Shown in pieces: positions 1 to 64,000 of a DNA stretch of 64,000 nucleotides. A program made the translations under genes and the position numbers. Origin of the DNA: Arthrobacter globiformis. GTDB taxonomy: Bacteria > Actinomycetota > Actinomycetes > Actinomycetales > Micrococcaceae. Position 1 is the first letter of the stretch. Every line of letters begins with the position of its first letter. The notes beneath the pieces were generated by a model. That model had not been told where the DNA came from. It was given only the letters and a program-made list of their open reading frames with translations, and did no database searches. The stretch is taken from contig NZ_QLNP01000098.1 in NCBI RefSeq assembly GCF_003261175.1, forward strand, positions 124,001 to 188,000. Direction: 5' to 3'.

Positions 1-1
1 G

Positions 2-24
2 CTCACTTTCGTCGGGAAAGTGAG
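2..24. terminator. Perfect 9-bp hairpin at window start
   Basis: CTCACTTTC (2-10) and GAAAGTGAG (16-24) are exact reverse complements around a 5-nt loop. It may terminate a gene left of the window or belong to the repeated palindromes of this chromosome. No T-run follows, so classical rho-independent termination is uncertain. Confidence 0.5.
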
Positions 25-28
25 GGAG

Positions 29-112
29 CGTTGGCGCTTAAGCGGCAGGAGGTGAGTGCGCGTTTGGCGCTTAAGTGCCGGGAGGTGAGGACGCGTTTGG
101 CGTTGGACGGCA
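29..112. repeat. About 2.5 copies of a 32-bp tandem repeat upstream of menD
   Basis: Units begin at about 29, 61 and 93, each opening CGTTTGGCG or CGTTGGCG and followed by an AAG..GGCAGGAGGTGAG-like stretch; the third copy is partial. The repeat runs almost to the menD start and may carry its promoter or leader. It is too short and degenerate to be a CRISPR array. Confidence 0.6.
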
Positions 113-149
113 GGATCTGATGGGGCGTCGGTGGTGGCAGACTGGATTG

Positions 150-1946
150 GTGACTTCACAGGACCCCACCGAGCCCTCCGCCTACACCATCGGCGCGCCT
201 GCAGACCCCGCTGGCACTGCCCAACCCGCGGCTTCCACGGCCAACCCCGAGCCTGCCCTGACGTCCATGGCTTCGGCAAGGATTGCCGTCGCAACGCTGC
301 TCGGCGGTGGCATCCGCTACGTCGTTGTAGCCCCGGGCTCGCGGTCCGCGCCTATGGCTTATGCGCTGGCAGAGGCCTCGGCTGCGGGGCAAGTTGATCT
401 GCTGGTGCGCATCGATGAGCGTTCGGCCGGCTTCACTGCACTCGGGCTGGCCCTGGCAACCGGCGCTCCGGTGGCTGTGCTGACGACGTCGGGGACCGCC
501 GTCGGGAATCTCCTCCCGGCTGTGATGGAGGCCAACCACGCGGCCGTCCCGCTGGTGGTGGTCTCGGCCGACCGCCCCGAGGAACTGCGCGGAACCGGTG
601 CGAACCAGACCACAGTCCAACTGGACCTCTTCGGCGAGCACGTCCGCTTCGCCGTCGACGTTCCCGCCGGCGAGAGCCCGCAGCGTGCGGTGGAAACATC
701 GCTTGCCGCCGCGACGGGTGCCTTCGAGGGCACACCGCCGGGACCGGTGCAGCTCAACCTCGCCTTCCGTGATCCGCTGGTGCCTGAGACGGGGGAGCGG
801 CTGCCCGAACGGCGCGGCCACGGGACCTTCCGGATCGGCACCGAACCGCTCACCATGACCCTCGATCCCGCCCCGGCCGGCCTCGCGGAACGGCGCACCG
901 TGGTCCTTGCCGGGCACGACGCCGGTCCGGTCGCCGAGGCCTTTGCCCGCGCCCACGGACTGCCGCTGCTGGCCGAGCCGTCGTCCAACTCCCGTTTCGG
1001 CCCCAACGCCGTGGGACCTTATCGTCTGCTGCTGGAGCACTTCGGTCCGGACTCGGCGCTGCCGATCGAGCGTGCCGTGGTGTTCGGCCGCCCGACGTTG
1101 TCGCGGCCGGTGTCGGCGCTGCTGGCCCGGACGGACGTTCCGGCGGCCCTGTATGAGCCGGTGCCGGTTGCCTGGTACGAGCCGGGGCGGCGCCGGGAAA
1201 CGCCCGTTGCCACCCTGGCCGAACTCGCGGACTTCGCCGGCCGGGGCTCGTCCTCCTGGCTCGACGCCTGGCTGCTCGCGGGCGCCGCGGCCCAGCATGC
1301 CGTCGACGGCATACTTGCCGCCGCTGACACGGCGACCGGCCCCGCCGTCGGCTCCCTGGTCTGGCAGCACGCCCGCGGCCAGCTCGTCCTCGGCTCATCC
1401 AACGGCATCCGCGACGTCGACCTCGCCGGCCAGCCCGCACCCGAGCCATCCGCCACGGTTTTCGCCAGCCGGGGCCTCGCCGGGATCGACGGCACGGTTT
1501 CCACCGCCACCGGCATCGCCCTCGGCGGACACCAGGCGACCACCCTGCTGCTCGGCGACGTCACCTTCCTGCACGACGCCGGCGGCCTCTTCCTCGGCGC
1601 CGGCGAGGAACAGCCGCAGCTGCGCATTGTCGTCCTCAACGACTACGGCGGGGCCATCTTTAGCCTCCTGGAACACGGCGCGGTGGCCGAGGCCGGCGGC
1701 TACGGGGACGCCGTCGAACGCCTCTTCGGCACCCCGCACTCAGTGGACATCGCGGCACTCGCCGCGGCGTACGGCGTCGGGCACTGCTCGGTGAGTACGA
1801 CGGCGGGACTCGCCGAGGCGCTGGCCGCACCGTTCACGGGACGCACCATCGTCGAAGTGCGCACGGACCGGCATGAACTCCGCGCCCTGCACGGCAGGAT
1901 CAAGGCCGCGGTGAGTGCGGCAGTGGCCGGGGTGCTTGCCGGCTAG
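150..1946 (+). CDS. menD: 2-succinyl-5-enolpyruvyl-6-hydroxy-3-cyclohexene-1-carboxylate synthase
   Basis: Thiamin-diphosphate enzyme of menaquinone synthesis: joins isochorismate to the succinyl-semialdehyde carbanion derived from 2-oxoglutarate. Seen: the N-terminal APGSRSAP motif (about residues 61-68), the DERSAGF segment with the likely cofactor-activating Glu, GLAGIDGT, and a C-terminal GD..FLHD...LNDYGGAIF region typical of the ThDP-binding domain. GTG at 150 gives 598 residues with an N-terminus TSQDP; the frame stays open upstream through the tandem repeats (ATG at 120 or a start at 75), so the start is uncertain. Its substrate is made by the menF product encoded at 4.9-6.2 kb on the other strand. 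Confidence 0.95.
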   Translation: MTSQDPTEPSAYTIGAPADPAGTAQPAASTANPEPALTSMASARIAVATLLGGGIRYVVVAPGSRSAPMAYALAEASAAGQVDLLVRIDERSAGFTALGLALATGAPVAVLTTSGTAVGNLLPAVMEANHAAVPLVVVSADRPEELRGTGANQTTVQLDLFGEHVRFAVDVPAGESPQRAVETSLAAATGAFEGTPPGPVQLNLAFRDPLVPETGERLPERRGHGTFRIGTEPLTMTLDPAPAGLAERRTVVLAGHDAGPVAEAFARAHGLPLLAEPSSNSRFGPNAVGPYRLLLEHFGPDSALPIERAVVFGRPTLSRPVSALLARTDVPAALYEPVPVAWYEPGRRRETPVATLAELADFAGRGSSSWLDAWLLAGAAAQHAVDGILAAADTATGPAVGSLVWQHARGQLVLGSSNGIRDVDLAGQPAPEPSATVFASRGLAGIDGTVSTATGIALGGHQATTLLLGDVTFLHDAGGLFLGAGEEQPQLRIVVLNDYGGAIFSLLEHGAVAEAGGYGDAVERLFGTPHSVDIAALAAAYGVGHCSVSTTAGLAEALAAPFTGRTIVEVRTDRHELRALHGRIKAAVSAAVAGVLAG

Positions 1947-2049
1947 TGTGGTCGGACCTGATGACGCCGGGACGGCTGGAACGGGAGCTGGCGGCGGCAG
2001 GCGTGCCCCGCCGTCGTGCCCGGTCCGCACAGTGACGTCGCTCCTCTTG

Positions 2050-2124
2050 GCGACGCGCAAACTTGCCCGTGATGCGGAAATGCCCCGGCGCTACCGGAAT
2101 AGCGCCGGGGCATTTGCGCGTCGC
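2050..2124. terminator. Composite bidirectional terminator between menD and the amino acid ABC operon
   Basis: A perfect 15-bp hairpin (2078-2092 with 2101-2115) sits inside a second perfect 12-bp inverted repeat (2050-2061 with 2113-2124); the two right arms overlap by 3 nt, so the forms are alternative or slide. It lies between convergent genes. Confidence 0.8.
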
Positions 2125-2153
2125 AGGGCCGTTACCGCGTCCTGAAGAGTGGC

Positions 2154-2957
2154 CTATTCGGCGATCTCGATGTGGGTCGGGTCCAGCACGCGGCGGAGGA
2201 ATTCCTTGGTGCGGCCCTGGGTGGGGGAGCCGATGACCTGCTCGGCCACGCCCTCCTCGACCACCACGCCGCCGTCCATGAACACCACGCGGTCCGCAAC
2301 TTCGCGGGCGAAGCCCATCTCGTGCGTGACCACCAGCATGGTCATGCCTTCCTTGGCCAGGTTCCGCATGACCGAGAGGACGTCGCCGACGGTCTCAGGG
2401 TCGAGGGCGGAGGTGGGCTCGTCGAAGAGCATCAGCTCGGGGTCCATGCTCAGCGCGCGGGCGATCGCCACACGCTGCTGCTGGCCGCCGGAGAGCTGGT
2501 CCGGGAACCGGTCCGCGAGGTGGCCGAGCCCCACGCGCTCAAGGTTGGCCCGGGCGATCTTGTCCGCTTCGGCCTGCGGGCGCTTCAGCACCTTGGTCTG
2601 GGCGATGGTGCAGTTGCGCAGCGCGTTCAGGTGCGGGAACAGGTTGAACTGCTGGAACACCATGCCCACCTTGCGGCGCATCTTGTCGATGTCCACATCG
2701 GCATCCGTGGCGTCGAAGCCGCCCACGTGGATGCTGCCTTCATTAGGCTGCTCCAACAGGTTGACGCACCGCAGCAGGGTGGACTTGCCCGAACCGGACG
2801 GGCCGATCAGGCACACCACTTCCCCCGGTGCGACGTCCAGGCTGATGCCTTTGAGGACCTCGTTGGAGCCGTACGATTTGCGCAGGTCCTTGATGGCCAC
2901 ACCGGCGGCGTGGACGCGCCCGCTTTGGGTGCGGGAGTGAATTTCGACGTCGTTCAT
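2154..2957 (-). CDS. Polar amino acid ABC transporter, ATP-binding protein
   Basis: Energises import of a polar amino acid (GlnQ/HisP/TcyC group). The 267-residue protein has Walker [10 protein letters not shown] at residues 52-60, a Q-loop in [10 protein letters not shown], the signature LSGGQQQR, Walker [13 protein letters not shown] and a switch His in [11 protein letters not shown] at 2957 is chosen because the alignable family begins soon after; longer upstream reading overlaps the permease. It is the last gene of a three-gene unit read right to left (binding protein, permease, ATPase), 11 nt after the permease stop. Cytoplasmic face of the membrane. Exact substrate cannot be read from sequence. 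Confidence 0.93.
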
Positions 2958-2968
2958 GACTTCCCTGC

Positions 2969-3760
2969 CTAACGCTTGGTCCGCGCGGAGCGGCTTTCGA
3001 ACTTCCGGGCCAGGAGGCTCAGCGGGATGGTGACCACCAGGTAGAACGCACCCGCCACGAGGAGCGGAGTTAGTCCCGCACCGAGGCTGGAGATGCCGTC
3101 CCGGCCGAACTTGGTGAGTTCGTACTGCGCCGCCGTCAGGCCCAGCACGTAGATCAGCGAGGAGTCCTTGGTCAGCAGGATGACCTCGTTGGTCAGCGGC
3201 GGGAGGACAATCCTGAAGGCCTGCGGGATGACGATCGTGACCATGGCCCGCCACTGCGGCATGCCCAGCGACCGCGCGGCTTCGGTCTGGCCCTTGGGCA
3301 CAGCCTGCAGTCCGGCACGAAGCGTCTCGGCGATGTAGGCGGCCGCCACCATGCCCAGCGAAACCATCACCACGACGGCTACGTTCCACTGGACACCGAA
3401 CGCCAGCGGAACGCCGTAGCCGAAGGCGATGAAGACCAGCAGCGCCGGGATGCCGCGGAAGAATTCAATGTAGCCAGTGGCGATCCAGCGGTACAACGGG
3501 AAGCTGGAGAGCTTCATGAGCGCCAGCAGCAGGCCCCCGGACAGGCCCACGATGAACCCCAGGAACGTGTAGATCAGGGTGTTTTTCAGGCCCGAGAAGA
3601 AGATGTCCGGGAACATCGGGCCGATCTTGCCGAAGTTGAAGACGTTGGTGGTGAGGGTCTTCCAGTCGGTGGCCAGGATCAACGCGGCCACGGCCACAAC
3701 GAAAATCCCTGCCTGGACGTACAGACTTACTCTGGCCCGCTGTCGTGCGGTCATTGCCAT
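2969..3760 (-). CDS. Polar amino acid ABC transporter, permease
   Basis: Integral membrane subunit of the HisM/GlnP type, 263 residues, with about five to six hydrophobic segments beginning at [17 protein letters not shown]. The coupling EAA loop is recognisable as [23 protein letters not shown] followed by a hydrophobic stretch, the site that docks on the ATPase. It lies between the binding protein gene (97 nt away) and the ATPase gene (11 nt away) on the same strand, as expected for one operon. Both an inner N-terminal extension and permease core are of usual length. Substrate is inferred only at the level of polar or charged amino acids. Confidence 0.92.
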
Positions 3761-3857
3761 GGTGTACTCACATTCATTTTGCGCAGTGGAGGCCCCGCAC
3801 GGACTGCTGAACAGATCCCGGACGAGGCCCCTGCCGCGTAGGTGTCAGGCGCGCCGG

Positions 3858-4664
3858 TTACTTGGTGGCTTCGCCGAACCAGCTGGTCTCGAACTTCTTG
3901 AGGCTTCCGTCGTCAGTCAGGCGCTTCAGCGTCGTGTTGACCTGCGCGAGCATGGCGGTGTTGCCCTTCTTGACCGCGATGCCGAGCTTTTCCCCGGTGG
4001 CGTAGTTCTCGACACGCTTGAACTTGGAGTCATCCTTGATGGCGTAGCCGAGGACCGACTGGTTGCCCAGGGCGGCGTCGATGGTGCCGGCCTTGAGCGC
4101 CTGGACCAGGAGTCCGGTGTCCTCAAACTGCTGCGCGTCGATGCCCTTGTCCTTGGCGTACTTGGCACCTGTGGTGGCCTGCTGGACGCCAACCTTCTTG
4201 CCCTTGGCGCCGTCGAGGTTCGTGATGCCGGAAGCCTCCGATGCCACCAGGGTCAGGTCGTCATTCAGGTAGGGGTCGGAGAAGTCCATGACGGCCTTGC
4301 GGGTATCCGTGATGGAAATGGACGAGATGGAGACGTCGCAGCCGGTGAGTGCGGTGCCGGTCTCGATGGCCTCGAAGGAGCTGTCCACCACATTGACTTC
4401 GGCCTTCATGTCCTTGGCCAGTTCGCCGGCGATGTCCATGTCGAAGCCCACGATCTTGCCGTCCTTCTGGAATTCGAAGGGCTCGTAGGGGACGTCGGAG
4501 CAGATGGTGAGCTTTCCGGAATTGATGAGCTGCACGCCGCCGCTGCTGGTTGCAGCCGGGGTGGAGCTACCGCCGCCGCAAGCGGTGAGGCTGATGGCCC
4601 CGACGGCGAGGATTGCGGCTGCCTTGGCGCTGAATGTGGCCGTGGCACGGGACTTAAGCTGCAT
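3858..4664 (-). CDS. Polar amino acid ABC transporter, substrate-binding lipoprotein
   Basis: Extracellular solute-binding protein of family 3 (SBP_bac_3), 268 residues. The signal peptide ends in a lipobox with the lipidated Cys at residue 29 (SLTAC followed by GGG), so it should be anchored to the outer face of the membrane. The mature part shows the family pattern CSDVPYEPFEF, DIAGELAKDM and DFSDPY, where the conserved acidic and aromatic residues cradle the amino acid. First gene of the operon; an AAAGG-like Shine-Dalgarno precedes the ATG. The AT-rich stretch upstream (about 4680-4790) is the only plausible promoter region. Confidence 0.93.
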   Translation of the reverse strand: MQLKSRATATFSAKAAAILAVGAISLTACGGGSSTPAATSSGGVQLINSGKLTICSDVPYEPFEFQKDGKIVGFDMDIAGELAKDMKAEVNVVDSSFEAIETGTALTGCDVSISSISITDTRKAVMDFSDPYLNDDLTLVASEASGITNLDGAKGKKVGVQQATTGAKYAKDKGIDAQQFEDTGLLVQALKAGTIDAALGNQSVLGYAIKDDSKFKRVENYATGEKLGIAVKKGNTAMLAQVNTTLKRLTDDGSLKKFETSWFGEATK

Positions 4665-4876
4665 TTCTTTACCTTTTGTTGCAGGGGTATGCGGAACTAA
4701 ATCGGTTCATAGTGTATCGCCGAAGAGGAGATGTGCATCACAGAAAACTAAGTTTCACTATTTGATAACTAAACCACAGCGTTTTTCAAGGGCCTTAATC
4801 GTAGGCCTGTCCGGGATTCCGGACGCTCTCTGCCCTCGATAGTAGGGCGTACGGGCCGATGTCCGTCCGAATCAGA

Positions 4877-6199
4877 TCAGTTGCTGATCCCGAGCGACTC
4901 CAGCATCGGCCGGAACTTGGCCCACGTCTCAGCCAGCTCTGCCTCCGGCTGGGAGCCCTCGACAATGCCGCAGCCGGCATATAGCCGGACGGTAGTGGGG
5001 GACTCTATGACCGCGCCGCGGAGCGCGATGCCCCACTCGCCGTTGCCCGCCGCGTCCAGCCAGCCCACCGGACCGGCATACGGCCCCCGGTCCAGGTGCT
5101 CGAGTTTCCGGATCAGTGCCCCCGCAACCTGCGTTGGCGTGCCGCACACGGCCGCGGTGGGGTGCAGCGCATTGATCAGCGCAAGGCAGGTGGGAACGTG
5201 GCCCTCCACCTCGGTGAGCTCGGCCTTGACGTCGGACGCGAGATGCCACACGTTGGGCAGCTCCAGGATGAACGGCTCGTCGTGGGCATTCATGGCCTCG
5301 GAGAAGGGGGCGAGCTGGGTGGTCAGCGACTGGATGGCGATCTCGTGCTCGTGGCGCTGCTTCTCCGAGCCGGCCAGGACCCTCTCGGCATAGTCAAGCG
5401 GCAGCCCGGCCTCGCCCACGGCGTCGCGGCGGTCCAGGGTCCCGGCGAGCACCCGGGCCTGGGCGGTGCGGCCTTCCACCTGGATGAGCATTTCCGGGGT
5501 CGCCCCCACGAGGCCGTCCACACCGTAAGTCCAGCATTCCCGGTAACGGCCGGCCAGCTGTCGCAACACCTCGGCGGCGTTCACGCCCTCGGGAACTGTC
5601 GCCACGATGTCCCGGGCCAGGACCAGCTTCTCCAGTTTCCCGGTGCGGATCTCGGCGACGCCGGCGGTGACGGCATCCTTCCAGTCCTCTTCGCTGAGGG
5701 AACCGGTCTTCAGCGTGGCCTGGTCTGGGACTTCGGCCGGGCCCGGAAGTACGACGGCGGCAGCCTGGTCCGACTCCAGCCACCCCTTCAGGGCGGCGAA
5801 CGCGCCCGCCTCGGTGAGTTCGCCGTCGTCGGCCGTTATCTGGGTGAGCCAGGCGCGGCCGTCCCGGACGCCCACCACGATCTCCGGCACGATCAGGCGG
5901 GATTGGTGGTCTGAAGCCTTGGAGAACGCGAAGGAACCGAACGCCACCGGGCCGGTGCCGGGGCACGCCACATGGTCGGTGATGTCTGCCTCGATGACCA
6001 GGTGCCGCCACCAGATGTCCGCCTCGAGGAACCGTTCCGGGCCTGTTGCGGTGAAGCGCGCCACTTCGCCGAAGCCCACCAGACCGGCTTCTCGCCGGGT
6101 CCAGCACAGAACGTCATCGCGCACCAGATACGACGGCAGTCCCTCGGGAGCCGAATCTCCATCCAAAGGGACTGTCAGGGTGCGGAGCGTGCTGGTCAT
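4877..6199 (-). CDS. menF: Isochorismate synthase
   Basis: Converts chorismate to isochorismate, the first committed step of menaquinone synthesis. The 440-residue chorismate-binding protein carries GTLDRRD, SEKQRHEHEIAIQ, ELPNVWHLASDVKAEL, LHPTAAVCGTP, GPYAGPVGWLD and YAGCGIVEGSQPEAELAETWAK, the last being the characteristic Mg/chorismate-site end of MenF/EntC/DhbC proteins. A siderophore enzyme would be the alternative, but no siderophore genes are nearby while menD and menG flank it, so menaquinone is favoured. It is divergent from menG with 118 nt between starts, allowing shared control. Confidence 0.93.
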   Translation of the reverse strand: MTSTLRTLTVPLDGDSAPEGLPSYLVRDDVLCWTRREAGLVGFGEVARFTATGPERFLEADIWWRHLVIEADITDHVACPGTGPVAFGSFAFSKASDHQSRLIVPEIVVGVRDGRAWLTQITADDGELTEAGAFAALKGWLESDQAAAVVLPGPAEVPDQATLKTGSLSEEDWKDAVTAGVAEIRTGKLEKLVLARDIVATVPEGVNAAEVLRQLAGRYRECWTYGVDGLVGATPEMLIQVEGRTAQARVLAGTLDRRDAVGEAGLPLDYAERVLAGSEKQRHEHEIAIQSLTTQLAPFSEAMNAHDEPFILELPNVWHLASDVKAELTEVEGHVPTCLALINALHPTAAVCGTPTQVAGALIRKLEHLDRGPYAGPVGWLDAAGNGEWGIALRGAVIESPTTVRLYAGCGIVEGSQPEAELAETWAKFRPMLESLGISN

Positions 6200-6317
6200 G
6201 ATGGGTCAACAGTACTCCGCGCAGCAATTTACGGTGATTCGCAGTAATCCAGCCGGGCCACCACGCCCGGCAGCGGCGGTGTCACGGAGCCTGCGGAACT
6301 TTTGAGACAATGACAGG

Positions 6318-7097
6318 GTGAACCGAGCATCCTTGGATAAGCGTCCGGACGAAGTAGCCACGATGTTTGACGACGTCGCACCCAAATACGACGTCGTCAA
6401 CGATGTCCTCTCGATGGGACAGACGCGCCGGTGGCGCAAGGTTGTGGTCGAAGCCATGGACGTGCGGGCCGGCCAGCGGGTGCTGGACCTGGCCGCAGGA
6501 ACAGGAACCTCCAGCGAGCCATATGCCGATGCAGGCATAGACGTCGTTGCCTGCGATTTCTCCCTCGGCATGCTCAAGGTCGGAAAGCGACGCCGCCCGG
6601 ACATCGACTTCATCGCCGGTGACGCCACCAACCTGCCCTTCGCGGACAACGCCTTCGACGCCAGCACCATCTCCTTCGGTCTGCGCAACGTCAACGAGCC
6701 CAAGAAGGCCCTGGCCGAGATGCTCCGCGTGACCAAACCGGGCGGCAAACTGGTCATCGCCGAGTTCTCCCAGCCCGTCGTTCCGCTGTGGCGCACCATG
6801 TACACGGAGTACCTCATGCGCGCCCTGCCGGCTATCGCCACCAAGGTCTCCTCCAACCCGGATGCCTACGTCTACCTGGCCGAGTCCATCCGTGCCTGGC
6901 CGGACCAGGACAACCTCGCAGCTTGGCTGCAGGACGCCGGCTGGGAAGATGTCACCTACCGCAACCTGAGCGGCGGCATCGTGGCCGTCCACCGCGCCCA
7001 CAAGCCCGTCACGGGCAACGGCTCCGCGGAAGCCATCGCAGCCCACACCGGCCCGGTGGCCAAACTGCGCCGCAACCTTCCGCGGACCGCCCGCTGA
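6318..7097 (+). CDS. menG: Demethylmenaquinone methyltransferase
   Basis: SAM-dependent C-methylation of demethylmenaquinone, last step of menaquinone synthesis (UbiE/MenG/MenH family). The 259-residue protein has the family opening [21 protein letters not shown] motif [10 protein letters not shown] at residues 55-63, and [34 protein letters not shown], all hallmarks of UbiE. GTG start at 6318; no good Shine-Dalgarno is seen and a GACAAT hexamer ends only 6 nt upstream, so a leaderless mRNA is possible. Only 4 nt separate it from the next gene, indicating an operon menG-menJ-polyprenyl synthase. Confidence 0.95.
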
Positions 7098-7101
7098 CAC
7101 T

Positions 7102-8448
7102 GTGAAAGTACTGATTGTTGGCGCGGGTCCCGCCGGGTCCACCGCCGCGTATTACCTCGCCAAAGCCGGCATCGACGTCACGGTCCTGGAAAAGACCAGC
7201 TTCCCGCGCGAAAAAGTGTGCGGCGACGGCCTCACCCCGCGGGCTGTCCGCGAGATCCAGAAGCTCGGCCTGCCGCACCCCGAACAGGACGGCTGGCGCC
7301 GGAACAAGGGGCTGCGCCTGCTCGCCGGCGGCCGCAGCATCGAACTGCCGTGGCCCGAGGTATCCGACTTTCCGCAGTACGGCCTGATCCGCACCCGCCT
7401 CGGTTTCGACGAGGAACTCGCCCGGCACGCGCAGGCCGCCGGTGCCACAGTCCTGGAACGCCACAGCGTGACCCAGGCGCTCCGCAACGGTGACGGCCGC
7501 GTGACCGGCGTGGGCGCAGCGATACTGGACGAGTCCGGTCGGAAGACGGGGGAGACGCTCGACTTCAGCGCCGACGTCGTGCTTGCTGCCGACGGCAACT
7601 CCACCCGCACCGCCGTCTCCCTCGGCATCCAGAAGCGCGACGACCGGCCCCTGGGCGTCGCCGTCCGCACCTACTTCACCTCGCCGCGGCACGACGACGA
7701 CTGGATGGAAGGCTGGCTGGAACTTCCCGGCCGCGACGGAAAGCTCCTGCCCGGCTACGGCTGGGTGTTCGGCGTCGGCGACGGCACCTCCAACGTGGGC
7801 CTGGGCATCCTGAACTCCTCCAAGGAATTCGGCAAGCTGGACTACAAGCAGGTGCTCCGCGAGTGGACTGCCGGCATGCCCGCCGAGTGGGGTTTCACCC
7901 CCGAGAACCAGGTGGGGGAGATCCGCGGCGCCGCCCTCCCCATGGGCTTCAACCGCACCCCGCACTACTCGCCCGGCCTGCTGCTCCTCGGCGACGCCGG
8001 CGGCATGGTGTCCCCCTTCAACGGTGAGGGCATCTCCTACGCCATGGAGTCCGCCCGCTTCGCGGCCGAGTTCATCATTGACGCCTCTGGGTCTGCTGGC
8101 AGCCGCCCCGCCCCCGGGGGCTGGAACGCGTCCGACGCCGACGCCCGGCTCGCCGGGTACGCGGACTATGTGCGGGAACAATGGGGATCCCACTTCACGC
8201 TGGGGCGTGCCTTCGCCGCGCTGATCGGCAAGCCGGCTGTCATGAAGCTCGCGCTGCGGACCGGGATGCCCATTCCGGTGCTGATGCGCTTCGTGGTCCG
8301 GCTGCTGGCCAACCTGACCGACCCGTCGGCCAAGGGCTTCGAAGACCGCGTGATCCGCCTCCTCGAACTGCTGGTCCCGGCCACCTCCAACACTTCCGCC
8401 CTTGCCCCCTCCGGCTCCAAATCAGCGGTTTCCGCAACAAAAAGTTAG
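7102..8448 (+). CDS. menJ: Geranylgeranyl reductase family protein, likely menaquinone reductase MenJ
   Basis: FAD-dependent reductase of isoprenoid double bonds. The 448-residue protein starts with a Rossmann FAD motif VGAGPAGSTAA (residues 6-16), then the family motif FPREKVCGDGLTPRAV and the second FAD motif LLLLGDAGGMVSPFNGEGI. In mycobacteria the MenJ homologue saturates one isoprene unit of menaquinone and sits between menG and a polyprenyl synthase gene, the same order as here, so MK-9(H2)-type hydrogenation is inferred. GTG start 4 nt after the menG stop. Chlorophyll- or archaeal-lipid-type reductases share the fold but make no sense here. Confidence 0.85.
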   Translation: MKVLIVGAGPAGSTAAYYLAKAGIDVTVLEKTSFPREKVCGDGLTPRAVREIQKLGLPHPEQDGWRRNKGLRLLAGGRSIELPWPEVSDFPQYGLIRTRLGFDEELARHAQAAGATVLERHSVTQALRNGDGRVTGVGAAILDESGRKTGETLDFSADVVLAADGNSTRTAVSLGIQKRDDRPLGVAVRTYFTSPRHDDDWMEGWLELPGRDGKLLPGYGWVFGVGDGTSNVGLGILNSSKEFGKLDYKQVLREWTAGMPAEWGFTPENQVGEIRGAALPMGFNRTPHYSPGLLLLGDAGGMVSPFNGEGISYAMESARFAAEFIIDASGSAGSRPAPGGWNASDADARLAGYADYVREQWGSHFTLGRAFAALIGKPAVMKLALRTGMPIPVLMRFVVRLLANLTDPSAKGFEDRVIRLLELLVPATSNTSALAPSGSKSAVSATKS

Positions 8449-8457
8449 GGTTAACCC

Positions 8458-9558
8458 GTGACCAACTCCGCGAACCACAGCTGGACGCACGCCGGGCATG
8501 GCCTGCCGGACTCCGAACCCAGCCTCAACACCACTGCCATCGCCACCGGACTGCAGCTGCCGGCAGGCTTTGCGGCCATCGCGGAAGACCCCGACCTGGG
8601 TCCTGCCCTCACCACCAACCTGGCCCGGGTGGAGAAGAAACTCCGCGAAGCCATCGCCAACTCCGACCCGCTGGCTGACGCAACGTCGCGTCACCTCGTG
8701 GAGGCCGGCGGCAAGCGCATCCGCCCCCTGCTGACCCTGCTCTGCGCCCACTTGGGCGACGCGTCGCTGCCGTCTGTGGTGCAGGCCGCCGTCGTGGTTG
8801 AGCTGACGCACCTGGCAACGCTGTACCACGACGACGTCATGGACTCCGCGCCGTTCCGCCGCGGCGCACCAACGGCCCACGAGGTCTGGGGCAACTCCGT
8901 AGCCGTCCTCACCGGTGACCTGATCTTCGCCCGCGCCTCCATCCTCGTCTCCGAGCTGGGCGGCCGCGCGCTGGGCATCCAGGCCCGGACCTTCGAGCGG
9001 CTGTGCCTGGGCCAGCTGCACGAAACCGTCGGGCCACGCCCGGACGAGGACCCCGTGGAGCACTACCTGTCCGTGATCGCGGACAAGACCGGCTCGCTGG
9101 TGGCGGCCTCGGGCCAGTTCGGTGCCATCTTCTCCGGCGCCGACGAGGCCTACGAGGACGTGCTGGTGCAGTACGGCGAGAAGGTGGGCGTCGCCTTCCA
9201 GCTTGCCGACGACGTCATCGACGTCACGGGCGTCAAGGTCAAGTCCGGCAAATCCCCGGGCACGGACCTGCGTGAAGGCGTTCCCACCTTGCCCGTGCTG
9301 CTGCTCCGCAACGCCGCGGCGGACGGTGACCAGTCCGCCGTCGAACTTCTCAAGCTGATCGACGGCGACCTGTCCTCGGATGAGGCCCTCGCCGAAGCCG
9401 TCGCCGGGCTGCGCGAGCACCCCGTGGCGGCGGAGTCCTGGGTGGTGGCCCGTGCGTGGGCGGCCGAGGCCATCGCCGCGCTGGCCCCGCTGCCCGAGGG
9501 CGTTGTGAAGGCCTCGCTGACCAGCTTCGCGCACGCCGTGGTGGACCGCGCCAGCTAG
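8458..9558 (+). CDS. Polyprenyl diphosphate synthase (menaquinone side chain)
   Basis: Trans-isoprenyl diphosphate synthase that extends allylic diphosphates with isopentenyl diphosphate, here probably making the menaquinone tail. Seen: GGKRIRP (about residues 85-90), first aspartate-rich motif DDVMD at 125-129 with a following R..PTAHEVWG, and second motif QLADDVIDVTG. Residues upstream of the first Asp motif set product length; small residues (THLATLY) allow a long chain. GTG start 9 nt after menJ; a GTTAGGGTTAACC stretch serves poorly as Shine-Dalgarno, so translational coupling is likely. 366 residues, with about 30 poorly conserved N-terminal residues. Confidence 0.92.
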   Translation: MTNSANHSWTHAGHGLPDSEPSLNTTAIATGLQLPAGFAAIAEDPDLGPALTTNLARVEKKLREAIANSDPLADATSRHLVEAGGKRIRPLLTLLCAHLGDASLPSVVQAAVVVELTHLATLYHDDVMDSAPFRRGAPTAHEVWGNSVAVLTGDLIFARASILVSELGGRALGIQARTFERLCLGQLHETVGPRPDEDPVEHYLSVIADKTGSLVAASGQFGAIFSGADEAYEDVLVQYGEKVGVAFQLADDVIDVTGVKVKSGKSPGTDLREGVPTLPVLLLRNAAADGDQSAVELLKLIDGDLSSDEALAEAVAGLREHPVAAESWVVARAWAAEAIAALAPLPEGVVKASLTSFAHAVVDRAS

Positions 9559-9573
9559 CTTGGCCGTAGCATT

Positions 9574-9602
9574 GGGCCCGGTATCCGTGAGGTGCCGGGC
9601 CC
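9574..9602 (+). terminator. Terminator after the menG operon
   Basis: GGGCCCGG (9574-9581) pairs perfectly with CCGGGCCC (9595-9602), loop 13 nt, followed by a short pyrimidine-rich TTCTCGCTT. Placed 16 nt after the polyprenyl synthase stop. Confidence 0.7.
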
Positions 9603-9628
9603 TTCTCGCTTGACCCAGCTTAAACGGA

Positions 9629-9684
9629 ACGGCCCCGGTTCCCTGCAGCGTTACGAGTCAAACGCTGCGCGGAACCGGGGCCGT
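9629..9684. repeat. Long two-part intergenic palindrome
   Basis: Outer perfect 14-bp arms 9629-9642 and 9671-9684 (ACGGCCCCGGTTCC) enclose a perfect 8-bp inner stem (GCAGCGTT 9645-9652 with AACGCTGC 9661-9668). A second terminator or a structured repeat. Confidence 0.75.
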
Positions 9685-9975
9685 CTCTCCGTTCGCATCA
9701 GATCCACCGGAGGCATTCAGTTGATCCGAAAAACAGTCTATGACAGCTTTGTCACATCTGCAAAATTCCTGTTAAGCGGCGTGTCACACAGTCCGCTCCC
9801 GCGAGGCCGCTCCGTCCTGACCCTCTTTGGCCACCCGCGCTGGAAGACACGCCGTTGGCATGGCGCGTCCTGAGGGGCAGGCCGTGAAACCGGGTCATGA
9901 CGGACGGCGCCTGTTTTGTGCACATAGGCAAACCCGCTGCTCCCCAACAGCCCCGGGCGCGCGGACAGTGGAGCG

Positions 9976-10815
9976 ATGGACCTTGAGAAATATCTGGTTC
10001 GCCGCGGGGGAGCGGCTAGGAGGGGCGATCTGCTGCGGGCCGGGTTCCGCCGTCCCGTACTTGAGGCTGCCGTAGATTCCGGCCGACTGTACCGGCCGCT
10101 GCGGGGGGTCTACGCACTGCACACCGCGGACGACGGCGTCCTGGCCGCCTTCAGGGCGAACGGCCGGCTCACGTGCGTGTCGGCTGCCCGCTTTTACAGC
10201 CTGTGGGCCCTTCATCCTCCACGGGAAGTGCACCTGAGTTGCGGCAACGGGGTGCCAAAGGTCGGCGTCATTGACCACGCTCCGTGTATGCACGCATCCG
10301 AACCGGGCTATCCGGTGGCGGGCTTGGCCGACGTGCTACTGCACGCACTCAAGTGCCTGCCGGAGCTTGAAGCGCTCGCGCTGGTACAGTCGGCGACCGG
10401 CCGGGGCCAGATATCCGCCGACTTCCTGAGGGACAAGCTCATCGGGAACAGGAATGGCCGCGCCCGCGCGGTGCTGGGTCTGCTTATATCGCGGGCAGAT
10501 TCCGTGCTGGAGGTCCTGGCCCATACCCACTTTGTCCGGGCCGGACTCAGCGTCCGCATGCATGTTCCCCTGCCAGGGGTGGGCGAGGTTGATTGCCTGG
10601 TTGAGGAATGCCTCGTGGTGGAGCTGGACGGGTCTACGCACTTTGAACCCCGCCAGGTCAAGAAGGACCACCGGAGAAACAACGCCGGCATACGCGGGGG
10701 CTTTCTCACACTGCGCTATTACTACGACGACGTGGTCTATCACCCCGAGTCCATGGTGGAAGAGGTCCTGGCGGTCCTCCGTCTGCGGACACCTGGCAGG
10801 TTTGCTCCTGAATGA
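9976..10815 (+). CDS. DUF559 (endonuclease-fold) domain protein with AbiEi-like N-terminus
   Basis: 279 residues. The N-terminal part (ARRGDLLRAGFRRPVLEAAVDSG then LYRPLRGVYAL) resembles the winged-helix start of AbiEi-like antitoxins; the C-terminal 100 residues (GVGEVDCLVEECLVVELDGSTHF..QVKKDHRRNN) match the DUF559/Vsr-like fold, whose conserved E-V-D and E-L-D-G acidic residues form a nuclease-type metal site. These stand-alone proteins are common in Arthrobacter and related genera; no substrate or partner is established and no AbiEii-type toxin gene is adjacent. A single transcription unit bounded by palindromes. Function unknown; nuclease activity is only an inference from the fold. Confidence 0.7.
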   Translation: MDLEKYLVRRGGAARRGDLLRAGFRRPVLEAAVDSGRLYRPLRGVYALHTADDGVLAAFRANGRLTCVSAARFYSLWALHPPREVHLSCGNGVPKVGVIDHAPCMHASEPGYPVAGLADVLLHALKCLPELEALALVQSATGRGQISADFLRDKLIGNRNGRARAVLGLLISRADSVLEVLAHTHFVRAGLSVRMHVPLPGVGEVDCLVEECLVVELDGSTHFEPRQVKKDHRRNNAGIRGGFLTLRYYYDDVVYHPESMVEEVLAVLRLRTPGRFAPE

Positions 10816-10838
10816 CGCCGTCGTGACCTTCTTTGAGC

Positions 10839-10879
10839 CGCAAGTCCCGCGACACGCCGACGAAAGGGGCGACTTGCGG
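10839..10879. terminator. Inverted repeat between convergent genes
   Basis: CCGCAAGTC (10839-10847) and GACTTGCGG (10871-10879) are exact reverse complements around 23 nt. It separates the DUF559 gene and the SUKH-like gene, which converge. Confidence 0.6.
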
Positions 10880-10919
10880 CCCGGACGCGACCCATCAGGG
10901 TCAGGACGGCAGCAGGAAT

Positions 10920-11342
10920 CTAGTCCTCGTCGTTGAAGGCCCAGTCGAACATGTCGAAGACGAACTCAGAGAAGGTGCCTTCCTCGCTCTTCCACTGGCC
11001 GCGGGCGTTGTTCCGCCGGTACACGATGGGGTCCGGGACGCTCAGGTCGCCGGTGCGGAAGCCCCAGGTGAAGTTTTCTTCCTCGTCCTCCAGGAACATA
11101 AGGAAGCCCTCGTCGTCCACCTCGAGTTCCTCGGGGTCCCAGAAGTAGTGGTAGGCCTCCATGAGGTCCTCGCACCCGCCGAGTGCCAGGTAGAACTCGC
11201 GCAGCACCAGGGGGATGGTGAATTTGTGGTCGGAGAGCTCCGCGTCCAGTTCCTCGGCTGACAGCCCGTCCTCTTCCTGCCATTCGTCTTCGAGATACTT
11301 CGGAACGAGCGCACGGAACTTCTCGAGGAACATGTCAGTCAT
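10920..11342 (-). CDS. SUKH-like (SMI1/KNR4) acidic protein
   Basis: A 140-residue, very acidic cytoplasmic protein (many D/E, EDEEEN and DEGF runs). The pattern IPLVLREFYLALGG followed by an aromatic, acidic segment resembles the SUKH superfamily, which includes immunity proteins against contact-dependent toxins and housekeeping scaffold-like proteins. No toxin gene is next to it, so an orphan immunity role is only a possibility. ATG at 11342 (MTDMFLEKF) is preferred; an in-frame reading upstream runs across the neighbouring TRIC gene. It lies 14 nt after that gene and probably shares its transcript. Confidence 0.6.
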   Translation of the reverse strand: MTDMFLEKFRALVPKYLEDEWQEEDGLSAEELDAELSDHKFTIPLVLREFYLALGGCEDLMEAYHYFWDPEELEVDDEGFLMFLEDEEENFTWGFRTGDLSVPDPIVYRRNNARGQWKSEEGTFSEFVFDMFDWAFNDED

Positions 11343-11356
11343 GGCTCTTATCCTAG

Positions 11357-12028
11357 CTAATCCCGGCCCCTCGAATTGCCGGGTTCGAGCCCCAGCCGGT
11401 GCCACCCTCGCACGGCTAGCGGAATGCGCCACGACCGGCGCCAGGCCACCACCCGGAACGTGAACACCAGGGCCGCCACCGCGCTGGCCGTGAGGGCGCT
11501 GAACGCACCCAGCAGCCACAGCACTGTGGTGAGTCCGGCGCCCAAGAAGGCAGGCAGCGCGTACAGATCCCGGGCATCGAACAGCTGGGGCACCTCGTTC
11601 GCGGTGATGTCGCGCAGCAGACCGCCGCCCACCGCCGTCGTCACTCCGAGCAGCACGGCGGCGACGGGGTTCATCCCGAAGGACAGCGCCTTGAGCGTCC
11701 CGGTGATGCAGAACAGGGCCAGGCCCGCGGCGTCGAACAGGGTGAGGAGTGAGGTGTAGCGCTGCACGCTGGAGAACAGGAAGTACACCAGCCCGGTGGC
11801 CAGCAACGGCGGCACCAGGTAGGCCGGGTTGCTGAACGCGGCGGGCGGGCCGGAGTTGAGGACGATGTCGCGGATTACGCCGCCACCGAGCGAGACCAGG
11901 GAGGCGAGCAGGAGAGACCCGAGTAGGTCGAACTGCTTCCGCGCGGCCAGCAGCGATCCGGACACCGCGAAGAAGAAGATGCCGGCCAGGTCCAGCCATG
12001 CCAGGGCGATGTCAAAAGAGAATGTCAT
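11357..12028 (-). CDS. TRIC/UPF0126 family membrane protein
   Basis: About 223 residues with seven hydrophobic segments in two repeated halves, each having a glycine-rich GGGVIRDI or GGGLLRDI motif (SLVSLGGGVIRDIVL and TTAVGGGLLRDITANEVP). These are the KEV/GGG-type signatures of the bacterial trimeric intracellular cation (TRIC) channel family, formerly UPF0126 (YicG/YadS). Probable role: potassium or other monovalent cation conductance or glycine-related transport, unproven. ATG at 12028 (MTFSFDIALAWLDL) is favoured; an ATG at 12043 adds five residues. First gene of a pair with the SUKH-like gene. Confidence 0.85.
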   Translation of the reverse strand: MTFSFDIALAWLDLAGIFFFAVSGSLLAARKQFDLLGSLLLASLVSLGGGVIRDIVLNSGPPAAFSNPAYLVPPLLATGLVYFLFSSVQRYTSLLTLFDAAGLALFCITGTLKALSFGMNPVAAVLLGVTTAVGGGLLRDITANEVPQLFDARDLYALPAFLGAGLTTVLWLLGAFSALTASAVAALVFTFRVVAWRRSWRIPLAVRGWHRLGLEPGNSRGRD

Positions 12029-12074
12029 GGAGCGTCCCGGCATATTTCAAGGGGCGGACAGTGCAGCTCCAACG

Positions 12075-12091
12075 TTACGCTAGCCCCTATG
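12075..12091 (+). promoter_or_regulatory. Possible leaderless -10 element of the chelatase gene
   Basis: TACGCT at 12076-12081 lies 7 nt before the ATG at 12089, with no Shine-Dalgarno between, the spacing expected for a leaderless actinobacterial transcript. No convincing -35 element is seen. Confidence 0.4.
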
Positions 12092-12910
12092 AATAGCCCG
12101 ATCCTGATCGCCTGTGCCCATGGGACCTCCAACGCGCAAGGAGCCGCCGAGGTCAACGCCCTCCGTGACGCCATCGCCGCGCTGCGTCCGGGGCTCGACG
12201 TCCGCGAAGCCTACGTGGACGTCCAGCAGCCCGATCTGGTGGACGTAGTGGCCGGGCTCCCCGGGGACCCCGGCTCCGCAGCAACGGCCGGCTCCGCAGC
12301 AACGGCCGACGGCGGTGCTGCCGCCGGCGGGCCCGGCGCCGCCGGCACGTCCGCCGTCGTCGTACCCTTGCTGCTCAGCGTGGGCTACCACGTCAAGGTG
12401 GACATCGCGAAGGCCGTCAAGAGCCGGCCGGGGACGGCGGCCGCGGCGCCGCTGGGACCCGATCCGCGCCTCGCCGCCCTGCTCGACCAGCGGCTGCGGG
12501 AGGCAGGTGTTACGGACAACGACGCGATCGTGCTCGCCGCCGCCGGCTCGTCCAACCCGAACGCCGCGGTCAGCGTGGAGGAACTGGCTGACCAGCTGAG
12601 GGCCCTGCGCTCCAACCGAATCGTCCCCGCGTACGGCGCCTCGGCCAAGCCGTCGGTGCCCGAAGCCGTCGCCATGCTCCGCGAGGAAGCCGCAGGCGGC
12701 GCCGGGGCGGGGGAGTCGGCCGGGGGCGTGAGCGTTGGCGGGCGCGTGGTAGTGGCCTCGTACCTCCTGGCGCCGGGCTTCTTCCACGACCAGCTCGCTA
12801 AGGCCGGGGCAGACCTGGTGACCGAGCCGCTGCTGCCCTCGCCGGTGCTCGCGGAGATCGCGCTGGAACGGTACGACGCCGCGCTCGCGGCCCACGCCGT
12901 CACGTCCTGA
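12089..12910 (+). CDS. Sirohydrochlorin chelatase (CbiX/SirB-type)
   Basis: Metal insertion into sirohydrochlorin; next to sulfite reductase it most likely provides iron for siroheme (ferrochelatase), although CbiX homologues can insert cobalt. The 273-residue protein has ACAHGTSNAQG near the N-terminus (His11, metal binding), VVPLLLSVGYHVKVDI carrying the second metal His, and a second half with VLAAAGSSNPNA and SYLLAPGFFHDQL, so both CbiX-like halves are present. Between the halves of the first domain there is an Ala/Gly-rich insertion (about residues 57-88) containing a perfect 18-bp tandem duplication. Located 144 nt upstream of sir on the same strand. Confidence 0.85.
   Translation: MNSPILIACAHGTSNAQGAAEVNALRDAIAALRPGLDVREAYVDVQQPDLVDVVAGLPGDPGSAATAGSAATADGGAAAGGPGAAGTSAVVVPLLLSVGYHVKVDIAKAVKSRPGTAAAAPLGPDPRLAALLDQRLREAGVTDNDAIVLAAAGSSNPNAAVSVEELADQLRALRSNRIVPAYGASAKPSVPEAVAMLREEAAGGAGAGESAGGVSVGGRVVVASYLLAPGFFHDQLAKAGADLVTEPLLPSPVLAEIALERYDAALAAHAVTS
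12272..12307 (+). repeat. 18-bp perfect tandem duplication inside the chelatase gene
   Basis: Two adjacent identical 18-mers (12272-12289 and 12290-12307) encode GSAATA twice in a low-complexity loop of the chelatase; in frame, so the protein tolerates copy-number change. Confidence 0.9.
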
Positions 12911-12974
12911 AACGCGCCGGGAGACAAGCCCCAGGAAGCACAGGCGGCGGCGCCGTTCAAGGCCTCCCGGCGAG

Positions 12975-13057
12975 TCATGACGAAATGTTTCCTTAGGTGA
13001 CTTAGCATTTCCGGGCCTTTGTGACGTGTTTCGGGGCGGCCCTACAGTCGATGCATG
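12975..13057 (+). promoter_or_regulatory. Sulfur-assimilation promoter module, copy 1 (sir-cysHDN)
   Basis: TGACG 12978-12982, GTGA 12997-13000, ATTT 13007-13010, -35 TTGTGA 13019-13024, 18-nt spacer ending CCC, -10 TACAGT 13043-13048, then CGATGC and ATG 13055. Same spacing as the modules before the sulfonate transporter and cysG. The -10 to ATG distance predicts a leaderless mRNA. Confidence 0.75.
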
Positions 13058-14794
13058 ACTGATACAGCTGTAGCCGGAGCGGCCACGGACAAGCCCGCGC
13101 GCCCGGCCCGTGCCTCCCGACCCGCCGCCAAGCCTCACGGCCAGTGGAAGGTGGACGGAACCACCCCGCTGAACGCCAACGAAACCTGGAAGCAGGAAGA
13201 CGACGGCCTCAACGTCCGCGAGCGTATCGAGTCCATCTATGCCAAGGAAGGCTTCGACGCCATCCCCGGCCAGGACCTGCACGGCCGCTTCCGCTGGTGG
13301 GGCCTGTACACCCAGCGCAAGCCCGGGATCGACGGCGGCAAGACCGCAACGCTGGAGCCGCACGAGCTTGAGGACAAGTACTTCATGCTCCGCGTCCGCA
13401 TCGACGGCGGCGCGCTGACCACCGAGCAGCTGCGCGTCATCGGCCAGATTTCCGTGGACTTCGCACGCGATTCCGCGGACCTCACCGACCGCCAGAACAT
13501 CCAGCTGCACTGGATCCGCGTCGAAGACATCCCGGAGATCTGGCGCCGCCTCGAGAGCAACGGCCTGTCCACCACCGAAGCCTGCGGCGACGTTCCGCGC
13601 GTCATCCTCGGCTCGCCCGTGGCCGGCATCGCCAAGGACGAGATCATCGACCCCACCCCGCTCATCGAAGAGCTGGGCGAGCGGTTCATCGGCAACCCGC
13701 TGCTGTCCAACCTGCCGCGCAAGTACAAGACCGCCATCACGGGCCACCCCAGCCAGGACGTGGTGCACGAGATCAACGACTTCGCCCTCGTTGGCGTCAG
13801 GCACCCCGAGCTCGGCATCGGCTACGACCTCTGGGCCGGCGGCGCGCTCTCCACCAACCCGATGCTCGGCAAGCGCCTGGGCGCGTTCGTGAAGCCGGAG
13901 CAGGCCGCTGACGTGTGGCTCGGCGTCACCAGCATCTTCCGTGACTACGGCTACCGCCGCATGCGCACCAAGGCCCGCCTGAAGTTCCTCATGGCCGACT
14001 GGGGTCCGGAGAAGTTCCGCCAGATCCTCGAGGACGAATACCTCGGCTACAAGCTGGCTGATGGCCCTGCCGCTCCCAAGCCCTCCACTCCGGGCGACCA
14101 CGTGGGCGTGCACGAGCAGAAGGACGGCAAGTTCTTCATCGGTGCCACCCCCATTGCAGGCCGCCTCTCCGGCGCGCAGCTGGTCAAGCTCGCCGACACG
14201 CTCGAGGCGCGCGGCTCCTACCGCCTGCGCACCACCCCGCACCAGAAGCTCGTGGTGCTGGACGTTCCCAAGGACGAGGTGGAGCCGCTTGTGGCTGAAC
14301 TCGACGCGCTGGGCCTGTCCGCCCGCCCGTCCGTGTTCCGCCGCGGCACCATCGCCTGCACCGGCATCGAATACTGCAAGCTGGCCATCGTGGAAACCAA
14401 GGTCACCGCGGCCACTGCCGTCGCCGAGCTGGAACGCCGGCTCGCCGACCTCGCGGACAGCGGCCAGCTCCCGCAGGCACTGTCGCTGCACATCAACGGC
14501 TGCCCCAACTCCTGCGCCCGCATCCAGACCGCGGACATCGGGCTCAAGGGCATGATGCTTCCCACGCCCGACGGCGACCCCACCCCGGGTTTCCAGGTCC
14601 ACCTGGGCGGCGGGCTGGCTTCCGTTGAACGCGACGAGGCCGGCCTGGGACGCACCGTCCGCGGCCTGAAGGTTTACGTCGCCGACCTGCCGGACTACGT
14701 CGAGCGGGTTGTCCGCAGGTTCGTCGCGGACCGCGCCGAGGGCCAGACGTTCGCCGAGTGGGCCCACGCAGCAGACGAGGAGGCACTCCAGTGA
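13055..14794 (+). CDS. sir: Ferredoxin-dependent assimilatory sulfite reductase (nitrite/sulfite reductase family)
   Basis: Six-electron reduction of sulfite to sulfide using siroheme and a 4Fe-4S cluster. The 579-residue protein has two ferredoxin-like half domains; cluster and siroheme ligands are visible as CTGIEYCK and, about 40 residues later, NGCPNSCAR, i.e. four Cys in the classic pattern. Substrate-binding arginines fall in DRQNIQLHW and ARDSAD regions. Nitrite reductase is the alternative for the family, but co-transcription with cysH, cysD and cysN makes sulfite the substrate. Start is ATG 13055, set 6 nt from a -10 box. Its stop overlaps the cysH start (GTGA). Electrons likely come through ferredoxin and the FprA protein encoded at 24.7 kb. 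Confidence 0.93.
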   Translation: MTDTAVAGAATDKPARPARASRPAAKPHGQWKVDGTTPLNANETWKQEDDGLNVRERIESIYAKEGFDAIPGQDLHGRFRWWGLYTQRKPGIDGGKTATLEPHELEDKYFMLRVRIDGGALTTEQLRVIGQISVDFARDSADLTDRQNIQLHWIRVEDIPEIWRRLESNGLSTTEACGDVPRVILGSPVAGIAKDEIIDPTPLIEELGERFIGNPLLSNLPRKYKTAITGHPSQDVVHEINDFALVGVRHPELGIGYDLWAGGALSTNPMLGKRLGAFVKPEQAADVWLGVTSIFRDYGYRRMRTKARLKFLMADWGPEKFRQILEDEYLGYKLADGPAAPKPSTPGDHVGVHEQKDGKFFIGATPIAGRLSGAQLVKLADTLEARGSYRLRTTPHQKLVVLDVPKDEVEPLVAELDALGLSARPSVFRRGTIACTGIEYCKLAIVETKVTAATAVAELERRLADLADSGQLPQALSLHINGCPNSCARIQTADIGLKGMMLPTPDGDPTPGFQVHLGGGLASVERDEAGLGRTVRGLKVYVADLPDYVERVVRRFVADRAEGQTFAEWAHAADEEALQ

Positions 14795-15555
14795 GCAAGC
14801 ACGCACTGGGAATCGACCCGGTGGTTGAGCCTGTCGAAACCTCGACCAGCGGAACCAAGCGTTCCGTCGAAGAGCTGAAGGCCCTCGCCGAGGCCGGCGC
14901 AGCCGAGCTCGGCTGGGACGCCCCGGCCCGCGACGTCATCGCATGGGTCGAGCGCAACTTCGACATGCCCGCCGTCGCCGTCGCTTGCTCCATGGCCGAC
15001 GCCGTCCTGCCGGCGCTCGTTGCCGACCAGCTTCCCGGCGTCGACGTCCTGTTCCTGGAGACCGGCTACCACTTTCCGGAAACCTACGCCACGCGCGACG
15101 AGGTGGCCGCAAACCTCCGCGTCAACGTGGTCGACGTGCTTCCCGAGAACACCGTGGAGCAGCAGGACCGGCTCCTGGGCAAGGACCTGTTCGCCCGCGA
15201 CGCCGCCCAGTGCTGCGCCCTCCGCAAGGTGGCCCCGCTGCGCCGCACGCTCGCTGGCTACGAACTGTGGTTCACCGGCGTCCGCCGCGACGAGGCCCCA
15301 ACCCGCACCAACACGCCGCTGGTGACCTGGGACGAGGCCAACGGCCTGGTCAAGGTCAACCCGGTGGCGGCCTGGACGTTCGACCAGCTGGTCCAGTACT
15401 CCGATGACAACCTCCTGCCCGTCAACCCGCTCCTGTCCCAGGGCTACCCATCGATCGGCTGCCAGCCCTGCACCCGCAAGGTGGCGCCCGGTGATGATCC
15501 CCGCGCCGGCCGCTGGGCAGGAACTAACAAGACAGAATGCGGACTACACGTATGA
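14791..15555 (+). CDS. cysH: Adenylyl-sulfate (APS/PAPS) reductase
   Basis: Thioredoxin- or glutaredoxin-dependent reduction of activated sulfate to sulfite, cytoplasmic. The 254-residue protein has AVACSMADAVL (P-loop-like), the catalytic C-terminal TECGLH, and both CC (AAQCCALRK) and CxxC (GCQPCTRK) cysteine pairs that hold a 4Fe-4S cluster, the mark of APS rather than PAPS reductases. No APS kinase (cysC) is present here, which agrees. GTG at 14791 overlaps the sir stop by 4 nt. Residues 11-20 (VVEPVETSTS) are the translation of a REP-like repeat inserted in the non-conserved N-terminus. Confidence 0.92.
   Translation: MSKHALGIDPVVEPVETSTSGTKRSVEELKALAEAGAAELGWDAPARDVIAWVERNFDMPAVAVACSMADAVLPALVADQLPGVDVLFLETGYHFPETYATRDEVAANLRVNVVDVLPENTVEQQDRLLGKDLFARDAAQCCALRKVAPLRRTLAGYELWFTGVRRDEAPTRTNTPLVTWDEANGLVKVNPVAAWTFDQLVQYSDDNLLPVNPLLSQGYPSIGCQPCTRKVAPGDDPRAGRWAGTNKTECGLHV
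14820..14850 (+). repeat. REP-like element, copy A, inside cysH
   Basis: The core GGTTGAGC-CTGTCGAAACC followed by CTCGACCAGC is the repeat seen in many Micrococcaceae intergenic regions; here it is translated in frame near the CysH N-terminus. Imperfect dyad: TGGTTGAG against CTCGACCA. Confidence 0.75.
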
Positions 15556-16499
15556 GCACTTTCATTACTGAGGAGCCCACCCTGGTGACCGACGCCGCTG
15601 AATCCAAGCGCCTCTCCAGCCTGGACACCCTCGAATCCGAAGCGATCCACATCATCCGTGAGGTTGTGGCCGAGTTCGAGAAGCCGGCGCTGCTGTTCTC
15701 CGGCGGCAAGGACTCCGTGGTCATGCTGCACCTGGCCACCAAGGCGTTCTGGCCCGGCAAGGTCCCCTTCCCCGTGCTGCACGTGGACACCGGCCACAAC
15801 TTCCCCGAGGTTATCGACTTCCGCGACCGGACGGTGGAGCGGCTGGGACTGAAGCTCGTCGTCGGCTCCGTGCAGGAGTTCATTGACCGCGGCGAGCTGG
15901 CCGAGCGTGCCGACGGCACCCGCAACCCGCTGCAGACCGTCCCGCTGCTGGACGCCATCCAGTCCAACAAGTTCGACGCTGTGTTCGGCGGAGGCCGCCG
16001 CGACGAGGACAAGGCCCGCGCCAAGGAGCGCATCCTGAGCCTGCGCGATGAGTTCGGCCAGTGGGACCCGCGCAACCAGCGCCCCGAGCTGTGGAACCTG
16101 TACAACGGCCGGCACACCGTGGGCCAGCACGTCCGTGCGTTCCCCATCAGCAACTGGACCGAGCTGGACGTGTGGCGCTACATCGAGCGCGAAAACATTG
16201 AACTTCCGGGCCTGTACTACGCCCACGACCGCGAGGTCTTCGCCCGCGACGGCATGTGGCGCGCGGTGGGCGAGGTGTCCCAGCCGCTGCCGCACGAGGA
16301 AGTCATCACCAAGACCGTCCGCTACCGGACCGTCGGTGACATGTCCTGCACCGGCGCCGTCGAGTCGGCCGCCGCCACAGTGCGCGACGTCGTGATCGAA
16401 GTTGCCGCCTCCACCATCACCGAACGTGGCGCCACCCGTGCGGATGACCGCATCTCCGAGGCCGCCATGGAAGACCGCAAGAAGGACGGCTACTTCTAA
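15552..16499 (+). CDS. cysD: Sulfate adenylyltransferase subunit 2
   Basis: Catalytic ATP sulfurylase subunit forming APS from ATP and sulfate, working with the GTPase subunit CysN. The 315-residue protein carries the PP-loop LFSGGKDSVVMLHLA, then HVDTGHNFPE, FGGGRRDEDKARAKER and FPISNWTELDVWRYI, all typical of CysD. ATG at 15552 overlaps the cysH stop (ATGA), preferred over an in-frame ATG 15 nt earlier that lies inside cysH. Its stop overlaps the cysN start by one base (TAATG), so the four genes sir-cysH-cysD-cysN are translationally coupled. Confidence 0.95.
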   Translation: MSTFITEEPTLVTDAAESKRLSSLDTLESEAIHIIREVVAEFEKPALLFSGGKDSVVMLHLATKAFWPGKVPFPVLHVDTGHNFPEVIDFRDRTVERLGLKLVVGSVQEFIDRGELAERADGTRNPLQTVPLLDAIQSNKFDAVFGGGRRDEDKARAKERILSLRDEFGQWDPRNQRPELWNLYNGRHTVGQHVRAFPISNWTELDVWRYIERENIELPGLYYAHDREVFARDGMWRAVGEVSQPLPHEEVITKTVRYRTVGDMSCTGAVESAAATVRDVVIEVAASTITERGATRADDRISEAAMEDRKKDGYF

Positions 16500-17920
16500 T
16501 GACTACCGACATTGACACCGCCCGCGCCGCGGCGCTCCTGGACGAGGCCCCCCTCGCCTCTGCCTCGCTGTTCCGCTTCGCCACCGCCGGATCGGTCGAC
16601 GACGGGAAGTCCACTCTGGTGGGCCGCCTCCTGCACGACTCCAAGGCGATCCTCGCCGACCAGCTCGAGGCTGTTGCCCGGACCTCCTCGGACCGCGGCT
16701 TCGGCGGCGACAAGGGCGGCATCGACCTCGCCCTGCTGACCGACGGACTGCGTGCTGAGCGCGAACAGGGCATCACCATCGACGTGGCCTACCGCTACTT
16801 CGCCACCGACCGCCGCAGCTTCATCCTGGCGGACTGCCCGGGGCACGTCCAGTACACCAAAAACACGGTGACCGGCGCGTCCACAGCGGACGCCGTCGTC
16901 GTACTTATTGACGCCCGCAAGGGCGTGCTCGAACAGACCCGCCGGCACCTGTCCGTGCTGCAGCTGCTGCGCGTGGCGCACGTGATTGTGGCCGTGAACA
17001 AGATCGACCTGGTGGACTTCAGCGAGTCCGTTTTCCGCGAGATCGAAGCCGACGTGCAGCAGGTGGGCCGTGAACTGGGCCTCGGTTCCGATGGTATTGC
17101 CGACCTGCTGGTGGTTCCGGTATCCGCGCTCGACGGCGACAACGTGGTGGAGCGCTCGGAGCGCACCCCCTGGTACACCGGCCCGGCGCTGCTCGAGGTG
17201 CTCGAGACGCTGCCCGCCGCCGACGAACTCGAAAGCCACCTGGAGAGCTTCCGCTTCCCGGTACAGCTGGTCATCCGGCCGCAGGGCGCCTTGGCACCCG
17301 ACGCCGTGGCCGCCGGCCTGGACGTGGAGGCCTACCGTGACTACCGCGCGTACGCCGGACAGATTACCGAAGGCTCGGTCAAGGTTGGCGACAAGGTCAG
17401 CGTGCTGACCCCCGGCCAGGACCCGCGCACCACCACGGTGATTGGCATTGACTTCGCCGGTGTCTCGCTGGAGGAAGCCTCCGCTCCGCAGTCCGTGGCG
17501 ATCCGCCTGGCGGAGGAGTTCGACGTCGCCCGCGGTGACACCATCGCCGCCGCCGGCACTGTCCGCGAAAGCACCGCCGACCTGTACGCCCAGCTGTGCT
17601 GGCTGTCCCCGAAGCCGCTCCGCGAGGGCGCCAAGGTCCTGGTCAAGCACGGCACCCGCACCGTGCAGGCCCTGGTGCGCAGCGTCAACGGCAAGCTGGA
17701 CCTGGCCACCTTCAACCTCGAGGGTGCCTCCAGCCTGGAGCTCAACGACATCGGCCACGCTCAGCTCCGGCTCGCGGCTCCGCTGCCGCTCGAGAACTAC
17801 CTGCACCACCGCCGCACGGGCGCGTTCCTGGTGATCGACCCGCTCGACGGCAACACCCTCGCCGCCGGCCTGGTCAAGGACCACCCGGGCGACCACGAGG
17901 ACGAGCGCTACTCGATCTGA
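16499..17920 (+). CDS. cysN: Sulfate adenylyltransferase subunit 1 (GTPase)
   Basis: Elongation-factor-like GTPase that drives APS synthesis by CysD. The 473-residue protein has P-loop GSVDDGKS at residues 31-38, switch I EQGITIDVAYRYF, DCPGHVQYTKN (DxxG) and NKIDLVD (NKxD), followed by two beta-barrel domains. It ends with the CysN barrel; there is no fused APS kinase (CysC) domain as found in the NodQ/CysNC type, consistent with an APS-reductase pathway. Last gene of the operon; a strong hairpin follows within 30 nt. Confidence 0.95.
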   Translation: MTTDIDTARAAALLDEAPLASASLFRFATAGSVDDGKSTLVGRLLHDSKAILADQLEAVARTSSDRGFGGDKGGIDLALLTDGLRAEREQGITIDVAYRYFATDRRSFILADCPGHVQYTKNTVTGASTADAVVVLIDARKGVLEQTRRHLSVLQLLRVAHVIVAVNKIDLVDFSESVFREIEADVQQVGRELGLGSDGIADLLVVPVSALDGDNVVERSERTPWYTGPALLEVLETLPAADELESHLESFRFPVQLVIRPQGALAPDAVAAGLDVEAYRDYRAYAGQITEGSVKVGDKVSVLTPGQDPRTTTVIGIDFAGVSLEEASAPQSVAIRLAEEFDVARGDTIAAAGTVRESTADLYAQLCWLSPKPLREGAKVLVKHGTRTVQALVRSVNGKLDLATFNLEGASSLELNDIGHAQLRLAAPLPLENYLHHRRTGAFLVIDPLDGNTLAAGLVKDHPGDHEDERYSI

Positions 17921-17944
17921 TCGCGCCGAATTCGCCGCAAACCT

Positions 17945-17976
17945 GCGAGGCCGCCGTAGCCATACGGCGGCCTCGC
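17945..17976 (+). terminator. Terminator of the sir-cysHDN operon
   Basis: A perfect 14-bp stem (17945-17958 with 17963-17976) and 4-nt loop, between cysN and the convergent SRPBCC gene; probably bidirectional. Confidence 0.85.
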
Positions 17977-18010
17977 TGCGTTCCTGCGAGCTCGGGGTGA
18001 GCGGCCGGCG

Positions 18011-18448
18011 TTAGGCGCCGGCTTCGAGGACCGACTTGAGCTTCTGCAGGTCCTTGCGTGTTGCTCTGCAGATCATCGGCGCCATGAACAGCCCCGCCAG
18101 CTGCGAGAAACCCGACGGTTTGCCCGTGTTGCCGAGCGTCATCCGGGTCCCCCCGCTGACCTCTGCCCACGTGTAGGTCGTCTGCATGGGAAAGGGACCC
18201 TGGGCGGTGCGCATCACAAGCTTCTCGCCCGGGACGTACTCGGTGAATTCGTAGGTGTAGTTCAGGTCTCGGCCCAGGAACTTGGCAGTGAAGGCAACCT
18301 TGGATCCGACGTCGATCGGTCCGGCCGTCAGCCGGCGTGAAGAGTGGATGTTGTCGTACCACTGCGGCGCGTTGTCGGGGTTCGAGGCGTACTCTGCCAC
18401 GACATCCCGCGGCCGCCGGATAAGGACCTCTGTCTGAACATCCACCAT
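18011..18448 (-). CDS. SRPBCC family protein (polyketide cyclase/dehydrase-like)
   Basis: A 145-residue START/Bet v1-like protein: opening VDVQTEVLIRRPRDVVAEYASNPDNAPQWY with the conserved W-Y, then EFTEYVPGEKLVMRT and a C-terminal amphipathic helix LFMAPMICRATRKDLQKLKSVLEA. Such proteins bind hydrophobic ligands in a cavity; the ligand cannot be told from sequence. It converges with the cys operon and diverges from rtcB (75 nt between starts). No sign that it belongs to sulfur metabolism. Confidence 0.85.
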   Translation of the reverse strand: MVDVQTEVLIRRPRDVVAEYASNPDNAPQWYDNIHSSRRLTAGPIDVGSKVAFTAKFLGRDLNYTYEFTEYVPGEKLVMRTAQGPFPMQTTYTWAEVSGGTRMTLGNTGKPSGFSQLAGLFMAPMICRATRKDLQKLKSVLEAGA

Positions 18449-18523
18449 GCTTGCGTCTCCTATGTGCGGGGGCGAGGTCTAGCCTAGGAACAACGTTAGT
18501 CCTCGTTCGTCCCGGGAGGGTAC

Positions 18524-19690
18524 GTGGAATCCATCACCAGCCGGCTCATCAACTGGGCGTCAATTCTGGACGACAAGACCCGCGAGCAGGCCCTGACTAC
18601 CTCCCGCCTACCGTTCATCTACCCCCACTTGGCACTGATGCCGGACGCACACCTGGGCAAAGGCGCAACGGTGGGGTCCGTCATCCCGACGCTCGGGGCG
18701 ATCATTCCGGCCGCCGTCGGGGTGGACATCGGCTGCGGCATGATCGCGGTGCGAACCCAGTACAGCCTTAAAGACCTGCCGCGGGACCGGAAGCCGCTGC
18801 GCGAGAACATCGAGCGCGCCGTTCCGCTGTCGGCGGGCCACAACAACCGCAAGGTGACGACCACTGCGGAGCCGCGCATCGCGGAGCTGCACCGGCGGGC
18901 CGAAAAGGCCGGGTTCAACCCGGCGCAGTATGTGGCGAAATGGGACCTGCAGCTCGGCTCGCTCGGCTCCGGCAACCACTTCATCGAGGTCTGCACCGAC
19001 GAGACCGACGCCGTGTGGCTGTTCCTGCACTCGGGCTCACGCGGCATCGGCAACAAGATCGCCCAGCACCACATCAAGGTGGCGCAGGGCGTGGCCCGGG
19101 ACAAGCGCATCAGCCTGGAGGACCCGGACCTCGCGTACCTGGAGGAGGGCACGAAGGAGTTCACGCGGTACATCAAGGAGCTGCGCTGGGCCCAGCACTT
19201 CGCCCTGCTGAACCGCGAGGAGATGATGGACCGCGTGATCCGGCAGTTCGGTGATTGGGTCGGCGGAACGGTCACGGAGACGGAGCGGATCAACTGCCAC
19301 CACAACTTCACCCAACAGGAAACGCATTACGGAAAGTCGGTCTGGGTGTCGCGCAAGGGCGCCATCAAGGCCGAGGCCGGCGACCCCGGCCTGATTCCGG
19401 GATCCATGGGGACGGCGTCGTACGTCGTGGAGGGACTGGGCAACACCGCCTCCCTGAACTCCTCACCCCACGGTGCCGGCCGGGAGTATTCGCGTAACGC
19501 AGCGCGCAAGACGTTTTCTCTCGCCCAGCTCAAGGAGGCCATGCACGGGATCGAGTTCCGGGCCAGCGAGGCGTTCATCGATGAGATCCCGGCCGCCTAC
19601 AAGCCCATCGACCAGGTCATGCACGACGCCAAGGACCTCGTGAGGGTACGGCACCGGCTGCGCCAGCTGGTCAATGTCAAGGGGGATTAG
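18524..19690 (+). CDS. rtcB: RNA-splicing ligase RtcB
   Basis: GTP- and Mn-dependent ligation of RNA 2',3'-cyclic phosphate or 3'-phosphate ends to 5'-OH ends. The 388-residue protein shows PDAHLGKGATVGSVIPT, VGVDIGCGM (metal Cys), GSLGSGNHFIEV, HSGSRGIGN, and SPHGAGREYSR, whose His is the one guanylylated in E. coli RtcB. GTG start preceded by GGGAGGG. No rtcA, archease or tRNA gene is adjacent; in actinobacteria the gene is often solitary and its substrate (repair of cleaved tRNA or rRNA) is inferred from the family. Confidence 0.94.
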   Translation: MESITSRLINWASILDDKTREQALTTSRLPFIYPHLALMPDAHLGKGATVGSVIPTLGAIIPAAVGVDIGCGMIAVRTQYSLKDLPRDRKPLRENIERAVPLSAGHNNRKVTTTAEPRIAELHRRAEKAGFNPAQYVAKWDLQLGSLGSGNHFIEVCTDETDAVWLFLHSGSRGIGNKIAQHHIKVAQGVARDKRISLEDPDLAYLEEGTKEFTRYIKELRWAQHFALLNREEMMDRVIRQFGDWVGGTVTETERINCHHNFTQQETHYGKSVWVSRKGAIKAEAGDPGLIPGSMGTASYVVEGLGNTASLNSSPHGAGREYSRNAARKTFSLAQLKEAMHGIEFRASEAFIDEIPAAYKPIDQVMHDAKDLVRVRHRLRQLVNVKGD

Positions 19691-19736
19691 CCCCTGAAAT
19701 GTTAAGGCCTGCGCACAGGCGGATTTATGTGGCTGA

Positions 19737-19819
19737 ATGTGACGCTGCATGAACGTGCGTGACCCCCGGTTTCCGCTTCGTTGAACCGTGTTTACGCCAG
19801 TCCCTATGGTGAATCCATG
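19737..19819 (+). promoter_or_regulatory. Sulfur-assimilation promoter module, copy 2 (sulfonate-type ABC transporter)
   Basis: TGACG 19740-19744, GTGA 19759-19762, TTT at 19770-19772, -35 TTGAAC 19781-19786, 18-nt spacer ending CCC, -10 TATGGT 19805-19810, GAATCC, ATG 19817. Spacing is identical to copies 1 and 3. Confidence 0.75.
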
Positions 19820-20971
19820 AGTACTTCCAGGCCGGGCATGACCCGCATTGTGGCCGGCGAGAGCCAGACGCCCAAGCGCCGCCGCGCCCTGGAAGTCGCG
19901 CTGGCCGTCGGCCTGGTCCTGCTGATCAGTGTTGGAGCGGTTGTTGCGTCGGCAGTGGCCCGGGATTCCAATGCCTCCGCGGCTCCGGACGCGGCGGGTA
20001 CCCCGGCGGCCGAGCTAAAGCTGGGCTACTTCGGAAACATCACGCATGCCCCGGCACTGGTCGGAGTGAAGCAGGGCCTCATTGCCAAGAACCTGGGCGA
20101 CACCAAGCTCAGCACCCAGGTATTTAACGCCGGCCCGGCCGCTATTGAGGCGCTGAACGCGGGCGCGATCGATGCCACGTACATCGGTCCGAACCCGGCC
20201 ATCAATTCTTTCGTTAAGAGCAAGGGCGAATCCGTCAGCGTCATCGCCGGGGCAGCCTCCGGCGGCGCGCAGCTGGTGGTCAAGCCGGAGATCAAGTCCG
20301 CGGCCGACCTCAAGGGCAAGACCCTGGCCTCCCCGCAGCTGGGTGGCACCCAGGACGTGGCGCTGCGCGCCTGGCTGGGCAAGCAGGGTTACAAGACCAC
20401 TCCCGACGGCGGCGGGGACGTTGCCATCAATCCCACCGAGAACGCCCAGACCCTGAAGCTGTTCCAGGACGGCAAGCTCGACGGCGCGTGGGTGCCCGAG
20501 CCGTGGGCCTCCCGTCTGGTGCTCCAGGCCGGAGCGAAGGTCCTGGTGGACGAGAAGGACCTGTGGGACGGCTCGCTGACCGGCAAGCCCGGCGAGTTCC
20601 CCACCACGATCCTGATCGTGAACAAGAAGTTCGCCGCGGAGCACCCGCAGACCGTGGAGGCCCTGCTCAAGGGCCATGTCCAAGCCGTGAAGTGGCTCAA
20701 CGACACCCCCTCCGCCGAGAAGGCCGCCGTCGTCAATGCCGCCCTCAAACAGGATGCAGGCAAGGCCCTGGCGCCTAACGTCATTGACCGCTCGCTGAAG
20801 AACATCGTGTTCACGGTGGACCCGCTGGCGGGAACGTACAAGAAGCTGCTGCAGGACGGTGTGGACGCCGGCACCACCAAGCAGGCCGACCTCAACGGCC
20901 TCTTCGATCTCCGGGCGCTGAATTCAGTGGCCACGGAAAAAATCACAGCTGCAGGGCTGGGCCAGGATTAG
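19817..20971 (+). CDS. Aliphatic sulfonate-type ABC transporter, substrate-binding protein
   Basis: Periplasmic-type binding protein of the SsuA/TauA/NMT1 family, 384 residues from the ATG at 19817 (a TTG 36 nt upstream overlaps the promoter -35 and is rejected). A hydrophobic N-terminal segment at about residues 28-50 (VALAVGLVLLISVGAVV) acts as signal anchor; no lipobox Cys is seen. Mature part: LKLGYFGNITHAPALVGVKQG, GAIDATYIGPNPAINSF, LGGTQDVALRAWL, DGAWVPEPWASRLV, the pattern of sulfonate and related receptors. Nitrate, taurine or hydroxymethylpyrimidine receptors share the fold, but a promoter shared with sir and cysG argues for a sulfur compound. Confidence 0.88.
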   Translation: MSTSRPGMTRIVAGESQTPKRRRALEVALAVGLVLLISVGAVVASAVARDSNASAAPDAAGTPAAELKLGYFGNITHAPALVGVKQGLIAKNLGDTKLSTQVFNAGPAAIEALNAGAIDATYIGPNPAINSFVKSKGESVSVIAGAASGGAQLVVKPEIKSAADLKGKTLASPQLGGTQDVALRAWLGKQGYKTTPDGGGDVAINPTENAQTLKLFQDGKLDGAWVPEPWASRLVLQAGAKVLVDEKDLWDGSLTGKPGEFPTTILIVNKKFAAEHPQTVEALLKGHVQAVKWLNDTPSAEKAAVVNAALKQDAGKALAPNVIDRSLKNIVFTVDPLAGTYKKLLQDGVDAGTTKQADLNGLFDLRALNSVATEKITAAGLGQD

Positions 20972-21027
20972 TCCGGCCCCGCATCTGCGCCGCTGCATTT
21001 AACGCACCACGAACAAAGGACGGAACC

Positions 21028-21753
21028 ATGCCAGTCGTACTGGAGAACCTGGGCAAGCGCTTCGGCGAAGGCGCCCCGGTGCTGGACGACGTCAACGCCA
21101 CCATCGGCAGGGGCGAGTTCGTCGCACTCCTGGGGGCGTCCGGCTGTGGCAAGTCCACCTTGCTGAACATTATGGCGGGACTGGAGCTCCCGACGTCGGG
21201 CGCCCTGGAGGTGCCCAGCGACGGCGCCGCCTTCATGTTCCAGGACTCTGCCCTGTTCCCGTGGCTCACCGCCCGCGAGAACGTGGAGCTGGCGCTGAAG
21301 CTGCGCGGGGTGGGCAAGGCCGAACGGCGCGTCAAGGCCGCCGAGCTGCTGGACCTGGTCCACCTTGCCGAGGCCGCTGACCGGCGTCCGCACGAGCTGT
21401 CCGGCGGCATGCGTCAGCGCGTGGCTCTGGCCCGCTCGCTCGCGCAGGACCGCCAGTTGCTCCTCATGGATGAGCCGTTCGCGGCGCTGGACGCCATCAC
21501 CCGCGACCTGCTGCACGACGAACTCGAGCGCATCTGGAAGGAAACCGGACGCACCATCGTCTTTGTGACCCACAACGTCCGCGAGGCGGTCCGCCTGGGC
21601 CAGCGCGTCCTGCTGCTGTCCTCCCGGCCCGGCCGCGTGGTGCAGGAATGGGAAGTCACCGAAGAACACCGTACCGACGCCGGTCTTGCCGGACAGCTGA
21701 CCGGGGTCATCACCGCCCGGCTGCGAGAGGAGATCCGCCGCCATGCCAAGTAA
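21028..21753 (+). CDS. Aliphatic sulfonate-type ABC transporter, ATP-binding protein
   Basis: SsuB/TauB-like ATPase of 241 residues: Walker A GASGCGKST at 36-44, Q-loop FMFQDSALFPWLTARENV, signature LSGGMRQR, Walker B LLLMDEPFAALD, switch His in FVTHNVREAVRLG. It is 56 nt after the binding protein and overlaps the permease start by 11 nt, so the three genes form one unit. An AAAGGA Shine-Dalgarno precedes the ATG. Transport of sulfonates is inferred from family and promoter context; no desulfonating monooxygenase (ssuD/tauD) is encoded in the window. Confidence 0.92.
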   Translation: MPVVLENLGKRFGEGAPVLDDVNATIGRGEFVALLGASGCGKSTLLNIMAGLELPTSGALEVPSDGAAFMFQDSALFPWLTARENVELALKLRGVGKAERRVKAAELLDLVHLAEAADRRPHELSGGMRQRVALARSLAQDRQLLLMDEPFAALDAITRDLLHDELERIWKETGRTIVFVTHNVREAVRLGQRVLLLSSRPGRVVQEWEVTEEHRTDAGLAGQLTGVITARLREEIRRHAK

Positions 21754-22732
21754 CTCATCTCCCGTGGCCGAGACGCCCGAGGCGACCGAAACGCCGCTGG
21801 TTGAGCCTGCCGAAACCAAGATCTCAACCAGCGCCGCGGAAAAGGTTCACGCCGCGCTGACCCGGTCTTCCACTGGCTCGGCGGACCTGCGCGAACTCGA
21901 ATCGGGGCTGGACTCGCTGCAGTCGGACGCTGTTCGCAAGGCGCGCATCGACTGGAGCCGGATCCTGCTGCCGATCGCCGCCGTCGTGGTGCTGATCATT
22001 ATCTGGCAGTTCTACGTTTCGCTGGGCCTCAAGCGCCGCGACCAGGTGCCCGGCCCCATGGACGTGCTGGAGCAGTTCGGTGCGCTGTGGGCTGAGGGGT
22101 CGCTGCAGGAGGCCGTCTGGACGTCGCTGCAGCGCGGGCTTCTGGGGTTCCTAATCAGTGTTGCGATCGCCACACCTGTCGGGCTGCTCCTAGCCCAGGT
22201 GGCGCCGCTACGCAGGGCGTTCGGGCCGCTGATTTCCGGACTGCAGGTGCTGCCGTCGGTGGCCTGGGTGCCGGCCGCCATCATCTGGTTCGGCCTCACC
22301 GACGCCACGGTGTACTTCGTGGTGTTCATGGGTGCCATCCCGTCCATCATCAACGGACTGATCTCCGGTGTTGACCAGATCCCGCCGCAGTACCGCAGCG
22401 TGGGTACGGTCCTCGGCGCCTCGCGGCTTCAGATGGCCGTACAGGTCATCCTCCCCGCGGCACTTCCGGGTTATCTCAGTGGCCTCAAGCAGGGCTGGGC
22501 CTTCTCCTGGCGTTCGCTCATGGCCGCGGAAATCATCGCCGTGGGCGGCACCATCGGCTTCGGCCTCGGCTCCATGCTGAACCAGGGCCGCGACCTTGCC
22601 GACATGACCATCGTCATGTCCGCGATCCTCCTGATCCTGGCCGTGGGCATCCTGATCGAGCTGCTGGTGTTCGCGCCGATCGAGAAGCGACTCCTCCAGC
22701 GCCGCGGCCTCCTGGCAGGCAGCACCCGCTAA
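21743..22732 (+). CDS. Aliphatic sulfonate-type ABC transporter, permease
   Basis: SsuC-like permease, 329 residues, with about six membrane spans from residue 70 on (RILLPIAAVVVLIIIWQFYVSLGL) and the EAA loop VGTVLGASRLQMAVQVILPAALPGYLSGLK. The first 65 residues are hydrophilic and Pro/Glu/Thr-rich; residues 19-30 (LVEPAETKISTS) are the translation of a REP-like element with perfect 10-bp inverted arms. Family members normally start close to the first membrane span, so this cytoplasmic extension is unusual. ATG at 21743 overlaps the ATPase gene; a terminator follows 20 nt after the stop. Confidence 0.9.
   Translation: MPSNSSPVAETPEATETPLVEPAETKISTSAAEKVHAALTRSSTGSADLRELESGLDSLQSDAVRKARIDWSRILLPIAAVVVLIIIWQFYVSLGLKRRDQVPGPMDVLEQFGALWAEGSLQEAVWTSLQRGLLGFLISVAIATPVGLLLAQVAPLRRAFGPLISGLQVLPSVAWVPAAIIWFGLTDATVYFVVFMGAIPSIINGLISGVDQIPPQYRSVGTVLGASRLQMAVQVILPAALPGYLSGLKQGWAFSWRSLMAAEIIAVGGTIGFGLGSMLNQGRDLADMTIVMSAILLILAVGILIELLVFAPIEKRLLQRRGLLAGSTR
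21796..21832 (+). repeat. REP-like element, copy B, inside the permease gene
   Basis: GCTGGTTGAG (21796-21805) and CTCAACCAGC (21823-21832) are perfect 10-bp inverted repeats enclosing CCTGCCGAAACC; translated in frame as part of the permease N-terminal tail. Confidence 0.8.
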
Positions 22733-22751
22733 GCACCCCCGTACTGAACCC

Positions 22752-22785
22752 GAAAGCCCGACGGCGACTCCGCCGTCGGGCTTTC
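22752..22785 (+). terminator. Terminator of the sulfonate-type transporter operon
   Basis: A perfect 15-bp stem (GAAAGCCCGACGGCG 22752-22766 with its complement 22771-22785), 4-nt loop, trailing CTTTCC: a standard intrinsic terminator. Confidence 0.92.
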
Positions 22786-22885
22786 CTCTGCCCGCCGACG
22801 GACCCTTGCTCCGCGAACAATGCATGCCTAGACTCGCGATGAGGCCGGCATCCGGCCCGATTCCACAACTGTTCAGGAGGTAGCC

Positions 22886-23182
22886 GTGGCACCAAAATTT
22901 GGACTGCTGGCACTGGTCGAGGCCAAGCCCGGGAAGGAACAGGAAGTTTGGGACTTCCTCGGCGGCGGCCGCGAGATAGTGCTCACCGAGCCCGGCACGA
23001 GGACCTGGTACGCCTTCCGAGTCAGCGCGAACACCTTCGGCATTTTCGACACTTTTGACACTGAGGAGGACCGACAGGCGCACCTCCAAGGGGCCATTCC
23101 TGCAGCCCTTGGCCAATATGGTCCGTCCCTGCTCGCCAAGGATCCGGACATCCGGCCGATCGAACTCATCGCCGTAAAGTAA
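22886..23182 (+). CDS. Antibiotic biosynthesis monooxygenase (ABM)-domain protein
   Basis: A 98-residue single ABM domain: FGLLALVEAKPGKEQEVWDFL, then EPGTRTWYAFRVSANTFGIFDTFDTEEDRQAHLQGAIPAAL. Members of this dimeric ferredoxin-like family include quinol monooxygenases (YgiN) and heme-degrading enzymes; the catalytic specificity cannot be assigned from sequence, and no heme-ligand Asn/His pattern is obvious. GTG at 22886 follows a strong AGGAGGT Shine-Dalgarno with 4-5 nt spacing. It stands alone between two terminators, so it is its own transcription unit, not part of the sulfur genes on either side. Confidence 0.8.
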   Translation: MAPKFGLLALVEAKPGKEQEVWDFLGGGREIVLTEPGTRTWYAFRVSANTFGIFDTFDTEEDRQAHLQGAIPAALGQYGPSLLAKDPDIRPIELIAVK

Positions 23183-23195
23183 CGGCCCGCGTGGG

Positions 23196-23222
23196 GCGGA
23201 GGCGGCCCTACGCCGCCTCCGC
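23196..23222 (+). terminator. Terminator after the ABM-domain gene
   Basis: A perfect 11-bp stem GCGGAGGCGGC (23196-23206) with GCCGCCTCCGC (23212-23222), 5-nt loop. It ends only about 5 nt before the cysG promoter module. Confidence 0.8.
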
Positions 23223-23226
23223 ACCT

Positions 23227-23309
23227 ATGTGACGCAGCGTTACCTTGCGTGAACTGGTGTTTCTGTGCCGTTGGTGGGGCCCGTAATACAGCCCTACCGT
23301 TGATTCATG
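23227..23309 (+). promoter_or_regulatory. Sulfur-assimilation promoter module, copy 3 (cysG)
   Basis: TGACG 23230-23234, GTGA 23249-23252, TTT at 23260-23262, -35 TTGGTG 23271-23276, 18-nt spacer ending CCC, -10 TACCGT 23295-23300, TGATTC, ATG 23307. Shares a nearly identical ATGTGACGC-N-GC block and TGCGTGA with copy 2. Confidence 0.75.
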
Positions 23310-24578
23310 GCAATTCAGGACATTTACCCCACTGCGCTGCGCCTCCTCGGCCGCCCTGTGCTGGTGGTGGGCGGCGGACGCGTTGCTGCGCGCCGCGCGA
23401 AGGGCCTGCTTGACGCCGGTGCCCGCGTCACCGTGGTTGCCCCCGAGGCCACTGCCGCGCTCCGCGAACTCGCCGACGCCGGCCTTCTCACCTGGGAGCC
23501 CCGCACCTACCGGTCCGAGGATGTCGACGGCGTCTGGTTCGTCCAGACCGCCACTGGCGATCCCATGGTGGATAAGCTGGTAGCTTCCGACGCCGAGGCG
23601 CAGCGCGTCTGGTGCGTCAACGCCTCCGACCATGAAGCATCCGCCGCCTGGACGCCCGCCGTCGCCGTGGTGGACGACGTCAAGATCGCCGTCAACGCCG
23701 GGGGAGACCCCCGCCGTGCCATGGCCCTGCGCGATGCCGTCGCCACCGCCCTGGAGTCCGGCGACCTGCCGCTGCGGCGCCGCCGGGCACACCGCGGATC
23801 GGTTGCCCTTGTCGGTGGCGGCCCCGGCGACACCGGCCTCATCACCGTCCGCGGCCGCCGGCTGCTCGGCCAGGCCGACGTCGTCGTCGCCGACCGCCTC
23901 GGTCCCCGTGAACTGCTCAACGAACTTGCCCCGGACGTCCGCGTCATCGAGGTGGGCAAGACCCCCGGCCACCACCCCGTGCCGCAGGCCGAGATCAACC
24001 GGATCCTCGTCGAGGAAGCCCTTCAAGGCCACCGCGTGGTGCGTCTCAAAGGCGGCGACCCCTACGTCCTGGGCCGCGGCGGCGAGGAGGCGGAATTCTG
24101 CCGCCGGCACGGCGTCGAGGTTGAAGTGGTTTCCGGCGTGACCTCCGCGATCTCTGTCCCCGCCGCAGCGGGCATCCCGGTCACGCACCGCGGCCTGGCG
24201 AAGGGCTTCAGCGTTGTAACGGGCCACGAGGAACTGTCCGAGGTCCCGGCCCGCGCCGACCACACCGTGGTGCTGCTGATGGGCGTGGGCCAGCTGCGCG
24301 AATCCGCGTCCGCCCTCGGCAAAGCCGGCCTGCCCGGAGACACACCAGTTGGTATTGTTGAAAACGGCTACCTGCCGGACCAGCGCGTCACCATCGGCAC
24401 CCTCGGCACCATCGCCGACCAGGCCGAGGCCGCCGGCGTCGCCAATCCTGCAGTGATCGTCATCGGTGACGTTGTCCGCGTCAGCCCCTTCGCGCCGTCG
24501 CACTTCAAAACCGCCGACTACAGCACCACCAGCCCCAACAAGCCCCGCACAAGCACCACCCGCGTTCTCACCCCCTAG
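23307..24578 (+). CDS. cysG: Siroheme synthase: precorrin-2 dehydrogenase/uroporphyrinogen-III C-methyltransferase
   Basis: Two-domain enzyme making sirohydrochlorin for sulfite reductase. Residues 1-145: NAD-binding precorrin-2 dehydrogenase domain (PVLVVGGGRVAARRAKGLL, NASDHEASA). Residues about 165-410: SUMT methyltransferase with VALVGGGPGDTGLITVRG, RLKGGDPYVLGRGGEE, SGVTSAISVPAAAGIPVTHRG and VLLMGVG. The first domain is shorter than in E. coli CysG (423 against 457 residues), and the domain that performs chelation there is reduced, which fits the separate CbiX-type chelatase at 12.1 kb. ATG start lies 6 nt after a TACCGT -10 box, predicting a leaderless mRNA. Confidence 0.93.
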   Translation: MAIQDIYPTALRLLGRPVLVVGGGRVAARRAKGLLDAGARVTVVAPEATAALRELADAGLLTWEPRTYRSEDVDGVWFVQTATGDPMVDKLVASDAEAQRVWCVNASDHEASAAWTPAVAVVDDVKIAVNAGGDPRRAMALRDAVATALESGDLPLRRRRAHRGSVALVGGGPGDTGLITVRGRRLLGQADVVVADRLGPRELLNELAPDVRVIEVGKTPGHHPVPQAEINRILVEEALQGHRVVRLKGGDPYVLGRGGEEAEFCRRHGVEVEVVSGVTSAISVPAAAGIPVTHRGLAKGFSVVTGHEELSEVPARADHTVVLLMGVGQLRESASALGKAGLPGDTPVGIVENGYLPDQRVTIGTLGTIADQAEAAGVANPAVIVIGDVVRVSPFAPSHFKTADYSTTSPNKPRTSTTRVLTP

Positions 24579-24587
24579 CCCCCGAGT

Positions 24588-24653
24588 CCCAACTAGCTGG
24601 CAGTTGTTGTCGTTATGAGCCTTCAAAACGACAACAAATGCGAGTCAGTTGGG
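24588..24653. repeat. Long near-perfect palindrome between cysG and fprA
   Basis: Outer CCCAACT (24588-24594) pairs with AGTTGGG (24647-24653); inner TTGTTGTCGTT (24604-24614) pairs with AACGACAACAA (24627-24637); the intervening bases are also mostly complementary. Likely the cysG terminator or a repeated palindromic element. Confidence 0.8.
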
Positions 24654-24679
24654 TGGGACCGAAGAAAAGGAACACAGCC

Positions 24680-26146
24680 GTGTCAACCAGCACCCCCGTA
24701 GGAACCGCCGCCCGCCCGTTGCGCGTGGCCGTCATCGGATCCGGCCCGGCCGGCGTCTACGCAGCGGACATCCTCACCAAGAGCGAGGCCGTCAAGAGCG
24801 GCGAGCTGACCGTGAGCATCGACCTCTTTGACCGCTACCCGGCACCCTACGGCCTGATCCGCTACGGTGTGGCCCCGGACCACCCGCGCATCAAGGGCAT
24901 CGTCAACGCCCTGCACAAGGTACTGGACCGCGGCGACATCCGCTTCTTCGGCAACGTTGACTACGGCACGGACCTCTCCATCGAGGACCTGAAGACGCAC
25001 TACGACGCCGTCATCTTCGCCACCGGCGCCATCAAGGACGCCGACCTGAACATCCCCGGCATCGAACTCGAGGGCTCCTTCGGCGGCGCCGACTTCGTGT
25101 CCTGGTACGACGGACACCCTGACGTTTCCCGCGAATGGCCGCTGGACGCGAAGGAAATCGCCGTTATCGGCAACGGCAACGTGGCCCTCGACGTAGCCCG
25201 CGTCCTCTCCAAGCACGCCGACGACCTGCTGGTCTCCGAAATCCCGGACAACGTCTACGCCGGCCTGAAGGCATCGCCGGTCACGGACGTCCACGTCTTT
25301 GGCCGCCGTGGCCCGGCCCAGGTCAAGTTCACCCCGCTGGAGCTGCGCGAGCTGTCCCACTCCAAGGACGTGGACATCATCCTGTACCCGGAGGACTTCG
25401 AGTTCGACGAGGAATCGGACCGCCAGATCCAGAGCAACAACCAGATCAAGACCATGGTTGGAACGCTCACCAACTGGATCGCCGAGCAGCCTGAGGACCT
25501 CTCCGAGCTCAAGGCATCCCGCCGCCTGCACCTGCACTTCCTGCACAGCCCGGTGGAAATTTACGACGACGCCGAGAACCCCGGGCGCGTCAGCGGCATG
25601 AAGTTTGAACGCACCGAACTGGACGGCACGGGCAACGCCCGCGGCACCGGCGAGTTCGTCGACTACCCGGTCCAGGCCGTTTACCGCGCCATCGGCTACT
25701 TCGGTTCGGCCCTGCCGGAGATCGAGTTCGACCACAAGAAGGGCGTTGTCCCGAACGCCGGCGGCCGCGTCCTGGACGCCTCCGGCGAGCACGTCCCGGG
25801 CATCTACGCCACCGGCTGGATCAAGCGCGGACCGGTCGGCCTGATCGGCCACACCAAGGGCGATGCCCTCGAGACCGTGACCTTCCTGCTGGAAGACCGC
25901 GAAAACCTGCCCGTTGCCGAGGCACCCGCTGCCAGCGCCGTCGTCGACCTGCTTGAGAGCCGCGGCGTGGAATACACCACCTGGGAAGGCTGGCTGGCAC
26001 TGGACGCGCACGAGCTCGCCCTGGGCGCCGAGGCCACCGCTGCCGGCGGCTCACACGGTGTTGAGGTTGTGCGTGAGCGCGTCAAGGTGGTGCCGCGCGA
26101 GGACATGGTCTCCATCTCCCGCGACGGGATTCCCGCCAGCGTCTGA
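24680..26146 (+). CDS. FprA-type ferredoxin/NADP reductase (FAD), copy 1
   Basis: Adrenodoxin-reductase-like flavoprotein, 488 residues, passing electrons between NADPH and ferredoxin. FAD motif VIGSGPAGVYAADIL (about residues 18-32), YPAPYGLIRYGVAPDHP, NADP motif VIGNGNVALDVARVL, GRRGPAQVKFTPLELREL and GWIKRGPVGLIGHTKGDA are all present. GTG at 24680 (STSTPVGT) with AAAAGGA 6-7 nt upstream is preferred over an ATG 42 nt earlier that lies in the palindrome. Position behind cysG suggests it feeds ferredoxin-dependent sulfite reductase; a close paralogue lies at 46.0-47.4 kb. Confidence 0.92.
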   Translation: MSTSTPVGTAARPLRVAVIGSGPAGVYAADILTKSEAVKSGELTVSIDLFDRYPAPYGLIRYGVAPDHPRIKGIVNALHKVLDRGDIRFFGNVDYGTDLSIEDLKTHYDAVIFATGAIKDADLNIPGIELEGSFGGADFVSWYDGHPDVSREWPLDAKEIAVIGNGNVALDVARVLSKHADDLLVSEIPDNVYAGLKASPVTDVHVFGRRGPAQVKFTPLELRELSHSKDVDIILYPEDFEFDEESDRQIQSNNQIKTMVGTLTNWIAEQPEDLSELKASRRLHLHFLHSPVEIYDDAENPGRVSGMKFERTELDGTGNARGTGEFVDYPVQAVYRAIGYFGSALPEIEFDHKKGVVPNAGGRVLDASGEHVPGIYATGWIKRGPVGLIGHTKGDALETVTFLLEDRENLPVAEAPAASAVVDLLESRGVEYTTWEGWLALDAHELALGAEATAAGGSHGVEVVRERVKVVPREDMVSISRDGIPASV

Positions 26147-26154
26147 GAGTTTTC

Positions 26155-26227
26155 TAAAGCAACGCGAGGTCACTTCGCGCCTGTTCCATACGGAATATTG
26201 GGCGCCAAGTGACCTCGCGTTGGTTTA
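26155..26227. repeat. Long palindrome between convergent fprA and SRPBCC genes
   Basis: AACGCGAGGTCACTT (26161-26175) and AAGTGACCTCGCGTT (26207-26221) are perfect 15-bp arms, extended by TAAA/TTTA with one 2-nt interruption. Serves as bidirectional terminator and/or repeated palindromic element. Confidence 0.85.
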
Positions 26228-26239
26228 ACCCGCGTTGGT

Positions 26240-26680
26240 TTAGGCTCCCGCACCGCCGGCGGCCATGAGCTCGAGGCGCTGCAGGGTTTCGCGGTTGCGC
26301 ACCGTGATCATCGGGTCGCGCAGCGCCTTGGGAACCGCCAGGCCGGGGCCGCGGACCGCGTCCTCGCTCATCGTGACCCGGCACTGCTCGCCGAGGTCCT
26401 CGAGGGTGATAATCACCTTGGCCTCGCCGATCGGCCAGCCGCGCGCGATCAGTTCCAGCTGCCGCCCCGGGTCGGCCGCCGTCACCTTGGTTGAATCGTT
26501 GATGAGCAGCGGCCAGGCGCCGACCGAGTGGTGGAGCAGTGACCCGACCGCCGGCCACTGCGCATCCACGTCGCGGATTCTCGAGGCCCCGACCACCCAG
26601 CCGGAATAGAGCCAGCCGTCCGCAATCACCCTCCAGACTGCCGATGCCGGTGAATTGAAGACCTGCGTGACGGTTGACAT
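26240..26680 (-). CDS. SRPBCC domain protein, alternative internal start
   Basis: If translation begins at the internal ATG 26680 a 146-residue SRPBCC protein results: MSTVTQVFNSPASAVWRVIADG, with the W-V-x-G-A-S-x-I-R-D-V motif and VITLEDLGEQCRVTMSEDAV. AAAGGA stands 6 nt before this ATG, the usual spacing, which favours an independent product. The frame nevertheless continues without a stop from the gene upstream, so both a fusion and a separate protein are possible. Ligand unknown. Confidence 0.55.
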   Translation of the reverse strand: MSTVTQVFNSPASAVWRVIADGWLYSGWVVGASRIRDVDAQWPAVGSLLHHSVGAWPLLINDSTKVTAADPGRQLELIARGWPIGEAKVIITLEDLGEQCRVTMSEDAVRGPGLAVPKALRDPMITVRNRETLQRLELMAAGGAGA

Positions 26681-27658
26681 GGTGTTCCTTTCGTCGGCCG
26701 GGCCCTGCCGGCGGGTGGCGGAGATCCGGTCTGCAGCTGTGGACCCGGCGGGATCCGGGGCGGCAATAATGCGGGGGGAGGGGCGCCGGGCGGCCCGGTA
26801 CGAACGCTCCCGGAGCCGGCGCGCCCAGGGATACGTCCCGGCGCCGGGCAGGGGATGCTCCAGCGGATCAAACCGGATGGCTGTGTCCGTGCTGGCACTG
26901 TCCCTACCGTCCCTTTCCGCACCGTCCGCGTGCCCGGCGTCGGAAGCAGCGGCCCTCAGGTGCAGCACACCGGCCGGCACCCACCGGCCTGCCGGGGTGG
27001 CGTAATGCAGCGCCAAGGTCCAGTCTTCGGTACCCAGCGACTCCTTGAAATTGCCCCCGGTGTCCGCCCTGCCGGTGGCACGCCCGGGCAGCGACAGGGT
27101 GCGCAGTCCCAGAAGGACGGGGCCGCTGGCACCCCTGTACGGCATGAGCGTGGTGAACCTGGCGGAGCCAACATCCAGCTTGGGCAGCAGAATGAAACGG
27201 CCCGGCACGCCCCAGCCGGTCGAAGCAAACAGGACATCCCCGACGTCGGCACCGTCACCGACGCCGGGGATGTCACCGGCACCGGCAGCACCTAATGCGC
27301 CCGAAGTCCGCAGCGCCAAACCCAGTATGTCCGGCAGCGACTCGGGAAGGCCGACCGAGCGGGAAAACCGGCCGCGTACCTGGAAGGTCCCGGCGTCGTC
27401 GAGCCAAGCGATTCCGCTGGCCGCCGGAAGACCTGCCGCTGCCCGCCCCGCGGCGCCCGTGAGGTTCAGTTCCCCCACCAGGCTGATGCCCCGCGGATGG
27501 ATGGGGCGGACGGGGCGCACTGCCTTAATCGCCCGGAACGCGGCGGCGAAGCCGAGCCCGGCGAGGTCTGCCGCCCGGTCCGAGGCCAGGTCGTGCGTGC
27601 GATGTGGCGCGCCGCCCGGATCGCCGCTGAATCGTCTTTTCACGCGTCGCCTTCCCAT
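26240..27658 (-). CDS. Conserved actinobacterial protein fused in frame to a C-terminal SRPBCC domain
   Basis: One open frame from ATG 27658 to stop 26240 (472 residues) covers two units. Residues about 1-280: a family I recognise from actinobacteria, sometimes labelled phosphodiesterase and possibly catalase-related, with GISLVGELNLTG, FSRSVGLPESLPDILGLALR, TLMPYRGASGPVLLG and IRFDPLEHPLPGAGTYPW; its activity is unknown to me. Residues about 327-472: an SRPBCC domain (TQVFNSPASAVWRVIADGWLYSGW). The joining 40 residues are low-complexity. A good Shine-Dalgarno (GAAAGGA) and ATG at 26680 sit at the domain border, so the SRPBCC part may also, or only, be made separately. Downstream of DUF1206, 19 nt apart. 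Confidence 0.65.
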   Translation of the reverse strand: MGRRRVKRRFSGDPGGAPHRTHDLASDRAADLAGLGFAAAFRAIKAVRPVRPIHPRGISLVGELNLTGAAGRAAAGLPAASGIAWLDDAGTFQVRGRFSRSVGLPESLPDILGLALRTSGALGAAGAGDIPGVGDGADVGDVLFASTGWGVPGRFILLPKLDVGSARFTTLMPYRGASGPVLLGLRTLSLPGRATGRADTGGNFKESLGTEDWTLALHYATPAGRWVPAGVLHLRAAASDAGHADGAERDGRDSASTDTAIRFDPLEHPLPGAGTYPWARRLRERSYRAARRPSPRIIAAPDPAGSTAADRISATRRQGPADERNTMSTVTQVFNSPASAVWRVIADGWLYSGWVVGASRIRDVDAQWPAVGSLLHHSVGAWPLLINDSTKVTAADPGRQLELIARGWPIGEAKVIITLEDLGEQCRVTMSEDAVRGPGLAVPKALRDPMITVRNRETLQRLELMAAGGAGA

Positions 27659-27677
27659 CGCTGGCCCGTTCCCATGG

Positions 27678-28502
27678 CTACATCCTGCCGAACTTTGACC
27701 GGACCAGGGCGAAGATTCCGTAGCAAATGAAGCCTGCACCGATGGCGAACAGCAGGTAGGGCCCATACGCATGGTCCCGCAGGGCCTTCAGGCTGCCGTC
27801 GAGGCCGGTGGATTCTTCGGGCGTGCGTTTGGCGGCCGCGATGGCGAAGAGCAGCCCGGCAAGGAACAGCGCGATGCCTTTGGCCACATGCCCGGTCACA
27901 CCCAGGATGTCGATGAGTTTGCCCCGGCGGGTGCCGTCAAAGTGGAAGAGCTCCTCCTTGAAGCCGCGCCGGATGCCCTTCGCCACGAAGTAGATGCCCA
28001 CGCCAATGACGGTCAGGCCGAGGGCGCTGAGGATCACGCCGCCAAAGGGGTTGCTGAGGAGTGCCGCGCTCACGTCCCGTGTTGATTCACCGGAGTCGCC
28101 GCGAAGCCCCACCGCGAAACCGCCGAAACTGACCCCGACGCTGCCATAAGCGATCGCGAGGAAGCCGGAGGAGATCAGCTTCCCGATCCGTTCCTTGCGC
28201 GGCAGATGGCGGGCCCGGAGAGTGGCCTCGCTCAACTGCCAGAGGGCGAGCCCCCAGCACGCGATCAGGCACGCCCACATGACTGCCGGGCCCCAGGGAT
28301 TGGCGGCCAGCTGTTCGATGGCACCGGTGGGCTCGGCCTCCCCGGGGTGGCCGAAGGCCAGGGCAATCGCGATGGCGCCGAGAATAATGTGCAGCAGGGC
28401 CATCACAGCGAAACCGGAACGCGCGACGACGTCGAGCGCCTTGGTGTTCGATGCAGCCTCCGCGGCGTCGGCCGCCTCGCTGATCGTCGAGTCGTAGTCC
28501 GT
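27678..28502 (-). CDS. DUF1206 membrane protein, apparent ACG start
   Basis: Predicted six-span membrane protein of three internal repeats, each with an ARxGF/GYxxxG-like start (VVARSGFAVMALLHIILG; LISSGFLAIAYGSVG; VTGHVAKGIALFLAG). Function of DUF1206 is unknown. The first repeat begins upstream of the only regular start codons (GTG 28406/ATG 28403), so those would cut into it. Reading back, the frame is open to a TAA but holds no ATG, GTG or TTG; an ACG at 28502-28500 lies 5 nt after a perfect GGAGG and would give 274 residues starting (M)DYDSTISEAAD. This looks like an ATG changed to ACG. First gene of a unit with the SRPBCC fusion. Confidence 0.8.
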   Translation of the reverse strand, partial: TDYDSTISEAADAAEAASNTKALDVVARSGFAVMALLHIILGAIAIALAFGHPGEAEPTGAIEQLAANPWGPAVMWACLIACWGLALWQLSEATLRARHLPRKERIGKLISSGFLAIAYGSVGVSFGGFAVGLRGDSGESTRDVSAALLSNPFGGVILSALGLTVIGVGIYFVAKGIRRGFKEELFHFDGTRRGKLIDILGVTGHVAKGIALFLAGLLFAIAAAKRTPEESTGLDGSLKALRDHAYGPYLLFAIGAGFICYGIFALVRSKFGRM

Positions 28503-28586
28503 AGTGCCCTCCGGTAGCCGTTCCCGCTTATCCGTCCTGGTGTCTGCCGGACGGTGTCCAGCCGTGCTCCATTTGCCTTACTGCGT

Positions 28587-28877
28587 TCAGCCGTTCATCG
28601 GCCCTTCCGCGTGGATGCGCTCGGCGCCCTCGCCCACGAGTCTTACCGTGCAGCGCACCACGAGGTCGTCGGGCGCCGTGTCGATGTCGACGAGGGCGTC
28701 GCCGGCGCTGAGGACGGTGAATACTTCCGAGCCCGCCTCGACATCGAAGCCCTTGCTTTTGGCGGCCTGCGTCGCGTTCGACAGCGCCTCGCCCTTCAGC
28801 CCGTCCACGTACGCCTGGTCGTCTTCGCGTTCGGAGTCGCCGAATGCCCAGCCGAACAGTGTTCCTGTTGATCCCAT
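28587..28877 (-). CDS. Hypothetical 96-residue acidic protein
   Basis: I do not recognise a family. From ATG 28877 the protein opens MGSTGTLFGWAFGDSE and continues with EDDQAYVDGLKGEALSNATQAAKSKGF, probably one helix, then two strand-like stretches (EVFTVLSAGDALVDI and DLVVRCTVRLVGEG). No signal peptide or membrane span. Codon usage (high G/C at third positions) and a clean start support that it is real. An in-frame GTG upstream would add 23 residues without similarity to a coding pattern. Separate from DUF1206 by about 85 nt on the same strand. Confidence 0.6.
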   Translation of the reverse strand: MGSTGTLFGWAFGDSEREDDQAYVDGLKGEALSNATQAAKSKGFDVEAGSEVFTVLSAGDALVDIDTAPDDLVVRCTVRLVGEGAERIHAEGPMNG

Positions 28878-29044
28878 GGCCTTGATTTTACGCACAGAAC
28901 CACTGATATTACGGGCTATCGTAACGTTAGTAAGTGTGCTTACCATGTGGGGACCATGTCTTTGGTACGGCTGCAGGGCACCTGGACCCAGGGCCCGCCG
29001 CAGCCAGTGTTCCGGATTGAACCTCTCGTATTAGGAAGGACATC

Positions 29045-29578
29045 ATGGCTGGAAATCTATTTGCACGGTCTGTTCATGACCTCACGGCAGCGGCCTGGTT
29101 TGGCGGCTCCCTGATGGGGGCGGTCGGCCTCAACGGAGCCGCTGCTGAGGCGAAGGATCCCGCCGAGCGCACGCGCCTCTCGAGCCGCGGCTGGATGAAG
29201 TGGGCCCCGGTCCAGACGGCCGCCTTCGCAACCCACCTGCTCGCGGACCTGTTTATTGCGCTGGAAAACAAGGACAGGATCGCAAGCCAGGAGGGCGTGG
29301 CCCGGGACACCGTCTACAAGACGGCTGTCACGGTGGCGGGGGCCGCAGTCACGCTGTACGCGGGTCTACTGGGGAAGAAGGTGGACAAGCTGGCCGATGA
29401 GGGTGCCGAAGGTGCCACCGAGCCGCGGCCCGGCTCTTCCGCGAAACTGCAGTCGGCGCAGAAGCAGCTGAAAGTGCTGCAGTGGACCATCCCCGCCTTC
29501 GCCGCCTCCGTCATCGTCCTTGGCGCGAAGCACGGTGAGATGCAGCGGCCCAAGAACGTTTTCAAGGGGCTGCGCTGA
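29045..29578 (+). CDS. Hypothetical membrane protein
   Basis: 177 residues with about four hydrophobic segments (WFGGSLMGAVGLNGAAA, TAAFATHLLADLFIAL, TAVTVAGAAVTLYAGLLG and WTIPAFAASVIVLGAKHG) and a basic C-terminus. Starts MAGNLFARSVHDLTAAAWFGG after a GAAGGA Shine-Dalgarno. Similar proteins are, as I recall, found across Arthrobacter and other actinobacteria without assigned role; no catalytic motif is visible. Monocistronic, ended by a strong hairpin and convergent with the AI-2E-type gene. Confidence 0.75.
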   Translation: MAGNLFARSVHDLTAAAWFGGSLMGAVGLNGAAAEAKDPAERTRLSSRGWMKWAPVQTAAFATHLLADLFIALENKDRIASQEGVARDTVYKTAVTVAGAAVTLYAGLLGKKVDKLADEGAEGATEPRPGSSAKLQSAQKQLKVLQWTIPAFAASVIVLGAKHGEMQRPKNVFKGLR

Positions 29579-29621
29579 CGGCGTCCGCCGCCGGCGATAA
29601 CGGACTCTAAGTCAATGACGT

Positions 29622-29662
29622 ACGACGGCGGCCGGGTACCCATCGGGCCCGGCCGCCGTCGT
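29622..29662. terminator. Bidirectional terminator
   Basis: A perfect 15-bp stem (29622-29636 with 29648-29662) with an 11-nt loop, between convergent genes. Confidence 0.9.
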
Positions 29663-29693
29663 GCGCGGATCACCTCCGCTGACGCGGGGTGTC

Positions 29694-30884
29694 CTACGTA
29701 GGCTGGCTGTCTGCGGGCGGCAGGTCCGGGTTCATGTCCTGGAGGTGGGGGTCCTCGGCCGTCCACACCTGGATAATCGCCCACGCCACGGCCGCGAGCG
29801 GCACGGACAGGACGGCGCCGATGATGCCCGCCAGGATGGTGCCCGCCGTCAGGGCCATGAGGATGACGAGGGCGTGGAGTTGCAGGGACTTGCCCATGAC
29901 GACCGGCTGCAGCAGGTCGCCTTCGAGCTGGTTGACGGCGATGACCACCGCCACCACGATCAGTGCCACCACCGGGCCGTTGGCGACGAGGGCCACCAGG
30001 GCTGCCAGGATGCCGGCCACTGTGGCTCCCACGAGCGGAACAAAGGCGCCGATGAAGACGATGATGGCCAGGGGGATGGCCAGCGGCACCTGCATGATGA
30101 GCAGCGCTGCGCCGATGGCCACCGTATCCACCAGTGCCACAATGGCTGTGCCCCGGACATAGCCGCCCAAAACCTCGAGGGTCCGCTTGCCCACGCGCCG
30201 CAGCCTGGCTTCCCGTTCCCCGGTGAAGGGGCGCAGGAGAAAGTTCCAGATCTTCGCGCCGTCCTTGAGGAAGAAGAAGAGGATCACCACCATGAGGCTC
30301 GCGCCGGCCAGGAATTCCGTCACCACAGACAGGCCGGTGATGGCTCCCGAGCGCACCTGGCTGCTTGTGGCGAACTGGACAGCGCCTTCCCGGGCCTGGT
30401 TCAGCTGCTCGCGGTCAATGGGGACCGGGCCGGAGAGGAGGAAGCGTTCGAGTTCGTCGAGTCCCTCAGAGGCCCGCTGCGCCAGCTCGCCCCACTGGCT
30501 GCGGACGGAGAAGTAGATCACGGTGGCGACGCCGGCCAGCAGGAGCAGCAGGGCCACGAATGCCACCGCCGTGGCGGCCCCGCCGGGAAGCCCGCGGCGC
30601 CGCAGCAGGTTGACGAACGGCCCAATGGCGGCCGCGAGGATCAGCGCGATCAGCACGGGAATGACCAGCAGCCGGACCTGCAGGAGTCCGTACACGGACA
30701 CTGCTGCCACGGCAAGGACCAGCAGGACTTGGGCGCACCGGATCCCCACCTTGCCGAGGTTGTCGGACCACAGCCCGTGGAGCGGTTTGTGGTTCGGCTG
30801 CCGGGGTGCCTTGCGGCCCAGGAGCGGGCCGGGTGCAAGCTCTTGGGGCGGATCTTGCTCGGACAGTCGGGCTGTTCGGGCCAT
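29694..30884 (-). CDS. AI-2E family (UPF0118/PerM) transporter
   Basis: 396 residues with about eight membrane spans in the UPF0118 layout: a pair of spans near the N-terminus (KVGIRCAQVLLVLAVAAVSV, LVIPVLIALILAAAIGPFV), a soluble middle part, and a C-terminal group with YVRGTAIVALVDTVAIGAAL, FIGAFVPLVGATVAG, VVIAVNQLEGDLLQPVVMGKSL, the last being the most conserved motif of the family. Members export autoinducer-2 or act as Na/H antiporters or general permeases; the substrate here is unknown. No quorum-sensing gene is adjacent. Monocistronic with an upstream gap of 84 nt to the GntR gene. Confidence 0.88.
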   Translation of the reverse strand: MARTARLSEQDPPQELAPGPLLGRKAPRQPNHKPLHGLWSDNLGKVGIRCAQVLLVLAVAAVSVYGLLQVRLLVIPVLIALILAAAIGPFVNLLRRRGLPGGAATAVAFVALLLLLAGVATVIYFSVRSQWGELAQRASEGLDELERFLLSGPVPIDREQLNQAREGAVQFATSSQVRSGAITGLSVVTEFLAGASLMVVILFFFLKDGAKIWNFLLRPFTGEREARLRRVGKRTLEVLGGYVRGTAIVALVDTVAIGAALLIMQVPLAIPLAIIVFIGAFVPLVGATVAGILAALVALVANGPVVALIVVAVVIAVNQLEGDLLQPVVMGKSLQLHALVILMALTAGTILAGIIGAVLSVPLAAVAWAIIQVWTAEDPHLQDMNPDLPPADSQPT

Positions 30885-30967
30885 GGGGAACTCCTACTCA
30901 TCAGGGCAACCAGGCGACTGGCTTGCTTAGTAAGCCTACTGATGTTCCCTGTTCGGGCGATAGCCCG

Positions 30968-31648
30968 TTACTCCCGCAGCCACTCCGCGCAGGAGTTGAG
31001 GTTCCGGTGCACGCTGGCCAGGGCCGCCTCGCCGTCATGCGCTTCGATGGCATTCACGAGCTCACCGTGGCCCGCCTGCGGCAGCCCGTTGAAGCCGGGG
31101 CGGCGGTGCTGCTTCAGCAGGTCGGCGTGGAACACGTCGCCGAAGCTGACATAGAGCTCGTGCAGCAGGGGGTTGCCCGAGGCCTGTGCCACCCGCTCGT
31201 GGAAGCCCCAGTCCGCGCGGGCCCAGCGCGCGAAGTCCGCAGCGCGCCAGGCCTCCTCACCTTCGGTGAGCAGCGCACGCATGGCGGCAACGTCGTCCGC
31301 CGTTGCATGCCGGGCGGCAAGGCGCGCCGCTTGCGTGTCCAGCCCCACGCGGACCTCGAGGACGTGTTCGTCCGTGTGCTCCTTGTACAGCCGGCGCGCG
31401 GCCCCCGAGATTTCGCTGGTGGCACGGACATAGGTCCCGTCGCCGCGGCGGACTTCGAGCATCCCGCTGTGGGCCAGCGCCTTGACCGCCTCCCGGAGTG
31501 TCCCGCGGGACACGCCGAGTCCGGTCATGAGTTCGGTTTCGGACGGGATGCGCTGCTGCAGCGGCCACTCACCCGTCTGGATCATTTCTCGGAGTTTGGC
31601 GGTGACTTCGTCCGCCAGCGGCTGGCGGTGCGACGTGCTCAGGGTCAT
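30968..31648 (-). CDS. GntR family regulator (FadR subfamily, FCD domain)
   Basis: 226-residue DNA-binding regulator. N-terminal winged helix: PLADEVTAKLREMIQTGEWPLQQRIPSETELMTGLGVSRGTLREAVKALAHSGMLEVRRGDGTYV (about residues 9-73), the textbook GntR pattern. C-terminal helical FCD domain with a metal/ligand site (DWGFHERVAQASGNPLLHELY; conserved D, H and H). It follows the MFS gene by 6 nt and is probably co-transcribed, suggesting it controls that transporter and itself through the repeats at 32947-32974. The effector is unknown, likely a small carboxylate as in many FCD regulators. Confidence 0.9.
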   Translation of the reverse strand: MTLSTSHRQPLADEVTAKLREMIQTGEWPLQQRIPSETELMTGLGVSRGTLREAVKALAHSGMLEVRRGDGTYVRATSEISGAARRLYKEHTDEHVLEVRVGLDTQAARLAARHATADDVAAMRALLTEGEEAWRAADFARWARADWGFHERVAQASGNPLLHELYVSFGDVFHADLLKQHRRPGFNGLPQAGHGELVNAIEAHDGEAALASVHRNLNSCAEWLRE

Positions 31649-31654
31649 GGCGTC

Positions 31655-32938
31655 CTATTCTTTCATTCCGGCAGCGCCGGTGCCGGCGGCGCCGGTGCCG
31701 GCAGCGCCGGTGCCGGCGGCGCTCACTCCGGCAGCCCGGCGGCTGCTGAGCATGTGCGCCACCGCGATCTGCACCACGGCGATGGCCAGGAGCAGCGCCA
31801 GCGGCAGCGTCCAGCTGCCCGTCGCGCTGTGCAGCAGGCCCATGCCGAACGGCCCCACGGTGGCCAGGAGATAGCCGGTGGACTGGGCCAGCGTGGACAG
31901 TGCCGTGGTTTCGGCGGTGCTCCGCCCGCTGCGGCTGATGATCACCATCACCAGGGGGAAGATGCCCAGCCCGAAGCCCAGCAGCACCGCGGGGATGACG
32001 GCCTGTGACACGGGAAGGAAGAGCAACGCGGCGATACCGGCCGTCATGGTGAGGGTGGCCAGGTAGACGGCGGGGCGCAGCATCCGCGGCCGGGACCCGA
32101 TGGCGATCAGCACCATCCCGGCAGGTACGGAGACCAGTTGCATGACGCCGAACATGATGGCGCTGTCCGCAGCGCTGAGGCCCATGGTGGTGAGCATGTA
32201 CGGGAACCAGCTGAGCAGCGCGTAGGCCAGCAGCGCCTGCAGGGTGAAAATGCCGGTGAGCAGCCGCCCGGTCTTGGTGCGCAGCAGCGGCCACGGGGAG
32301 ATGTGTCCGGCCGTTTTGCGGGCAGTGTTGCGGTGGGCGTGCAGCGTCACGGGCAGGAAGCCGAGGAATGCGGACAGGGCGAGGACCCCGATGGTGCCCA
32401 GCCCGGCCGACGGCGACCCCAGCGCCTGCGACAGCGGAACCACGACGACGGCCATGGCGGTGGCGCCGCTGGTCATGGTCACCGTGTAGACGCCCGTCAT
32501 GAGCGAGGTGCGAGCGGCGAAGTGCTCCCGGATGAAGGACGGCATGGACACGTTGCAGACAGCAAGTCCGGACATCCCAACCACCGTGCCCGCCACCAGC
32601 ATTCCTGTGGTGGGAATGCCCCGGAGCAGCAGCCCGCCTGCCAGCATGCCGAGCGAGAGCAGGATGGCCTTCTCGACGCCGAGCTTCCCGGTCAGCCACG
32701 ACGTCGCGGCACCGGCCACCGCGAAGCACAGCGTGGGAATGGAGGGGATAAGCGAGGCGACCAGCGGCCCGTATCCCAGCACCTGCTGCAGGTCGTGCAG
32801 CAACGCCGAGGCGCCGGTGATGCCGGCTCTCAGGTTCAGGCCGATGAGGACCAGGGCAATCACGGCGGCGGCGACGGCGGCGCGGGGCCTGGTTGGGTAC
32901 GTGGCCGTGGTCGCGGGTGCTGAGGAAGTGGTCGCCAT
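31655..32938 (-). CDS. MFS transporter, CynX/NimT (cyanate/2-nitroimidazole) type
   Basis: 427 residues, twelve predicted spans. The signature part is AVIALVLIGLNLRAGITGASALLHDLQQVLGYG near the N-terminus, with LIPSIPTLCFAVAGAATSWLTGKLG and SGLAVCNVSMPSFIREHF, typical of the CynX/NimT group. Substrate is not predictable; homologues carry cyanate, nitroimidazole or other small compounds. The last 25 residues are an (AAGTG) repeat from an 18-bp tandem array and carry no membrane span. First gene of an operon with the GntR regulator. Confidence 0.88.
   Translation of the reverse strand: MATTSSAPATTATYPTRPRAAVAAAVIALVLIGLNLRAGITGASALLHDLQQVLGYGPLVASLIPSIPTLCFAVAGAATSWLTGKLGVEKAILLSLGMLAGGLLLRGIPTTGMLVAGTVVGMSGLAVCNVSMPSFIREHFAARTSLMTGVYTVTMTSGATAMAVVVVPLSQALGSPSAGLGTIGVLALSAFLGFLPVTLHAHRNTARKTAGHISPWPLLRTKTGRLLTGIFTLQALLAYALLSWFPYMLTTMGLSAADSAIMFGVMQLVSVPAGMVLIAIGSRPRMLRPAVYLATLTMTAGIAALLFLPVSQAVIPAVLLGFGLGIFPLVMVIISRSGRSTAETTALSTLAQSTGYLLATVGPFGMGLLHSATGSWTLPLALLLAIAVVQIAVAHMLSSRRAAGVSAAGTGAAGTGAAGTGAAGMKE
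31674..31726. repeat. 18-bp tandem array in the MFS gene 3' end
   Basis: About three copies of GCAGCGCCGGTGCCGGCG-type units coding for repeated GTGAAGTGAAG at the protein C-terminus. Copy number is likely variable. Confidence 0.8.
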
Positions 32939-32946
32939 TCCTTAAC

Positions 32947-32974
32947 GTTAGACGTTTGACGTTTGATGTCTAGA
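32947..32974. promoter_or_regulatory. Candidate operator: three tandem heptamers within an inverted repeat
   Basis: GTTAGAC, GTTTGAC and GTTTGAT follow each other at 32947-32967 and are closed by GTCTA (32968-32972), which pairs with TAGAC (32949-32953). The block lies about 9 nt upstream of the MFS start (32938), a position where binding of the co-encoded GntR regulator would block transcription or initiation. Confidence 0.5.
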
Positions 32975-33079
32975 GTTTTGTGGGGAAACTCTCGCGGGCC
33001 GTTCCTGCGCGGGCATAGACTCAGGCCAGCAGGCGCGTAGCGCGCAGGGATTGGCAAGGGGAAAGGACGGCGTCCGGCC

Positions 33080-34774
33080 ATGACCGCCGAAGGCCTTGAA
33101 AGGGAGAAGAAGTACGACGTCGACGCCGGCGCCGAGCTGCCCGACCTCGCCGCCATCCCCGGTGTGGGCCGCGTGGGCGAGCCGCACGGCGCTGAACTGG
33201 AAGCCGTCTACTTCGACACTGAAGATCTGGTTCTCGCCTCCCGCCGCATCACGCTGCGGCGCAGGAGCGGCGGAGCCGACGCCGGCTGGCATGTAAAGCT
33301 GCCACCGGAGCGGGGGGCTGAGTCCGGGTCCGCAACCGGACCCGGACTGGAAGAGGGACCGGAAGCCCGCCGCGAGATCCACGCCCCGCTGGGCCAGGCT
33401 GACGTCGTTCCGGGGAAACTGCTGGCCCACCTGCACGCCTACCTCCGCGGATCGGATCCCGTGCCCGTAGCCCGCCTCAGCACGCGGCGCACCACACTTG
33501 CCCTGTACGGGGACGACGGCGTGCACCTCGCCGACTTTGCCGACGACACCGTGGACGCCAGGCTTCTTCAGGGCGCGGACCAGAAACCGGCAGGTGAGTC
33601 CGCCGGCCGGGAGCAGCAGTGGCGCGAATGGGAACTTGAGCTGGTCCACGGCCAGCCGGAGGTCTTCAAGGCAGCCGCAGCGGTCTTGTCCGCGGCAGGT
33701 GCCCGGCCCGCAGCGCACGAGTCCAAGCTCCGGCGAGCACTGGGCGCGGCGGCGCCGAAGGCCCAAGTCAAGGAAATATCGGGGACTGCCGAAGCTGACG
33801 GCACGGCGGAGGCCGAAGGCGGCGTAAGGCAGCCCGGCGGCAGGAAACCGGGCAAGAAGTGGCCGGCGTCCGCCGTCGTCACCGCGTACCTGGACGGGCA
33901 GATCAGCGAAATCCTGGCCAACGACCCCCGGGTGCGGCTGGAGGAGCCGGACGCGGTCCATGCGATGCGCTCGGCCACGCGCCGCGTGCGGTCTGCCCTC
34001 GCGGTCTACCGGAAGCTCTACGGCGGGGGAGCGGTGGGCAGGCTGCGCGACGAGCTCAAGTGGCTGGGCCGGATCCTCGGAACGCCGCGTGACGCTGAAG
34101 TCATGCTGGACCGGCTGCGGACACACGCCGGGAAGCTCCCGCCGGGGGAAGCGGCCGACGACGTGAAGCGGCGCATCGAGCGGGAACTGGTCACCAGGCT
34201 GGAGGCCGGTTACCGCAAGACGCAGGAGGTGCTCCTGACCGACCGTTACTTCCGCCTCCTGGACGACCTCGAAGACTTCCGTGACCACCCGCCCGTCCGC
34301 CCGTCCGCTGCGGCACCCGCACGCAAGGCCGCCCGCAAGCTGGTGGGCAAGTCGGCAAAACGCCTGCGCCGCGCCCACAAGGCGGCTCTGCGCGTCAAAG
34401 ACGACGCCAGCGAAAAGCCCGGCATGGAGCTCAAGGATGCCACCGCGCAGGAAACCGCGCTGCACCAGGTGCGGAAGGACGCCAAGCGGCTGAGGCACGC
34501 GGCCGAGACCGTCGATCCCGTCTTCGGCAAGCGCGCGGCCAAGCTCGCCAAGGCCGCGCACAAACAGCAGAAGATCCTCGGCGACCACCACGACAGTGTG
34601 ATGGCGCGGATCTTCCTGGGAAAGCTCGCCGGCGGGCCGGACCTGCCGGAGCCGGTGGTGGCGGCCTACGGCTCGCTGCTGAAGCGGGAGCAGAAGAGCG
34701 CCGCCAAAGCCGAAGCCAAGTACCGCAAGGCGCACCGGAAGTCCCGGAAGCTGGTCCGGCGCGGAGTGGGATAG
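33080..34774 (+). CDS. CYTH and CHAD domain protein
   Basis: 564 residues. N-terminal CYTH (triphosphate tunnel) domain, about 1-220, begins with the ExExK metal signature in LEREKKYDV and holds AVYFDTEDLVL. A Gly/Ala/Glu-rich linker follows. C-terminal CHAD domain, about 265-560, has the conserved-histidine helices VHAMRSATRRVRSAL, LHQVRKDAKRLRHAAE and ILGDHHDSVMA. CYTH domains cleave or bind triphosphates and CHAD domains bind polyphosphate, so the protein probably acts on or sticks to polyphosphate granules. It is 9 nt before the PEP/ATP-grasp enzyme gene and thus presumably in its operon. Confidence 0.92.
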   Translation: MTAEGLEREKKYDVDAGAELPDLAAIPGVGRVGEPHGAELEAVYFDTEDLVLASRRITLRRRSGGADAGWHVKLPPERGAESGSATGPGLEEGPEARREIHAPLGQADVVPGKLLAHLHAYLRGSDPVPVARLSTRRTTLALYGDDGVHLADFADDTVDARLLQGADQKPAGESAGREQQWREWELELVHGQPEVFKAAAAVLSAAGARPAAHESKLRRALGAAAPKAQVKEISGTAEADGTAEAEGGVRQPGGRKPGKKWPASAVVTAYLDGQISEILANDPRVRLEEPDAVHAMRSATRRVRSALAVYRKLYGGGAVGRLRDELKWLGRILGTPRDAEVMLDRLRTHAGKLPPGEAADDVKRRIERELVTRLEAGYRKTQEVLLTDRYFRLLDDLEDFRDHPPVRPSAAAPARKAARKLVGKSAKRLRRAHKAALRVKDDASEKPGMELKDATAQETALHQVRKDAKRLRHAAETVDPVFGKRAAKLAKAAHKQQKILGDHHDSVMARIFLGKLAGGPDLPEPVVAAYGSLLKREQKSAAKAEAKYRKAHRKSRKLVRRGVG

Positions 34775-34783
34775 CGGCGGCCG

Positions 34784-37474
34784 ATGGCTGAACAGGCAGA
34801 GCGGCGCGCACCACGCCAGGTGGGGACTGTCATCAGCCTGGCCCGCGTGGACGCGGACATGGTGCCAGCGGTGGGCGGCAAGGCTGCCAACCTCGGTGTC
34901 CTTCTGGCCGCCGGAATGCCGGTCCCGCCCGGCTTCTGCGTCACCACCGCGGCCTACCGGCGGGCGGCGGCCGCGGCAGGAGTGCAACCTTCCGAGCCCG
35001 CGGCGCAGACACGCGGGAGGCTGGAGTCGGCTCCCATACCCGAGGACATAAACGAAGACATCCTTGCCGCCTACGCCGGCCTGGGCGGGGACCTCCCGGT
35101 GGCCGTGCGCTCCTCCGCCACCGCCGAGGATCTTCCCGAAGCAAGCTTCGCCGGCCAGCTGGACACGTACCTCAACGTCGTCGGCCCGGACCCGCTGCTG
35201 GACGCAATCCGCCGCTGCTGGGCCTCCCTCTGGTCAGACCGGGCCGTGGCCTACCGGGCAGACCACGGGATGGATCAGCACTCGGTCAGCCTCGCCGTCG
35301 TTGTCCAGGAAATGGTTGACGCCGACGTGGCCGGCGTGATGTTCACGGCAAACCCGCTGACCGGCCGGAGGAGGGAAACCGTCATCGACGCAGCGCCCGG
35401 ACTCGGCGAGGCGCTGGTCAGCGGGGCTGTGAACCCGGACCAGTTCACGGTTGACGCGGCCACCGGGGAGATCCTCCAGCGGAGCCTGGGGGACAAACGC
35501 ACCGAAATCGGGCCAGCCCCCGGCGGTGGGACACGGCTGTTGCGCCGGCAGGACGCCGGCCGCAAGGCGTGCCTGACGGATGAGCAGGTCCGCTCCCTGG
35601 CAAGGGTAGGGACCCGTGTGGAAGAACTCTACGGCGAGCCGCAGGATCTAGAGTGGGCTATCGCGCCGGACGGCGGAATCCGGGTGGTGCAATCCCGTCC
35701 GATCACCACGCTGTTTCCCCTGCCCGAGCCTGACAACCACGACGGCGGCGCCCGCGCCTACTTGTGCGCCAGCCTGCTGCAGGGGCTGACCCGGCCGCTG
35801 ACCCCCATGGGACTGGCATCCTTCACCCTGATGAGCGACAGCGCCCGGTCGGCGGACAACGGACCCGCGGCTTACCGTTCCGCCCAGATCGGGATGCGCA
35901 TGTATGTGGATGTCACGCCCCTCCTGCGGAGCAAGGGCGGGAGGCGCGGCCTCCTGAGAGCCATGAAAGTGGCCGATGCCAGGTCTGTGGATGTGCTGGC
36001 CTACCTGGCGGCCGACCCCCGCTTCGCCCTCACCAGGGCACCCAAGCTGGCGTCGCTGAAGGCGGGGCTCCGGGCCTCGCCGCCCTTTGGCCTGGTTGGG
36101 CAAATCCTGCGCGCGCTGGTCAATCCCGCCGCCGCGCTGGAGCGGGTCAGGGAAGCGGACCATGCGTTGGACCGGATGCTGGTGTTGCCGGAGCCGGCCT
36201 CTGGCTCCCGGCGGCTGGATTTCGTGGAACGCCTCCTCACCAAAGAGATCACGCCCGCCGTGATGGGGGTACTGCCGCCGGCGGCCGCCGGGTACGTATG
36301 GCTTGGCCTGGCCCGGCTGCTGCTGGGCCGGCTTGCGCAGGCCGGCGAGCTGCAGGCCGTGCTGCGCGGTTTGCCCCACAACGTGACCACAGAGATGGAT
36401 CTGGAGCTCTGGCGGACAGCCACCTCCATCCGGGAGGACCCCGAGTCGGTCCGCGCACTGACCGGGGAGGATCCGGAGACACTCGCCGGCCGCTACGCCC
36501 AGGGATCACTGCCCACCGTCTGCCAGGGCGCGCTGCGCAACTTCCTCGCCAGGTACGGACACCGCGCCGTGGCAGAAATTGACCTCGGCATTCCCCGCTG
36601 GGGTGAGGACCCCGCCCACATCATCAACGCCCTGGCCAACTACCTGAAGCTGGCGGACCCGGAACTCGCACCGGACCGTGTCTTCCGGCGGGCCGCAGAA
36701 AACGCGGAAACCAAGGCGGCCGAGCTGGCCGCACGCGCTGCCCGTTCCCGGGGCCGGCAGTTGGGCAGAACCGTTGCCCACAGCCTGCGGCGTGCCCGCG
36801 AAACCGCCGGCATGCGCGAGTACCCAAAGTTCCGGCTCATTGCGGCGTTCGCCGTCCTCCGCCGCCAGCTCCAGCTGGTGGGTCAGGAACTCGCGGACGC
36901 GGGCCGGATCGCGGTGCCCGACGACGTCTTCTTCCTTGACCTCACCGAAGCCCGCGTGGCATTGCGCGGCGCGGACCTGCGCGGACCCGTCGCCGAACGC
37001 CGCCAGAGCTACCTACGCGAAATGCGGCGCCGGCGCATCCCCCGCCTGCTGCTGTCCGATGGCACCGACGTGGAAGCGGCCATGGCCGGACGGACTGCTG
37101 CGGCGTCGTCCTCGGGCGGGCAGCTGCAGGCGGGAACCCTGGCCGGGACGCCGGCCTCGGCCGGCACCGTCACTGGCAAAGCCAGGGTCATCCTTGACCC
37201 GGCCGGGGCGCACCTGGAGCCGGGCGAAATCCTCGTCGCCCCGTCGACGGACCCGGGGTGGACGCCGCTGTTCATGACAGCGGGGGCGCTGGTCATGGAA
37301 ATGGGCGGACCCATCTCCCACGGAGCGGTGGTGGCCCGCGAATACGGGCTTCCCGCCGTCGTCGGAGTCCCCGACGCGACCATGCGCATTCGAACCGGGG
37401 ACACCGTCACCGTGGACGGAGCGGCGGGGACGGTTGTGCTTGACCTCTCCGGTGTTTCCGGTGGCGGCCGGTAG
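34784..37474 (+). CDS. Rifampicin-phosphotransferase-like PEP synthase family enzyme
   Basis: 896 residues in three parts: N-terminal PPDK-type ATP-grasp (about 1-315: VGGKAANLGVLLAAGMPVPPGF, RSSATAEDLPEASFAGQ), a long helical middle (about 320-790: TRPLTPMG, YGHRAVAEIDLGIPRWGEDP, REYPKFRLIAAF), and the swivelling phosphohistidine domain (about 800-896: GGPISHGAVVAREYGLPAVVGV, catalytic His in the S-H-G). This order and length match rifampin phosphotransferase (Rph), which transfers the ATP beta-phosphate to the antibiotic; true PEP synthases end differently. Substrate is not proven; no 19-bp rifamycin-associated element was seen upstream. Co-transcribed with CYTH-CHAD. Confidence 0.82.
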   Translation: MAEQAERRAPRQVGTVISLARVDADMVPAVGGKAANLGVLLAAGMPVPPGFCVTTAAYRRAAAAAGVQPSEPAAQTRGRLESAPIPEDINEDILAAYAGLGGDLPVAVRSSATAEDLPEASFAGQLDTYLNVVGPDPLLDAIRRCWASLWSDRAVAYRADHGMDQHSVSLAVVVQEMVDADVAGVMFTANPLTGRRRETVIDAAPGLGEALVSGAVNPDQFTVDAATGEILQRSLGDKRTEIGPAPGGGTRLLRRQDAGRKACLTDEQVRSLARVGTRVEELYGEPQDLEWAIAPDGGIRVVQSRPITTLFPLPEPDNHDGGARAYLCASLLQGLTRPLTPMGLASFTLMSDSARSADNGPAAYRSAQIGMRMYVDVTPLLRSKGGRRGLLRAMKVADARSVDVLAYLAADPRFALTRAPKLASLKAGLRASPPFGLVGQILRALVNPAAALERVREADHALDRMLVLPEPASGSRRLDFVERLLTKEITPAVMGVLPPAAAGYVWLGLARLLLGRLAQAGELQAVLRGLPHNVTTEMDLELWRTATSIREDPESVRALTGEDPETLAGRYAQGSLPTVCQGALRNFLARYGHRAVAEIDLGIPRWGEDPAHIINALANYLKLADPELAPDRVFRRAAENAETKAAELAARAARSRGRQLGRTVAHSLRRARETAGMREYPKFRLIAAFAVLRRQLQLVGQELADAGRIAVPDDVFFLDLTEARVALRGADLRGPVAERRQSYLREMRRRRIPRLLLSDGTDVEAAMAGRTAAASSSGGQLQAGTLAGTPASAGTVTGKARVILDPAGAHLEPGEILVAPSTDPGWTPLFMTAGALVMEMGGPISHGAVVAREYGLPAVVGVPDATMRIRTGDTVTVDGAAGTVVLDLSGVSGGGR

Positions 37475-37487
37475 GATCGCGTCCATG
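37472..37487 (+). promoter_or_regulatory. Possible leaderless -10 of the YciI gene
   Basis: TAGGAT (37472-37477) overlaps the stop of the preceding gene and is 7 nt from the ATG at 37485; no Shine-Dalgarno lies between. Confidence 0.35.
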
Positions 37488-37763
37488 AAATTCGTCGTGC
37501 TGTACAGCCTGCCTGTGGGCGTCGACCGCTCGCGAGTCCTTGAGACGTATCCCCGCCACAAGGCCTACTACGAGGAGTTCCGCGCCGGCGGGGGCGGGCT
37601 GGTCGCTCTTGGCCCCTTCCAGGCTCCTGATCCGGCCGGCTCATCGATGGGCATCTTCACTTCGCGCGAGGACGCCGAACGCTTCATCGCCGGCGATCCA
37701 TTCACCACCGAGGGGCTCGCGGAGCCGCGGATCCTCGAGTGGAACGTGGTGTGGTTCGAGTAG
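37485..37763 (+). CDS. YciI-like protein (YCII domain)
   Basis: A 92-residue YCII domain: KFVVLYSLPVGVDRSRVLETYPRHKAYYEEF, LVALGPFQAPDPAGSSMGIFTSREDAERFIAGDPFTTEGLAEPRILEW. The family has a ferredoxin-like fold with a conserved His/Asp pair that suggested enzyme activity, but its function is unsettled. ATG at 37485 fits the family start; reading the frame further back enters the end of the preceding gene. 10 nt behind the Rph-like gene, possibly transcribed from its own -10 as well. Confidence 0.82.
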   Translation: MKFVVLYSLPVGVDRSRVLETYPRHKAYYEEFRAGGGGLVALGPFQAPDPAGSSMGIFTSREDAERFIAGDPFTTEGLAEPRILEWNVVWFE

Positions 37764-37820
37764 GAGCGGGGGTTCTCGAGGGCCGCACCGAGACGCGGTG
37801 TAAGAGGAACACGAGCACCG

Positions 37821-37982
37821 GGCCGCGACGACCGGTTCTTCCCCGTGGCCTTTCAGCGCCGCGTGGTCCGCACCCGGCTGGGCCTGGGGACCGACGAAAT
37901 CCCGGGCGGACACCTGGTTGCCCTGAGCAACCCGGTTGAGCTCGCACGCCGGCTGGACGGCTACGCACGCAGATCGCTGTGA
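37821..37982 (+). pseudogene. C-terminal fragment of an alpha/beta hydrolase
   Basis: An open stretch of 53 codons ending in TGA reads GRDDRFFPVAFQRRVVRTRLG, TDEIPGGHLVALSNPVELARRL: the acid-strand Asp, catalytic His (GGH) and last helix of an alpha/beta hydrolase. Nothing upstream supplies the nucleophile or lid; only a short in-frame reading from the YciI stop exists. Interpreted as the remnant of a deleted gene, too long and too regular to be chance. Confidence 0.7.
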
Positions 37983-38000
37983 CCGGATGGGTAGCCCGGC

Positions 38001-39437
38001 TCAGCCGGCGTGCCGCGCCCCGAGCCGGGCGACGGCCAGAGCCAGCCACAGCTGCACCCGGTCGGCGGTGACGGAGGGGTCGTACCCGGTGAGTTCGGTG
38101 ATCTGCGCCAGCCGGTAGCGGACAGTGTTGCGGTGGAGGGTGAGGGCCTCGGCGACGGCGGCAACGGAGCCGTTGCTGTTCAGGTAGCTCTCCAGCGTAA
38201 CCATCAGCTCAGCGCCGTGGGCGGCATCGAAGCTCCGGAGCGGATCCAGTGACTCGTTGGCCATGTCCGCCAGCGGCACGTCCTCGCTCGCGAGGAGCAG
38301 GGAGGTCAGGCTAAGCCGCTCGGGTTCATTAACCGGCAGCCCGTGGCTGGCGGCGTCGCGCGCCTCGAAGTAGCTCCAGCGAAGGCCGTTCGGCTTGGTG
38401 TACGCGCCGCCGATGCCGATGGTGGCGTGGATCCCGGCCTCGGCGAGGTGGTCGCTGAGGCTCCTGGCCATCGCCGTGGCGCCGCGTCCGTCGTCGGGCA
38501 CCACGGTGACCAGATCCTTTCCGACGACGGCGGTCACCGCCGTCTCCAGCGCCTGCGGCAGTGAGGAGCTGACCAGCTGCTTGTGGTGCGCCTCGGAGCC
38601 GGCCAGAATCACCACATTCTTGCGCGTGCTGTTGATGCCCGTCCCGGCAAGACGGCGCTGTGCCTCGCTCGGGTCCAGGGTCCCGTGGATCACGTCCTCG
38701 AGCACCTGCCCGCAGAGAGCCCGCTCGGCCTGGCGCTGCTTGACCATGTTGTTGAGCTCCACGCTGATGAGGTTCTGCGCGTAGCCGATGATGCCGGAAT
38801 CCTCGAACGGCTGCTTCACCCACAATGTGCAGGCATCGCGGCGGCCGGTGGGAATGGGGTACGTGGTCCAGGAGTCCGCGGACGGCGGCTCGCTGCCGCT
38901 GTTGTACAGCTGGGCGGTGAACTGGGTGAGCGCGATCTCGGTGCGGAGCATGCCGCCCAGGTGCCGCAGGAGCTCGGCCAGGCCGCCGCCGGTCAGCAGG
39001 GCGCGGGCCAGGATCTGGTGCCCTGCGATCAGCCGCTCAAGCTTGGAGTAGTGGTCCGCGGACTGAGCGTCCGCCACAAGCTTGCTGATGGCAATAAACG
39101 GAGTGCCGTACGGCACTTCGACCACCGGCAGCCCCCAGCGGTTCGCTTCCGCGATCAAAGCCGGGGGAACGGCGTCGTGCGAGAGCCCCACGCCGAACCC
39201 GATCCCCACGGCGCCGGCGCGCTGGACCTGGCGGACAAAGCGGCGCTGTTCGGGCGCACTTTTCATCCGCAGCCCGGTGGTCAGCACCAGCTCGCCGCCG
39301 TTGAGGAATCGCTGCGGGTCCTCGAGTTCGGTAACCGCCACCCAGCGGATGTCCTGGTGAGAGGTGGTCTCCGCGAGGCTGGATTTCTTGAGTCCCAGAG
39401 ACTGCACGGCCAGCAGCGCCGCGAGGGAAATTGCCAT
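38001..39437 (-). CDS. PucR family transcriptional regulator
   Basis: 478 residues: N-terminal PucR ligand domain (about 1-130; LAALLAVQSLGLKKSSLAETTSHQDIRWVAVTELEDPQRFLNGGELVLTTGL is its typical start), a central GGDEF-like/CdaR region (about 290-380), and a C-terminal helix-turn-helix LNSNGSVAAVAEALTLHRNTVRYRLAQITELTG (about residues 420-455). Relatives control purine, glycolate, proline or GABA use. It is divergent from the gamma-aminobutyraldehyde dehydrogenase gene with 142 nt between starts, so it probably activates or represses the GABA-route genes, using an intermediate as effector. Confidence 0.9.
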   Translation of the reverse strand: MAISLAALLAVQSLGLKKSSLAETTSHQDIRWVAVTELEDPQRFLNGGELVLTTGLRMKSAPEQRRFVRQVQRAGAVGIGFGVGLSHDAVPPALIAEANRWGLPVVEVPYGTPFIAISKLVADAQSADHYSKLERLIAGHQILARALLTGGGLAELLRHLGGMLRTEIALTQFTAQLYNSGSEPPSADSWTTYPIPTGRRDACTLWVKQPFEDSGIIGYAQNLISVELNNMVKQRQAERALCGQVLEDVIHGTLDPSEAQRRLAGTGINSTRKNVVILAGSEAHHKQLVSSSLPQALETAVTAVVGKDLVTVVPDDGRGATAMARSLSDHLAEAGIHATIGIGGAYTKPNGLRWSYFEARDAASHGLPVNEPERLSLTSLLLASEDVPLADMANESLDPLRSFDAAHGAELMVTLESYLNSNGSVAAVAEALTLHRNTVRYRLAQITELTGYDPSVTADRVQLWLALAVARLGARHAG

Positions 39438-39501
39438 GGACCAAGGGTAGCGGGAGGCTGGGCTTTCGCACTAAAGCAACGGCCCACGGGTGTGCAGGTG
39501 G

Positions 39502-39530
39502 CTATTCCCCGCGGTGGCGGGCTGGAATAG
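39502..39530. promoter_or_regulatory. Candidate operator for the PucR regulator
   Basis: CTATTCC (39502-39508) and GGAATAG (39524-39530) form an exact inverted repeat with 15-nt spacing, about two DNA turns centre to centre, in the divergent pucR-like/dehydrogenase intergenic region. Confidence 0.4.
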
Positions 39531-39579
39531 GCTCGAGTCAGCCGCATCACACTATTCAGGACGAAAGAGGTTGTACACC

Positions 39580-41010
39580 GTGGTTCAAACCTTGCAGAAC
39601 TTCATCAACGGCGAGTTCGTCGCGCCGGCCGGGACGGGCCTGATCGACATCGTGAACCCCGTGACCGGTGACGTCGTGGCCAAGTCGCCCGTCTCGGTCG
39701 AGGCCGATGTCGACGCCGCCATGGCCGCCGCCCAAGACGCCTTCAAGACCTGGAAGCACGTGACCCCCGGGCAGCGCCAGCTCATGCTGCTCAAGCTCGC
39801 TGACGCCATCGAGGCCAACAGCGACGAGCTCGTCGATGCCCAGCACCGCAACACCGGGCAGGTCCGTGCCCTGATCGCGTCCGAGGAGGTGGCGGCCGGC
39901 GCCGACCAGCTGCGCTTCTTCGCCGGTGCTGCCCGCATCCTCGAAGGCAAGTCCGCCGGCGAGTACTTCGAAGGCCACACCTCCTTCATCCGCCGCGAGC
40001 CGATCGGCGTCGTGGCCCAGGTGGCGCCGTGGAACTACCCGTTCCTGATGGCCATCTGGAAGATCGGCCCCGCGCTCGCAGCCGGCAACACCGTGGTCCT
40101 GAAGCCGTCCGACACCACGCCCGAATCCACCCTGGTCCTGGCGCGCCTGGCCGCGGACATCCTGCCCGCCGGCGTCCTGAACGTCATCCTCGGCACCGGG
40201 GAAACCGGTGCGCTGATGGTGGAGCACAAGGTGCCGGGCCTGGTGTCCATTACCGGATCCGTGCGTGCCGGCATCGCCGTCGCCTCGGGCGCGGCGAAGG
40301 GCCTCAAGCGCGCCCACCTGGAGCTCGGCGGCAAGGCCCCGGCCATTGTCTTCAAGGACGCCGACATCAAGAAGAGCGCCGCGGCCATCGCTGAGTTCGC
40401 GTTCTTCAATGCGGGCCAGGACTGCACGGCCATTACCCGTGTGCTGGTGGAGGATTCGGTGCACGACGACGTCGTGGCGGCCATGGTGGAGCACACCAAG
40501 ACCCTGCACACCGGCTCCCAGAACGACGAAGACAACTACTTCGGCCCGCTGAACAACGTCAACCACTTCAAGGCCGTCAGCTCTGTGGTGGACTCGCTGC
40601 CGGTGCACTGCCGGATCGAAACCGGCGGGCACCGTGCGGGGGAGAAGGGGTTCTTCTTCGAGCCCACCATCATCACCGGAGCCAAGCAGACGGACGACAT
40701 CGTGCAGAAGGAAACGTTCGGCCCGGTCATCACGGTCCAGAAGTTCAGCACGGAGGCCGAAGCCGTGGAGCTGGCCAACGACGTCGAATACGCCCTGGCC
40801 TCCAGCGTCTGGACCAGCGACCACGGCACGGCCATGCGCCTCAGCCGCGATCTTGACTTCGGTGCGGTCTGGATCAACACGCACATTCTCCTCACCGCCG
40901 AAATGCCCCACGGCGGCTTCAAGCAGTCCGGTTACGGCAAGGACCTCTCCATGTACGGCGTCGAGGACTACACGCGCATCAAGCACGTCATGTCCGCCCT
41001 TGATGCATAG
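39580..41010 (+). CDS. Gamma-aminobutyraldehyde dehydrogenase
   Basis: NAD-dependent oxidation of 4-aminobutyraldehyde (from putrescine) to GABA, inferred from similarity to PatD/YdcW and from gabT downstream. 476 residues from GTG 39580, preceded by GAAAGAGG; a much longer upstream frame has no family similarity. Seen: VAQVAPWNYPFLMAIWKIGPAL, KPSDTTPES, HLELGGKAPAIVFKDAD (general base Glu), FNAGQDCTAITRVLVE (catalytic Cys), KETFGPVITVQKF. Aldehyde dehydrogenases overlap in specificity, so another amino-aldehyde cannot be excluded. 96 nt before gabT. Confidence 0.85.
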   Translation: MVQTLQNFINGEFVAPAGTGLIDIVNPVTGDVVAKSPVSVEADVDAAMAAAQDAFKTWKHVTPGQRQLMLLKLADAIEANSDELVDAQHRNTGQVRALIASEEVAAGADQLRFFAGAARILEGKSAGEYFEGHTSFIRREPIGVVAQVAPWNYPFLMAIWKIGPALAAGNTVVLKPSDTTPESTLVLARLAADILPAGVLNVILGTGETGALMVEHKVPGLVSITGSVRAGIAVASGAAKGLKRAHLELGGKAPAIVFKDADIKKSAAAIAEFAFFNAGQDCTAITRVLVEDSVHDDVVAAMVEHTKTLHTGSQNDEDNYFGPLNNVNHFKAVSSVVDSLPVHCRIETGGHRAGEKGFFFEPTIITGAKQTDDIVQKETFGPVITVQKFSTEAEAVELANDVEYALASSVWTSDHGTAMRLSRDLDFGAVWINTHILLTAEMPHGGFKQSGYGKDLSMYGVEDYTRIKHVMSALDA

Positions 41011-41106
41011 TCCCCACCGGCACCCTAACCTCGCTCCGCTTCGGCCAGGGAACCCTGCCGGCGTGGCCCCAACCGCCGGCGCCCATTCAGTAAAGAAAGA
41101 AACACG

Positions 41107-42462
41107 ATGACCGCAACAGCATCAGAAATCACTTACCGCCTCGAGCAGAAGCGCCGCGTCCAGGCCGACTTCCCGGGCCCCAAGTCCGTGGCACTGACCG
41201 AACGCCGCAAGGCCGTGGTCGCCGCCGGCGTCGCCTCCAGCGTTCCCGTCTACGTCGCAGACGCCGACGGCGGCATCATCCATGACGTCGACGGCAACTC
41301 CTTCATTGACCTCGGCTCAGGCATCGCGGTGACCAGCGTCGGCGCGTCCGATCCCGCCGTCGTCGGTGCCGTGAAGGAGGCTGTGGAGCACTTCACCCAC
41401 ACCTGCTTCATGGTCACCCCCTACGAGGGCTATGTCGCGGTTGCCGAGCAGCTGAACAGGCTCACCCCGGGCAGCCACGAGAAGCGCACCGTGCTGTTCA
41501 ATTCCGGCGCGGAAGCCGTGGAAAACGCCATCAAGGTAGCCCGCCTGGCCACCGGCCGGGACGCCGTCGTCGCGTTTGACCACGCCTACCACGGCCGCAC
41601 CAACCTGACCATGGCGCTGACCGCCAAGGCCATGCCGTACAAGACCAACTTCGGCCCGTTCGCGCCCGAGGTCTACCGCATGCCCATGAGCTACCCGTTC
41701 CGCGAGGAGAACCCGGCGATCACCGGTGCCGAGGCCGCCAAGCGCGCCATCACCGCGATCGAGAAGCAGATCGGCGGCGATCAGGTGGCCGCCATCATCA
41801 TCGAGCCGATCCAGGGTGAGGGCGGCTTCATCGTCCCGGCCGAAGGCTTCCTGCCGGCGCTGTCCGCCTGGGCCAAGGAAAAGGGCATCGTCTTCATCGC
41901 CGACGAGGTCCAGTCCGGCTTCTGCCGCACCGGCGAATGGTTCGCCGTGGACCACGAGGGCATCGTTCCGGACATCATCACTATGGCCAAGGGCATCGCC
42001 GGCGGCATGCCGCTGTCCGCCATCACCGGCCGCGCGGACCTGCTCGACGCCGTCCACCCGGGCGGCCTCGGCGGCACCTACGGCGGCAACCCGGTGGCCT
42101 GCGCCGCCGCACTGGCCTCCATCGGCTCCATGCAGGAGTACGACCTCAACGCCCGCGCCAAGCACATCGAGGACCTGTCCTTCGGCAAGTTGCGCGAGCT
42201 CGCTGAAGAAGTTTCCGTGATCGGCGACATCCGCGGCCGCGGTGCCATGCTGGCCATCGAGCTGGTCCAGGCCGGCTCGAAGGAGCCCAACCCGGAGCTC
42301 ACCAAGGCCGTTGCAGCCGCCTGCCTCAAGGAAGGCGTCATCATCCTGACCTGCGGAACGTACGGCAACGTCATCCGCCTGCTGCCGCCGCTGGTGATCA
42401 GCGACGAGCTGCTGCTGGACGGCCTGGAAGTACTCGCCGCGGCCATCAAGGCCAACGCATAG
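41107..42462 (+). CDS. gabT: 4-aminobutyrate aminotransferase
   Basis: PLP enzyme transferring the GABA amino group to 2-oxoglutarate, giving succinate semialdehyde. 451 residues of class III: HTCFMVTPYEGYVAVAEQLN, FNSGAEAVENAIKVAR, FDHAYHGRTNLTMALT, IIEPIQGEGGF, IADEVQSGFCRTGEWF (PLP Asp) and ITMAKGIAGGMPLSAITGR (Lys Schiff base), GGTYGGNPVACAAA. The combination fits GabT of actinobacteria. AAAGAAAG Shine-Dalgarno. It completes a putrescine/GABA route with the dehydrogenase upstream; no succinate-semialdehyde dehydrogenase gene (gabD) is in the window. Confidence 0.93.
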   Translation: MTATASEITYRLEQKRRVQADFPGPKSVALTERRKAVVAAGVASSVPVYVADADGGIIHDVDGNSFIDLGSGIAVTSVGASDPAVVGAVKEAVEHFTHTCFMVTPYEGYVAVAEQLNRLTPGSHEKRTVLFNSGAEAVENAIKVARLATGRDAVVAFDHAYHGRTNLTMALTAKAMPYKTNFGPFAPEVYRMPMSYPFREENPAITGAEAAKRAITAIEKQIGGDQVAAIIIEPIQGEGGFIVPAEGFLPALSAWAKEKGIVFIADEVQSGFCRTGEWFAVDHEGIVPDIITMAKGIAGGMPLSAITGRADLLDAVHPGGLGGTYGGNPVACAAALASIGSMQEYDLNARAKHIEDLSFGKLRELAEEVSVIGDIRGRGAMLAIELVQAGSKEPNPELTKAVAAACLKEGVIILTCGTYGNVIRLLPPLVISDELLLDGLEVLAAAIKANA

Positions 42463-42478
42463 TTCTCTTCTTCCTTTA

Positions 42479-42541
42479 GCGCGAACTGGCAGGTAATGCC
42501 CCCAAAATCCTCGCAACAGGGCATTAGCTGCCAGTTCGCGC
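42479..42541. repeat. 23-bp-arm palindrome downstream of gabT
   Basis: Arms 42479-42501 and 42519-42541 (outer GCGCGAACTGGCAG) match at 22 of 23 positions around a 17-nt loop. The arm resembles that of the palindrome at 43634-43682. Confidence 0.88.
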
Positions 42542-42553
42542 GGGGGATGTACG

Positions 42554-42597
42554 ACGACGGCGGGCCGGGTACCAAAAGGTGCCCGGCCCGCCGTCGT
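42554..42597. terminator. Strong terminator before the universal stress protein gene
   Basis: A 20-bp stem (42554-42573 with 42578-42597, one G-T pair) with the loop AAAA. Stacked 12 nt behind the palindrome. Confidence 0.9.
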
Positions 42598-42746
42598 TCT
42601 CGCCGCCGTCGTACTCCCGTTGCGTTCCCGCCCGCCGGCGCGGGCGCCGCGGTAGAGTCATCCTCACCACTGCACTTCACGCCGCAGGCCGGTGAGCGCC
42701 GCCGCGATCCGGACGCCGGTCTGCACTACCCAAAGAGGGGTTTCGC

Positions 42747-43613
42747 ATGCGATACGTAGTCGGCTACACACCCACCGAGCGCGGCGCGGACGCCGTCGCC
42801 CTGGCCACGTCACTGGCCCTGGCCCAGGGCGCCGAACTTGATTTGGTCTATGTGGTGAAGCCGGGCACGCCGTACGTGGCACTAAACCCGGAGGGCAGCC
42901 GGGTCAGCGCCGCGGAGCAGGAGGTGCTGACGGCAGAACGGGAGGGCCTGGCTCTCGTTCCGGAGGGGTTGCCCGCGAAATTCCATGTGCGGGAGGCCGA
43001 TTCTTTCGCCGGCGGGCTCATCGACGCTGCGGCGGAGTTCGAAGCCGGACTCATCGCGGTCGGCGCCGCCAGCGCAGGCCTGTTCAAGCGGCACACCGTG
43101 GGAAGCGTGGCCAACGCGCTGCTGCACGCCTCAACGGTCCCGGTGGCACTCGCGCCGCGCGGCTACCAGCGGACGGCACCCGTTACCCGCCTGACGCTGG
43201 CCGTGGGGCAACGTGCCGGGGCCGAGGCCGCAATCGAGACCGCCATCAGGGCGGCCAGGCGGCGCGGTGTGCCGCTGCGGTTGGTGTCACTGGTGGAGCT
43301 CGACGCCGCCGGAGACGCAGGGGAGGCCATCAATGCAGCGCACATTCACGCGAACACCGTCCTGACGGCCGCATCAGGGAAGGTACCCGCCGGTCACGAG
43401 GTCGGCGTCGCCGTGGCCCACGGCCGCACCATCGAGGAAGCCATCGACGGACTCGAATGGGACGACGGCGAAATCCTCATCGTGGGGTCCTCACGCCTGG
43501 CCGGGAAGAACCGCATGTTCCTGGGCAGCACGGCCAACAAGGTGCTGCGGGCCCTGCCGGTTCCCATGGTGGTTGTGCCGCGCGACTACGACCGCGAGGA
43601 CTCGGCCCCCTGA
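42747..43613 (+). CDS. Universal stress protein, two UspA domains
   Basis: 288 residues as a tandem of two UspA folds. Domain 1 (about 1-140): YVVGYTPTERGADAVALATSLAL, GAASAGLFKRHTVGSVANALLHASTVPVALAPRGY, with an ATP-site G-x-G-like GSVANALLH. Domain 2 (about 145-288): TLAVGQRAGAEAAIETAIRAAR, ILIVGSSRLAGKNRMFLGSTANKVLRALPVPMVVVPR, with a clearer nucleotide-binding GSTANKVLR. Actinobacterial tandem Usps respond to hypoxia and stationary phase in relatives. Monocistronic; bracketed by two related palindromes. Confidence 0.9.
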   Translation: MRYVVGYTPTERGADAVALATSLALAQGAELDLVYVVKPGTPYVALNPEGSRVSAAEQEVLTAEREGLALVPEGLPAKFHVREADSFAGGLIDAAAEFEAGLIAVGAASAGLFKRHTVGSVANALLHASTVPVALAPRGYQRTAPVTRLTLAVGQRAGAEAAIETAIRAARRRGVPLRLVSLVELDAAGDAGEAINAAHIHANTVLTAASGKVPAGHEVGVAVAHGRTIEEAIDGLEWDDGEILIVGSSRLAGKNRMFLGSTANKVLRALPVPMVVVPRDYDREDSAP

Positions 43614-43633
43614 TCGGTGCTGCCCTCCCGAGG

Positions 43634-43682
43634 GCGAACGGACAGTTGTGGCCCCGCCGCCGGGGCTTAAGTGTCCGTTCGC
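43634..43682. repeat. Palindrome between usp and rarD, related to that at 42479
   Basis: Outer GCGAACGGACA (43634-43644) pairs with TGTCCGTTCGC (43672-43682), inner GGCCCC with GGGGC. Likely terminator for the convergent genes. Confidence 0.8.
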
Positions 43683-44770
43683 GCTTCCCTGCGGGCGAGG
43701 CGCTTGGCCGCTGAGCTTTTCCGCGTTGCGGCCAGCATGTCCACTGTGAGCACCAGCAGGGCGAGCCACACAACGCCAAAGCCGATCCACCGGTCCAGCG
43801 TCATGGCCTCCCGGAACACCACCAGAGCAACGATGAACTGCAGCACCGGGGCGAAGTACTGCAGCAGCCCGATGGTGGTCATGGGCAGCCGGCGGGCGGA
43901 GGCGCCGAAGAACACCAGCGGCACGGCCGTGATGACGCCGGACGCCAGGAGCAGCCAGAAGTGCCCCGGTCCGTGGGTGGTCAGCGAGGCAGTGCCGCTC
44001 GCCGCGAGGAAAATCATGGTGGCCGCGGCCAGGGGCGCGAGGACGATGGTCTCCACGGTAAGGCTGGTGACGGCGTCGGCACGCGGACCCACCCGTTTCT
44101 TCACGAAGCCGTAGAGGCCGAAGCTGACGGCCAGGGTCAGGGCGATCCAGGGCAGTTTCCCGTAGGACACGGTCAGCACCCCGACGGCGATGAAACCGAT
44201 TCCGACGGCGGCCCACTGCAGGGGCCGGAGCGTTTCCTTGAGGACGAACACGCCGAGGAGGACGGACACAAGCGGGTTGATGAAGTAGCCAAGTGAGGCC
44301 TCGACCGCCTGCCCGGTGGTGACGCCGTACGTGTATGTCAGCCAGTTCACCGCGATGAGGCCGGCGGCAAGAGCCAAGGTTCCGAGGATGGCGCGGTTCC
44401 GCAGGGCAGCGCCCAGGGCGCGCCATGCCCTGGTCACGGTGATCAGGAGGGCGCAGAAGATCAGGGACCAGACCACCCGGTTGGCCACGATTTCAACGGC
44501 ACTTGCGGGCTGCAGAACGAAGAAGTACAGCGGAAGCAGCCCCCACAGGCCGTAAGCGCCGATGCCGAACAGGATTCCCGCCGTCGTCTCCTTGTCCACC
44601 GCCTTGGGTGCCACGGGGGAAGGGGGTGCCACGGGCGAACCGGGTGCCCCAGGCAAACCGGGTGACCCGGCCCTACCGGAGCCGGTCACGCCGGCGGGCG
44701 CGGCGCCAGGTGTAGGGGCAGTCGGAACAGCGGAGGAGACGGATCCGTCGGGGTTAGGCACAAGTCCCAT
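43667..44770 (-). CDS. rarD: RarD-type EamA/DMT family transporter
   Basis: 367 residues; ten predicted spans of a DMT transporter from residue 65 (GILFGIGAYGLWGLLPLYFFVL, the RarD opening) to VDMLAATRK. Motifs NRVVWSLIFCALLI, GYFINPLVSVLLGVFVLKETL and GLLQYFAPVLQFIVALVVFREAM identify RarD, named after chloramphenicol sensitivity; the substrate is unknown. The first 55 residues are a Pro/Gly-rich tail with collagen-like Gly-x-Pro triplets (SPGLPGAPGSP), absent from most RarD proteins. The end overlaps the palindrome region. Confidence 0.88.
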   Translation of the reverse strand: MGLVPNPDGSVSSAVPTAPTPGAAPAGVTGSGRAGSPGLPGAPGSPVAPPSPVAPKAVDKETTAGILFGIGAYGLWGLLPLYFFVLQPASAVEIVANRVVWSLIFCALLITVTRAWRALGAALRNRAILGTLALAAGLIAVNWLTYTYGVTTGQAVEASLGYFINPLVSVLLGVFVLKETLRPLQWAAVGIGFIAVGVLTVSYGKLPWIALTLAVSFGLYGFVKKRVGPRADAVTSLTVETIVLAPLAAATMIFLAASGTASLTTHGPGHFWLLLASGVITAVPLVFFGASARRLPMTTIGLLQYFAPVLQFIVALVVFREAMTLDRWIGFGVVWLALLVLTVDMLAATRKSSAAKRLARREARTDT

Positions 44771-44884
44771 AACACCATCCTAAGGAGCGGTATTCCGTCT
44801 GACCGAGCGAAAAGCTGCCTGCGGAAACGAATTAGTCAGTAGGCTTGCCATTATGAGTACGACTCACCGCAGGGCGCCGGCACG

Positions 44885-45883
44885 ATGAGGCTCCGCCACA
44901 GCAACGCCTCCGGCCACGGTTACCGGAGGGTGCGGGCCGGCGCCGGGTTCAGCTACAGGGACCTGGACGGCTCCACACTGCCGCCCGGTCCGGTCCGCGA
45001 CCGGCTGGAAGCCATCGGGATTCCGCCCGCCTGGACGGACGTTTGGATAGCGCCCTTTGAGAACGGGCATATCCAGGCCACCGGGCTGGATGCCGTGGGC
45101 CGCCGGCAGTACATCTACCATCCGGAGTGGCGCGAACGGAAGGACCGCTTGAAATTCGACCGCGCGCTCCAGCTCGCCGAGTCGCTGCCCACCGCCCGCC
45201 GGCTGGTCACCATGGATCTGAGGTCCGACGGCTTCACCCGCGAGCGGGTTTTGGCCGCGGCCTTCAGGCTGCTGGACAGCGGCTCCCTGCGGGTGGGGTC
45301 AGAGCGGTACACGAACGAAAACGGCAGCCACGGGCTTGCCACCCTGCTCTGCGCCCACGTCCGTGTCCGCAAGGAATGCCTGCATCTGAGTTTCCCGGCC
45401 AAGAGCGGCAAAACATGGGAGTCCCGCATTGACGACCCGGACCTGGCTCCTCTGGCCCAGGCCCTCAAGCGGCGCGGCGGCAACGCGCGGCTGCTGGCCT
45501 ACAAGAACGGCCGGACGTGGCACCCCGTGACCAGCGCCGACATCAACGGCTATGTCAAGGAACGCACTGGCGACGACTTCACCGCAAAGGACTTCCGCAC
45601 CCTGCGCGGCACCGTCGCGGCCGCCGTCAGCCTGGCCCGGAGCGGACCGCAGAAAACCGAGGGGAAGCGGAAGCGTGCCATCAGCGTCGCCATGATGGAG
45701 GCGGCGGCGGTGCTGGGCAACACGCCGTCAATCGCCCGCAAAAGTTACGTGGACCCCCGGCTGCTGGACCACTTCGCAGCCGGGGAGACCATAGACCCCA
45801 AGCGCCTGGATTCGGCCGAGTCGGAGCTGCGGGCACTGCTGTACCGCGAGGGCGACGTGGTGCCCCTCCGCAAGAGCGGCTGA
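44885..45883 (+). CDS. DNA topoisomerase IB (poxvirus/bacterial type)
   Basis: Relaxes supercoils through a 3'-phosphotyrosine nick. 332 residues: N-terminal domain about 1-100 (IPPAWTDVWIAPFENGHIQATGLDAVGRRQYIYHP) and catalytic domain with SLRVGSERYTNENGSHGLATL (Arg), SGKTW (beta-hairpin Lys), FTAKDFRTLRGTVAA (Arg), LGNTPSIARKSYVDP (Asn in place of His, and nucleophile Tyr). The R-K-R-N-Y set matches, as I recall, the Deinococcus enzyme. The ATG at 44885 overlaps no neighbour; the 114 nt upstream hold the divergent promoters with rarD. Confidence 0.9.
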   Translation: MRLRHSNASGHGYRRVRAGAGFSYRDLDGSTLPPGPVRDRLEAIGIPPAWTDVWIAPFENGHIQATGLDAVGRRQYIYHPEWRERKDRLKFDRALQLAESLPTARRLVTMDLRSDGFTRERVLAAAFRLLDSGSLRVGSERYTNENGSHGLATLLCAHVRVRKECLHLSFPAKSGKTWESRIDDPDLAPLAQALKRRGGNARLLAYKNGRTWHPVTSADINGYVKERTGDDFTAKDFRTLRGTVAAAVSLARSGPQKTEGKRKRAISVAMMEAAAVLGNTPSIARKSYVDPRLLDHFAAGETIDPKRLDSAESELRALLYREGDVVPLRKSG

Positions 45884-45965
45884 TGCGGGCGGGGGCCGGG
45901 CGGACAATTAGAATTGAAAACTGCGCGCCGGTGGGGCGCGGTCTCCCGTTCCGGAAGGGCTTAAG

Positions 45966-47408
45966 GTGTCCAACACAGCTGAATCCACGGCCAAGCGCCC
46001 GCTCCGCGTCGCGATCGTCGGCGCCGGACCCGCGGGCGTCTATGCCGCGGACATCCTGACCAAGTCCAACGAGGTCAAGGACGGCGACTTCGAGGTCAGC
46101 ATCGACCTCTTCGAGGCCTACCCGGCACCGTACGGCCTGATCCGCTACGGCGTGGCGCCTGACCACCCGCGCATCAAGGGCATCGTCAACGCCCTGCATA
46201 AAGTCCTGGACCGCGGAGACATCCGCTTCCTCGGCAACGTCACCTACGGCCGGGACCTGACGCTGCACGACTTCCGCGCCTTCTACGACGCCGTCATCTT
46301 CTCCACCGGCGCCATCAAGGACGCTGATATGGACATCCCCGGAATCGACCTCGAGGGCTCTTTTGGAGCCGCCGACTTCGTGTCCTGGTACGACGGCCAC
46401 CCCGACGTTCCGCGGGACTGGCCGCTGGATGCCAAGGAAATCGCCGTCATCGGCAATGGCAACGTGGCCCTGGACGTCGCCCGGATGCTCGTGAAGCACG
46501 CCGATGAACTGCTCGTCACCGAGATCCCGGACAACGTCTACCAGGGCCTGAAGAACTCGCCGGTCACCGACGTGCACGTCTTCGGCCGCCGCGGCCCCGC
46601 CCAGGTGAAGTTCACCCCGCTGGAGCTGCGCGAACTCAGCCACGCCCGCGACGTCGACATTGTGCTGTACCCGGAGGACTTCGAATTCGACGAGGCCTCC
46701 GACGACGCGATCCGGAGCAACAACCAGACCAAGACCATGGTGAACACCATGACCAACTGGCTCGTCGAGGAGCACGCAGAGGCCGAGCAGCCGTCGTCGC
46801 GCCGCCTGCACCTGCACTTCCTGCACAGCCCGGTGGAAATCTATGGGAGCGATAGCGACGGCGGATCCGGCCATGTTGCCGGCATCAAGTTCGAGCGCAT
46901 GCAGCTGGACGGCACCGGCAACGTCAAGGGCACGGGGGAGTTCATCGACTACCCGGTGCAGGCCGTCTACCGCGCCATCGGCTACCACGGCTCTGCGCTC
47001 GACGAACTGGAATACGACGCCAAGCGCGGGGTCATTCCCAACGAGGGCGGCCGGGTCCTCGACGCCGACGGGAACGCCGTTCCCGGCATCTACACCACGG
47101 GCTGGATCAAGCGCGGCCCGGTCGGCCTGATCGGGCACACGAAGGGCGACGCCCTGGAGACCATCGGGTTCCTCCTCGAGGACCGGCTCACCCTGCCGCC
47201 GGCGCAAAACCCGGACCCGCAGGCGATCATCGACCTGCTGGAGGAGCGCGGCATCGAGTACACCACGTGGGAGGGCTGGAACAAGCTGAACGCTCACGAG
47301 GCCGCCCTCGGCGCATCGTGGACGGAATCCGCCGCGTCCGACGGCGTCGTGCGCGAACGCATCAAGGTGGTGCCGCGCGAGGAGATGATCCAGATCTCCC
47401 GCGCCTGA
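45966..47408 (+). CDS. FprA-type ferredoxin/NADP reductase (FAD), copy 2
   Basis: 480-residue paralogue of the flavoprotein at 24.7 kb, with the same landmarks: VGAGPAGVYAADILTKSNEV, YPAPYGLIRYGVAPDHPRIK, VIGNGNVALDVARMLVKHAD, GRRGPAQVKFTPLELREL, GWIKRGPVGLIGHTKGDALE. By eye most blocks are identical; differences concentrate around residues 265-300 and the C-terminal 50 residues. GTG start at 45966 with GGAAGGG upstream. It sits between topoisomerase IB and the GAF regulator, apart from sulfur genes, so it may serve another ferredoxin partner. Confidence 0.92.
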   Translation: MSNTAESTAKRPLRVAIVGAGPAGVYAADILTKSNEVKDGDFEVSIDLFEAYPAPYGLIRYGVAPDHPRIKGIVNALHKVLDRGDIRFLGNVTYGRDLTLHDFRAFYDAVIFSTGAIKDADMDIPGIDLEGSFGAADFVSWYDGHPDVPRDWPLDAKEIAVIGNGNVALDVARMLVKHADELLVTEIPDNVYQGLKNSPVTDVHVFGRRGPAQVKFTPLELRELSHARDVDIVLYPEDFEFDEASDDAIRSNNQTKTMVNTMTNWLVEEHAEAEQPSSRRLHLHFLHSPVEIYGSDSDGGSGHVAGIKFERMQLDGTGNVKGTGEFIDYPVQAVYRAIGYHGSALDELEYDAKRGVIPNEGGRVLDADGNAVPGIYTTGWIKRGPVGLIGHTKGDALETIGFLLEDRLTLPPAQNPDPQAIIDLLEERGIEYTTWEGWNKLNAHEAALGASWTESAASDGVVRERIKVVPREEMIQISRA

Positions 47409-47459
47409 CGGGGGTGGACTAGACTGTCGCGGGCAAGCGTTTGGGCGAGTGGGAGTTCG

Positions 47460-48836
47460 ATGAAGAACCTGATCCAGCCGACGGCACCCGGAACCGAGGA
47501 TTCGGTGCTGCTGCAGCGCCGCGCCCTGGCCGGCCACGAATTCCTGGACAGCCACGCGCAGAGCGAAGCATTCCCCGATGCCGAAGAGCTTCCCGGCCTG
47601 CGCCGGCTAATCCGCGAATCCTGGCAGCGGTCGGCCAAGCTGCGGGCCAACCCTGACCATCCCGAGGCCCCGCTGGCCATCGCCGCTGACGAGCTTGACG
47701 AATACCGCCGCCAACACCCCCTCGCCGCCATCATGCCCGTCATCCAGAAGCTCCTCATCCGGCCCAGCCATGACAGCGGCCTGCTGGTTGCGGTCGGCGA
47801 CGAAGTGGGCCGCCTCCTCTGGGTGGAGGGCGATCCCGGCGCGCGCAGCCGGGCGGAGGGCATGATGTTCGTTCCCGGCGCCGACTGGTCGGAGGCGACC
47901 GTGGGGACCAGCGCCCCCGGGACGGCGCTCGCCCTGGGCCGGGGCATCCAGATCTCCGGCGCCGAGCACTACAAGCGTTCAGTCCACCCCTGGAGCTGCA
48001 CGGCGGTCCCGTTCCAGGACCCCGATTCCGGCGCGCTGCTGGGCGTCGTGGACATCACGGGCACCGAGGCGGCCGTCGCACCACACACGCTCTCCCTCGT
48101 GGAGGCCACCGTGGCGGCAGCCCAGGCCCAGTTGCGCGTGGAACGCCTGCAGCTCGCTGCCGCCCAGGAACGGGTTAAGGCACGACGGCGGCACCCCGGT
48201 TCCGGGGCTGCCGGCGGTTCTGCGCGGGAAGGCAGCCTGTACCGCAACAGCCTGCAGCTGCTGGGCCGCGACCAGGCACTGCTCAGCATCGAGGGCCGCA
48301 GCGTGGTGCTGTCTGCCCGGCACAGCGAGATCCTGGCCCTGCTCGGCACCCGCCCGGACGGGCTCAGCGCCGAGGAACTGAGCGTCCTGCTGTACCCGGG
48401 GGACGGGTCCACGATCACCCTGCGGGCCGAGATGGTGCGCCTCCGGAAGGTCCTACAGCAGCTGAACCCGGCCGCGGTACCGGAATCGCGGCCGTACAGG
48501 CTGGCCATGGATCTCCTGCCGGACAGCAGCCAGGTGCTCACCTGCCTGCAGCGCGGCGCCCACCGGATCGCCCTCGACATCTACCGCGGCGCTGTTCTGC
48601 CCCGCTCTGAGGCGCCCGGCGTCGTTGAGCTCCGGAACCGCGTGTCCGCGCTGCTGCGGGAGGCCGTCCTGACGGACGGCAGCGCGGAGTCGCTGCTCAA
48701 GTACGCGGAACTGCCGGAGGCGGCGGACGACGTCGACGTCCGCCGCGCCGCCCTGAAGCTCCTGCCGCCGCGCTCACCCAAGCGGGCCGCCGTCGTCGCG
48801 GATCTGGAACGGCTGGAAGCGGAACTGAGCGTTTAG
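47460..48836 (+). CDS. GAF-domain transcriptional regulator of alcohol/aldehyde genes
   Basis: 458 residues: an AcoR-like N-terminal segment (LPGLRRLIRESWQRSAKL), a GAF sensor domain (about 85-230: GLLVAVGDEVGRLLWVEGD, FVPGADWSEATVGTSAPGTAL, HPWSCTAVPFQDPDSGALLGVVDITG), and a winged-helix-like C-terminal part (LSARHSEILALLGTRPDGLSAEELSVLLYPG, LRAEMVRLRKVLQQL). The sigma-54 AAA domain of AcoR is absent, as usual in actinobacteria. Upstream of the aldehyde dehydrogenase gene on the same strand; probably senses an aldehyde or alcohol and acts on the palindromes at 48907-48943. Confidence 0.82.
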   Translation: MKNLIQPTAPGTEDSVLLQRRALAGHEFLDSHAQSEAFPDAEELPGLRRLIRESWQRSAKLRANPDHPEAPLAIAADELDEYRRQHPLAAIMPVIQKLLIRPSHDSGLLVAVGDEVGRLLWVEGDPGARSRAEGMMFVPGADWSEATVGTSAPGTALALGRGIQISGAEHYKRSVHPWSCTAVPFQDPDSGALLGVVDITGTEAAVAPHTLSLVEATVAAAQAQLRVERLQLAAAQERVKARRRHPGSGAAGGSAREGSLYRNSLQLLGRDQALLSIEGRSVVLSARHSEILALLGTRPDGLSAEELSVLLYPGDGSTITLRAEMVRLRKVLQQLNPAAVPESRPYRLAMDLLPDSSQVLTCLQRGAHRIALDIYRGAVLPRSEAPGVVELRNRVSALLREAVLTDGSAESLLKYAELPEAADDVDVRRAALKLLPPRSPKRAAVVADLERLEAELSV

Positions 48837-48859
48837 TCCCCAACGCGGGGCTCCTGCCC

Positions 48860-48903
48860 GCTGGTCGAGCTTGCCGAAACCTAATTTCGACGGGCTCAAA
48901 CTC
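48860..48903. repeat. REP-like element, copy C, intergenic
   Basis: CTGGTCGAGC-TTGCCGAAACC followed by TAATTTCGACGGGCTCAAAC: the same repeat core as copies A and B, here in the normal intergenic position, 24 nt after the GAF regulator stop. Confidence 0.75.
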
Positions 48904-48906
48904 CGG

Positions 48907-48943
48907 GTGACCCGGGTCACTTCTGTTGCAACCTTGCTGCAAC
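48907..48943. promoter_or_regulatory. Candidate operators upstream of the aldehyde dehydrogenase gene
   Basis: A perfect 14-bp palindrome GTGACCCGGGTCAC (48907-48920) is followed 4 nt later by GTTGCA-N7-TGCAAC (48925-48943). Both precede the dehydrogenase ATG by 80-115 nt. Likely targets of the adjacent GAF regulator or another factor. Confidence 0.45.
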
Positions 48944-49020
48944 CTACCCGCTCCTAGGCTCGATGCATCGGCGATCACCATGACGTATCGCCTCCGTGTT
49001 GCACAGCAAAGGAGCTAGCA

Positions 49021-50544
49021 ATGACCGTTTACGCACAGCCCGGCACCGAAGGTTCGAAGGTCACGTTCAAGGACCGCTACGAGAACTGGATCGGCGGCGA
49101 ATGGGTTGCCCCCGTGAAGGGCCAGTACTTCGAGAACATCACGCCGGTCACCGGGAAACCGTTCTGCGAGGTGGCCCGCGGCACCGCCGAGGACATCGAA
49201 CTAGCCCTCGACGCCGCGCACAAGGTGGCCCCCTCCTGGGGCAAGACCTCCGTTGCAGAGCGCGCGGCGATCCTGAACAAGATCGCCGACCGCATCGACG
49301 AGAACGTCGAACTGCTCGCCGTCGCCGAAACCTGGGACAACGGCAAGCCGGTCCGCGAGACCCTCAACGCGGACATCCCGCTCGCCGCCGACCACTTCCG
49401 CTACTTCGCCTCCGCCGTGCGCGCCCAGGAGGGCCGGCTGTCGCAACTCGACGACGACACCACCGCGTACCACTTCCACGAGCCGCTCGGCGTCGTCGGC
49501 CAGATCATCCCGTGGAACTTCCCCATCCTGATGGCCGTCTGGAAGCTGGCCCCCGCGCTCGCGGCGGGCAACGCCGTCGTCCTCAAGCCCGCGGAACAGA
49601 CGCCGGCGTCCATCCTGGTGCTGATGGAACTGATCGGCGACCTGCTGCCGGCCGGCGTGGTCAACGTGGTCAACGGCTTCGGCGTCGAGGCGGGCAAGCC
49701 GCTGGCCTCCAGCCCGCGGATCCGCAAGATCGCCTTCACCGGCGAGACAACGACCGGCCGCCTGATCAGCCAGTATGCCTCCAACAACCTGATCCCCGTG
49801 ACGCTGGAACTCGGCGGCAAGAGCCCGAACATCTTCTTCAACGATGTCGCCCAGTCCAACGACGCGTTCTACGACAAGGCGCTCGAGGGCTTCGCGCTGT
49901 TCGCCTTCAACCAGGGCGAAGTCTGCACTTGCCCGTCCCGGGCCCTGGTCCAGGAGGACATCTACGACTCCTTCATGGCCGACGCCCTCGCCCGGACCGA
50001 GAAGATCATCCAGGGCAACCCGCTGGACACCGAAACCCAGATCGGCGCGCAGGCCTCCAATGACCAGCTGGAAAAGATCCTCTCCTACATTGACATCGGA
50101 AAGCAGGAAGGTGCCAAGGCGCTCACCGGCGGCGCGCGCGCGGAGCTGCCCGGGGACCTGGCTGGCGGCTACTACGTCCAGCCCACGATCTTCGAGGGCC
50201 ACAACCGGATGCGCATCTTCCAGGAGGAGATCTTCGGCCCGGTGGTGTCCGTGACCCGCTTCAGCGATTACAACGACGCCATGGGCATCGCCAACGACAC
50301 CCTCTACGGCCTGGGCGCCGGCGTCTGGTCCCGTAACGGCAACGTCGCATACCGGGCAGGCCGCGAGATCCAGGCCGGCCGTGTCTGGGTCAACAACTAC
50401 CACGCATACCCGGCCGGCGCCGCGTTCGGCGGCTACAAGTCCTCCGGCATCGGACGCGAGAACCACGCCATGATGCTGGACCACTACCAGCAGACCAAGA
50501 ACCTGCTGGTCAGCTACAACGAAAACAAGCTCGGCTTCTTCTAG
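49021..50544 (+). CDS. Aldehyde dehydrogenase (acetaldehyde/ExaC-AldA type)
   Basis: NAD(P)-dependent oxidation of acetaldehyde or related aldehydes. 507 residues with [47 protein letters not shown] (Glu), [16 protein letters not shown] (catalytic Cys in EVCTCP), [13 protein letters not shown] and [20 protein letters not shown], the pattern of the ExaC/acetaldehyde dehydrogenase II group. GGAGC Shine-Dalgarno 6-7 nt before the ATG. Followed by alcohol dehydrogenase and DUF779 genes, so alcohol is oxidised stepwise to acid. Confidence 0.92.
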
Positions 50545-50557
50545 GCCGCCCCTAGCC

Positions 50558-50594
50558 CGGGCGGGGACGGATCAGCTCCATCCGTCCCCGCCCG
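50558..50594 (+). terminator. Hairpin between aldehyde and alcohol dehydrogenase genes
   Basis: A perfect 15-bp stem (50558-50572 with 50580-50594), 7-nt loop, no T-run. May end or attenuate transcription, giving the downstream adh genes lower or separate expression. Confidence 0.75.
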
Positions 50595-50713
50595 CACCAT
50601 GCTTCCCGCCCGCACCGCGGCGGAAGACCGACCCCTGGCCACCCCTCAGGAAGGCAGCAACACCGTCCCGCACCACCCCAGAACAACGCTTCAACGACGC
50701 AAGGATTTCGCCA

Positions 50714-51736
50714 ATGACGACGACAATGCAAGCAGCCGTAGTGACCGAATTCGCCAAGGATCTTCAGATCAAGGACATCCCCGTTCCCACCCCGGGCCGC
50801 GGCCAGGCCCTGGTCAAGGTGATCACCAGCGGTGTCTGCCACACCGACCTCCATGCCGCGGAAGGGGACTGGCCGGTCAAGCCGTCGCCGCCCTTCGTGC
50901 CGGGACACGAAGGCGTGGGCGAGGTGGTGGCCCTCGGCGAGGGGGTCACGGACCTCGCCGTCGGTGACCTGGTGGGCAACGCCTGGCTCTGGTCCGCCTG
51001 CGGCGACTGCCAGTACTGCCGCACCGGCTGGGAGACGCTGTGCGAGGCGCAGCAGAACGCGGGCTACAGCGTGGACGGTTCCTTCGGCGAGTACATGCTG
51101 GTGGACAGCCGGTTCGCCGCCAGGATTCCGGCCGGTTCGGACCCCGTGGAGGTTGCCCCGGTGCTCTGCGCCGGCGTCACCGTCTACAAGGGACTGAAAA
51201 TGACCGAGGCCAAGCCGGGGGAGTGGGTCACCATCTCCGGCATCGGCGGGCTGGGGCACATCGCCGTCCAGTACGCCGTGGCAATGGGCCTGCGCGTCGC
51301 CGCCGTGGACATCGCGGACGACAAACTCGCCCTCGCCAAGAAGCACGGCGCCGAACTCACCGTCAACGCGCTCCACGAGGATCCCACGGAAGTCATCCAG
51401 CAGAAAACCGGAGGCTGCCACGGCGTCCTGGTCACGGCGGTGCACCCGTCGGCCTTCGGACAGGCCATCGGCATGGCCCGCCGCGGCGGCACCATCGTGT
51501 TCAACGGCCTGCCGCCGGGCGACTTCCCCGCACCGATCTTCGAGATTGTGCTCAAGGGCCTGACTGTCCGCGGCTCCATCGTGGGAACGAGGCAGGACCT
51601 GGAGGAAGCGCTCGACTTTTACGCGCAAGGCAAGATCCACCCGACTGTATCCACCCGGGAACTCTCGGAAGTCAATGCGGTGCTCGACGAAATGAAGCAC
51701 GCCAAGATCGACGGCCGGGTGGTGCTGAGGTTCTGA
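50714..51736 (+). CDS. adhP: Zinc-dependent alcohol dehydrogenase
   Basis: Medium-chain zinc alcohol dehydrogenase, 340 residues, interconverting ethanol-like alcohols and aldehydes with NAD. Catalytic zinc ligands GVCHTDLHA (Cys, about residue 39) and PGHEGVGEV (His); structural zinc site CGDCQYCRTGWETLC; Rossmann motif ISGIGGLGHIAVQYA. Length and motifs match AdhP. ATG at 50714 (TTTMQAAVVTEF). The next gene starts at the overlapping TGATG, so the two are coupled. Confidence 0.93.
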   Translation: MTTTMQAAVVTEFAKDLQIKDIPVPTPGRGQALVKVITSGVCHTDLHAAEGDWPVKPSPPFVPGHEGVGEVVALGEGVTDLAVGDLVGNAWLWSACGDCQYCRTGWETLCEAQQNAGYSVDGSFGEYMLVDSRFAARIPAGSDPVEVAPVLCAGVTVYKGLKMTEAKPGEWVTISGIGGLGHIAVQYAVAMGLRVAAVDIADDKLALAKKHGAELTVNALHEDPTEVIQQKTGGCHGVLVTAVHPSAFGQAIGMARRGGTIVFNGLPPGDFPAPIFEIVLKGLTVRGSIVGTRQDLEEALDFYAQGKIHPTVSTRELSEVNAVLDEMKHAKIDGRVVLRF

Positions 51737-52170
51737 TGACCGACACTAAGCTGAACGCCGCCGTGACGCTGCCCGGGGAGGACTTCTCCCGGGTGGCGCT
51801 CACCGCCGAGGCGGTGGGGCTGCTGCGGAAGCTCTGGGCGCAGCACGGCCCGCTCATGTTCCACCAGTCCGGTGGTTGCTGCGACGGCTCCGCGCCCATG
51901 TGCTACCCGGCGGGGGAGTTCCTCACCGGGGATTCGGACGTGCTGCTGGGGCGGTTTGATCTCTCTGCGGACGACGGCGGCGTGTTCGGTTCCGCTTACG
52001 ACGGCGGGCAGCCGCTGGAGTTCTGGATGTCCCGGGAACAGTTCGGTTACTGGAGCCACACCCACCTGACGGTGGATGTGGTGCAGGGCCGGGGGAGCGG
52101 GTTTTCGGTCGAGGCGCCGGAAGGCAAACGCTTCCTGATCCGCTCCACGCTCATGGACTGGCCCGTGTAG
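51736..52170 (+). CDS. DUF779 protein
   Basis: A 144-residue protein of the DUF779 family, which regularly accompanies aldehyde/alcohol dehydrogenase genes. Conserved parts: GPLMFHQSGGCCDGSAPMCYPAGEF with a CC..C cysteine group that could bind metal or act in redox, DVLLG, EFWMSREQFGYWSHTHLTVDVVQGRGSGFSVE. Its biochemical role is not established; a maturation or stabilising role for the dehydrogenases has been guessed from context. ATG overlaps the adhP stop by 1 nt. Confidence 0.88.
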   Translation: MTDTKLNAAVTLPGEDFSRVALTAEAVGLLRKLWAQHGPLMFHQSGGCCDGSAPMCYPAGEFLTGDSDVLLGRFDLSADDGGVFGSAYDGGQPLEFWMSREQFGYWSHTHLTVDVVQGRGSGFSVEAPEGKRFLIRSTLMDWPV

Positions 52171-52202
52171 ACAGGCTTTGCCCAGCAAAACTCCATAGTG
52201 TT

Positions 52203-52244
52203 ACGCCCGGATGGGGCCCCGAATCAGGGGCTTCGTCCGGGCGT
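52203..52244 (+). terminator. Terminator of the adhP-DUF779 unit
   Basis: ACGCCCGGA (52203-52211) with TCCGGGCGT (52236-52244), and inner GCCCC (52216-52220) with GGGGC (52227-52231). Lies 33 nt after the stop. Confidence 0.75.
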
Positions 52245-52377
52245 TGCACATTTAAACCGCGATTGGGAACCCCCAATTTGGGTGGCTGGGCGGGCCGACC
52301 AGCTATCCCCCCAAGGTTTTCACGGGCACTCCACCGGACGATGGCACCGTTACATTCCTCCTAGCGGCAGGTGTGCC

Positions 52378-55300
52378 ATGAACAATTCAGCCTTGAAGTC
52401 AGAGGGGGACCCGGATCAGAGTCGATCCGGGGCCCCCGTGGATCCACCAACCAACCGGCGTCAACGACGCAAGAAGCGCAGCAAACAGTCCATGTCCTTT
52501 CGGACGGTGGCAGCAGTAACTACATTAATGATGCCGATCGCCATGGGGTTGCCCGTTGTGGCAGCCAACGCGGTGCAGGCACCAGTGGGGGAAGGATTTA
52601 CCATCACCCCCTCAGATCTCTCCTTCATCCTGAAGCAGATCAAGATCGCTGAAGCGCATGTGGCCAATACGACCTCAGCTACCGGCCCTTGCGGCGCGCT
52701 GATCGGCACGGGCCCCAACCAGATCCCGAGCCCCTTGGTCTCCGCGGGGCTGCGGACCGTTGACGGGTCATGCAACAACCTGCAGCCGGGCCAGGAAACG
52801 TTCGGTGCAGCTGACCAGAAATTCCCACGCCTCACAACGCCGGTGTTCAACGATGCAGACGCTGTTCCTGCCGGCTTCGGCCCTCCCGGCCCGTCTTCCT
52901 ACAAGCAGAAGAAGGGCAACGTCTTCGACTCCGAGCCCCGCGTGATCAGCAACCTGATCGTGGACCAGACTTCCACCAACCCGGCTGCTCGGGCGGCCGC
53001 CGGTTTCCCGGTGAGGACACAGGGCAACACGGGCGTTGAGCCGTGCACCACGGACCCGGTGGGCGCCACCCCAGGCGTCCCCGCAGACTGCGTCCCGTCC
53101 CACAGCACGCTGTTTATCGAGAACGTGACCACCGACGTCGGCCTCTCCCCGCCCTACAACTCAATGTTCACCCTGTTCGGCCAGTTCTTCGACCACGGTG
53201 TCGATCAGACTGTCAAGAGCGGCGGAACGGTCTACGTTCCGCTGAAGGGCGACGACCCGCTGATCGCAGGTCCGGACCACGTCTTTGGCAACGCGGACGA
53301 CCTCGACCCGCATATGCGCTTCATGGTCCTCACCCGTGGCCAGAACCAGCCCGGCCCGGACGGCATCCTGGGTGACAAGCCTGACACTCCTGCCGATGAA
53401 AGTGCTGACGACATCCAGGACGCGAACAACACGGACTCACCGTGGGTTGACCAGAGCCAGACCTACACGTCGCACGCTTCCCATCAGGTGTTCGTGCGGG
53501 AGTACGTCGAGAATGCCGAGGGCAAGCCGGTTTCAACGGGCAAGCTGCTGGGCGGTCCAACCGGCCCGACGGCCGGTGGGATGGCCACCTGGGCTACGAC
53601 CAAGGAACAGGCCGCGACCAAGCTTGGGCTCAGGCTCGAAGACAAGGACGTCCTGAACGTCCCGATGATCGCCGCGGACCCATACGGCAAGTTCATCCCC
53701 GGACCCAACGGCCTGCCGCAGTACGTGACGGCGACGGGGCTGGTCGAGGGACACCTCGACGACCCGTTGACGACAACGGTGGACGAGACCGTACCGGTCC
53801 CGGCGAACGTCAAGTACTTTGACACCCCGTTCCTGACCGACATCGCCCACAACGCTGATCCGTCCCCGCAGGATACGGACCACAACCCTGCGACTGCCAA
53901 GGTTACGCCGGCTCCGGACGCCGACAACACGGCATCTGCCGACTTCGCCAGCCAGGCCCCCGGCACCTATGACGACGAGATGCTGGACGCGCACTTCATC
54001 GCCGGCGACGGCCGCGTCAACGAGAACATCGGCCTGACGGCCATCCACCAGATCTTCCACTCAGAGCACGACCGGCTCGTCGACGACATTGAGCACGTCC
54101 TGACGACCGATACTTCCGCCAGCGGCGTCAAGGCCCTGGCAGAGTGGAAGCTGGCCACCGGTGCAGGTAGCGCAAACGGTGGGGATGGCTGGAACGGTGA
54201 GCGGCTTTTCCAGGCGGCTCGATTTATCACCGAGATGGAATACCAGCACCTGGTCTTCGAGGAATTCGCCCGCAAGGTGCAGCCGGCGATCAACCCGTTT
54301 GAGCCATTTGCTTTCACTCAGACGGAACTCAACCCGGCGGTCAAGGCCGAATTTGCTCACGCCGTGTACCGTTTCGGCCACTCCATGCTGACCGAAACGA
54401 TCTCGCGCAGGAACGAGGACGGCCCGGGCCTCAACGGAACATTCGGTGATTCCGACGACACCAAGGGCAGCCCGAACGACATCTCGCTGCTCGACGGATT
54501 CCTCAACCCGCCGGAGTACACCGACGGCGGCCCTGCCGGGGCGCTGACCTCGGAAGAGGCTGCAGGCAGCATCATCATGGGAATGTCGGACCAGGCCGGT
54601 AACGAACTTGATGAGTTCGTGACCGACACGCTCCGCAACAACCTGCTGGGCCTGCCCCTGGACCTTCCAACGATCAACATGACCCGGGCCCGTTCTGAAG
54701 GAATCCCGCGGCTGAACGTCCTTCGCCGTGAGCTCTTCAACAAAACGAATGACGGCCAGCTGAAGCCCTACATCAACTGGGTCGACTTCGGCGAGAACCT
54801 CAAGCACCCGGAGTCCCTCGTCAACTTCGTCGCGGCGTACGGCCAGCACCCCACAATCCTTAAGGATGCAGGGGCGGACGGCCTCCTTGACACCGCCGAC
54901 GACGGTCCGGCGACGCTGGAATCGCGTCGGGCAGCTGCACGGGCGATCGTCAATCCCGAACTTGGGGACGTCCCTCCGACCGACGCCGCCGCGTTCATGA
55001 ACAGCACGGACGCCTGGGCCAACGACGGCGCCAACTCGAAGACCGGCCTCGACAACGTCGATCTCTGGGTCGGCGGCCTCGCGGAACAGACCGTTGTGTT
55101 CGGCGGCCTGCTGGGCAGCACGTTCAACTACGTTTTCGAGAACCAGCTGACGGACCTGCAGAACGGCGACCGCCTCTACTACCTGGCGCGCACCCCGGGC
55201 ATGAACCTGAGGGCTCAGCTGGAGGGCAACTCGTTCGCCGAGATGATGATGCGCAACACCAATGTGCACACCCTGAAGGCCGACGCGTTCGCCACCTCGG

Positions 55301-58074
55301 ACTGCAAGTTTGAGCTGAAGAAGCTGGCAGGCACCACAGCCGGCTTTGCAGCATCCGGCAACGCCGTAGCGGATGACCCGGACTCGGAGTGCAGTGAGGC
55401 GGACCTGCTGATCCGCATGCCGGACGGCACGATCAAGTACCGCGCGCGGAACTCCGTCGACCCCTCCGGAATCAACGGACAGAGCGTCTACAACGGCACC
55501 GCCGGCGTGGACCGTATCTTCGGCGGCAACGACAGCGACACCTTCTGGGGCGGTGAAGGCAATGACGTCATCGAAGGTGGTGACGGCGCCGACGTCGCGC
55601 TCGGTGGAGAAGGCGACGACATCATCACCGACCTCGCCGGTGACGACGTCCCGAAGGGCGGCCCCGGCAATGACGCGATCGACGCCGGTCCCGGCCTGGA
55701 CATCGTCATGGGTGGCGATGGCAAGGACTTCACGAACGGCGGAGCCAACGCCAACGAGACCTTCGCTGGAGCCGGCGACGACTTCGTCATGCTGGGTCAG
55801 AGCCTCGACGCCGCATTCGGTGACAGCGGCGATGACTGGGAAGAAGGCGGCGACCAGCCGGACCTCATGCAGGGGGACAGCGGCAACCTGTTCTTCCTGG
55901 ATGACTCGCAGAAGCCCGGACACGACATCCTGATCGGCCAGGGCGGTGACGATGACTACGACATGGAGGGCGGCGACGACATCGGCCTCGGCGGACCGGG
56001 CATCGAAAAGGTTGCTGGAGCGTCCGGTTACGACTGGGAGATCGGCCTTGGGGATCCCCAGCCGCAGAACCTGGATCTTGACCTCCCGCTTGTTCCGCTT
56101 GACATCCTTACTGTTGATGTCCGCGACAAGTTCAACGAAGTTGAGGCCGCCTCTGGCTGGAAGTTCGATGACAAGATCCGTGGAGACGACGTTGTTCCCA
56201 GTGCCGTCGGCGGCGGCGGTTTCATCGGCTGCAACGTGCTGGACCAGGAAGGGCTCAACCGCATAACGGGTCTTGACGCTCTGGTTCCAGATCTCGATAC
56301 GTCCGCGGATGCGGTCATCGCAGCATCCGCTTCCAAGGATTGCCCGCTCCTTACCCCCGGATCCCTGGTTTGGGGAGCCGGCAACGTGCTCCTGGGCGGC
56401 GGCGGAAGTGACGAAATCGAAGGCCGCGGAGGCGATGACGTCATCGACGGAGACGCATACCTCAGCGTCCGGCTCAGTGTCCGCACTAACCCCAATGATC
56501 CGGCCACCGAGATCGGCAGTGCCGCTGCCGACGGAGCAGGGCAGAGCGCAATGACCAGCCGCTACCTGAAGGATGCCAATGGCAATCTGACGGGCCCGAC
56601 GCTTCAGGAAGCTGTCTTCGCGGGAACCGTAAACCCGGGCAACATCGTAGCGGTCCGCGAAATCCTCTCCGCCAGCGGTGGCACCGATACGGCGGTGTTC
56701 TCCGATATCCGCGCGAATTACACCATCACCGAAGAAGCGAACGGAGTGACCACGGTAAGCCACAACAATGCGGGTCCCGATGGAACGGACACCCTCCGCA
56801 ACATCGAAACCCTGCGGTTCTCCGACTCTGTGGCTCCCGCAGCCCCGCTCATCGGCGTGGCTTCGGCCGGCAACGGTCAGGCAACGGTGAACTTCACCCC
56901 AGGGGCAGGAGGCCTTGCCACCAGCTTCTCGGTAAGGGTGCTGGATGTAACGACCAACGCCGCCGGTGTCCAGGTGGGAGCATTGCGCACGGCACCCGCC
57001 GGCGCCACCAGCTTGGTGGTAACTGGATTGGAGAACGGAAGAAAGTTCAAGTTCGAGGTGTCAGCTACCAATGACATCGGAACCAGCCCGTTCTCTGCGC
57101 CGTCCAACGTCGTGACTACCGTCGCCCCGGTCGTCGCTGGTGCACCAGTTATCGGCACGGCAACGGCCGGAACGGCCGAGGCCACGGTCAGGTGGACCGC
57201 CCCCGCGGCAGTCACCAACGCCACGGCGGTCACGCAGTACCGAGTCCGCGTCTTCGTCGGAGCGGCGGCCACGCCTGCCCGCGAAGTCACGGTCGGCAAT
57301 GTAACGAGCACGGTGATCACGGGACTGATCAACGGCACCGGCTACACGTTTGATGTCTCGGCAATCAACTCGGCAGGCACGGGAGCACCTTCGGCTCGTA
57401 GCGGTCTCGTCACCCCGCGGAGTGAATTCGTGGCCCCGACGATCACTGCCAGGACGCCCGCTCCTGCCGCACGGTCCGTCAGCCAGACGGGCAATCTGAC
57501 GGCAACGTTCAGTGAAGCAGTGGCAAACGTGGGTAACTCAACATTCGCCGTGCGGCTCGGAACCAACAACACAACGGGGACGCCGCTGGCGGCAGCGGTT
57601 ACCTACAACGGCACGACCAGGACCGCGACGCTCAATCCGTCCGCAACACTCCTGCCCGACCGTACCTACACGGCAGCTATTTCCAACATCCGTGATGCTG
57701 CGGGCAACACAGTGGCGCCGACCACCTGGACGTTTACGACCGGGCCAGCTCCAACGCTGACCTCGATCTTCCGGGGAGCCGGGGCCACGGGGCAGGCACG
57801 GAACGGCAACCTGACGGCGTTCTTCAGCGAAAACATCACCGGATACAACTCCACGACTGTTCGGCTGACTCGAGTGTCCAACGGGGCGGTATTCCCGGCG
57901 ACGATGATCTTCAACCCGAACAACCGGGGACTGACCATCAACCCGTCCGGAACACTGCTGGCCAACACGCAGTACCGGGTCACGGTTACCGGTGGGACAT
58001 CGGCAGTACGTGACCTCGCCGGGAATCCGTTTGTTACACGGTCCTGGACGTTCACCACGGGAACCGGCTTGTAA
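52378..58074 (+). CDS. Secreted animal-type heme peroxidase with RTX repeats, FN3 and Ig-like domains
   Basis: 1898 residues. A 38-residue basic lead precedes a signal peptide (SFRTVAAVTTLMMPIAMGLPVVAANA). Residues about 150-1000: animal heme peroxidase with LFGQFFDHGVD (Asp272 and distal His273), GRVNENIGLTAIHQIFHSEHDRL (catalytic Arg546; Glu549) and YRFGHSM (proximal His668); Asp272 and Glu549 sit where myeloperoxidase forms heme esters. Residues about 1040-1170 and 1335-1360: glycine/aspartate RTX calcium repeats. Then two FN3 domains (about 1483-1675) and two Big_5-type Ig domains (about 1684-1897). This resembles MopA-like peroxidases linked to Mn(II) oxidation. Extracellular; no transporter gene nearby. 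ATG 52378 preferred over a reading 180 nt longer through the terminator. Confidence 0.9.
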   Translation: MNNSALKSEGDPDQSRSGAPVDPPTNRRQRRKKRSKQSMSFRTVAAVTTLMMPIAMGLPVVAANAVQAPVGEGFTITPSDLSFILKQIKIAEAHVANTTSATGPCGALIGTGPNQIPSPLVSAGLRTVDGSCNNLQPGQETFGAADQKFPRLTTPVFNDADAVPAGFGPPGPSSYKQKKGNVFDSEPRVISNLIVDQTSTNPAARAAAGFPVRTQGNTGVEPCTTDPVGATPGVPADCVPSHSTLFIENVTTDVGLSPPYNSMFTLFGQFFDHGVDQTVKSGGTVYVPLKGDDPLIAGPDHVFGNADDLDPHMRFMVLTRGQNQPGPDGILGDKPDTPADESADDIQDANNTDSPWVDQSQTYTSHASHQVFVREYVENAEGKPVSTGKLLGGPTGPTAGGMATWATTKEQAATKLGLRLEDKDVLNVPMIAADPYGKFIPGPNGLPQYVTATGLVEGHLDDPLTTTVDETVPVPANVKYFDTPFLTDIAHNADPSPQDTDHNPATAKVTPAPDADNTASADFASQAPGTYDDEMLDAHFIAGDGRVNENIGLTAIHQIFHSEHDRLVDDIEHVLTTDTSASGVKALAEWKLATGAGSANGGDGWNGERLFQAARFITEMEYQHLVFEEFARKVQPAINPFEPFAFTQTELNPAVKAEFAHAVYRFGHSMLTETISRRNEDGPGLNGTFGDSDDTKGSPNDISLLDGFLNPPEYTDGGPAGALTSEEAAGSIIMGMSDQAGNELDEFVTDTLRNNLLGLPLDLPTINMTRARSEGIPRLNVLRRELFNKTNDGQLKPYINWVDFGENLKHPESLVNFVAAYGQHPTILKDAGADGLLDTADDGPATLESRRAAARAIVNPELGDVPPTDAAAFMNSTDAWANDGANSKTGLDNVDLWVGGLAEQTVVFGGLLGSTFNYVFENQLTDLQNGDRLYYLARTPGMNLRAQLEGNSFAEMMMRNTNVHTLKADAFATSDCKFELKKLAGTTAGFAASGNAVADDPDSECSEADLLIRMPDGTIKYRARNSVDPSGINGQSVYNGTAGVDRIFGGNDSDTFWGGEGNDVIEGGDGADVALGGEGDDIITDLAGDDVPKGGPGNDAIDAGPGLDIVMGGDGKDFTNGGANANETFAGAGDDFVMLGQSLDAAFGDSGDDWEEGGDQPDLMQGDSGNLFFLDDSQKPGHDILIGQGGDDDYDMEGGDDIGLGGPGIEKVAGASGYDWEIGLGDPQPQNLDLDLPLVPLDILTVDVRDKFNEVEAASGWKFDDKIRGDDVVPSAVGGGGFIGCNVLDQEGLNRITGLDALVPDLDTSADAVIAASASKDCPLLTPGSLVWGAGNVLLGGGGSDEIEGRGGDDVIDGDAYLSVRLSVRTNPNDPATEIGSAAADGAGQSAMTSRYLKDANGNLTGPTLQEAVFAGTVNPGNIVAVREILSASGGTDTAVFSDIRANYTITEEANGVTTVSHNNAGPDGTDTLRNIETLRFSDSVAPAAPLIGVASAGNGQATVNFTPGAGGLATSFSVRVLDVTTNAAGVQVGALRTAPAGATSLVVTGLENGRKFKFEVSATNDIGTSPFSAPSNVVTTVAPVVAGAPVIGTATAGTAEATVRWTAPAAVTNATAVTQYRVRVFVGAAATPAREVTVGNVTSTVITGLINGTGYTFDVSAINSAGTGAPSARSGLVTPRSEFVAPTITARTPAPAARSVSQTGNLTATFSEAVANVGNSTFAVRLGTNNTTGTPLAAAVTYNGTTRTATLNPSATLLPDRTYTAAISNIRDAAGNTVAPTTWTFTTGPAPTLTSIFRGAGATGQARNGNLTAFFSENITGYNSTTVRLTRVSNGAVFPATMIFNPNNRGLTINPSGTLLANTQYRVTVTGGTSAVRDLAGNPFVTRSWTFTTGTGL

Positions 58075-58087
58075 CCCAGCAATACCA

Positions 58088-58116
58088 GAGCTGGCGGCCG
58101 GCAAGGCCGCCAGCTC
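58088..58116 (+). terminator. Terminator after the peroxidase gene
   Basis: GAGCTGGCGGCC (58088-58099) pairs perfectly with GGCCGCCAGCTC (58105-58116), 5-nt loop, 13 nt after the stop. Confidence 0.85.
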
Positions 58117-58130
58117 GTACCCAAGGACCC

Positions 58131-58184
58131 ACGCCCGGCCCTCCACCACACCGCGCAGCCGCAGCGCGGAGGAGGGCCGGGCGT
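58131..58184. repeat. Second palindrome after the peroxidase gene
   Basis: Perfect 14-bp arms ACGCCCGGCCCTCC (58131-58144) and its complement (58171-58184) around a 26-nt GC-rich loop. Confidence 0.8.
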
Positions 58185-58228
58185 GGTTTGCGTGCCGACC
58201 GTCTCAGTATTCGGGACAAATGTGGCCG

Positions 58229-58250
58229 TCCACTGGATGGACACTATTCT
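58229..58250 (+). promoter_or_regulatory. Candidate promoter/operator of the amino acid permease
   Basis: GTCCA-N5-TGGAC (58229-58243) is a perfect inverted repeat directly upstream of a TATTCT -10-like hexamer (58245-58250), so a bound regulator would cover the promoter. The start codon follows 43 nt later. Confidence 0.4.
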
Positions 58251-58293
58251 TGATAGGTCTGTTTCCATCCCCTATCAGGACTGTGGACTTCCA

Positions 58294-59844
58294 ATGAACC
58301 TTTTCCGGACCAAATCCATCGAGCAGTCAATTGCCGACGCCGATGAGCCCGGACGCAAGCTGAAGCGCTCCCTGAGCACGTGGGACCTCATGATCATGGG
58401 TGTCGCTGTTGCTGTAGGCGCCGGCATCTTCTCCGTGGGCGCCAAGGCCGCCGCCAACTTCGCCGGCCCCGCCGTCACCATCTCCTTCCTGGTCGCCGCG
58501 GTCACATGTGCCCTGGCGATCATGTGCTACGCCGAATTTGCCACCGCCATCCCCGTGGCCGGCTCGGCCTACGTTTTCACCTACGCCACCATGGGCGAGA
58601 TTTTGGCCTGGATTATCGGCTGGAACCTCATCCTGGAGCTTTTCACCGCGGCTGCCGTTATCGCCAAGTACTGGGGCATCTACCTCAGCAAGGTCTTCGC
58701 CCTCATGGGCGTCGAAATGCCGCCTGCCATCTCGATCGGCGGCGTTGACCTGTACTGGGGCGCCTTCCTCATCGTGGCCGTCTTCACCGTGCTGCTGGTG
58801 CTTGGAACCAAGCTGTCCGCCCGCGTGGGCAACATCTTCACGCTGATCAAGATCGCCGTGGTGGTGTTCGTGATCATCGTGGGCTTCAGCTACGTGAAGT
58901 TCTCCAACTACACCCCCTTCGTCCCGGCCTCTGAGCCCACGGCCAACGCCGGTGCGGCCGACGTTCTGAAGCAGTCGTTCTTCGGCTTCCTCACCGGTGC
59001 TGCCCCCGCGCAGTACGGCACCATGGGCATCTTCGCCGGCGCCGCGCTGGTGTTCTTCGCCTTCATTGGCTTCGACGTAGTGGCCACCTCCGCAGAAGAG
59101 GTGAAGAACCCGCAGAAGACGCTGCCCCGCGGCATCTTCGGCGGGCTGGCCCTAGTGACGCTGCTGTACATCCTTGTGTCCCTCGCCCTGACCGGCATGG
59201 TCTCTTACACGCAGCTCGCCGAGGCGGAAAGCCCCACACTCACCACGGCCTTTGAAGCTGTCGGCAACACCGACGCCGCGAAGGTGATCGCCTTCGGCTC
59301 GCTCGTGGGCCTGACCACTGTGATCATGGTGCTGCTCATGGGCCTGGCCCGCGTGGTGCTGGCCATGAGCCGCGACGGCCTGCTGCCCCGCTCCCTGTCC
59401 AAGACCAGCGAAAAGCGTTCGACGCCGGTCCGCCTGCAGATCATCTGCGGCGCTGCCGTTGCCCTGGTTGCCGGACTTACCAACGTGGACCTGCTCGAGG
59501 AAATGATCAACATCGGCACGCTGTCCGCGTTCGTGATGGTCAGCCTGGGCATCCTGGTGCTGCGCAAGAAGCGCCCCGACCTGAAGCCGGCCTTCCGGGT
59601 CCCGTTTGGCAAGGTGCTCCCCGTCGTATCCGCAGTGCTGTGCCTGTACCTGATGACCAACCTCGCCGTGGAGACCTGGATCTTCTTCGGCATCTGGCTG
59701 CTGCTGGGCATTGCCATCTACTTCGCGTACGGGCAGCGCCACTCCCGCCTCAACGAGAAGTTCGCCGGCGCCAAAGGAGCTGTGGACGGCCCTGTAGGCG
59801 GCCTTGGCGACCGGGATGACGACGACGAGCTGAGCAAGGTTTAG
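58294..59844 (+). CDS. APC family amino acid permease (cationic amino acid transporter type)
   Basis: 516 residues, about 12-13 membrane spans. Starts MNLFRTKSIEQSIADADEPGRKLKRSLSTWDLMIMGVAVAVGAGIFSVGAKAA, the hallmark of the CAT/YfnA-like subgroup; later AFIGFDVVATSAEEVKNPQKTLPRGIFGGL and LVGLTTVIMVLLMGLARVVLAMSRDGLLP. Likely proton-driven uptake of an amino acid; GABA or a basic amino acid is possible but not shown. ATG 58294 is chosen at the family start; a longer reading passes through the promoter. Ends in an acidic tail (GDRDDDDELSKV). Confidence 0.9.
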   Translation: MNLFRTKSIEQSIADADEPGRKLKRSLSTWDLMIMGVAVAVGAGIFSVGAKAAANFAGPAVTISFLVAAVTCALAIMCYAEFATAIPVAGSAYVFTYATMGEILAWIIGWNLILELFTAAAVIAKYWGIYLSKVFALMGVEMPPAISIGGVDLYWGAFLIVAVFTVLLVLGTKLSARVGNIFTLIKIAVVVFVIIVGFSYVKFSNYTPFVPASEPTANAGAADVLKQSFFGFLTGAAPAQYGTMGIFAGAALVFFAFIGFDVVATSAEEVKNPQKTLPRGIFGGLALVTLLYILVSLALTGMVSYTQLAEAESPTLTTAFEAVGNTDAAKVIAFGSLVGLTTVIMVLLMGLARVVLAMSRDGLLPRSLSKTSEKRSTPVRLQIICGAAVALVAGLTNVDLLEEMINIGTLSAFVMVSLGILVLRKKRPDLKPAFRVPFGKVLPVVSAVLCLYLMTNLAVETWIFFGIWLLLGIAIYFAYGQRHSRLNEKFAGAKGAVDGPVGGLGDRDDDDELSKV

Positions 59845-59883
59845 CGCCAGCACGGACCGGGCCGTCACTGGTTCCGCTGGGCT

Positions 59884-59912
59884 GCCGCCCCCTGATGCCG
59901 TCAGGGGGCGGC
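59884..59912. terminator. Bidirectional terminator
   Basis: A perfect 12-bp stem GCCGCCCCCTGA (59884-59895) with TCAGGGGGCGGC (59901-59912), 5-nt loop, between the convergent permease and DUF2461 genes. Confidence 0.9.
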
Positions 59913-60536
59913 GTGCCTTCCCACCCAGTCGACCAGCGGACGGAGCTGTTCCCACCGGGCGGCGATCTCCCTTTCCGCTTCCGATGACCTGAGCCAGTCC
60001 GGCTCGCCCAGCGCAACACCTGCGGACAGCGACTTGTGCTTGAGCAACTCGGCGCGCGGGTGGTCCTTCGGGAAGCCCCGCGGCACCGTCTTTAGCTTTT
60101 CGCCTTCGACGGCGAAGCCGGCTGCTGCGACGGCGTCCACGATGTGCTGCAGCTGTCCGCCGCTGCCAGCTGCGTCCACCGAGTTCCGGTATCGGACCAG
60201 CTGCGCGGGAGAATGTGAGTGGTAGCCGCCGCCGAGGAGCAGGCCGTCCGCGCTGATCTGCAGGTAGAACCCCACGCCTTCCTGGTATGAGGCGAAAGCG
60301 CCCTGGGCCGTCTTGTACGGGGATTTATCCTGGGAGAAGCGGATGTCCCGGTTGGGCCGGAACATTTTCCCCGGTCCAAAGCGGGGTTCAAGTGCGGCCA
60401 GCAGTGCGGCCAGAGGCTCTTTCACGGACTCCCGGTACACCTCTAAGTGGGCCTGCCACCACTCCCGGCTGTTGTTCTCTTCCAGCTCAGCATAAAACTC
60501 AGCTGCTGCTGCCGGAATGCCCTCGAATGTGCTCAT
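59901..60536 (-). CDS. DUF2461 (TIGR02453) protein
   Basis: 211 residues matching the DUF2461 family: FEGIPAAAAEFYAELEENNSREWWQAH at the start, FRPNRDIRFSQDKSPYKTAQGAF and FYLQISADGLLLGGGYHSHSPAQLVRYR in the middle, LKTVPRGFPKDHPRAELLKHKSL near the end, with conserved W, R and K residues. No biochemical function is known to me. Its 3' end overlaps the terminator stem. Single gene; the preceding acyltransferase-type gene on the same strand lies downstream of it after 86 nt. Confidence 0.9.
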   Translation of the reverse strand: MSTFEGIPAAAAEFYAELEENNSREWWQAHLEVYRESVKEPLAALLAALEPRFGPGKMFRPNRDIRFSQDKSPYKTAQGAFASYQEGVGFYLQISADGLLLGGGYHSHSPAQLVRYRNSVDAAGSGGQLQHIVDAVAAAGFAVEGEKLKTVPRGFPKDHPRAELLKHKSLSAGVALGEPDWLRSSEAEREIAARWEQLRPLVDWVGRHAAP

Positions 60537-60622
60537 GAATGAAGCCTAAGGAAGCTGTCCGGCCCAGGCTACGGGCACGTTGCCCATGTGGAAAACTTGC
60601 CGGCAAACCGGCTTAACCTAGC

Positions 60623-62746
60623 TCACTTCGCCAATCTGTCCAGCAACAGCGGCGCCAGGAGCTCGCTGTACTCCCGGTTGAGGTGGTTGGCGTCGAAGTA
60701 GACATTGACGCCGCCAACAACCGTATAGCACTTGCGCGGATCGCAGAAGTAGTCGGTCAGGTCCACAAGCTGGACGTCGCGGTTGTACGTAGACTTGGCT
60801 GCCGTTGTTAGCGGATCCTCCGGCTGGGCAAGGGCACGATCCACGGCACACGCCGCCGGGTCCTGGACATGCAGATTAGTACAGTCGGGCTGCCGCACCG
60901 CCTGGTTAAGCGGCGGGTCTGCCAGGACATAGACCTTGGACCCTGCATCGGTCCACCGCTGCCAGGTCTTCTGCAGGCCCGCGGAGAACTGTTCGGACAC
61001 CGGACGGCCTGAGCCGTCGTCAACGGATTGCTTCCTCGCAAACATGGACGTGAAAACCGCCGCGGGCCGGTCTGCAGCTACGGCGTCCGTTACTCTTTTC
61101 GCCCAGTCCATGCAGGTCCGGGTGGAGTTCTGGTCGACGTTGTCTGCATAGCCCGTGAATCTGACGTCCGCCACAGGACATCCTCCCAGCAGGGCTGTAT
61201 GGACGATCCAGCCTCGTTGCTTGGCCGCCGCGAAGACCGCCGCCTGCCACTGCTGCGCGTGGGAATCGCCCACCAGCCAGACAGTTTCGGCATCGCGCTT
61301 CCCGCCGGAAAAGTCGCAACGCTGGTGCGTCCTGGTCTCAGCGGCCTTCAACTCGTCGTCTGGGCGGTCGCATGTTGGAGGAGTTTTCCAGTACTCATTG
61401 GCATCTGACATCACGGGGGCAGCTGACGGTCCGAACGGATCGGCGCAGTCGGCACCGGCGAGCAGTGCCAGCGGTCCGTGGCAAGGCTGCAGGGCGGCGG
61501 CTGCGGCGGCCTGTTCCGCTGCCTCGCGACGAACTTCCCTGACCTGCAGCTGAAGGCCGGCCAGCCCTGCAACAAGGGCCATGCCGACGGCCATCGCGAC
61601 GAAAGTCCGGCGCGCTGACGCGTTGAGATAAACGGATGACTGGCCGCGGTCCTCGACATACGCCTTCGTGAGAGCTGCCAGGACAACGGCGAGAAGGACT
61701 ATTCCGATTCTGTCGAAGGTGCCCAGGGCGCGCCCCAAGGCGAACGGGGCAATGACGATGAGCGGCCAGTGCCAGAGGTACAGCGAATATGAGATGTTGC
61801 CGAGGTACTGCAGCGGAAGCATGCTGATTAGCGGCTTGAAGGCCGGTCTGCGGTTATCGTTCCCGGCAAAGATGACCATCACCGTGCCCAGGACGGGAAC
61901 GAGGGCGAGGAATCCGGGGAATGGCGTCCCGTCGTTGAAGGCAAGGGCCGAGCACGCGATCAGTACGAACCCGGCGGGCCCGACCCCCTTCATGGCCGGC
62001 GACGGCAGCCTGTGCCGGCCGAGTGCCAGGGCGGTCAGCGCACCCGCGCCGAACTCCCAGGCCCGGACCGGTGTCACGAAATACGCCTGGTTCGGCGAGA
62101 ACTCCGTCGTGAGCACCGAGGCCACTAGCCCGAGTGCCGTCACTGCGGCTATTCCGGCGAACACTACGGCGATTGCCGGTCTGTTGCGGCGGCCGGCCAG
62201 CCAAAACAAGGCAATGAGCAGAAGCGGCCAGATGAGGTAGAACTGCTCCTCGACGGAGAGCGACCAGAAGTGCTGGGCCACCGTTGCTGATGACGTTGAC
62301 GCCGAGTAATCGACGGATTTGGCCGCCAGCACCCAGTTTTCCGCATACAGGGCGCTGGCGAGGATTTCTCGTGCTGTGTCTTCCCAGCGCGAGAAGGGCA
62401 GCCACACCATGGCGGCGAGGAGCGACACGGTCAGGACCAGGAAGGCCGCCGGAAGCAGTCGCCGGATCCTGCGGGCATAGAACGAAGCCAGGCGGATCCG
62501 GCCGGTTGCCAGGAGTTCCTTCAGCAGGTGCGAGGTAATCAGGAACCCGGAGATCACGAAGAAGACGTCAACCCCGACGTAGCCTCCGGTTAGTTCCTTG
62601 GGCCACAGGTGGTTCAGGACGACCAAGGACACGGCAAGGGCGCGCAGCGCCTGGATGTCAGGCCGGAACGACGGTCTGCGCCGGAGCCCTGCACCCGCGA
62701 CTGTCCCGGCCGCAGCCCCACCCCGCGCCTGCTGGACGATGCTCAT
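60623..62746 (-). CDS. Acyltransferase-3 membrane protein with C-terminal SGNH domain
   Basis: 707 residues of the OafA/YrhL type, which acetylate surface sugars. Residues about 25-400: ten or eleven spans, opening FRPDIQALRALAVSLVVLNHLWP and GGYVGVDVFFVISGFLI (Arg and His of the acyl site). Residues about 440-700: an extracellular SGNH domain with VWLVGDSHAQQWQ (Ser), NLHV-type oxyanion region and a C-terminal DANHLNREY (Asp-His). Target is probably a cell-wall or extracellular polysaccharide; no glycosyltransferase is adjacent, so the acceptor is unknown. Alone between DUF2461 and catalase. Confidence 0.92.
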   Translation of the reverse strand: MSIVQQARGGAAAGTVAGAGLRRRPSFRPDIQALRALAVSLVVLNHLWPKELTGGYVGVDVFFVISGFLITSHLLKELLATGRIRLASFYARRIRRLLPAAFLVLTVSLLAAMVWLPFSRWEDTAREILASALYAENWVLAAKSVDYSASTSSATVAQHFWSLSVEEQFYLIWPLLLIALFWLAGRRNRPAIAVVFAGIAAVTALGLVASVLTTEFSPNQAYFVTPVRAWEFGAGALTALALGRHRLPSPAMKGVGPAGFVLIACSALAFNDGTPFPGFLALVPVLGTVMVIFAGNDNRRPAFKPLISMLPLQYLGNISYSLYLWHWPLIVIAPFALGRALGTFDRIGIVLLAVVLAALTKAYVEDRGQSSVYLNASARRTFVAMAVGMALVAGLAGLQLQVREVRREAAEQAAAAAALQPCHGPLALLAGADCADPFGPSAAPVMSDANEYWKTPPTCDRPDDELKAAETRTHQRCDFSGGKRDAETVWLVGDSHAQQWQAAVFAAAKQRGWIVHTALLGGCPVADVRFTGYADNVDQNSTRTCMDWAKRVTDAVAADRPAAVFTSMFARKQSVDDGSGRPVSEQFSAGLQKTWQRWTDAGSKVYVLADPPLNQAVRQPDCTNLHVQDPAACAVDRALAQPEDPLTTAAKSTYNRDVQLVDLTDYFCDPRKCYTVVGGVNVYFDANHLNREYSELLAPLLLDRLAK

Positions 62747-62875
62747 GAGTTCCTTTTTGCCGAGGGTAGGACGGAAAGTGCCTTGCTGATTTTGCCATGC
62801 CGTCCGGTTCTGCCGAAGTTGGGGCAGGGCACGGCGTAACGGAGGGCCCGCCTAGGGGAACACCGCCGGACGCAG

Positions 62876-62924
62876 GGAACCCCGCCGCGGCTGTGAACGG
62901 GTCACTGTGCCGCGGCGGGGTTCC
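62876..62924 (-). terminator. Terminator of the catalase gene
   Basis: Perfect 16-bp arms (62876-62891 with 62909-62924) around a 17-nt loop, 18 nt after the catalase stop on the minus strand. Confidence 0.85.
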
Positions 62925-62942
62925 TGTTGCTATCTGGTGCTG

Positions 62943-64000
62943 TTAGCCGATCTTGTTGGCGGCTTCGGCCTCGGAGAGGGGAGCTGCGCCGAGGTTGGCG
63001 CGAAGCTTCGCTCCGAGTTCGGCGTCAACGTTGGTCCAGTACTGGATGGCGCGTTCCTTGATGCCGGGGCTCTTGACGCCGCCCACGGCACCGGTGATGG
63101 TGTCCAGGAAGCGGGCCTTTTCGGCGTCGTTGTAAACCTCGCGGTACAGCGCGCCGGCCTGGACGAAGTCGCTGTCCTCGGCGTGCAGGGAGTGCGCAGC
63201 GTGCGTCAGCTCGCCGTCGTTCTCCCAGCCGCCGGCCGGGCTCTGCGGCTCAACGGCGGCGGGGCCGCCGAACGTGTTCGGTGCGTAGACCGGAACCGAA
63301 GGAGCGTTGAACAGGAAGCGTCCCGCGCCGTCCTGGCTGTAGTTGTTGGCCTGGCTCTTGGGCTGGTTCACCGGGATCTGGGCGTGGTTGGTGCCCACGC
63401 GGTAGCGGTGTGCGTCCGCGTAGGAGAAGATCCGGGCCTGGAGCATCTTGTCCGGGGACGCGGCGATGCCGGGCACGAAGTTCGACGGCGCGAAGGTGGC
63501 CTGCTCGATCTGCGCGAAGTAGTTCTCCGGGTTTCGGTTCAGCTCCATGGTGCCGACCTTGATCAGCGGGTAGTCCGCGTGCGGCCAGACCTTGGTCAGG
63601 TCGAACGGGTTGAAGCGGTAGGTCTTTGCGTCCTCGTACGGCATGACCTGGACGTGCAGGTCCCACGACGGGAGGTTGCCGGCTTCGATGTTCTCGTGCA
63701 GGTCGCGGATGTAGAAGTCCGCGTCCGAGCCGGCGAGGGCTTCGGCTTCTTCCCCCGTGATGGACTTGACGCCCTGGTTGGACTTGAAGTGGTACTTGAC
63801 CCAGAACCGCTCGCCCTCGGCGTTGATCCACTGGTAGGTGTGCGAGCCGTAGCCCTGCATTTCGCGCCAGGACGCGGGCAGGCCGCGGTCACCCATCAGC
63901 CAGGTGACCTGGTGTGCGGACTCGGGGGAGAGGGTCCAGAAGTCCCACTGCATGTCGGCATCGCGCAGGTGCGATCCGGGCAGGCGCTTCTGGGAGTGGA
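62943..64000 (-). CDS. Catalase (monofunctional heme catalase), N-terminus outside window
   Basis: At least 352 residues; the frame stays open to the right window edge, so the start and the distal His motif are missing. Visible: MQWDFWTLSPESAHQVTWLMGDRGLP, GYGSHTYQWINAEGERFWVKYHF, DLTKVWPHADYPLIKVG, and RIFSYADAHRYRVGTNHAQIPVN, where the Tyr in FSY is the proximal heme ligand. Converts hydrogen peroxide to water and oxygen. A short tail (EAANKIG) marks the small-subunit type. It lies downstream of an unrelated gene set; OxyR- or FurA-type control cannot be judged because its promoter is not in view. Confidence 0.95.
   Translation of the reverse strand, partial: HSQKRLPGSHLRDADMQWDFWTLSPESAHQVTWLMGDRGLPASWREMQGYGSHTYQWINAEGERFWVKYHFKSNQGVKSITGEEAEALAGSDADFYIRDLHENIEAGNLPSWDLHVQVMPYEDAKTYRFNPFDLTKVWPHADYPLIKVGTMELNRNPENYFAQIEQATFAPSNFVPGIAASPDKMLQARIFSYADAHRYRVGTNHAQIPVNQPKSQANNYSQDGAGRFLFNAPSVPVYAPNTFGGPAAVEPQSPAGGWENDGELTHAAHSLHAEDSDFVQAGALYREVYNDAEKARFLDTITGAVGGVKSPGIKERAIQYWTNVDAELGAKLRANLGAAPLSEAEAANKIG

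Follow-up and report, generated by a model that had tools for sequence, protein, structure and literature searches.

Arthrobacter and its relatives are common soil bacteria, and no account of how the Arthrobacter group moves from one sulfur source to another, sulfate and sulfonates included, was found in the literature searched. In Corynebacterium glutamicum, sulfur assimilation and sulfonate use are controlled by CysR and SsuR, ROK-family proteins whose sites are described as inverted repeats in which the 3' half is of TGAA type (PMC2580772). The GlnR boxes of Streptomyces and Mycobacterium are given as gTnAc-n6-GaAAc in an a-b-a-b arrangement (PMC10704036), while BldC is reported to form a head-to-tail chain on two to four direct repeats (PMC5859096). 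The initial annotation of the locus studied here knew of no described regulator with its promoter site. None was found in the open-licence literature; however, the half-site proved similar to the GlnR box as published, and there is a candidate protein.

The window, that is, the whole 64,000-nt stretch of A. globiformis DNA analysed, carries three transcription units for sulfur metabolism on the forward strand. Unit 1 (13055..17920) starts with sir (13055-14794), followed by genes read as cysH, cysD and cysN, all three named by eye. The sir product is a sulfite/nitrite-reductase-type hemoprotein, with NCBIfam matches to nitrite/sulfite reductases that all fell under the cut-off. Unit 2 (19817..22732) encodes a sulfonate-type ABC transporter and consists of ssuA (19817-20971; SsuA_fam TIGR01728, above cut-off), an ATPase gene named by eye (21028-21753) and a permease gene (21743-22732) with sulfonate/taurine/nitrate-type matches under the cut-off. 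Unit 3 (23307..26146) is an assumed unit, in which siroheme synthase-type cysG (23307-24578; TIGR01469 and TIGR01470 above cut-off) is presumably co-transcribed with a gene for an FAD/NAD(P) oxidoreductase (24638-26146; Pyr_redox_2 match).

Each unit is preceded by a direct repeat of four units (GTGAC, GTTAC, GTGAA and GTTTC types) with a period of 10 bp, roughly one turn of the helix; this repeat very probably is the operator of a common regulon. At sir, the forward-strand array (12977..13011) reads ATGAC-GTTTC-GTGAC-ATTTC, with units at 12977, 12987, 12997 and 13007, a matrix score of 24.8 and 36.7 bits against profile R1; it is kept in relatives. The ssuA array (19739..19773, forward) reads GTGAC-ATGAA-GTGAC-GTTTC at 19739, 19749, 19759 and 19769 (score 26.2; 41.2 bits), and the cysG array (23229..23263, forward) reads GTGAC-GTTAC-GTGAA-GTTTC at 23229, 23239, 23249 and 23259 (score 26.6; 42.7 bits). 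A weaker unit, GTGGC, lies ahead of the ssuA array at 19729.

The initial annotation had described this module as a string of separate elements at fixed positions. All of them were found with no mismatch at 12978-13048, 19740-19810 and 23230-23300; the pattern was derived from that annotation, and its 0 matches in 100 shuffles are a check of position and not of significance. The positions thus stood but the nature of the elements did not: TGACG, GTGA and TTT are units 1, 3 and 4 of the four-unit repeat, and unit 2 (GTTTC at sir, ATGAA at ssuA, GTTAC at cysG) had been overlooked. The proposal of a shared regulator site for the sulfur units is strongly supported by conservation in relatives, by profile scans of whole genomes and by controls at other periods, with the site now a 10-bp direct repeat instead of a set of unlike elements. 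The statement that most positions of the ssuA and cysG copies match across 50 bp was too strong, as identity is 65% over the 40-bp array and 42% over the 38-bp core promoter.

A generic matrix of four units at a 10-bp period served as an independent check. Beyond the three arrays, the highest values in the window were an overlapping ssuA register (23.9) and two shifted sir registers (15.6 and 15.1), the next value being 13.0; the maximum in 20 first-order Markov windows was 15.8. At periods of 9 and 11 the window maxima were 19.5 and 19.1, none of them at the three sulfur promoters. Across the whole 4.88-Mb genome, profile R1 found three strong sites, all within the window.

Conservation extended this picture to relatives. 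In the sir loci of 80 relatives, 131 of 134 strong arrays were located ahead of sir, ssuA or cysG, and the remaining three resemble cysG arrays at locus ends. With the same matrix, 155 matches were obtained at period 10, one at period 9 and none at 8, 11 or 12. Exactly four units were present in 115 of the 134, and an alignment of 72 arrays confirmed the composition of GTNAC- and GAAAC-type half-sites in tandem; GTTTC units count as the GAAAC type because GTTTC reads GAAAC on the opposite strand. Additional sites lie mostly before sulfur-scavenging-type genes, namely sulfonate-type ABC transporters and NtaA/DmoA-type monooxygenase clusters. A tandem repeat of four exact copies near a RimK-like gene, possibly unrelated, was excluded from the regulon, and two weak R2 matches in the own genome (C64, C74) were not counted as sulfur sites. 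The outcome that would have spoken against a shared site, matrix matches at random genes as often as at sulfur genes, did not occur.

Chance similarity or recent promoter duplication inside the cluster might be suspected, as the three copies all lie within 11 kb, but this explanation is extremely improbable. Identity between the copies is 70-80% in the units and 25-50% in the spacers, whereas the 40 bp upstream agree at 23-38% (random 28%). Moreover, each promoter has its own type of unit 2, retained in most relatives, and neither the other periods nor the rest of the genome yielded comparable matches.

The core promoters, all on the forward strand, lie at 13019..13048 for sir (TTG 13019-13021, TACAGT 13043-13048), 19781..19810 for ssuA (TTG 19781-19783, TATGGT 19805-19810) and 23271..23300 for cysG (TTG 23271-23273, TACCGT 23295-23300), each -10 ending 6 nt before the ATG at 13055, 19817 and 23307, respectively. 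Such a distance leaves no room for a ribosome site, as in leaderless promoters of the sigma-70 type. The geometry, with the -10 about 6 nt before the start codon, was kept in 111 of 112 arrays of loci L001-L050, where gaps of 4-9 were accepted and ties resolved towards 6. Since a consensus sigma-70 scan of 12900-23400 detected no promoter, the -35 and -10 count as weak on this measure. The distance from the end of the array to the weak -35 downstream of it varies little among the sulfur promoters.

Like the GlnR box, the arrays combine tandem GTNAC and GAAAC/GTTTC-type half-sites; unlike it, they have a 10-bp period in place of the 11 bp given by the n6 spacer, and their matches precede sulfur-type and not nitrogen-assimilation genes, although nitrogen promoters were not systematically scanned. 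As in the CysR/SsuR system, an actinobacterium would control sulfur assimilation and sulfonate use, but with 10-bp direct repeats instead of an inverted repeat and with a candidate protein of another family. The arrays also recall BldC operators, which consist of two to four direct repeats bound head-to-tail, so a protein of another fold, such as a BldC-like MerR-type or a LysR-type regulator, deserves consideration. We regard this as quite unlikely, since the BldC repeats are described as AT-rich, AATTXXXX(C) (PMC5859096); BldC differs further in its developmental target genes and its MerR-like fold. HTH_17 genes were present in all 14 genomes tested, with or without arrays, and no individual one stood out. 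In Microbacterium a five-unit array is followed by a LysR-type HTH gene, but LysR-type sites are usually palindromic, which counts against such a binder.

The best candidate reader of the arrays is an orphan OmpR-type winged-helix protein of the own genome, L092 (contig C2), to which, judging from sequence, we give about an even chance. A Trans_reg_C-type C-terminal winged helix (PF00486) was matched at C2:68126-68350 and also in the Cryobacterium orthologue. In contrast to GlnR, the candidate appears to consist of this C-terminal domain alone: the Pfam matches of one orthologue (L176) at E<=0.01 comprised solely PF00486, with no receiver domain. In the structural model, the winged-helix domain was confident (pLDDT mostly 82-89) and the N-terminal part was of low confidence. 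The best PDB matches of the DNA-binding domain were 8hml, 8hig and 8hih, and its recognition helix is GlnR-like, RTIDVHIRRLRSKLG being nearly identical to RTVDVHVRRLRAKLG of the GlnR-type entries. Reverse arrays lie upstream of the candidate gene in 5 of 25 loci. Against L092, the own-genus locus L185 has no array of at least 15.5 bits upstream of the candidate gene, and the candidate itself, its recognition helix unchanged, occurs in genomes without sir arrays as well.

That helix is also shared by a second OmpR-type protein of the own genome, the GlnR-like L083, which could bind the arrays in place of L092, as could a HemD-wHTH fusion (NnaR-like) encoded beside nitrite and siroheme genes; a different OmpR-type binder of this kind is conceivable but rather unlikely. 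The published GlnR period is 11 bp, at which the matrix found nothing, and an L083 orthologue is present in the array-negative genome G140. HemD-wHTH looked best among the OmpR-type orthogroups of seven genomes, where it occurred in array-bearing genomes and was absent from G139 and G140. A check of 50 genomes found it in 42 but not in four with sir arrays (L037, L046, L049 and L051, of which L037 at 19.6 and L049 at 18.6 are weaker), and the NnaR motif as published is a palindrome, CTCAC-N16-GTGAG (PMC6277429). The regulator search also covered, and set aside, the PF02602 and the PF00486 matches of the own genome, and L099, an orphan wHTH specific to the genus and encoded next to an allantoinase-like gene and bcp, whose matches in other genera were only 34-45% identical.

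Upstream of the L092 gene lies a small ORF, probably translated, with a CCRM-x-x tail. Consecutive Cys codons near its end gave a CC-R(R)-M tail in 31 sequences, one genome being counted twice; its start in Micrococcaceae may be GTG or an earlier ATG, and the peptides matched no NCBIfam model at E<=1. Canestrari et al. 2020 reportedly described cysteine-rich leaderless small ORFs in mycobacteria. That mycobacterial study is cited in PMC9094748, and the ORF here is similar to such cysteine attenuators in having successive Cys codons ahead of a gene related to sulfur; it differs in preceding a transcription factor gene, in its tail and in its unmatched peptides, and its function is putative.

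With an array threshold of 15, chosen after seeing the data, sir arrays accompanied the small ORF in 26 of 28 genomes and were present in 0 of 3 genomes lacking it, uncorrected for kinship. The two exceptions, G143 (14.3) and G139 (10.1), count against L092, as does G119, where the small ORF is present and strict filtering gave no R2 match at E<=1e-4. The invariance of the CGA behind the Cys codons (30 of 31 sequences) also speaks against it, exceeding protein-coding need. A search of seven candidate-gene loci with Rfam at gathering scores returned tRNAs and nothing else. The -10 of the small ORF was flagged in many Microbacteriaceae, and not in the own genome or most Micrococcaceae; this too counts against L092, as do the ambiguous start in Micrococcaceae and the unmatched peptides. 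A complementary stretch in the leader was noticed by eye.

At the small-ORF promoter, 8 of 10 Micrococcaceae loci carry two GTTAC-type units at a distance of 20 bp, against a background of 2 in 3.26 Mb, and this pair lies closer to the start, at 40-41 nt. This nearer placement, together with an array position beside the -35 that would suit a repressor too, might indicate that the array represses. Repression is nevertheless improbable for the sulfur promoters, where arrays that stop a near-constant distance short of a weak -35 occupy the usual place of an activator.

We therefore favour activation. One regulator would bind as four tandem winged-helix units, one per 10-bp repeat, on a single face of the helix, and would most likely recruit RNA polymerase to the leaderless promoter because the last unit sits just upstream of the weak -35. 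The regulon would serve cysteine sulfur supply through sulfite reductase and sulfate activation, sulfonate import, siroheme and scavenging monooxygenases. Under cysteine shortage, stalling of ribosomes at the Cys-Cys codons of the small ORF may raise the L092 level, and L092 may restrain its own synthesis through the copies of the array unit at the small-ORF promoter. As a tentative proposal, with somewhat less than an even chance of being right, this amounts to a cysteine-starvation relay in which the amount of a GlnR-type protein with no receiver domain is set by a Cys-Cys small ORF. This protein would read GlnR-like half-sites at a 10-bp period, and GlnR proper at 11 bp; nitrogen and sulfur regulons would therefore be separable within one cell, told apart by helical spacing and not by base sequence.

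With the array, such a regulon can be defined exactly and scanned for in two families, and one testable protein is named. If the spacing idea is true, winged-helix regulators with near-identical recognition helices would be kept apart by 1 bp of period.

The initial annotation had placed one promoter module of identical geometry upstream of sir (sulfite reductase-type; module at 12975-13057), ssuA (sulfonate-type transporter; module at 19737-19819) and cysG (siroheme synthase-type; module at 23227-23309), and all three positions were confirmed. Each module carries an array of four direct-repeat units set ten bases apart, reading ATGAC-GTTTC-GTGAC-ATTTC at sir, GTGAC-ATGAA-GTGAC-GTTTC at ssuA and GTGAC-GTTAC-GTGAA-GTTTC at cysG, followed on the 3' side by TTG, an 18-nt spacer, TANNGT, 6 nt and ATG. 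A consensus sigma-70 scan of the module region found no promoter, consistent with a promoter needing help. A generic four-unit matrix scored 24.8-26.6 at the three modules; the next value in the window was at most 13.0, shifted registers aside, and the top score in 20 Markov control windows was 15.8. With periods of 9 and 11, the best window scores (19.5 and 19.1) both fell away from the modules. Identity between copies was 70-80% in the units, 25-50% in the spacers and 23-38% in the 40 bp upstream (random, 28%).

Scanning for sir yielded 80 named loci, chiefly from Micrococcaceae and Microbacteriaceae, in which the matrix gave 134 matches at ≥21 bits on both strands: 66 upstream of sir, 43 of ssuA and 22 of cysG, plus three unlabelled ones consisting of cysG-array sequence close to locus ends. 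Since sir was the criterion for picking the loci and these promoters were in view when the matrix was designed, the informative part is that nothing matched elsewhere in the loci. Exactly four contiguous in-register units made up 115 of the 134 arrays. Within L001-L050, unit 1 lay 77-79 nt 5' of the start codon and TANNNT ended 6 nt 5' of it in 111 of 112 arrays (gaps of 4-9 permitted). Across L001-L080 and L152 onward, matrix matches numbered 155 at period 10, one at 9 and none at 8, 11 or 12. Microbacteriaceae units were frequently plain GTGAC (four times over in Cryobacterium flavum), and this speaks for each repeat taking a single protein unit.

Two Paenarthrobacter loci have a reverse array at the cysN 3' end (L033, near 14970; L036, near 14925), by eye just 5' of an apparent homocysteine S-methyltransferase gene. 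A perfect fourfold 10-bp GTGAC repeat, reverse and adjoining a RimK-like gene, was seen near 5806 of L155 (G006, contig C41), though this could simply be a tandem repeat.

A scan of the genome itself used profile R1, which drew on 72 arrays from relatives and none from the own genome; 150 of 1793 candidates were scored. The three strong sites in 4.88 Mb (36.7-42.7 bits) were all within the window. A fourth (16.4 bits, E = 0.036) lay upstream of an ABC ATPase gene whose cluster also holds a permease and a luciferase-like monooxygenase; sites 5 and 6 fell, by eye, within alcohol-dehydrogenase-like genes. Profile R2, also covering Microbacteriaceae, gave ten matches at E ≤ 10, including the three modules. 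Two were in a NAD_binding_9/ABC/NtaA-type cluster (C75), and one each upstream of the same ABC ATPase gene (C46), upstream of an SsuA-like gene (C46:70462, by eye) and at a flavin-reductase gene (C73); two had no sulfur assignment (C64; C74, near an etfB-like gene). Reverse array-like sequence 5' of an etfB-like gene was seen in two genomes, at L214 of G180 (24.8 bits by matrix) and L150 on C74 of the own genome (12.4 bits by R2).

R2 matched at E ≤ 1 in all 20 genomes picked for sir, several of which had supplied the model. Extra Agromyces sites lay at NtaA-type or luciferase-like monooxygenase genes, and in Microbacterium a five-unit array precedes a LysR-type HTH gene next to an SsuA-like gene. 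Within the genus, matches at E ≤ 0.02 occurred in 39 of 41 genomes. The 13 off-cluster genus sites fetched were at NAD_binding_9/ABC clusters (ten, recognised by eye on the model of L152), an SsuA paralogue, an SsuA-like/TauD cluster and an etfB-like gene (one each), matches on small contigs of fragmented assemblies having been assigned to the main cluster without fetching. From their monooxygenases we infer that the NAD_binding_9 clusters serve sulfur. LacI-type regulator genes adjoin, by eye, two array-bearing scavenging clusters (L153 and L205). Order-wide, under stricter filters, 5 of 119 genomes and 2 of 56 genera matched at E ≤ 1e-4, so the array trait looks lineage-bound.

Tandem repeats spaced near one helix turn suggest OmpR-type winged-helix proteins. 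The published GlnR box is gTnAc-n6-GaAAc (PMC10704036); its half-sites resemble the array units, whereas the array spacer is n5 rather than n6. The array would act like a GlnR-type tandem site, yet its period and its targets both set it outside that class.

A HemD-wHTH fusion, NnaR-like, initially tracked the arrays among OmpR-type orthogroups of seven genomes. It occurs in 42 of 50 genomes, yet four genomes that do carry sir arrays lack it (L037, L046, L049, L051), and the motif of its published relative NnaR is palindromic (PMC6277429). The L092-type protein is the better candidate. In four Cryobacterium genomes, one contig holds both the HemD-wHTH gene and the sir array, some 7-12 kb apart (G009 C27, G008 C26, G010 C8, G017 C97). 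Microbacterium kyungheense (G005 C2, about 770-798 kb) has one whole HemD-wHTH match and two pairs of partial matches, four in all, a pattern that would fit duplication and splitting of the gene.

The L092-type candidate emerged from a search with another orphan winged-helix protein: in Cryobacterium psychrotolerans, an array was seen upstream of a homologue. Orthologues were found in 29 of 30 genomes searched, that of the own genome being L092 (C2). The best PDB matches of its DNA-binding domain were 8hml, 8hig and 8hih, which we take to be GlnR, with a nearly identical recognition helix. Among 19 of 21 OmpR-type loci parsed in the own genome, only L092 and a second protein, L083, carry a GlnR-like helix; L084 and L086 come near. 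The L092 structure model (mean pLDDT 61.8) is confident in the winged helix alone. Of the 25 loci that include sequence 5' of the gene, five have reverse arrays there, every one from Microbacteriaceae (three-unit scores 17.1-22.3).

These upstream regions hold a small cysteine-rich ORF with a CCRMCR or similar tail; in the own genome it reads MNKNSTAPAAAEHWPSTPAAADMRCCRMHA if GTG is the start, and is longer if an ATG further 5' is used. By raw counts that ignore kinship, 26 of the 28 genomes carrying the small ORF, and none of the three lacking it, have sir arrays scoring ≥15, leaving out one unparsed genome and two from the 30-genome search (no orthologue; truncated). In G119, which has the small ORF, R2 matched nothing at the strict cut-off, and the L092-type protein with its recognition helix occurs in array-negative genomes too.

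A leaderless -10 was flagged before the small ORF in many Microbacteriaceae, and none before that of the own genome. Of ten Micrococcaceae loci that have the small ORF, eight carry two TTAC copies at a spacing of exactly 20 bp in its promoter region, 40-41 nt upstream of GTGAA (background, 2 in 3.26 Mb); by eye, the spacing is one base longer in the remaining two, L167 and L189. Canestrari et al., cited in PMC9094748, reportedly described mycobacterial polycysteine small ORFs as cysteine attenuators in 2020. The tail TGTTGYCGAATG is almost invariant in its bases (31 tails), and CGA, a rare-type arginine codon, follows the Cys codons in 30 of 31 sequences. TCGAATG(C), over the last Cys-Arg-Met codons, is complementary to GCATTCG(A) just 5' of the regulator start; by eye, seven of nine Micrococcaceae leaders have this complement (L092, L181, L182, L185, L189, L335, L337). 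Given this conserved CGA and the complementary GCATTCG, what functions here may be a pairing of RNA, and a leader RNA switch before the L092-type gene is possible on these sequence features. L092 as the protein reading the arrays is a good, testable guess, and it stands as a putative regulator; support for the operator and for its sulfur regulon is strong.
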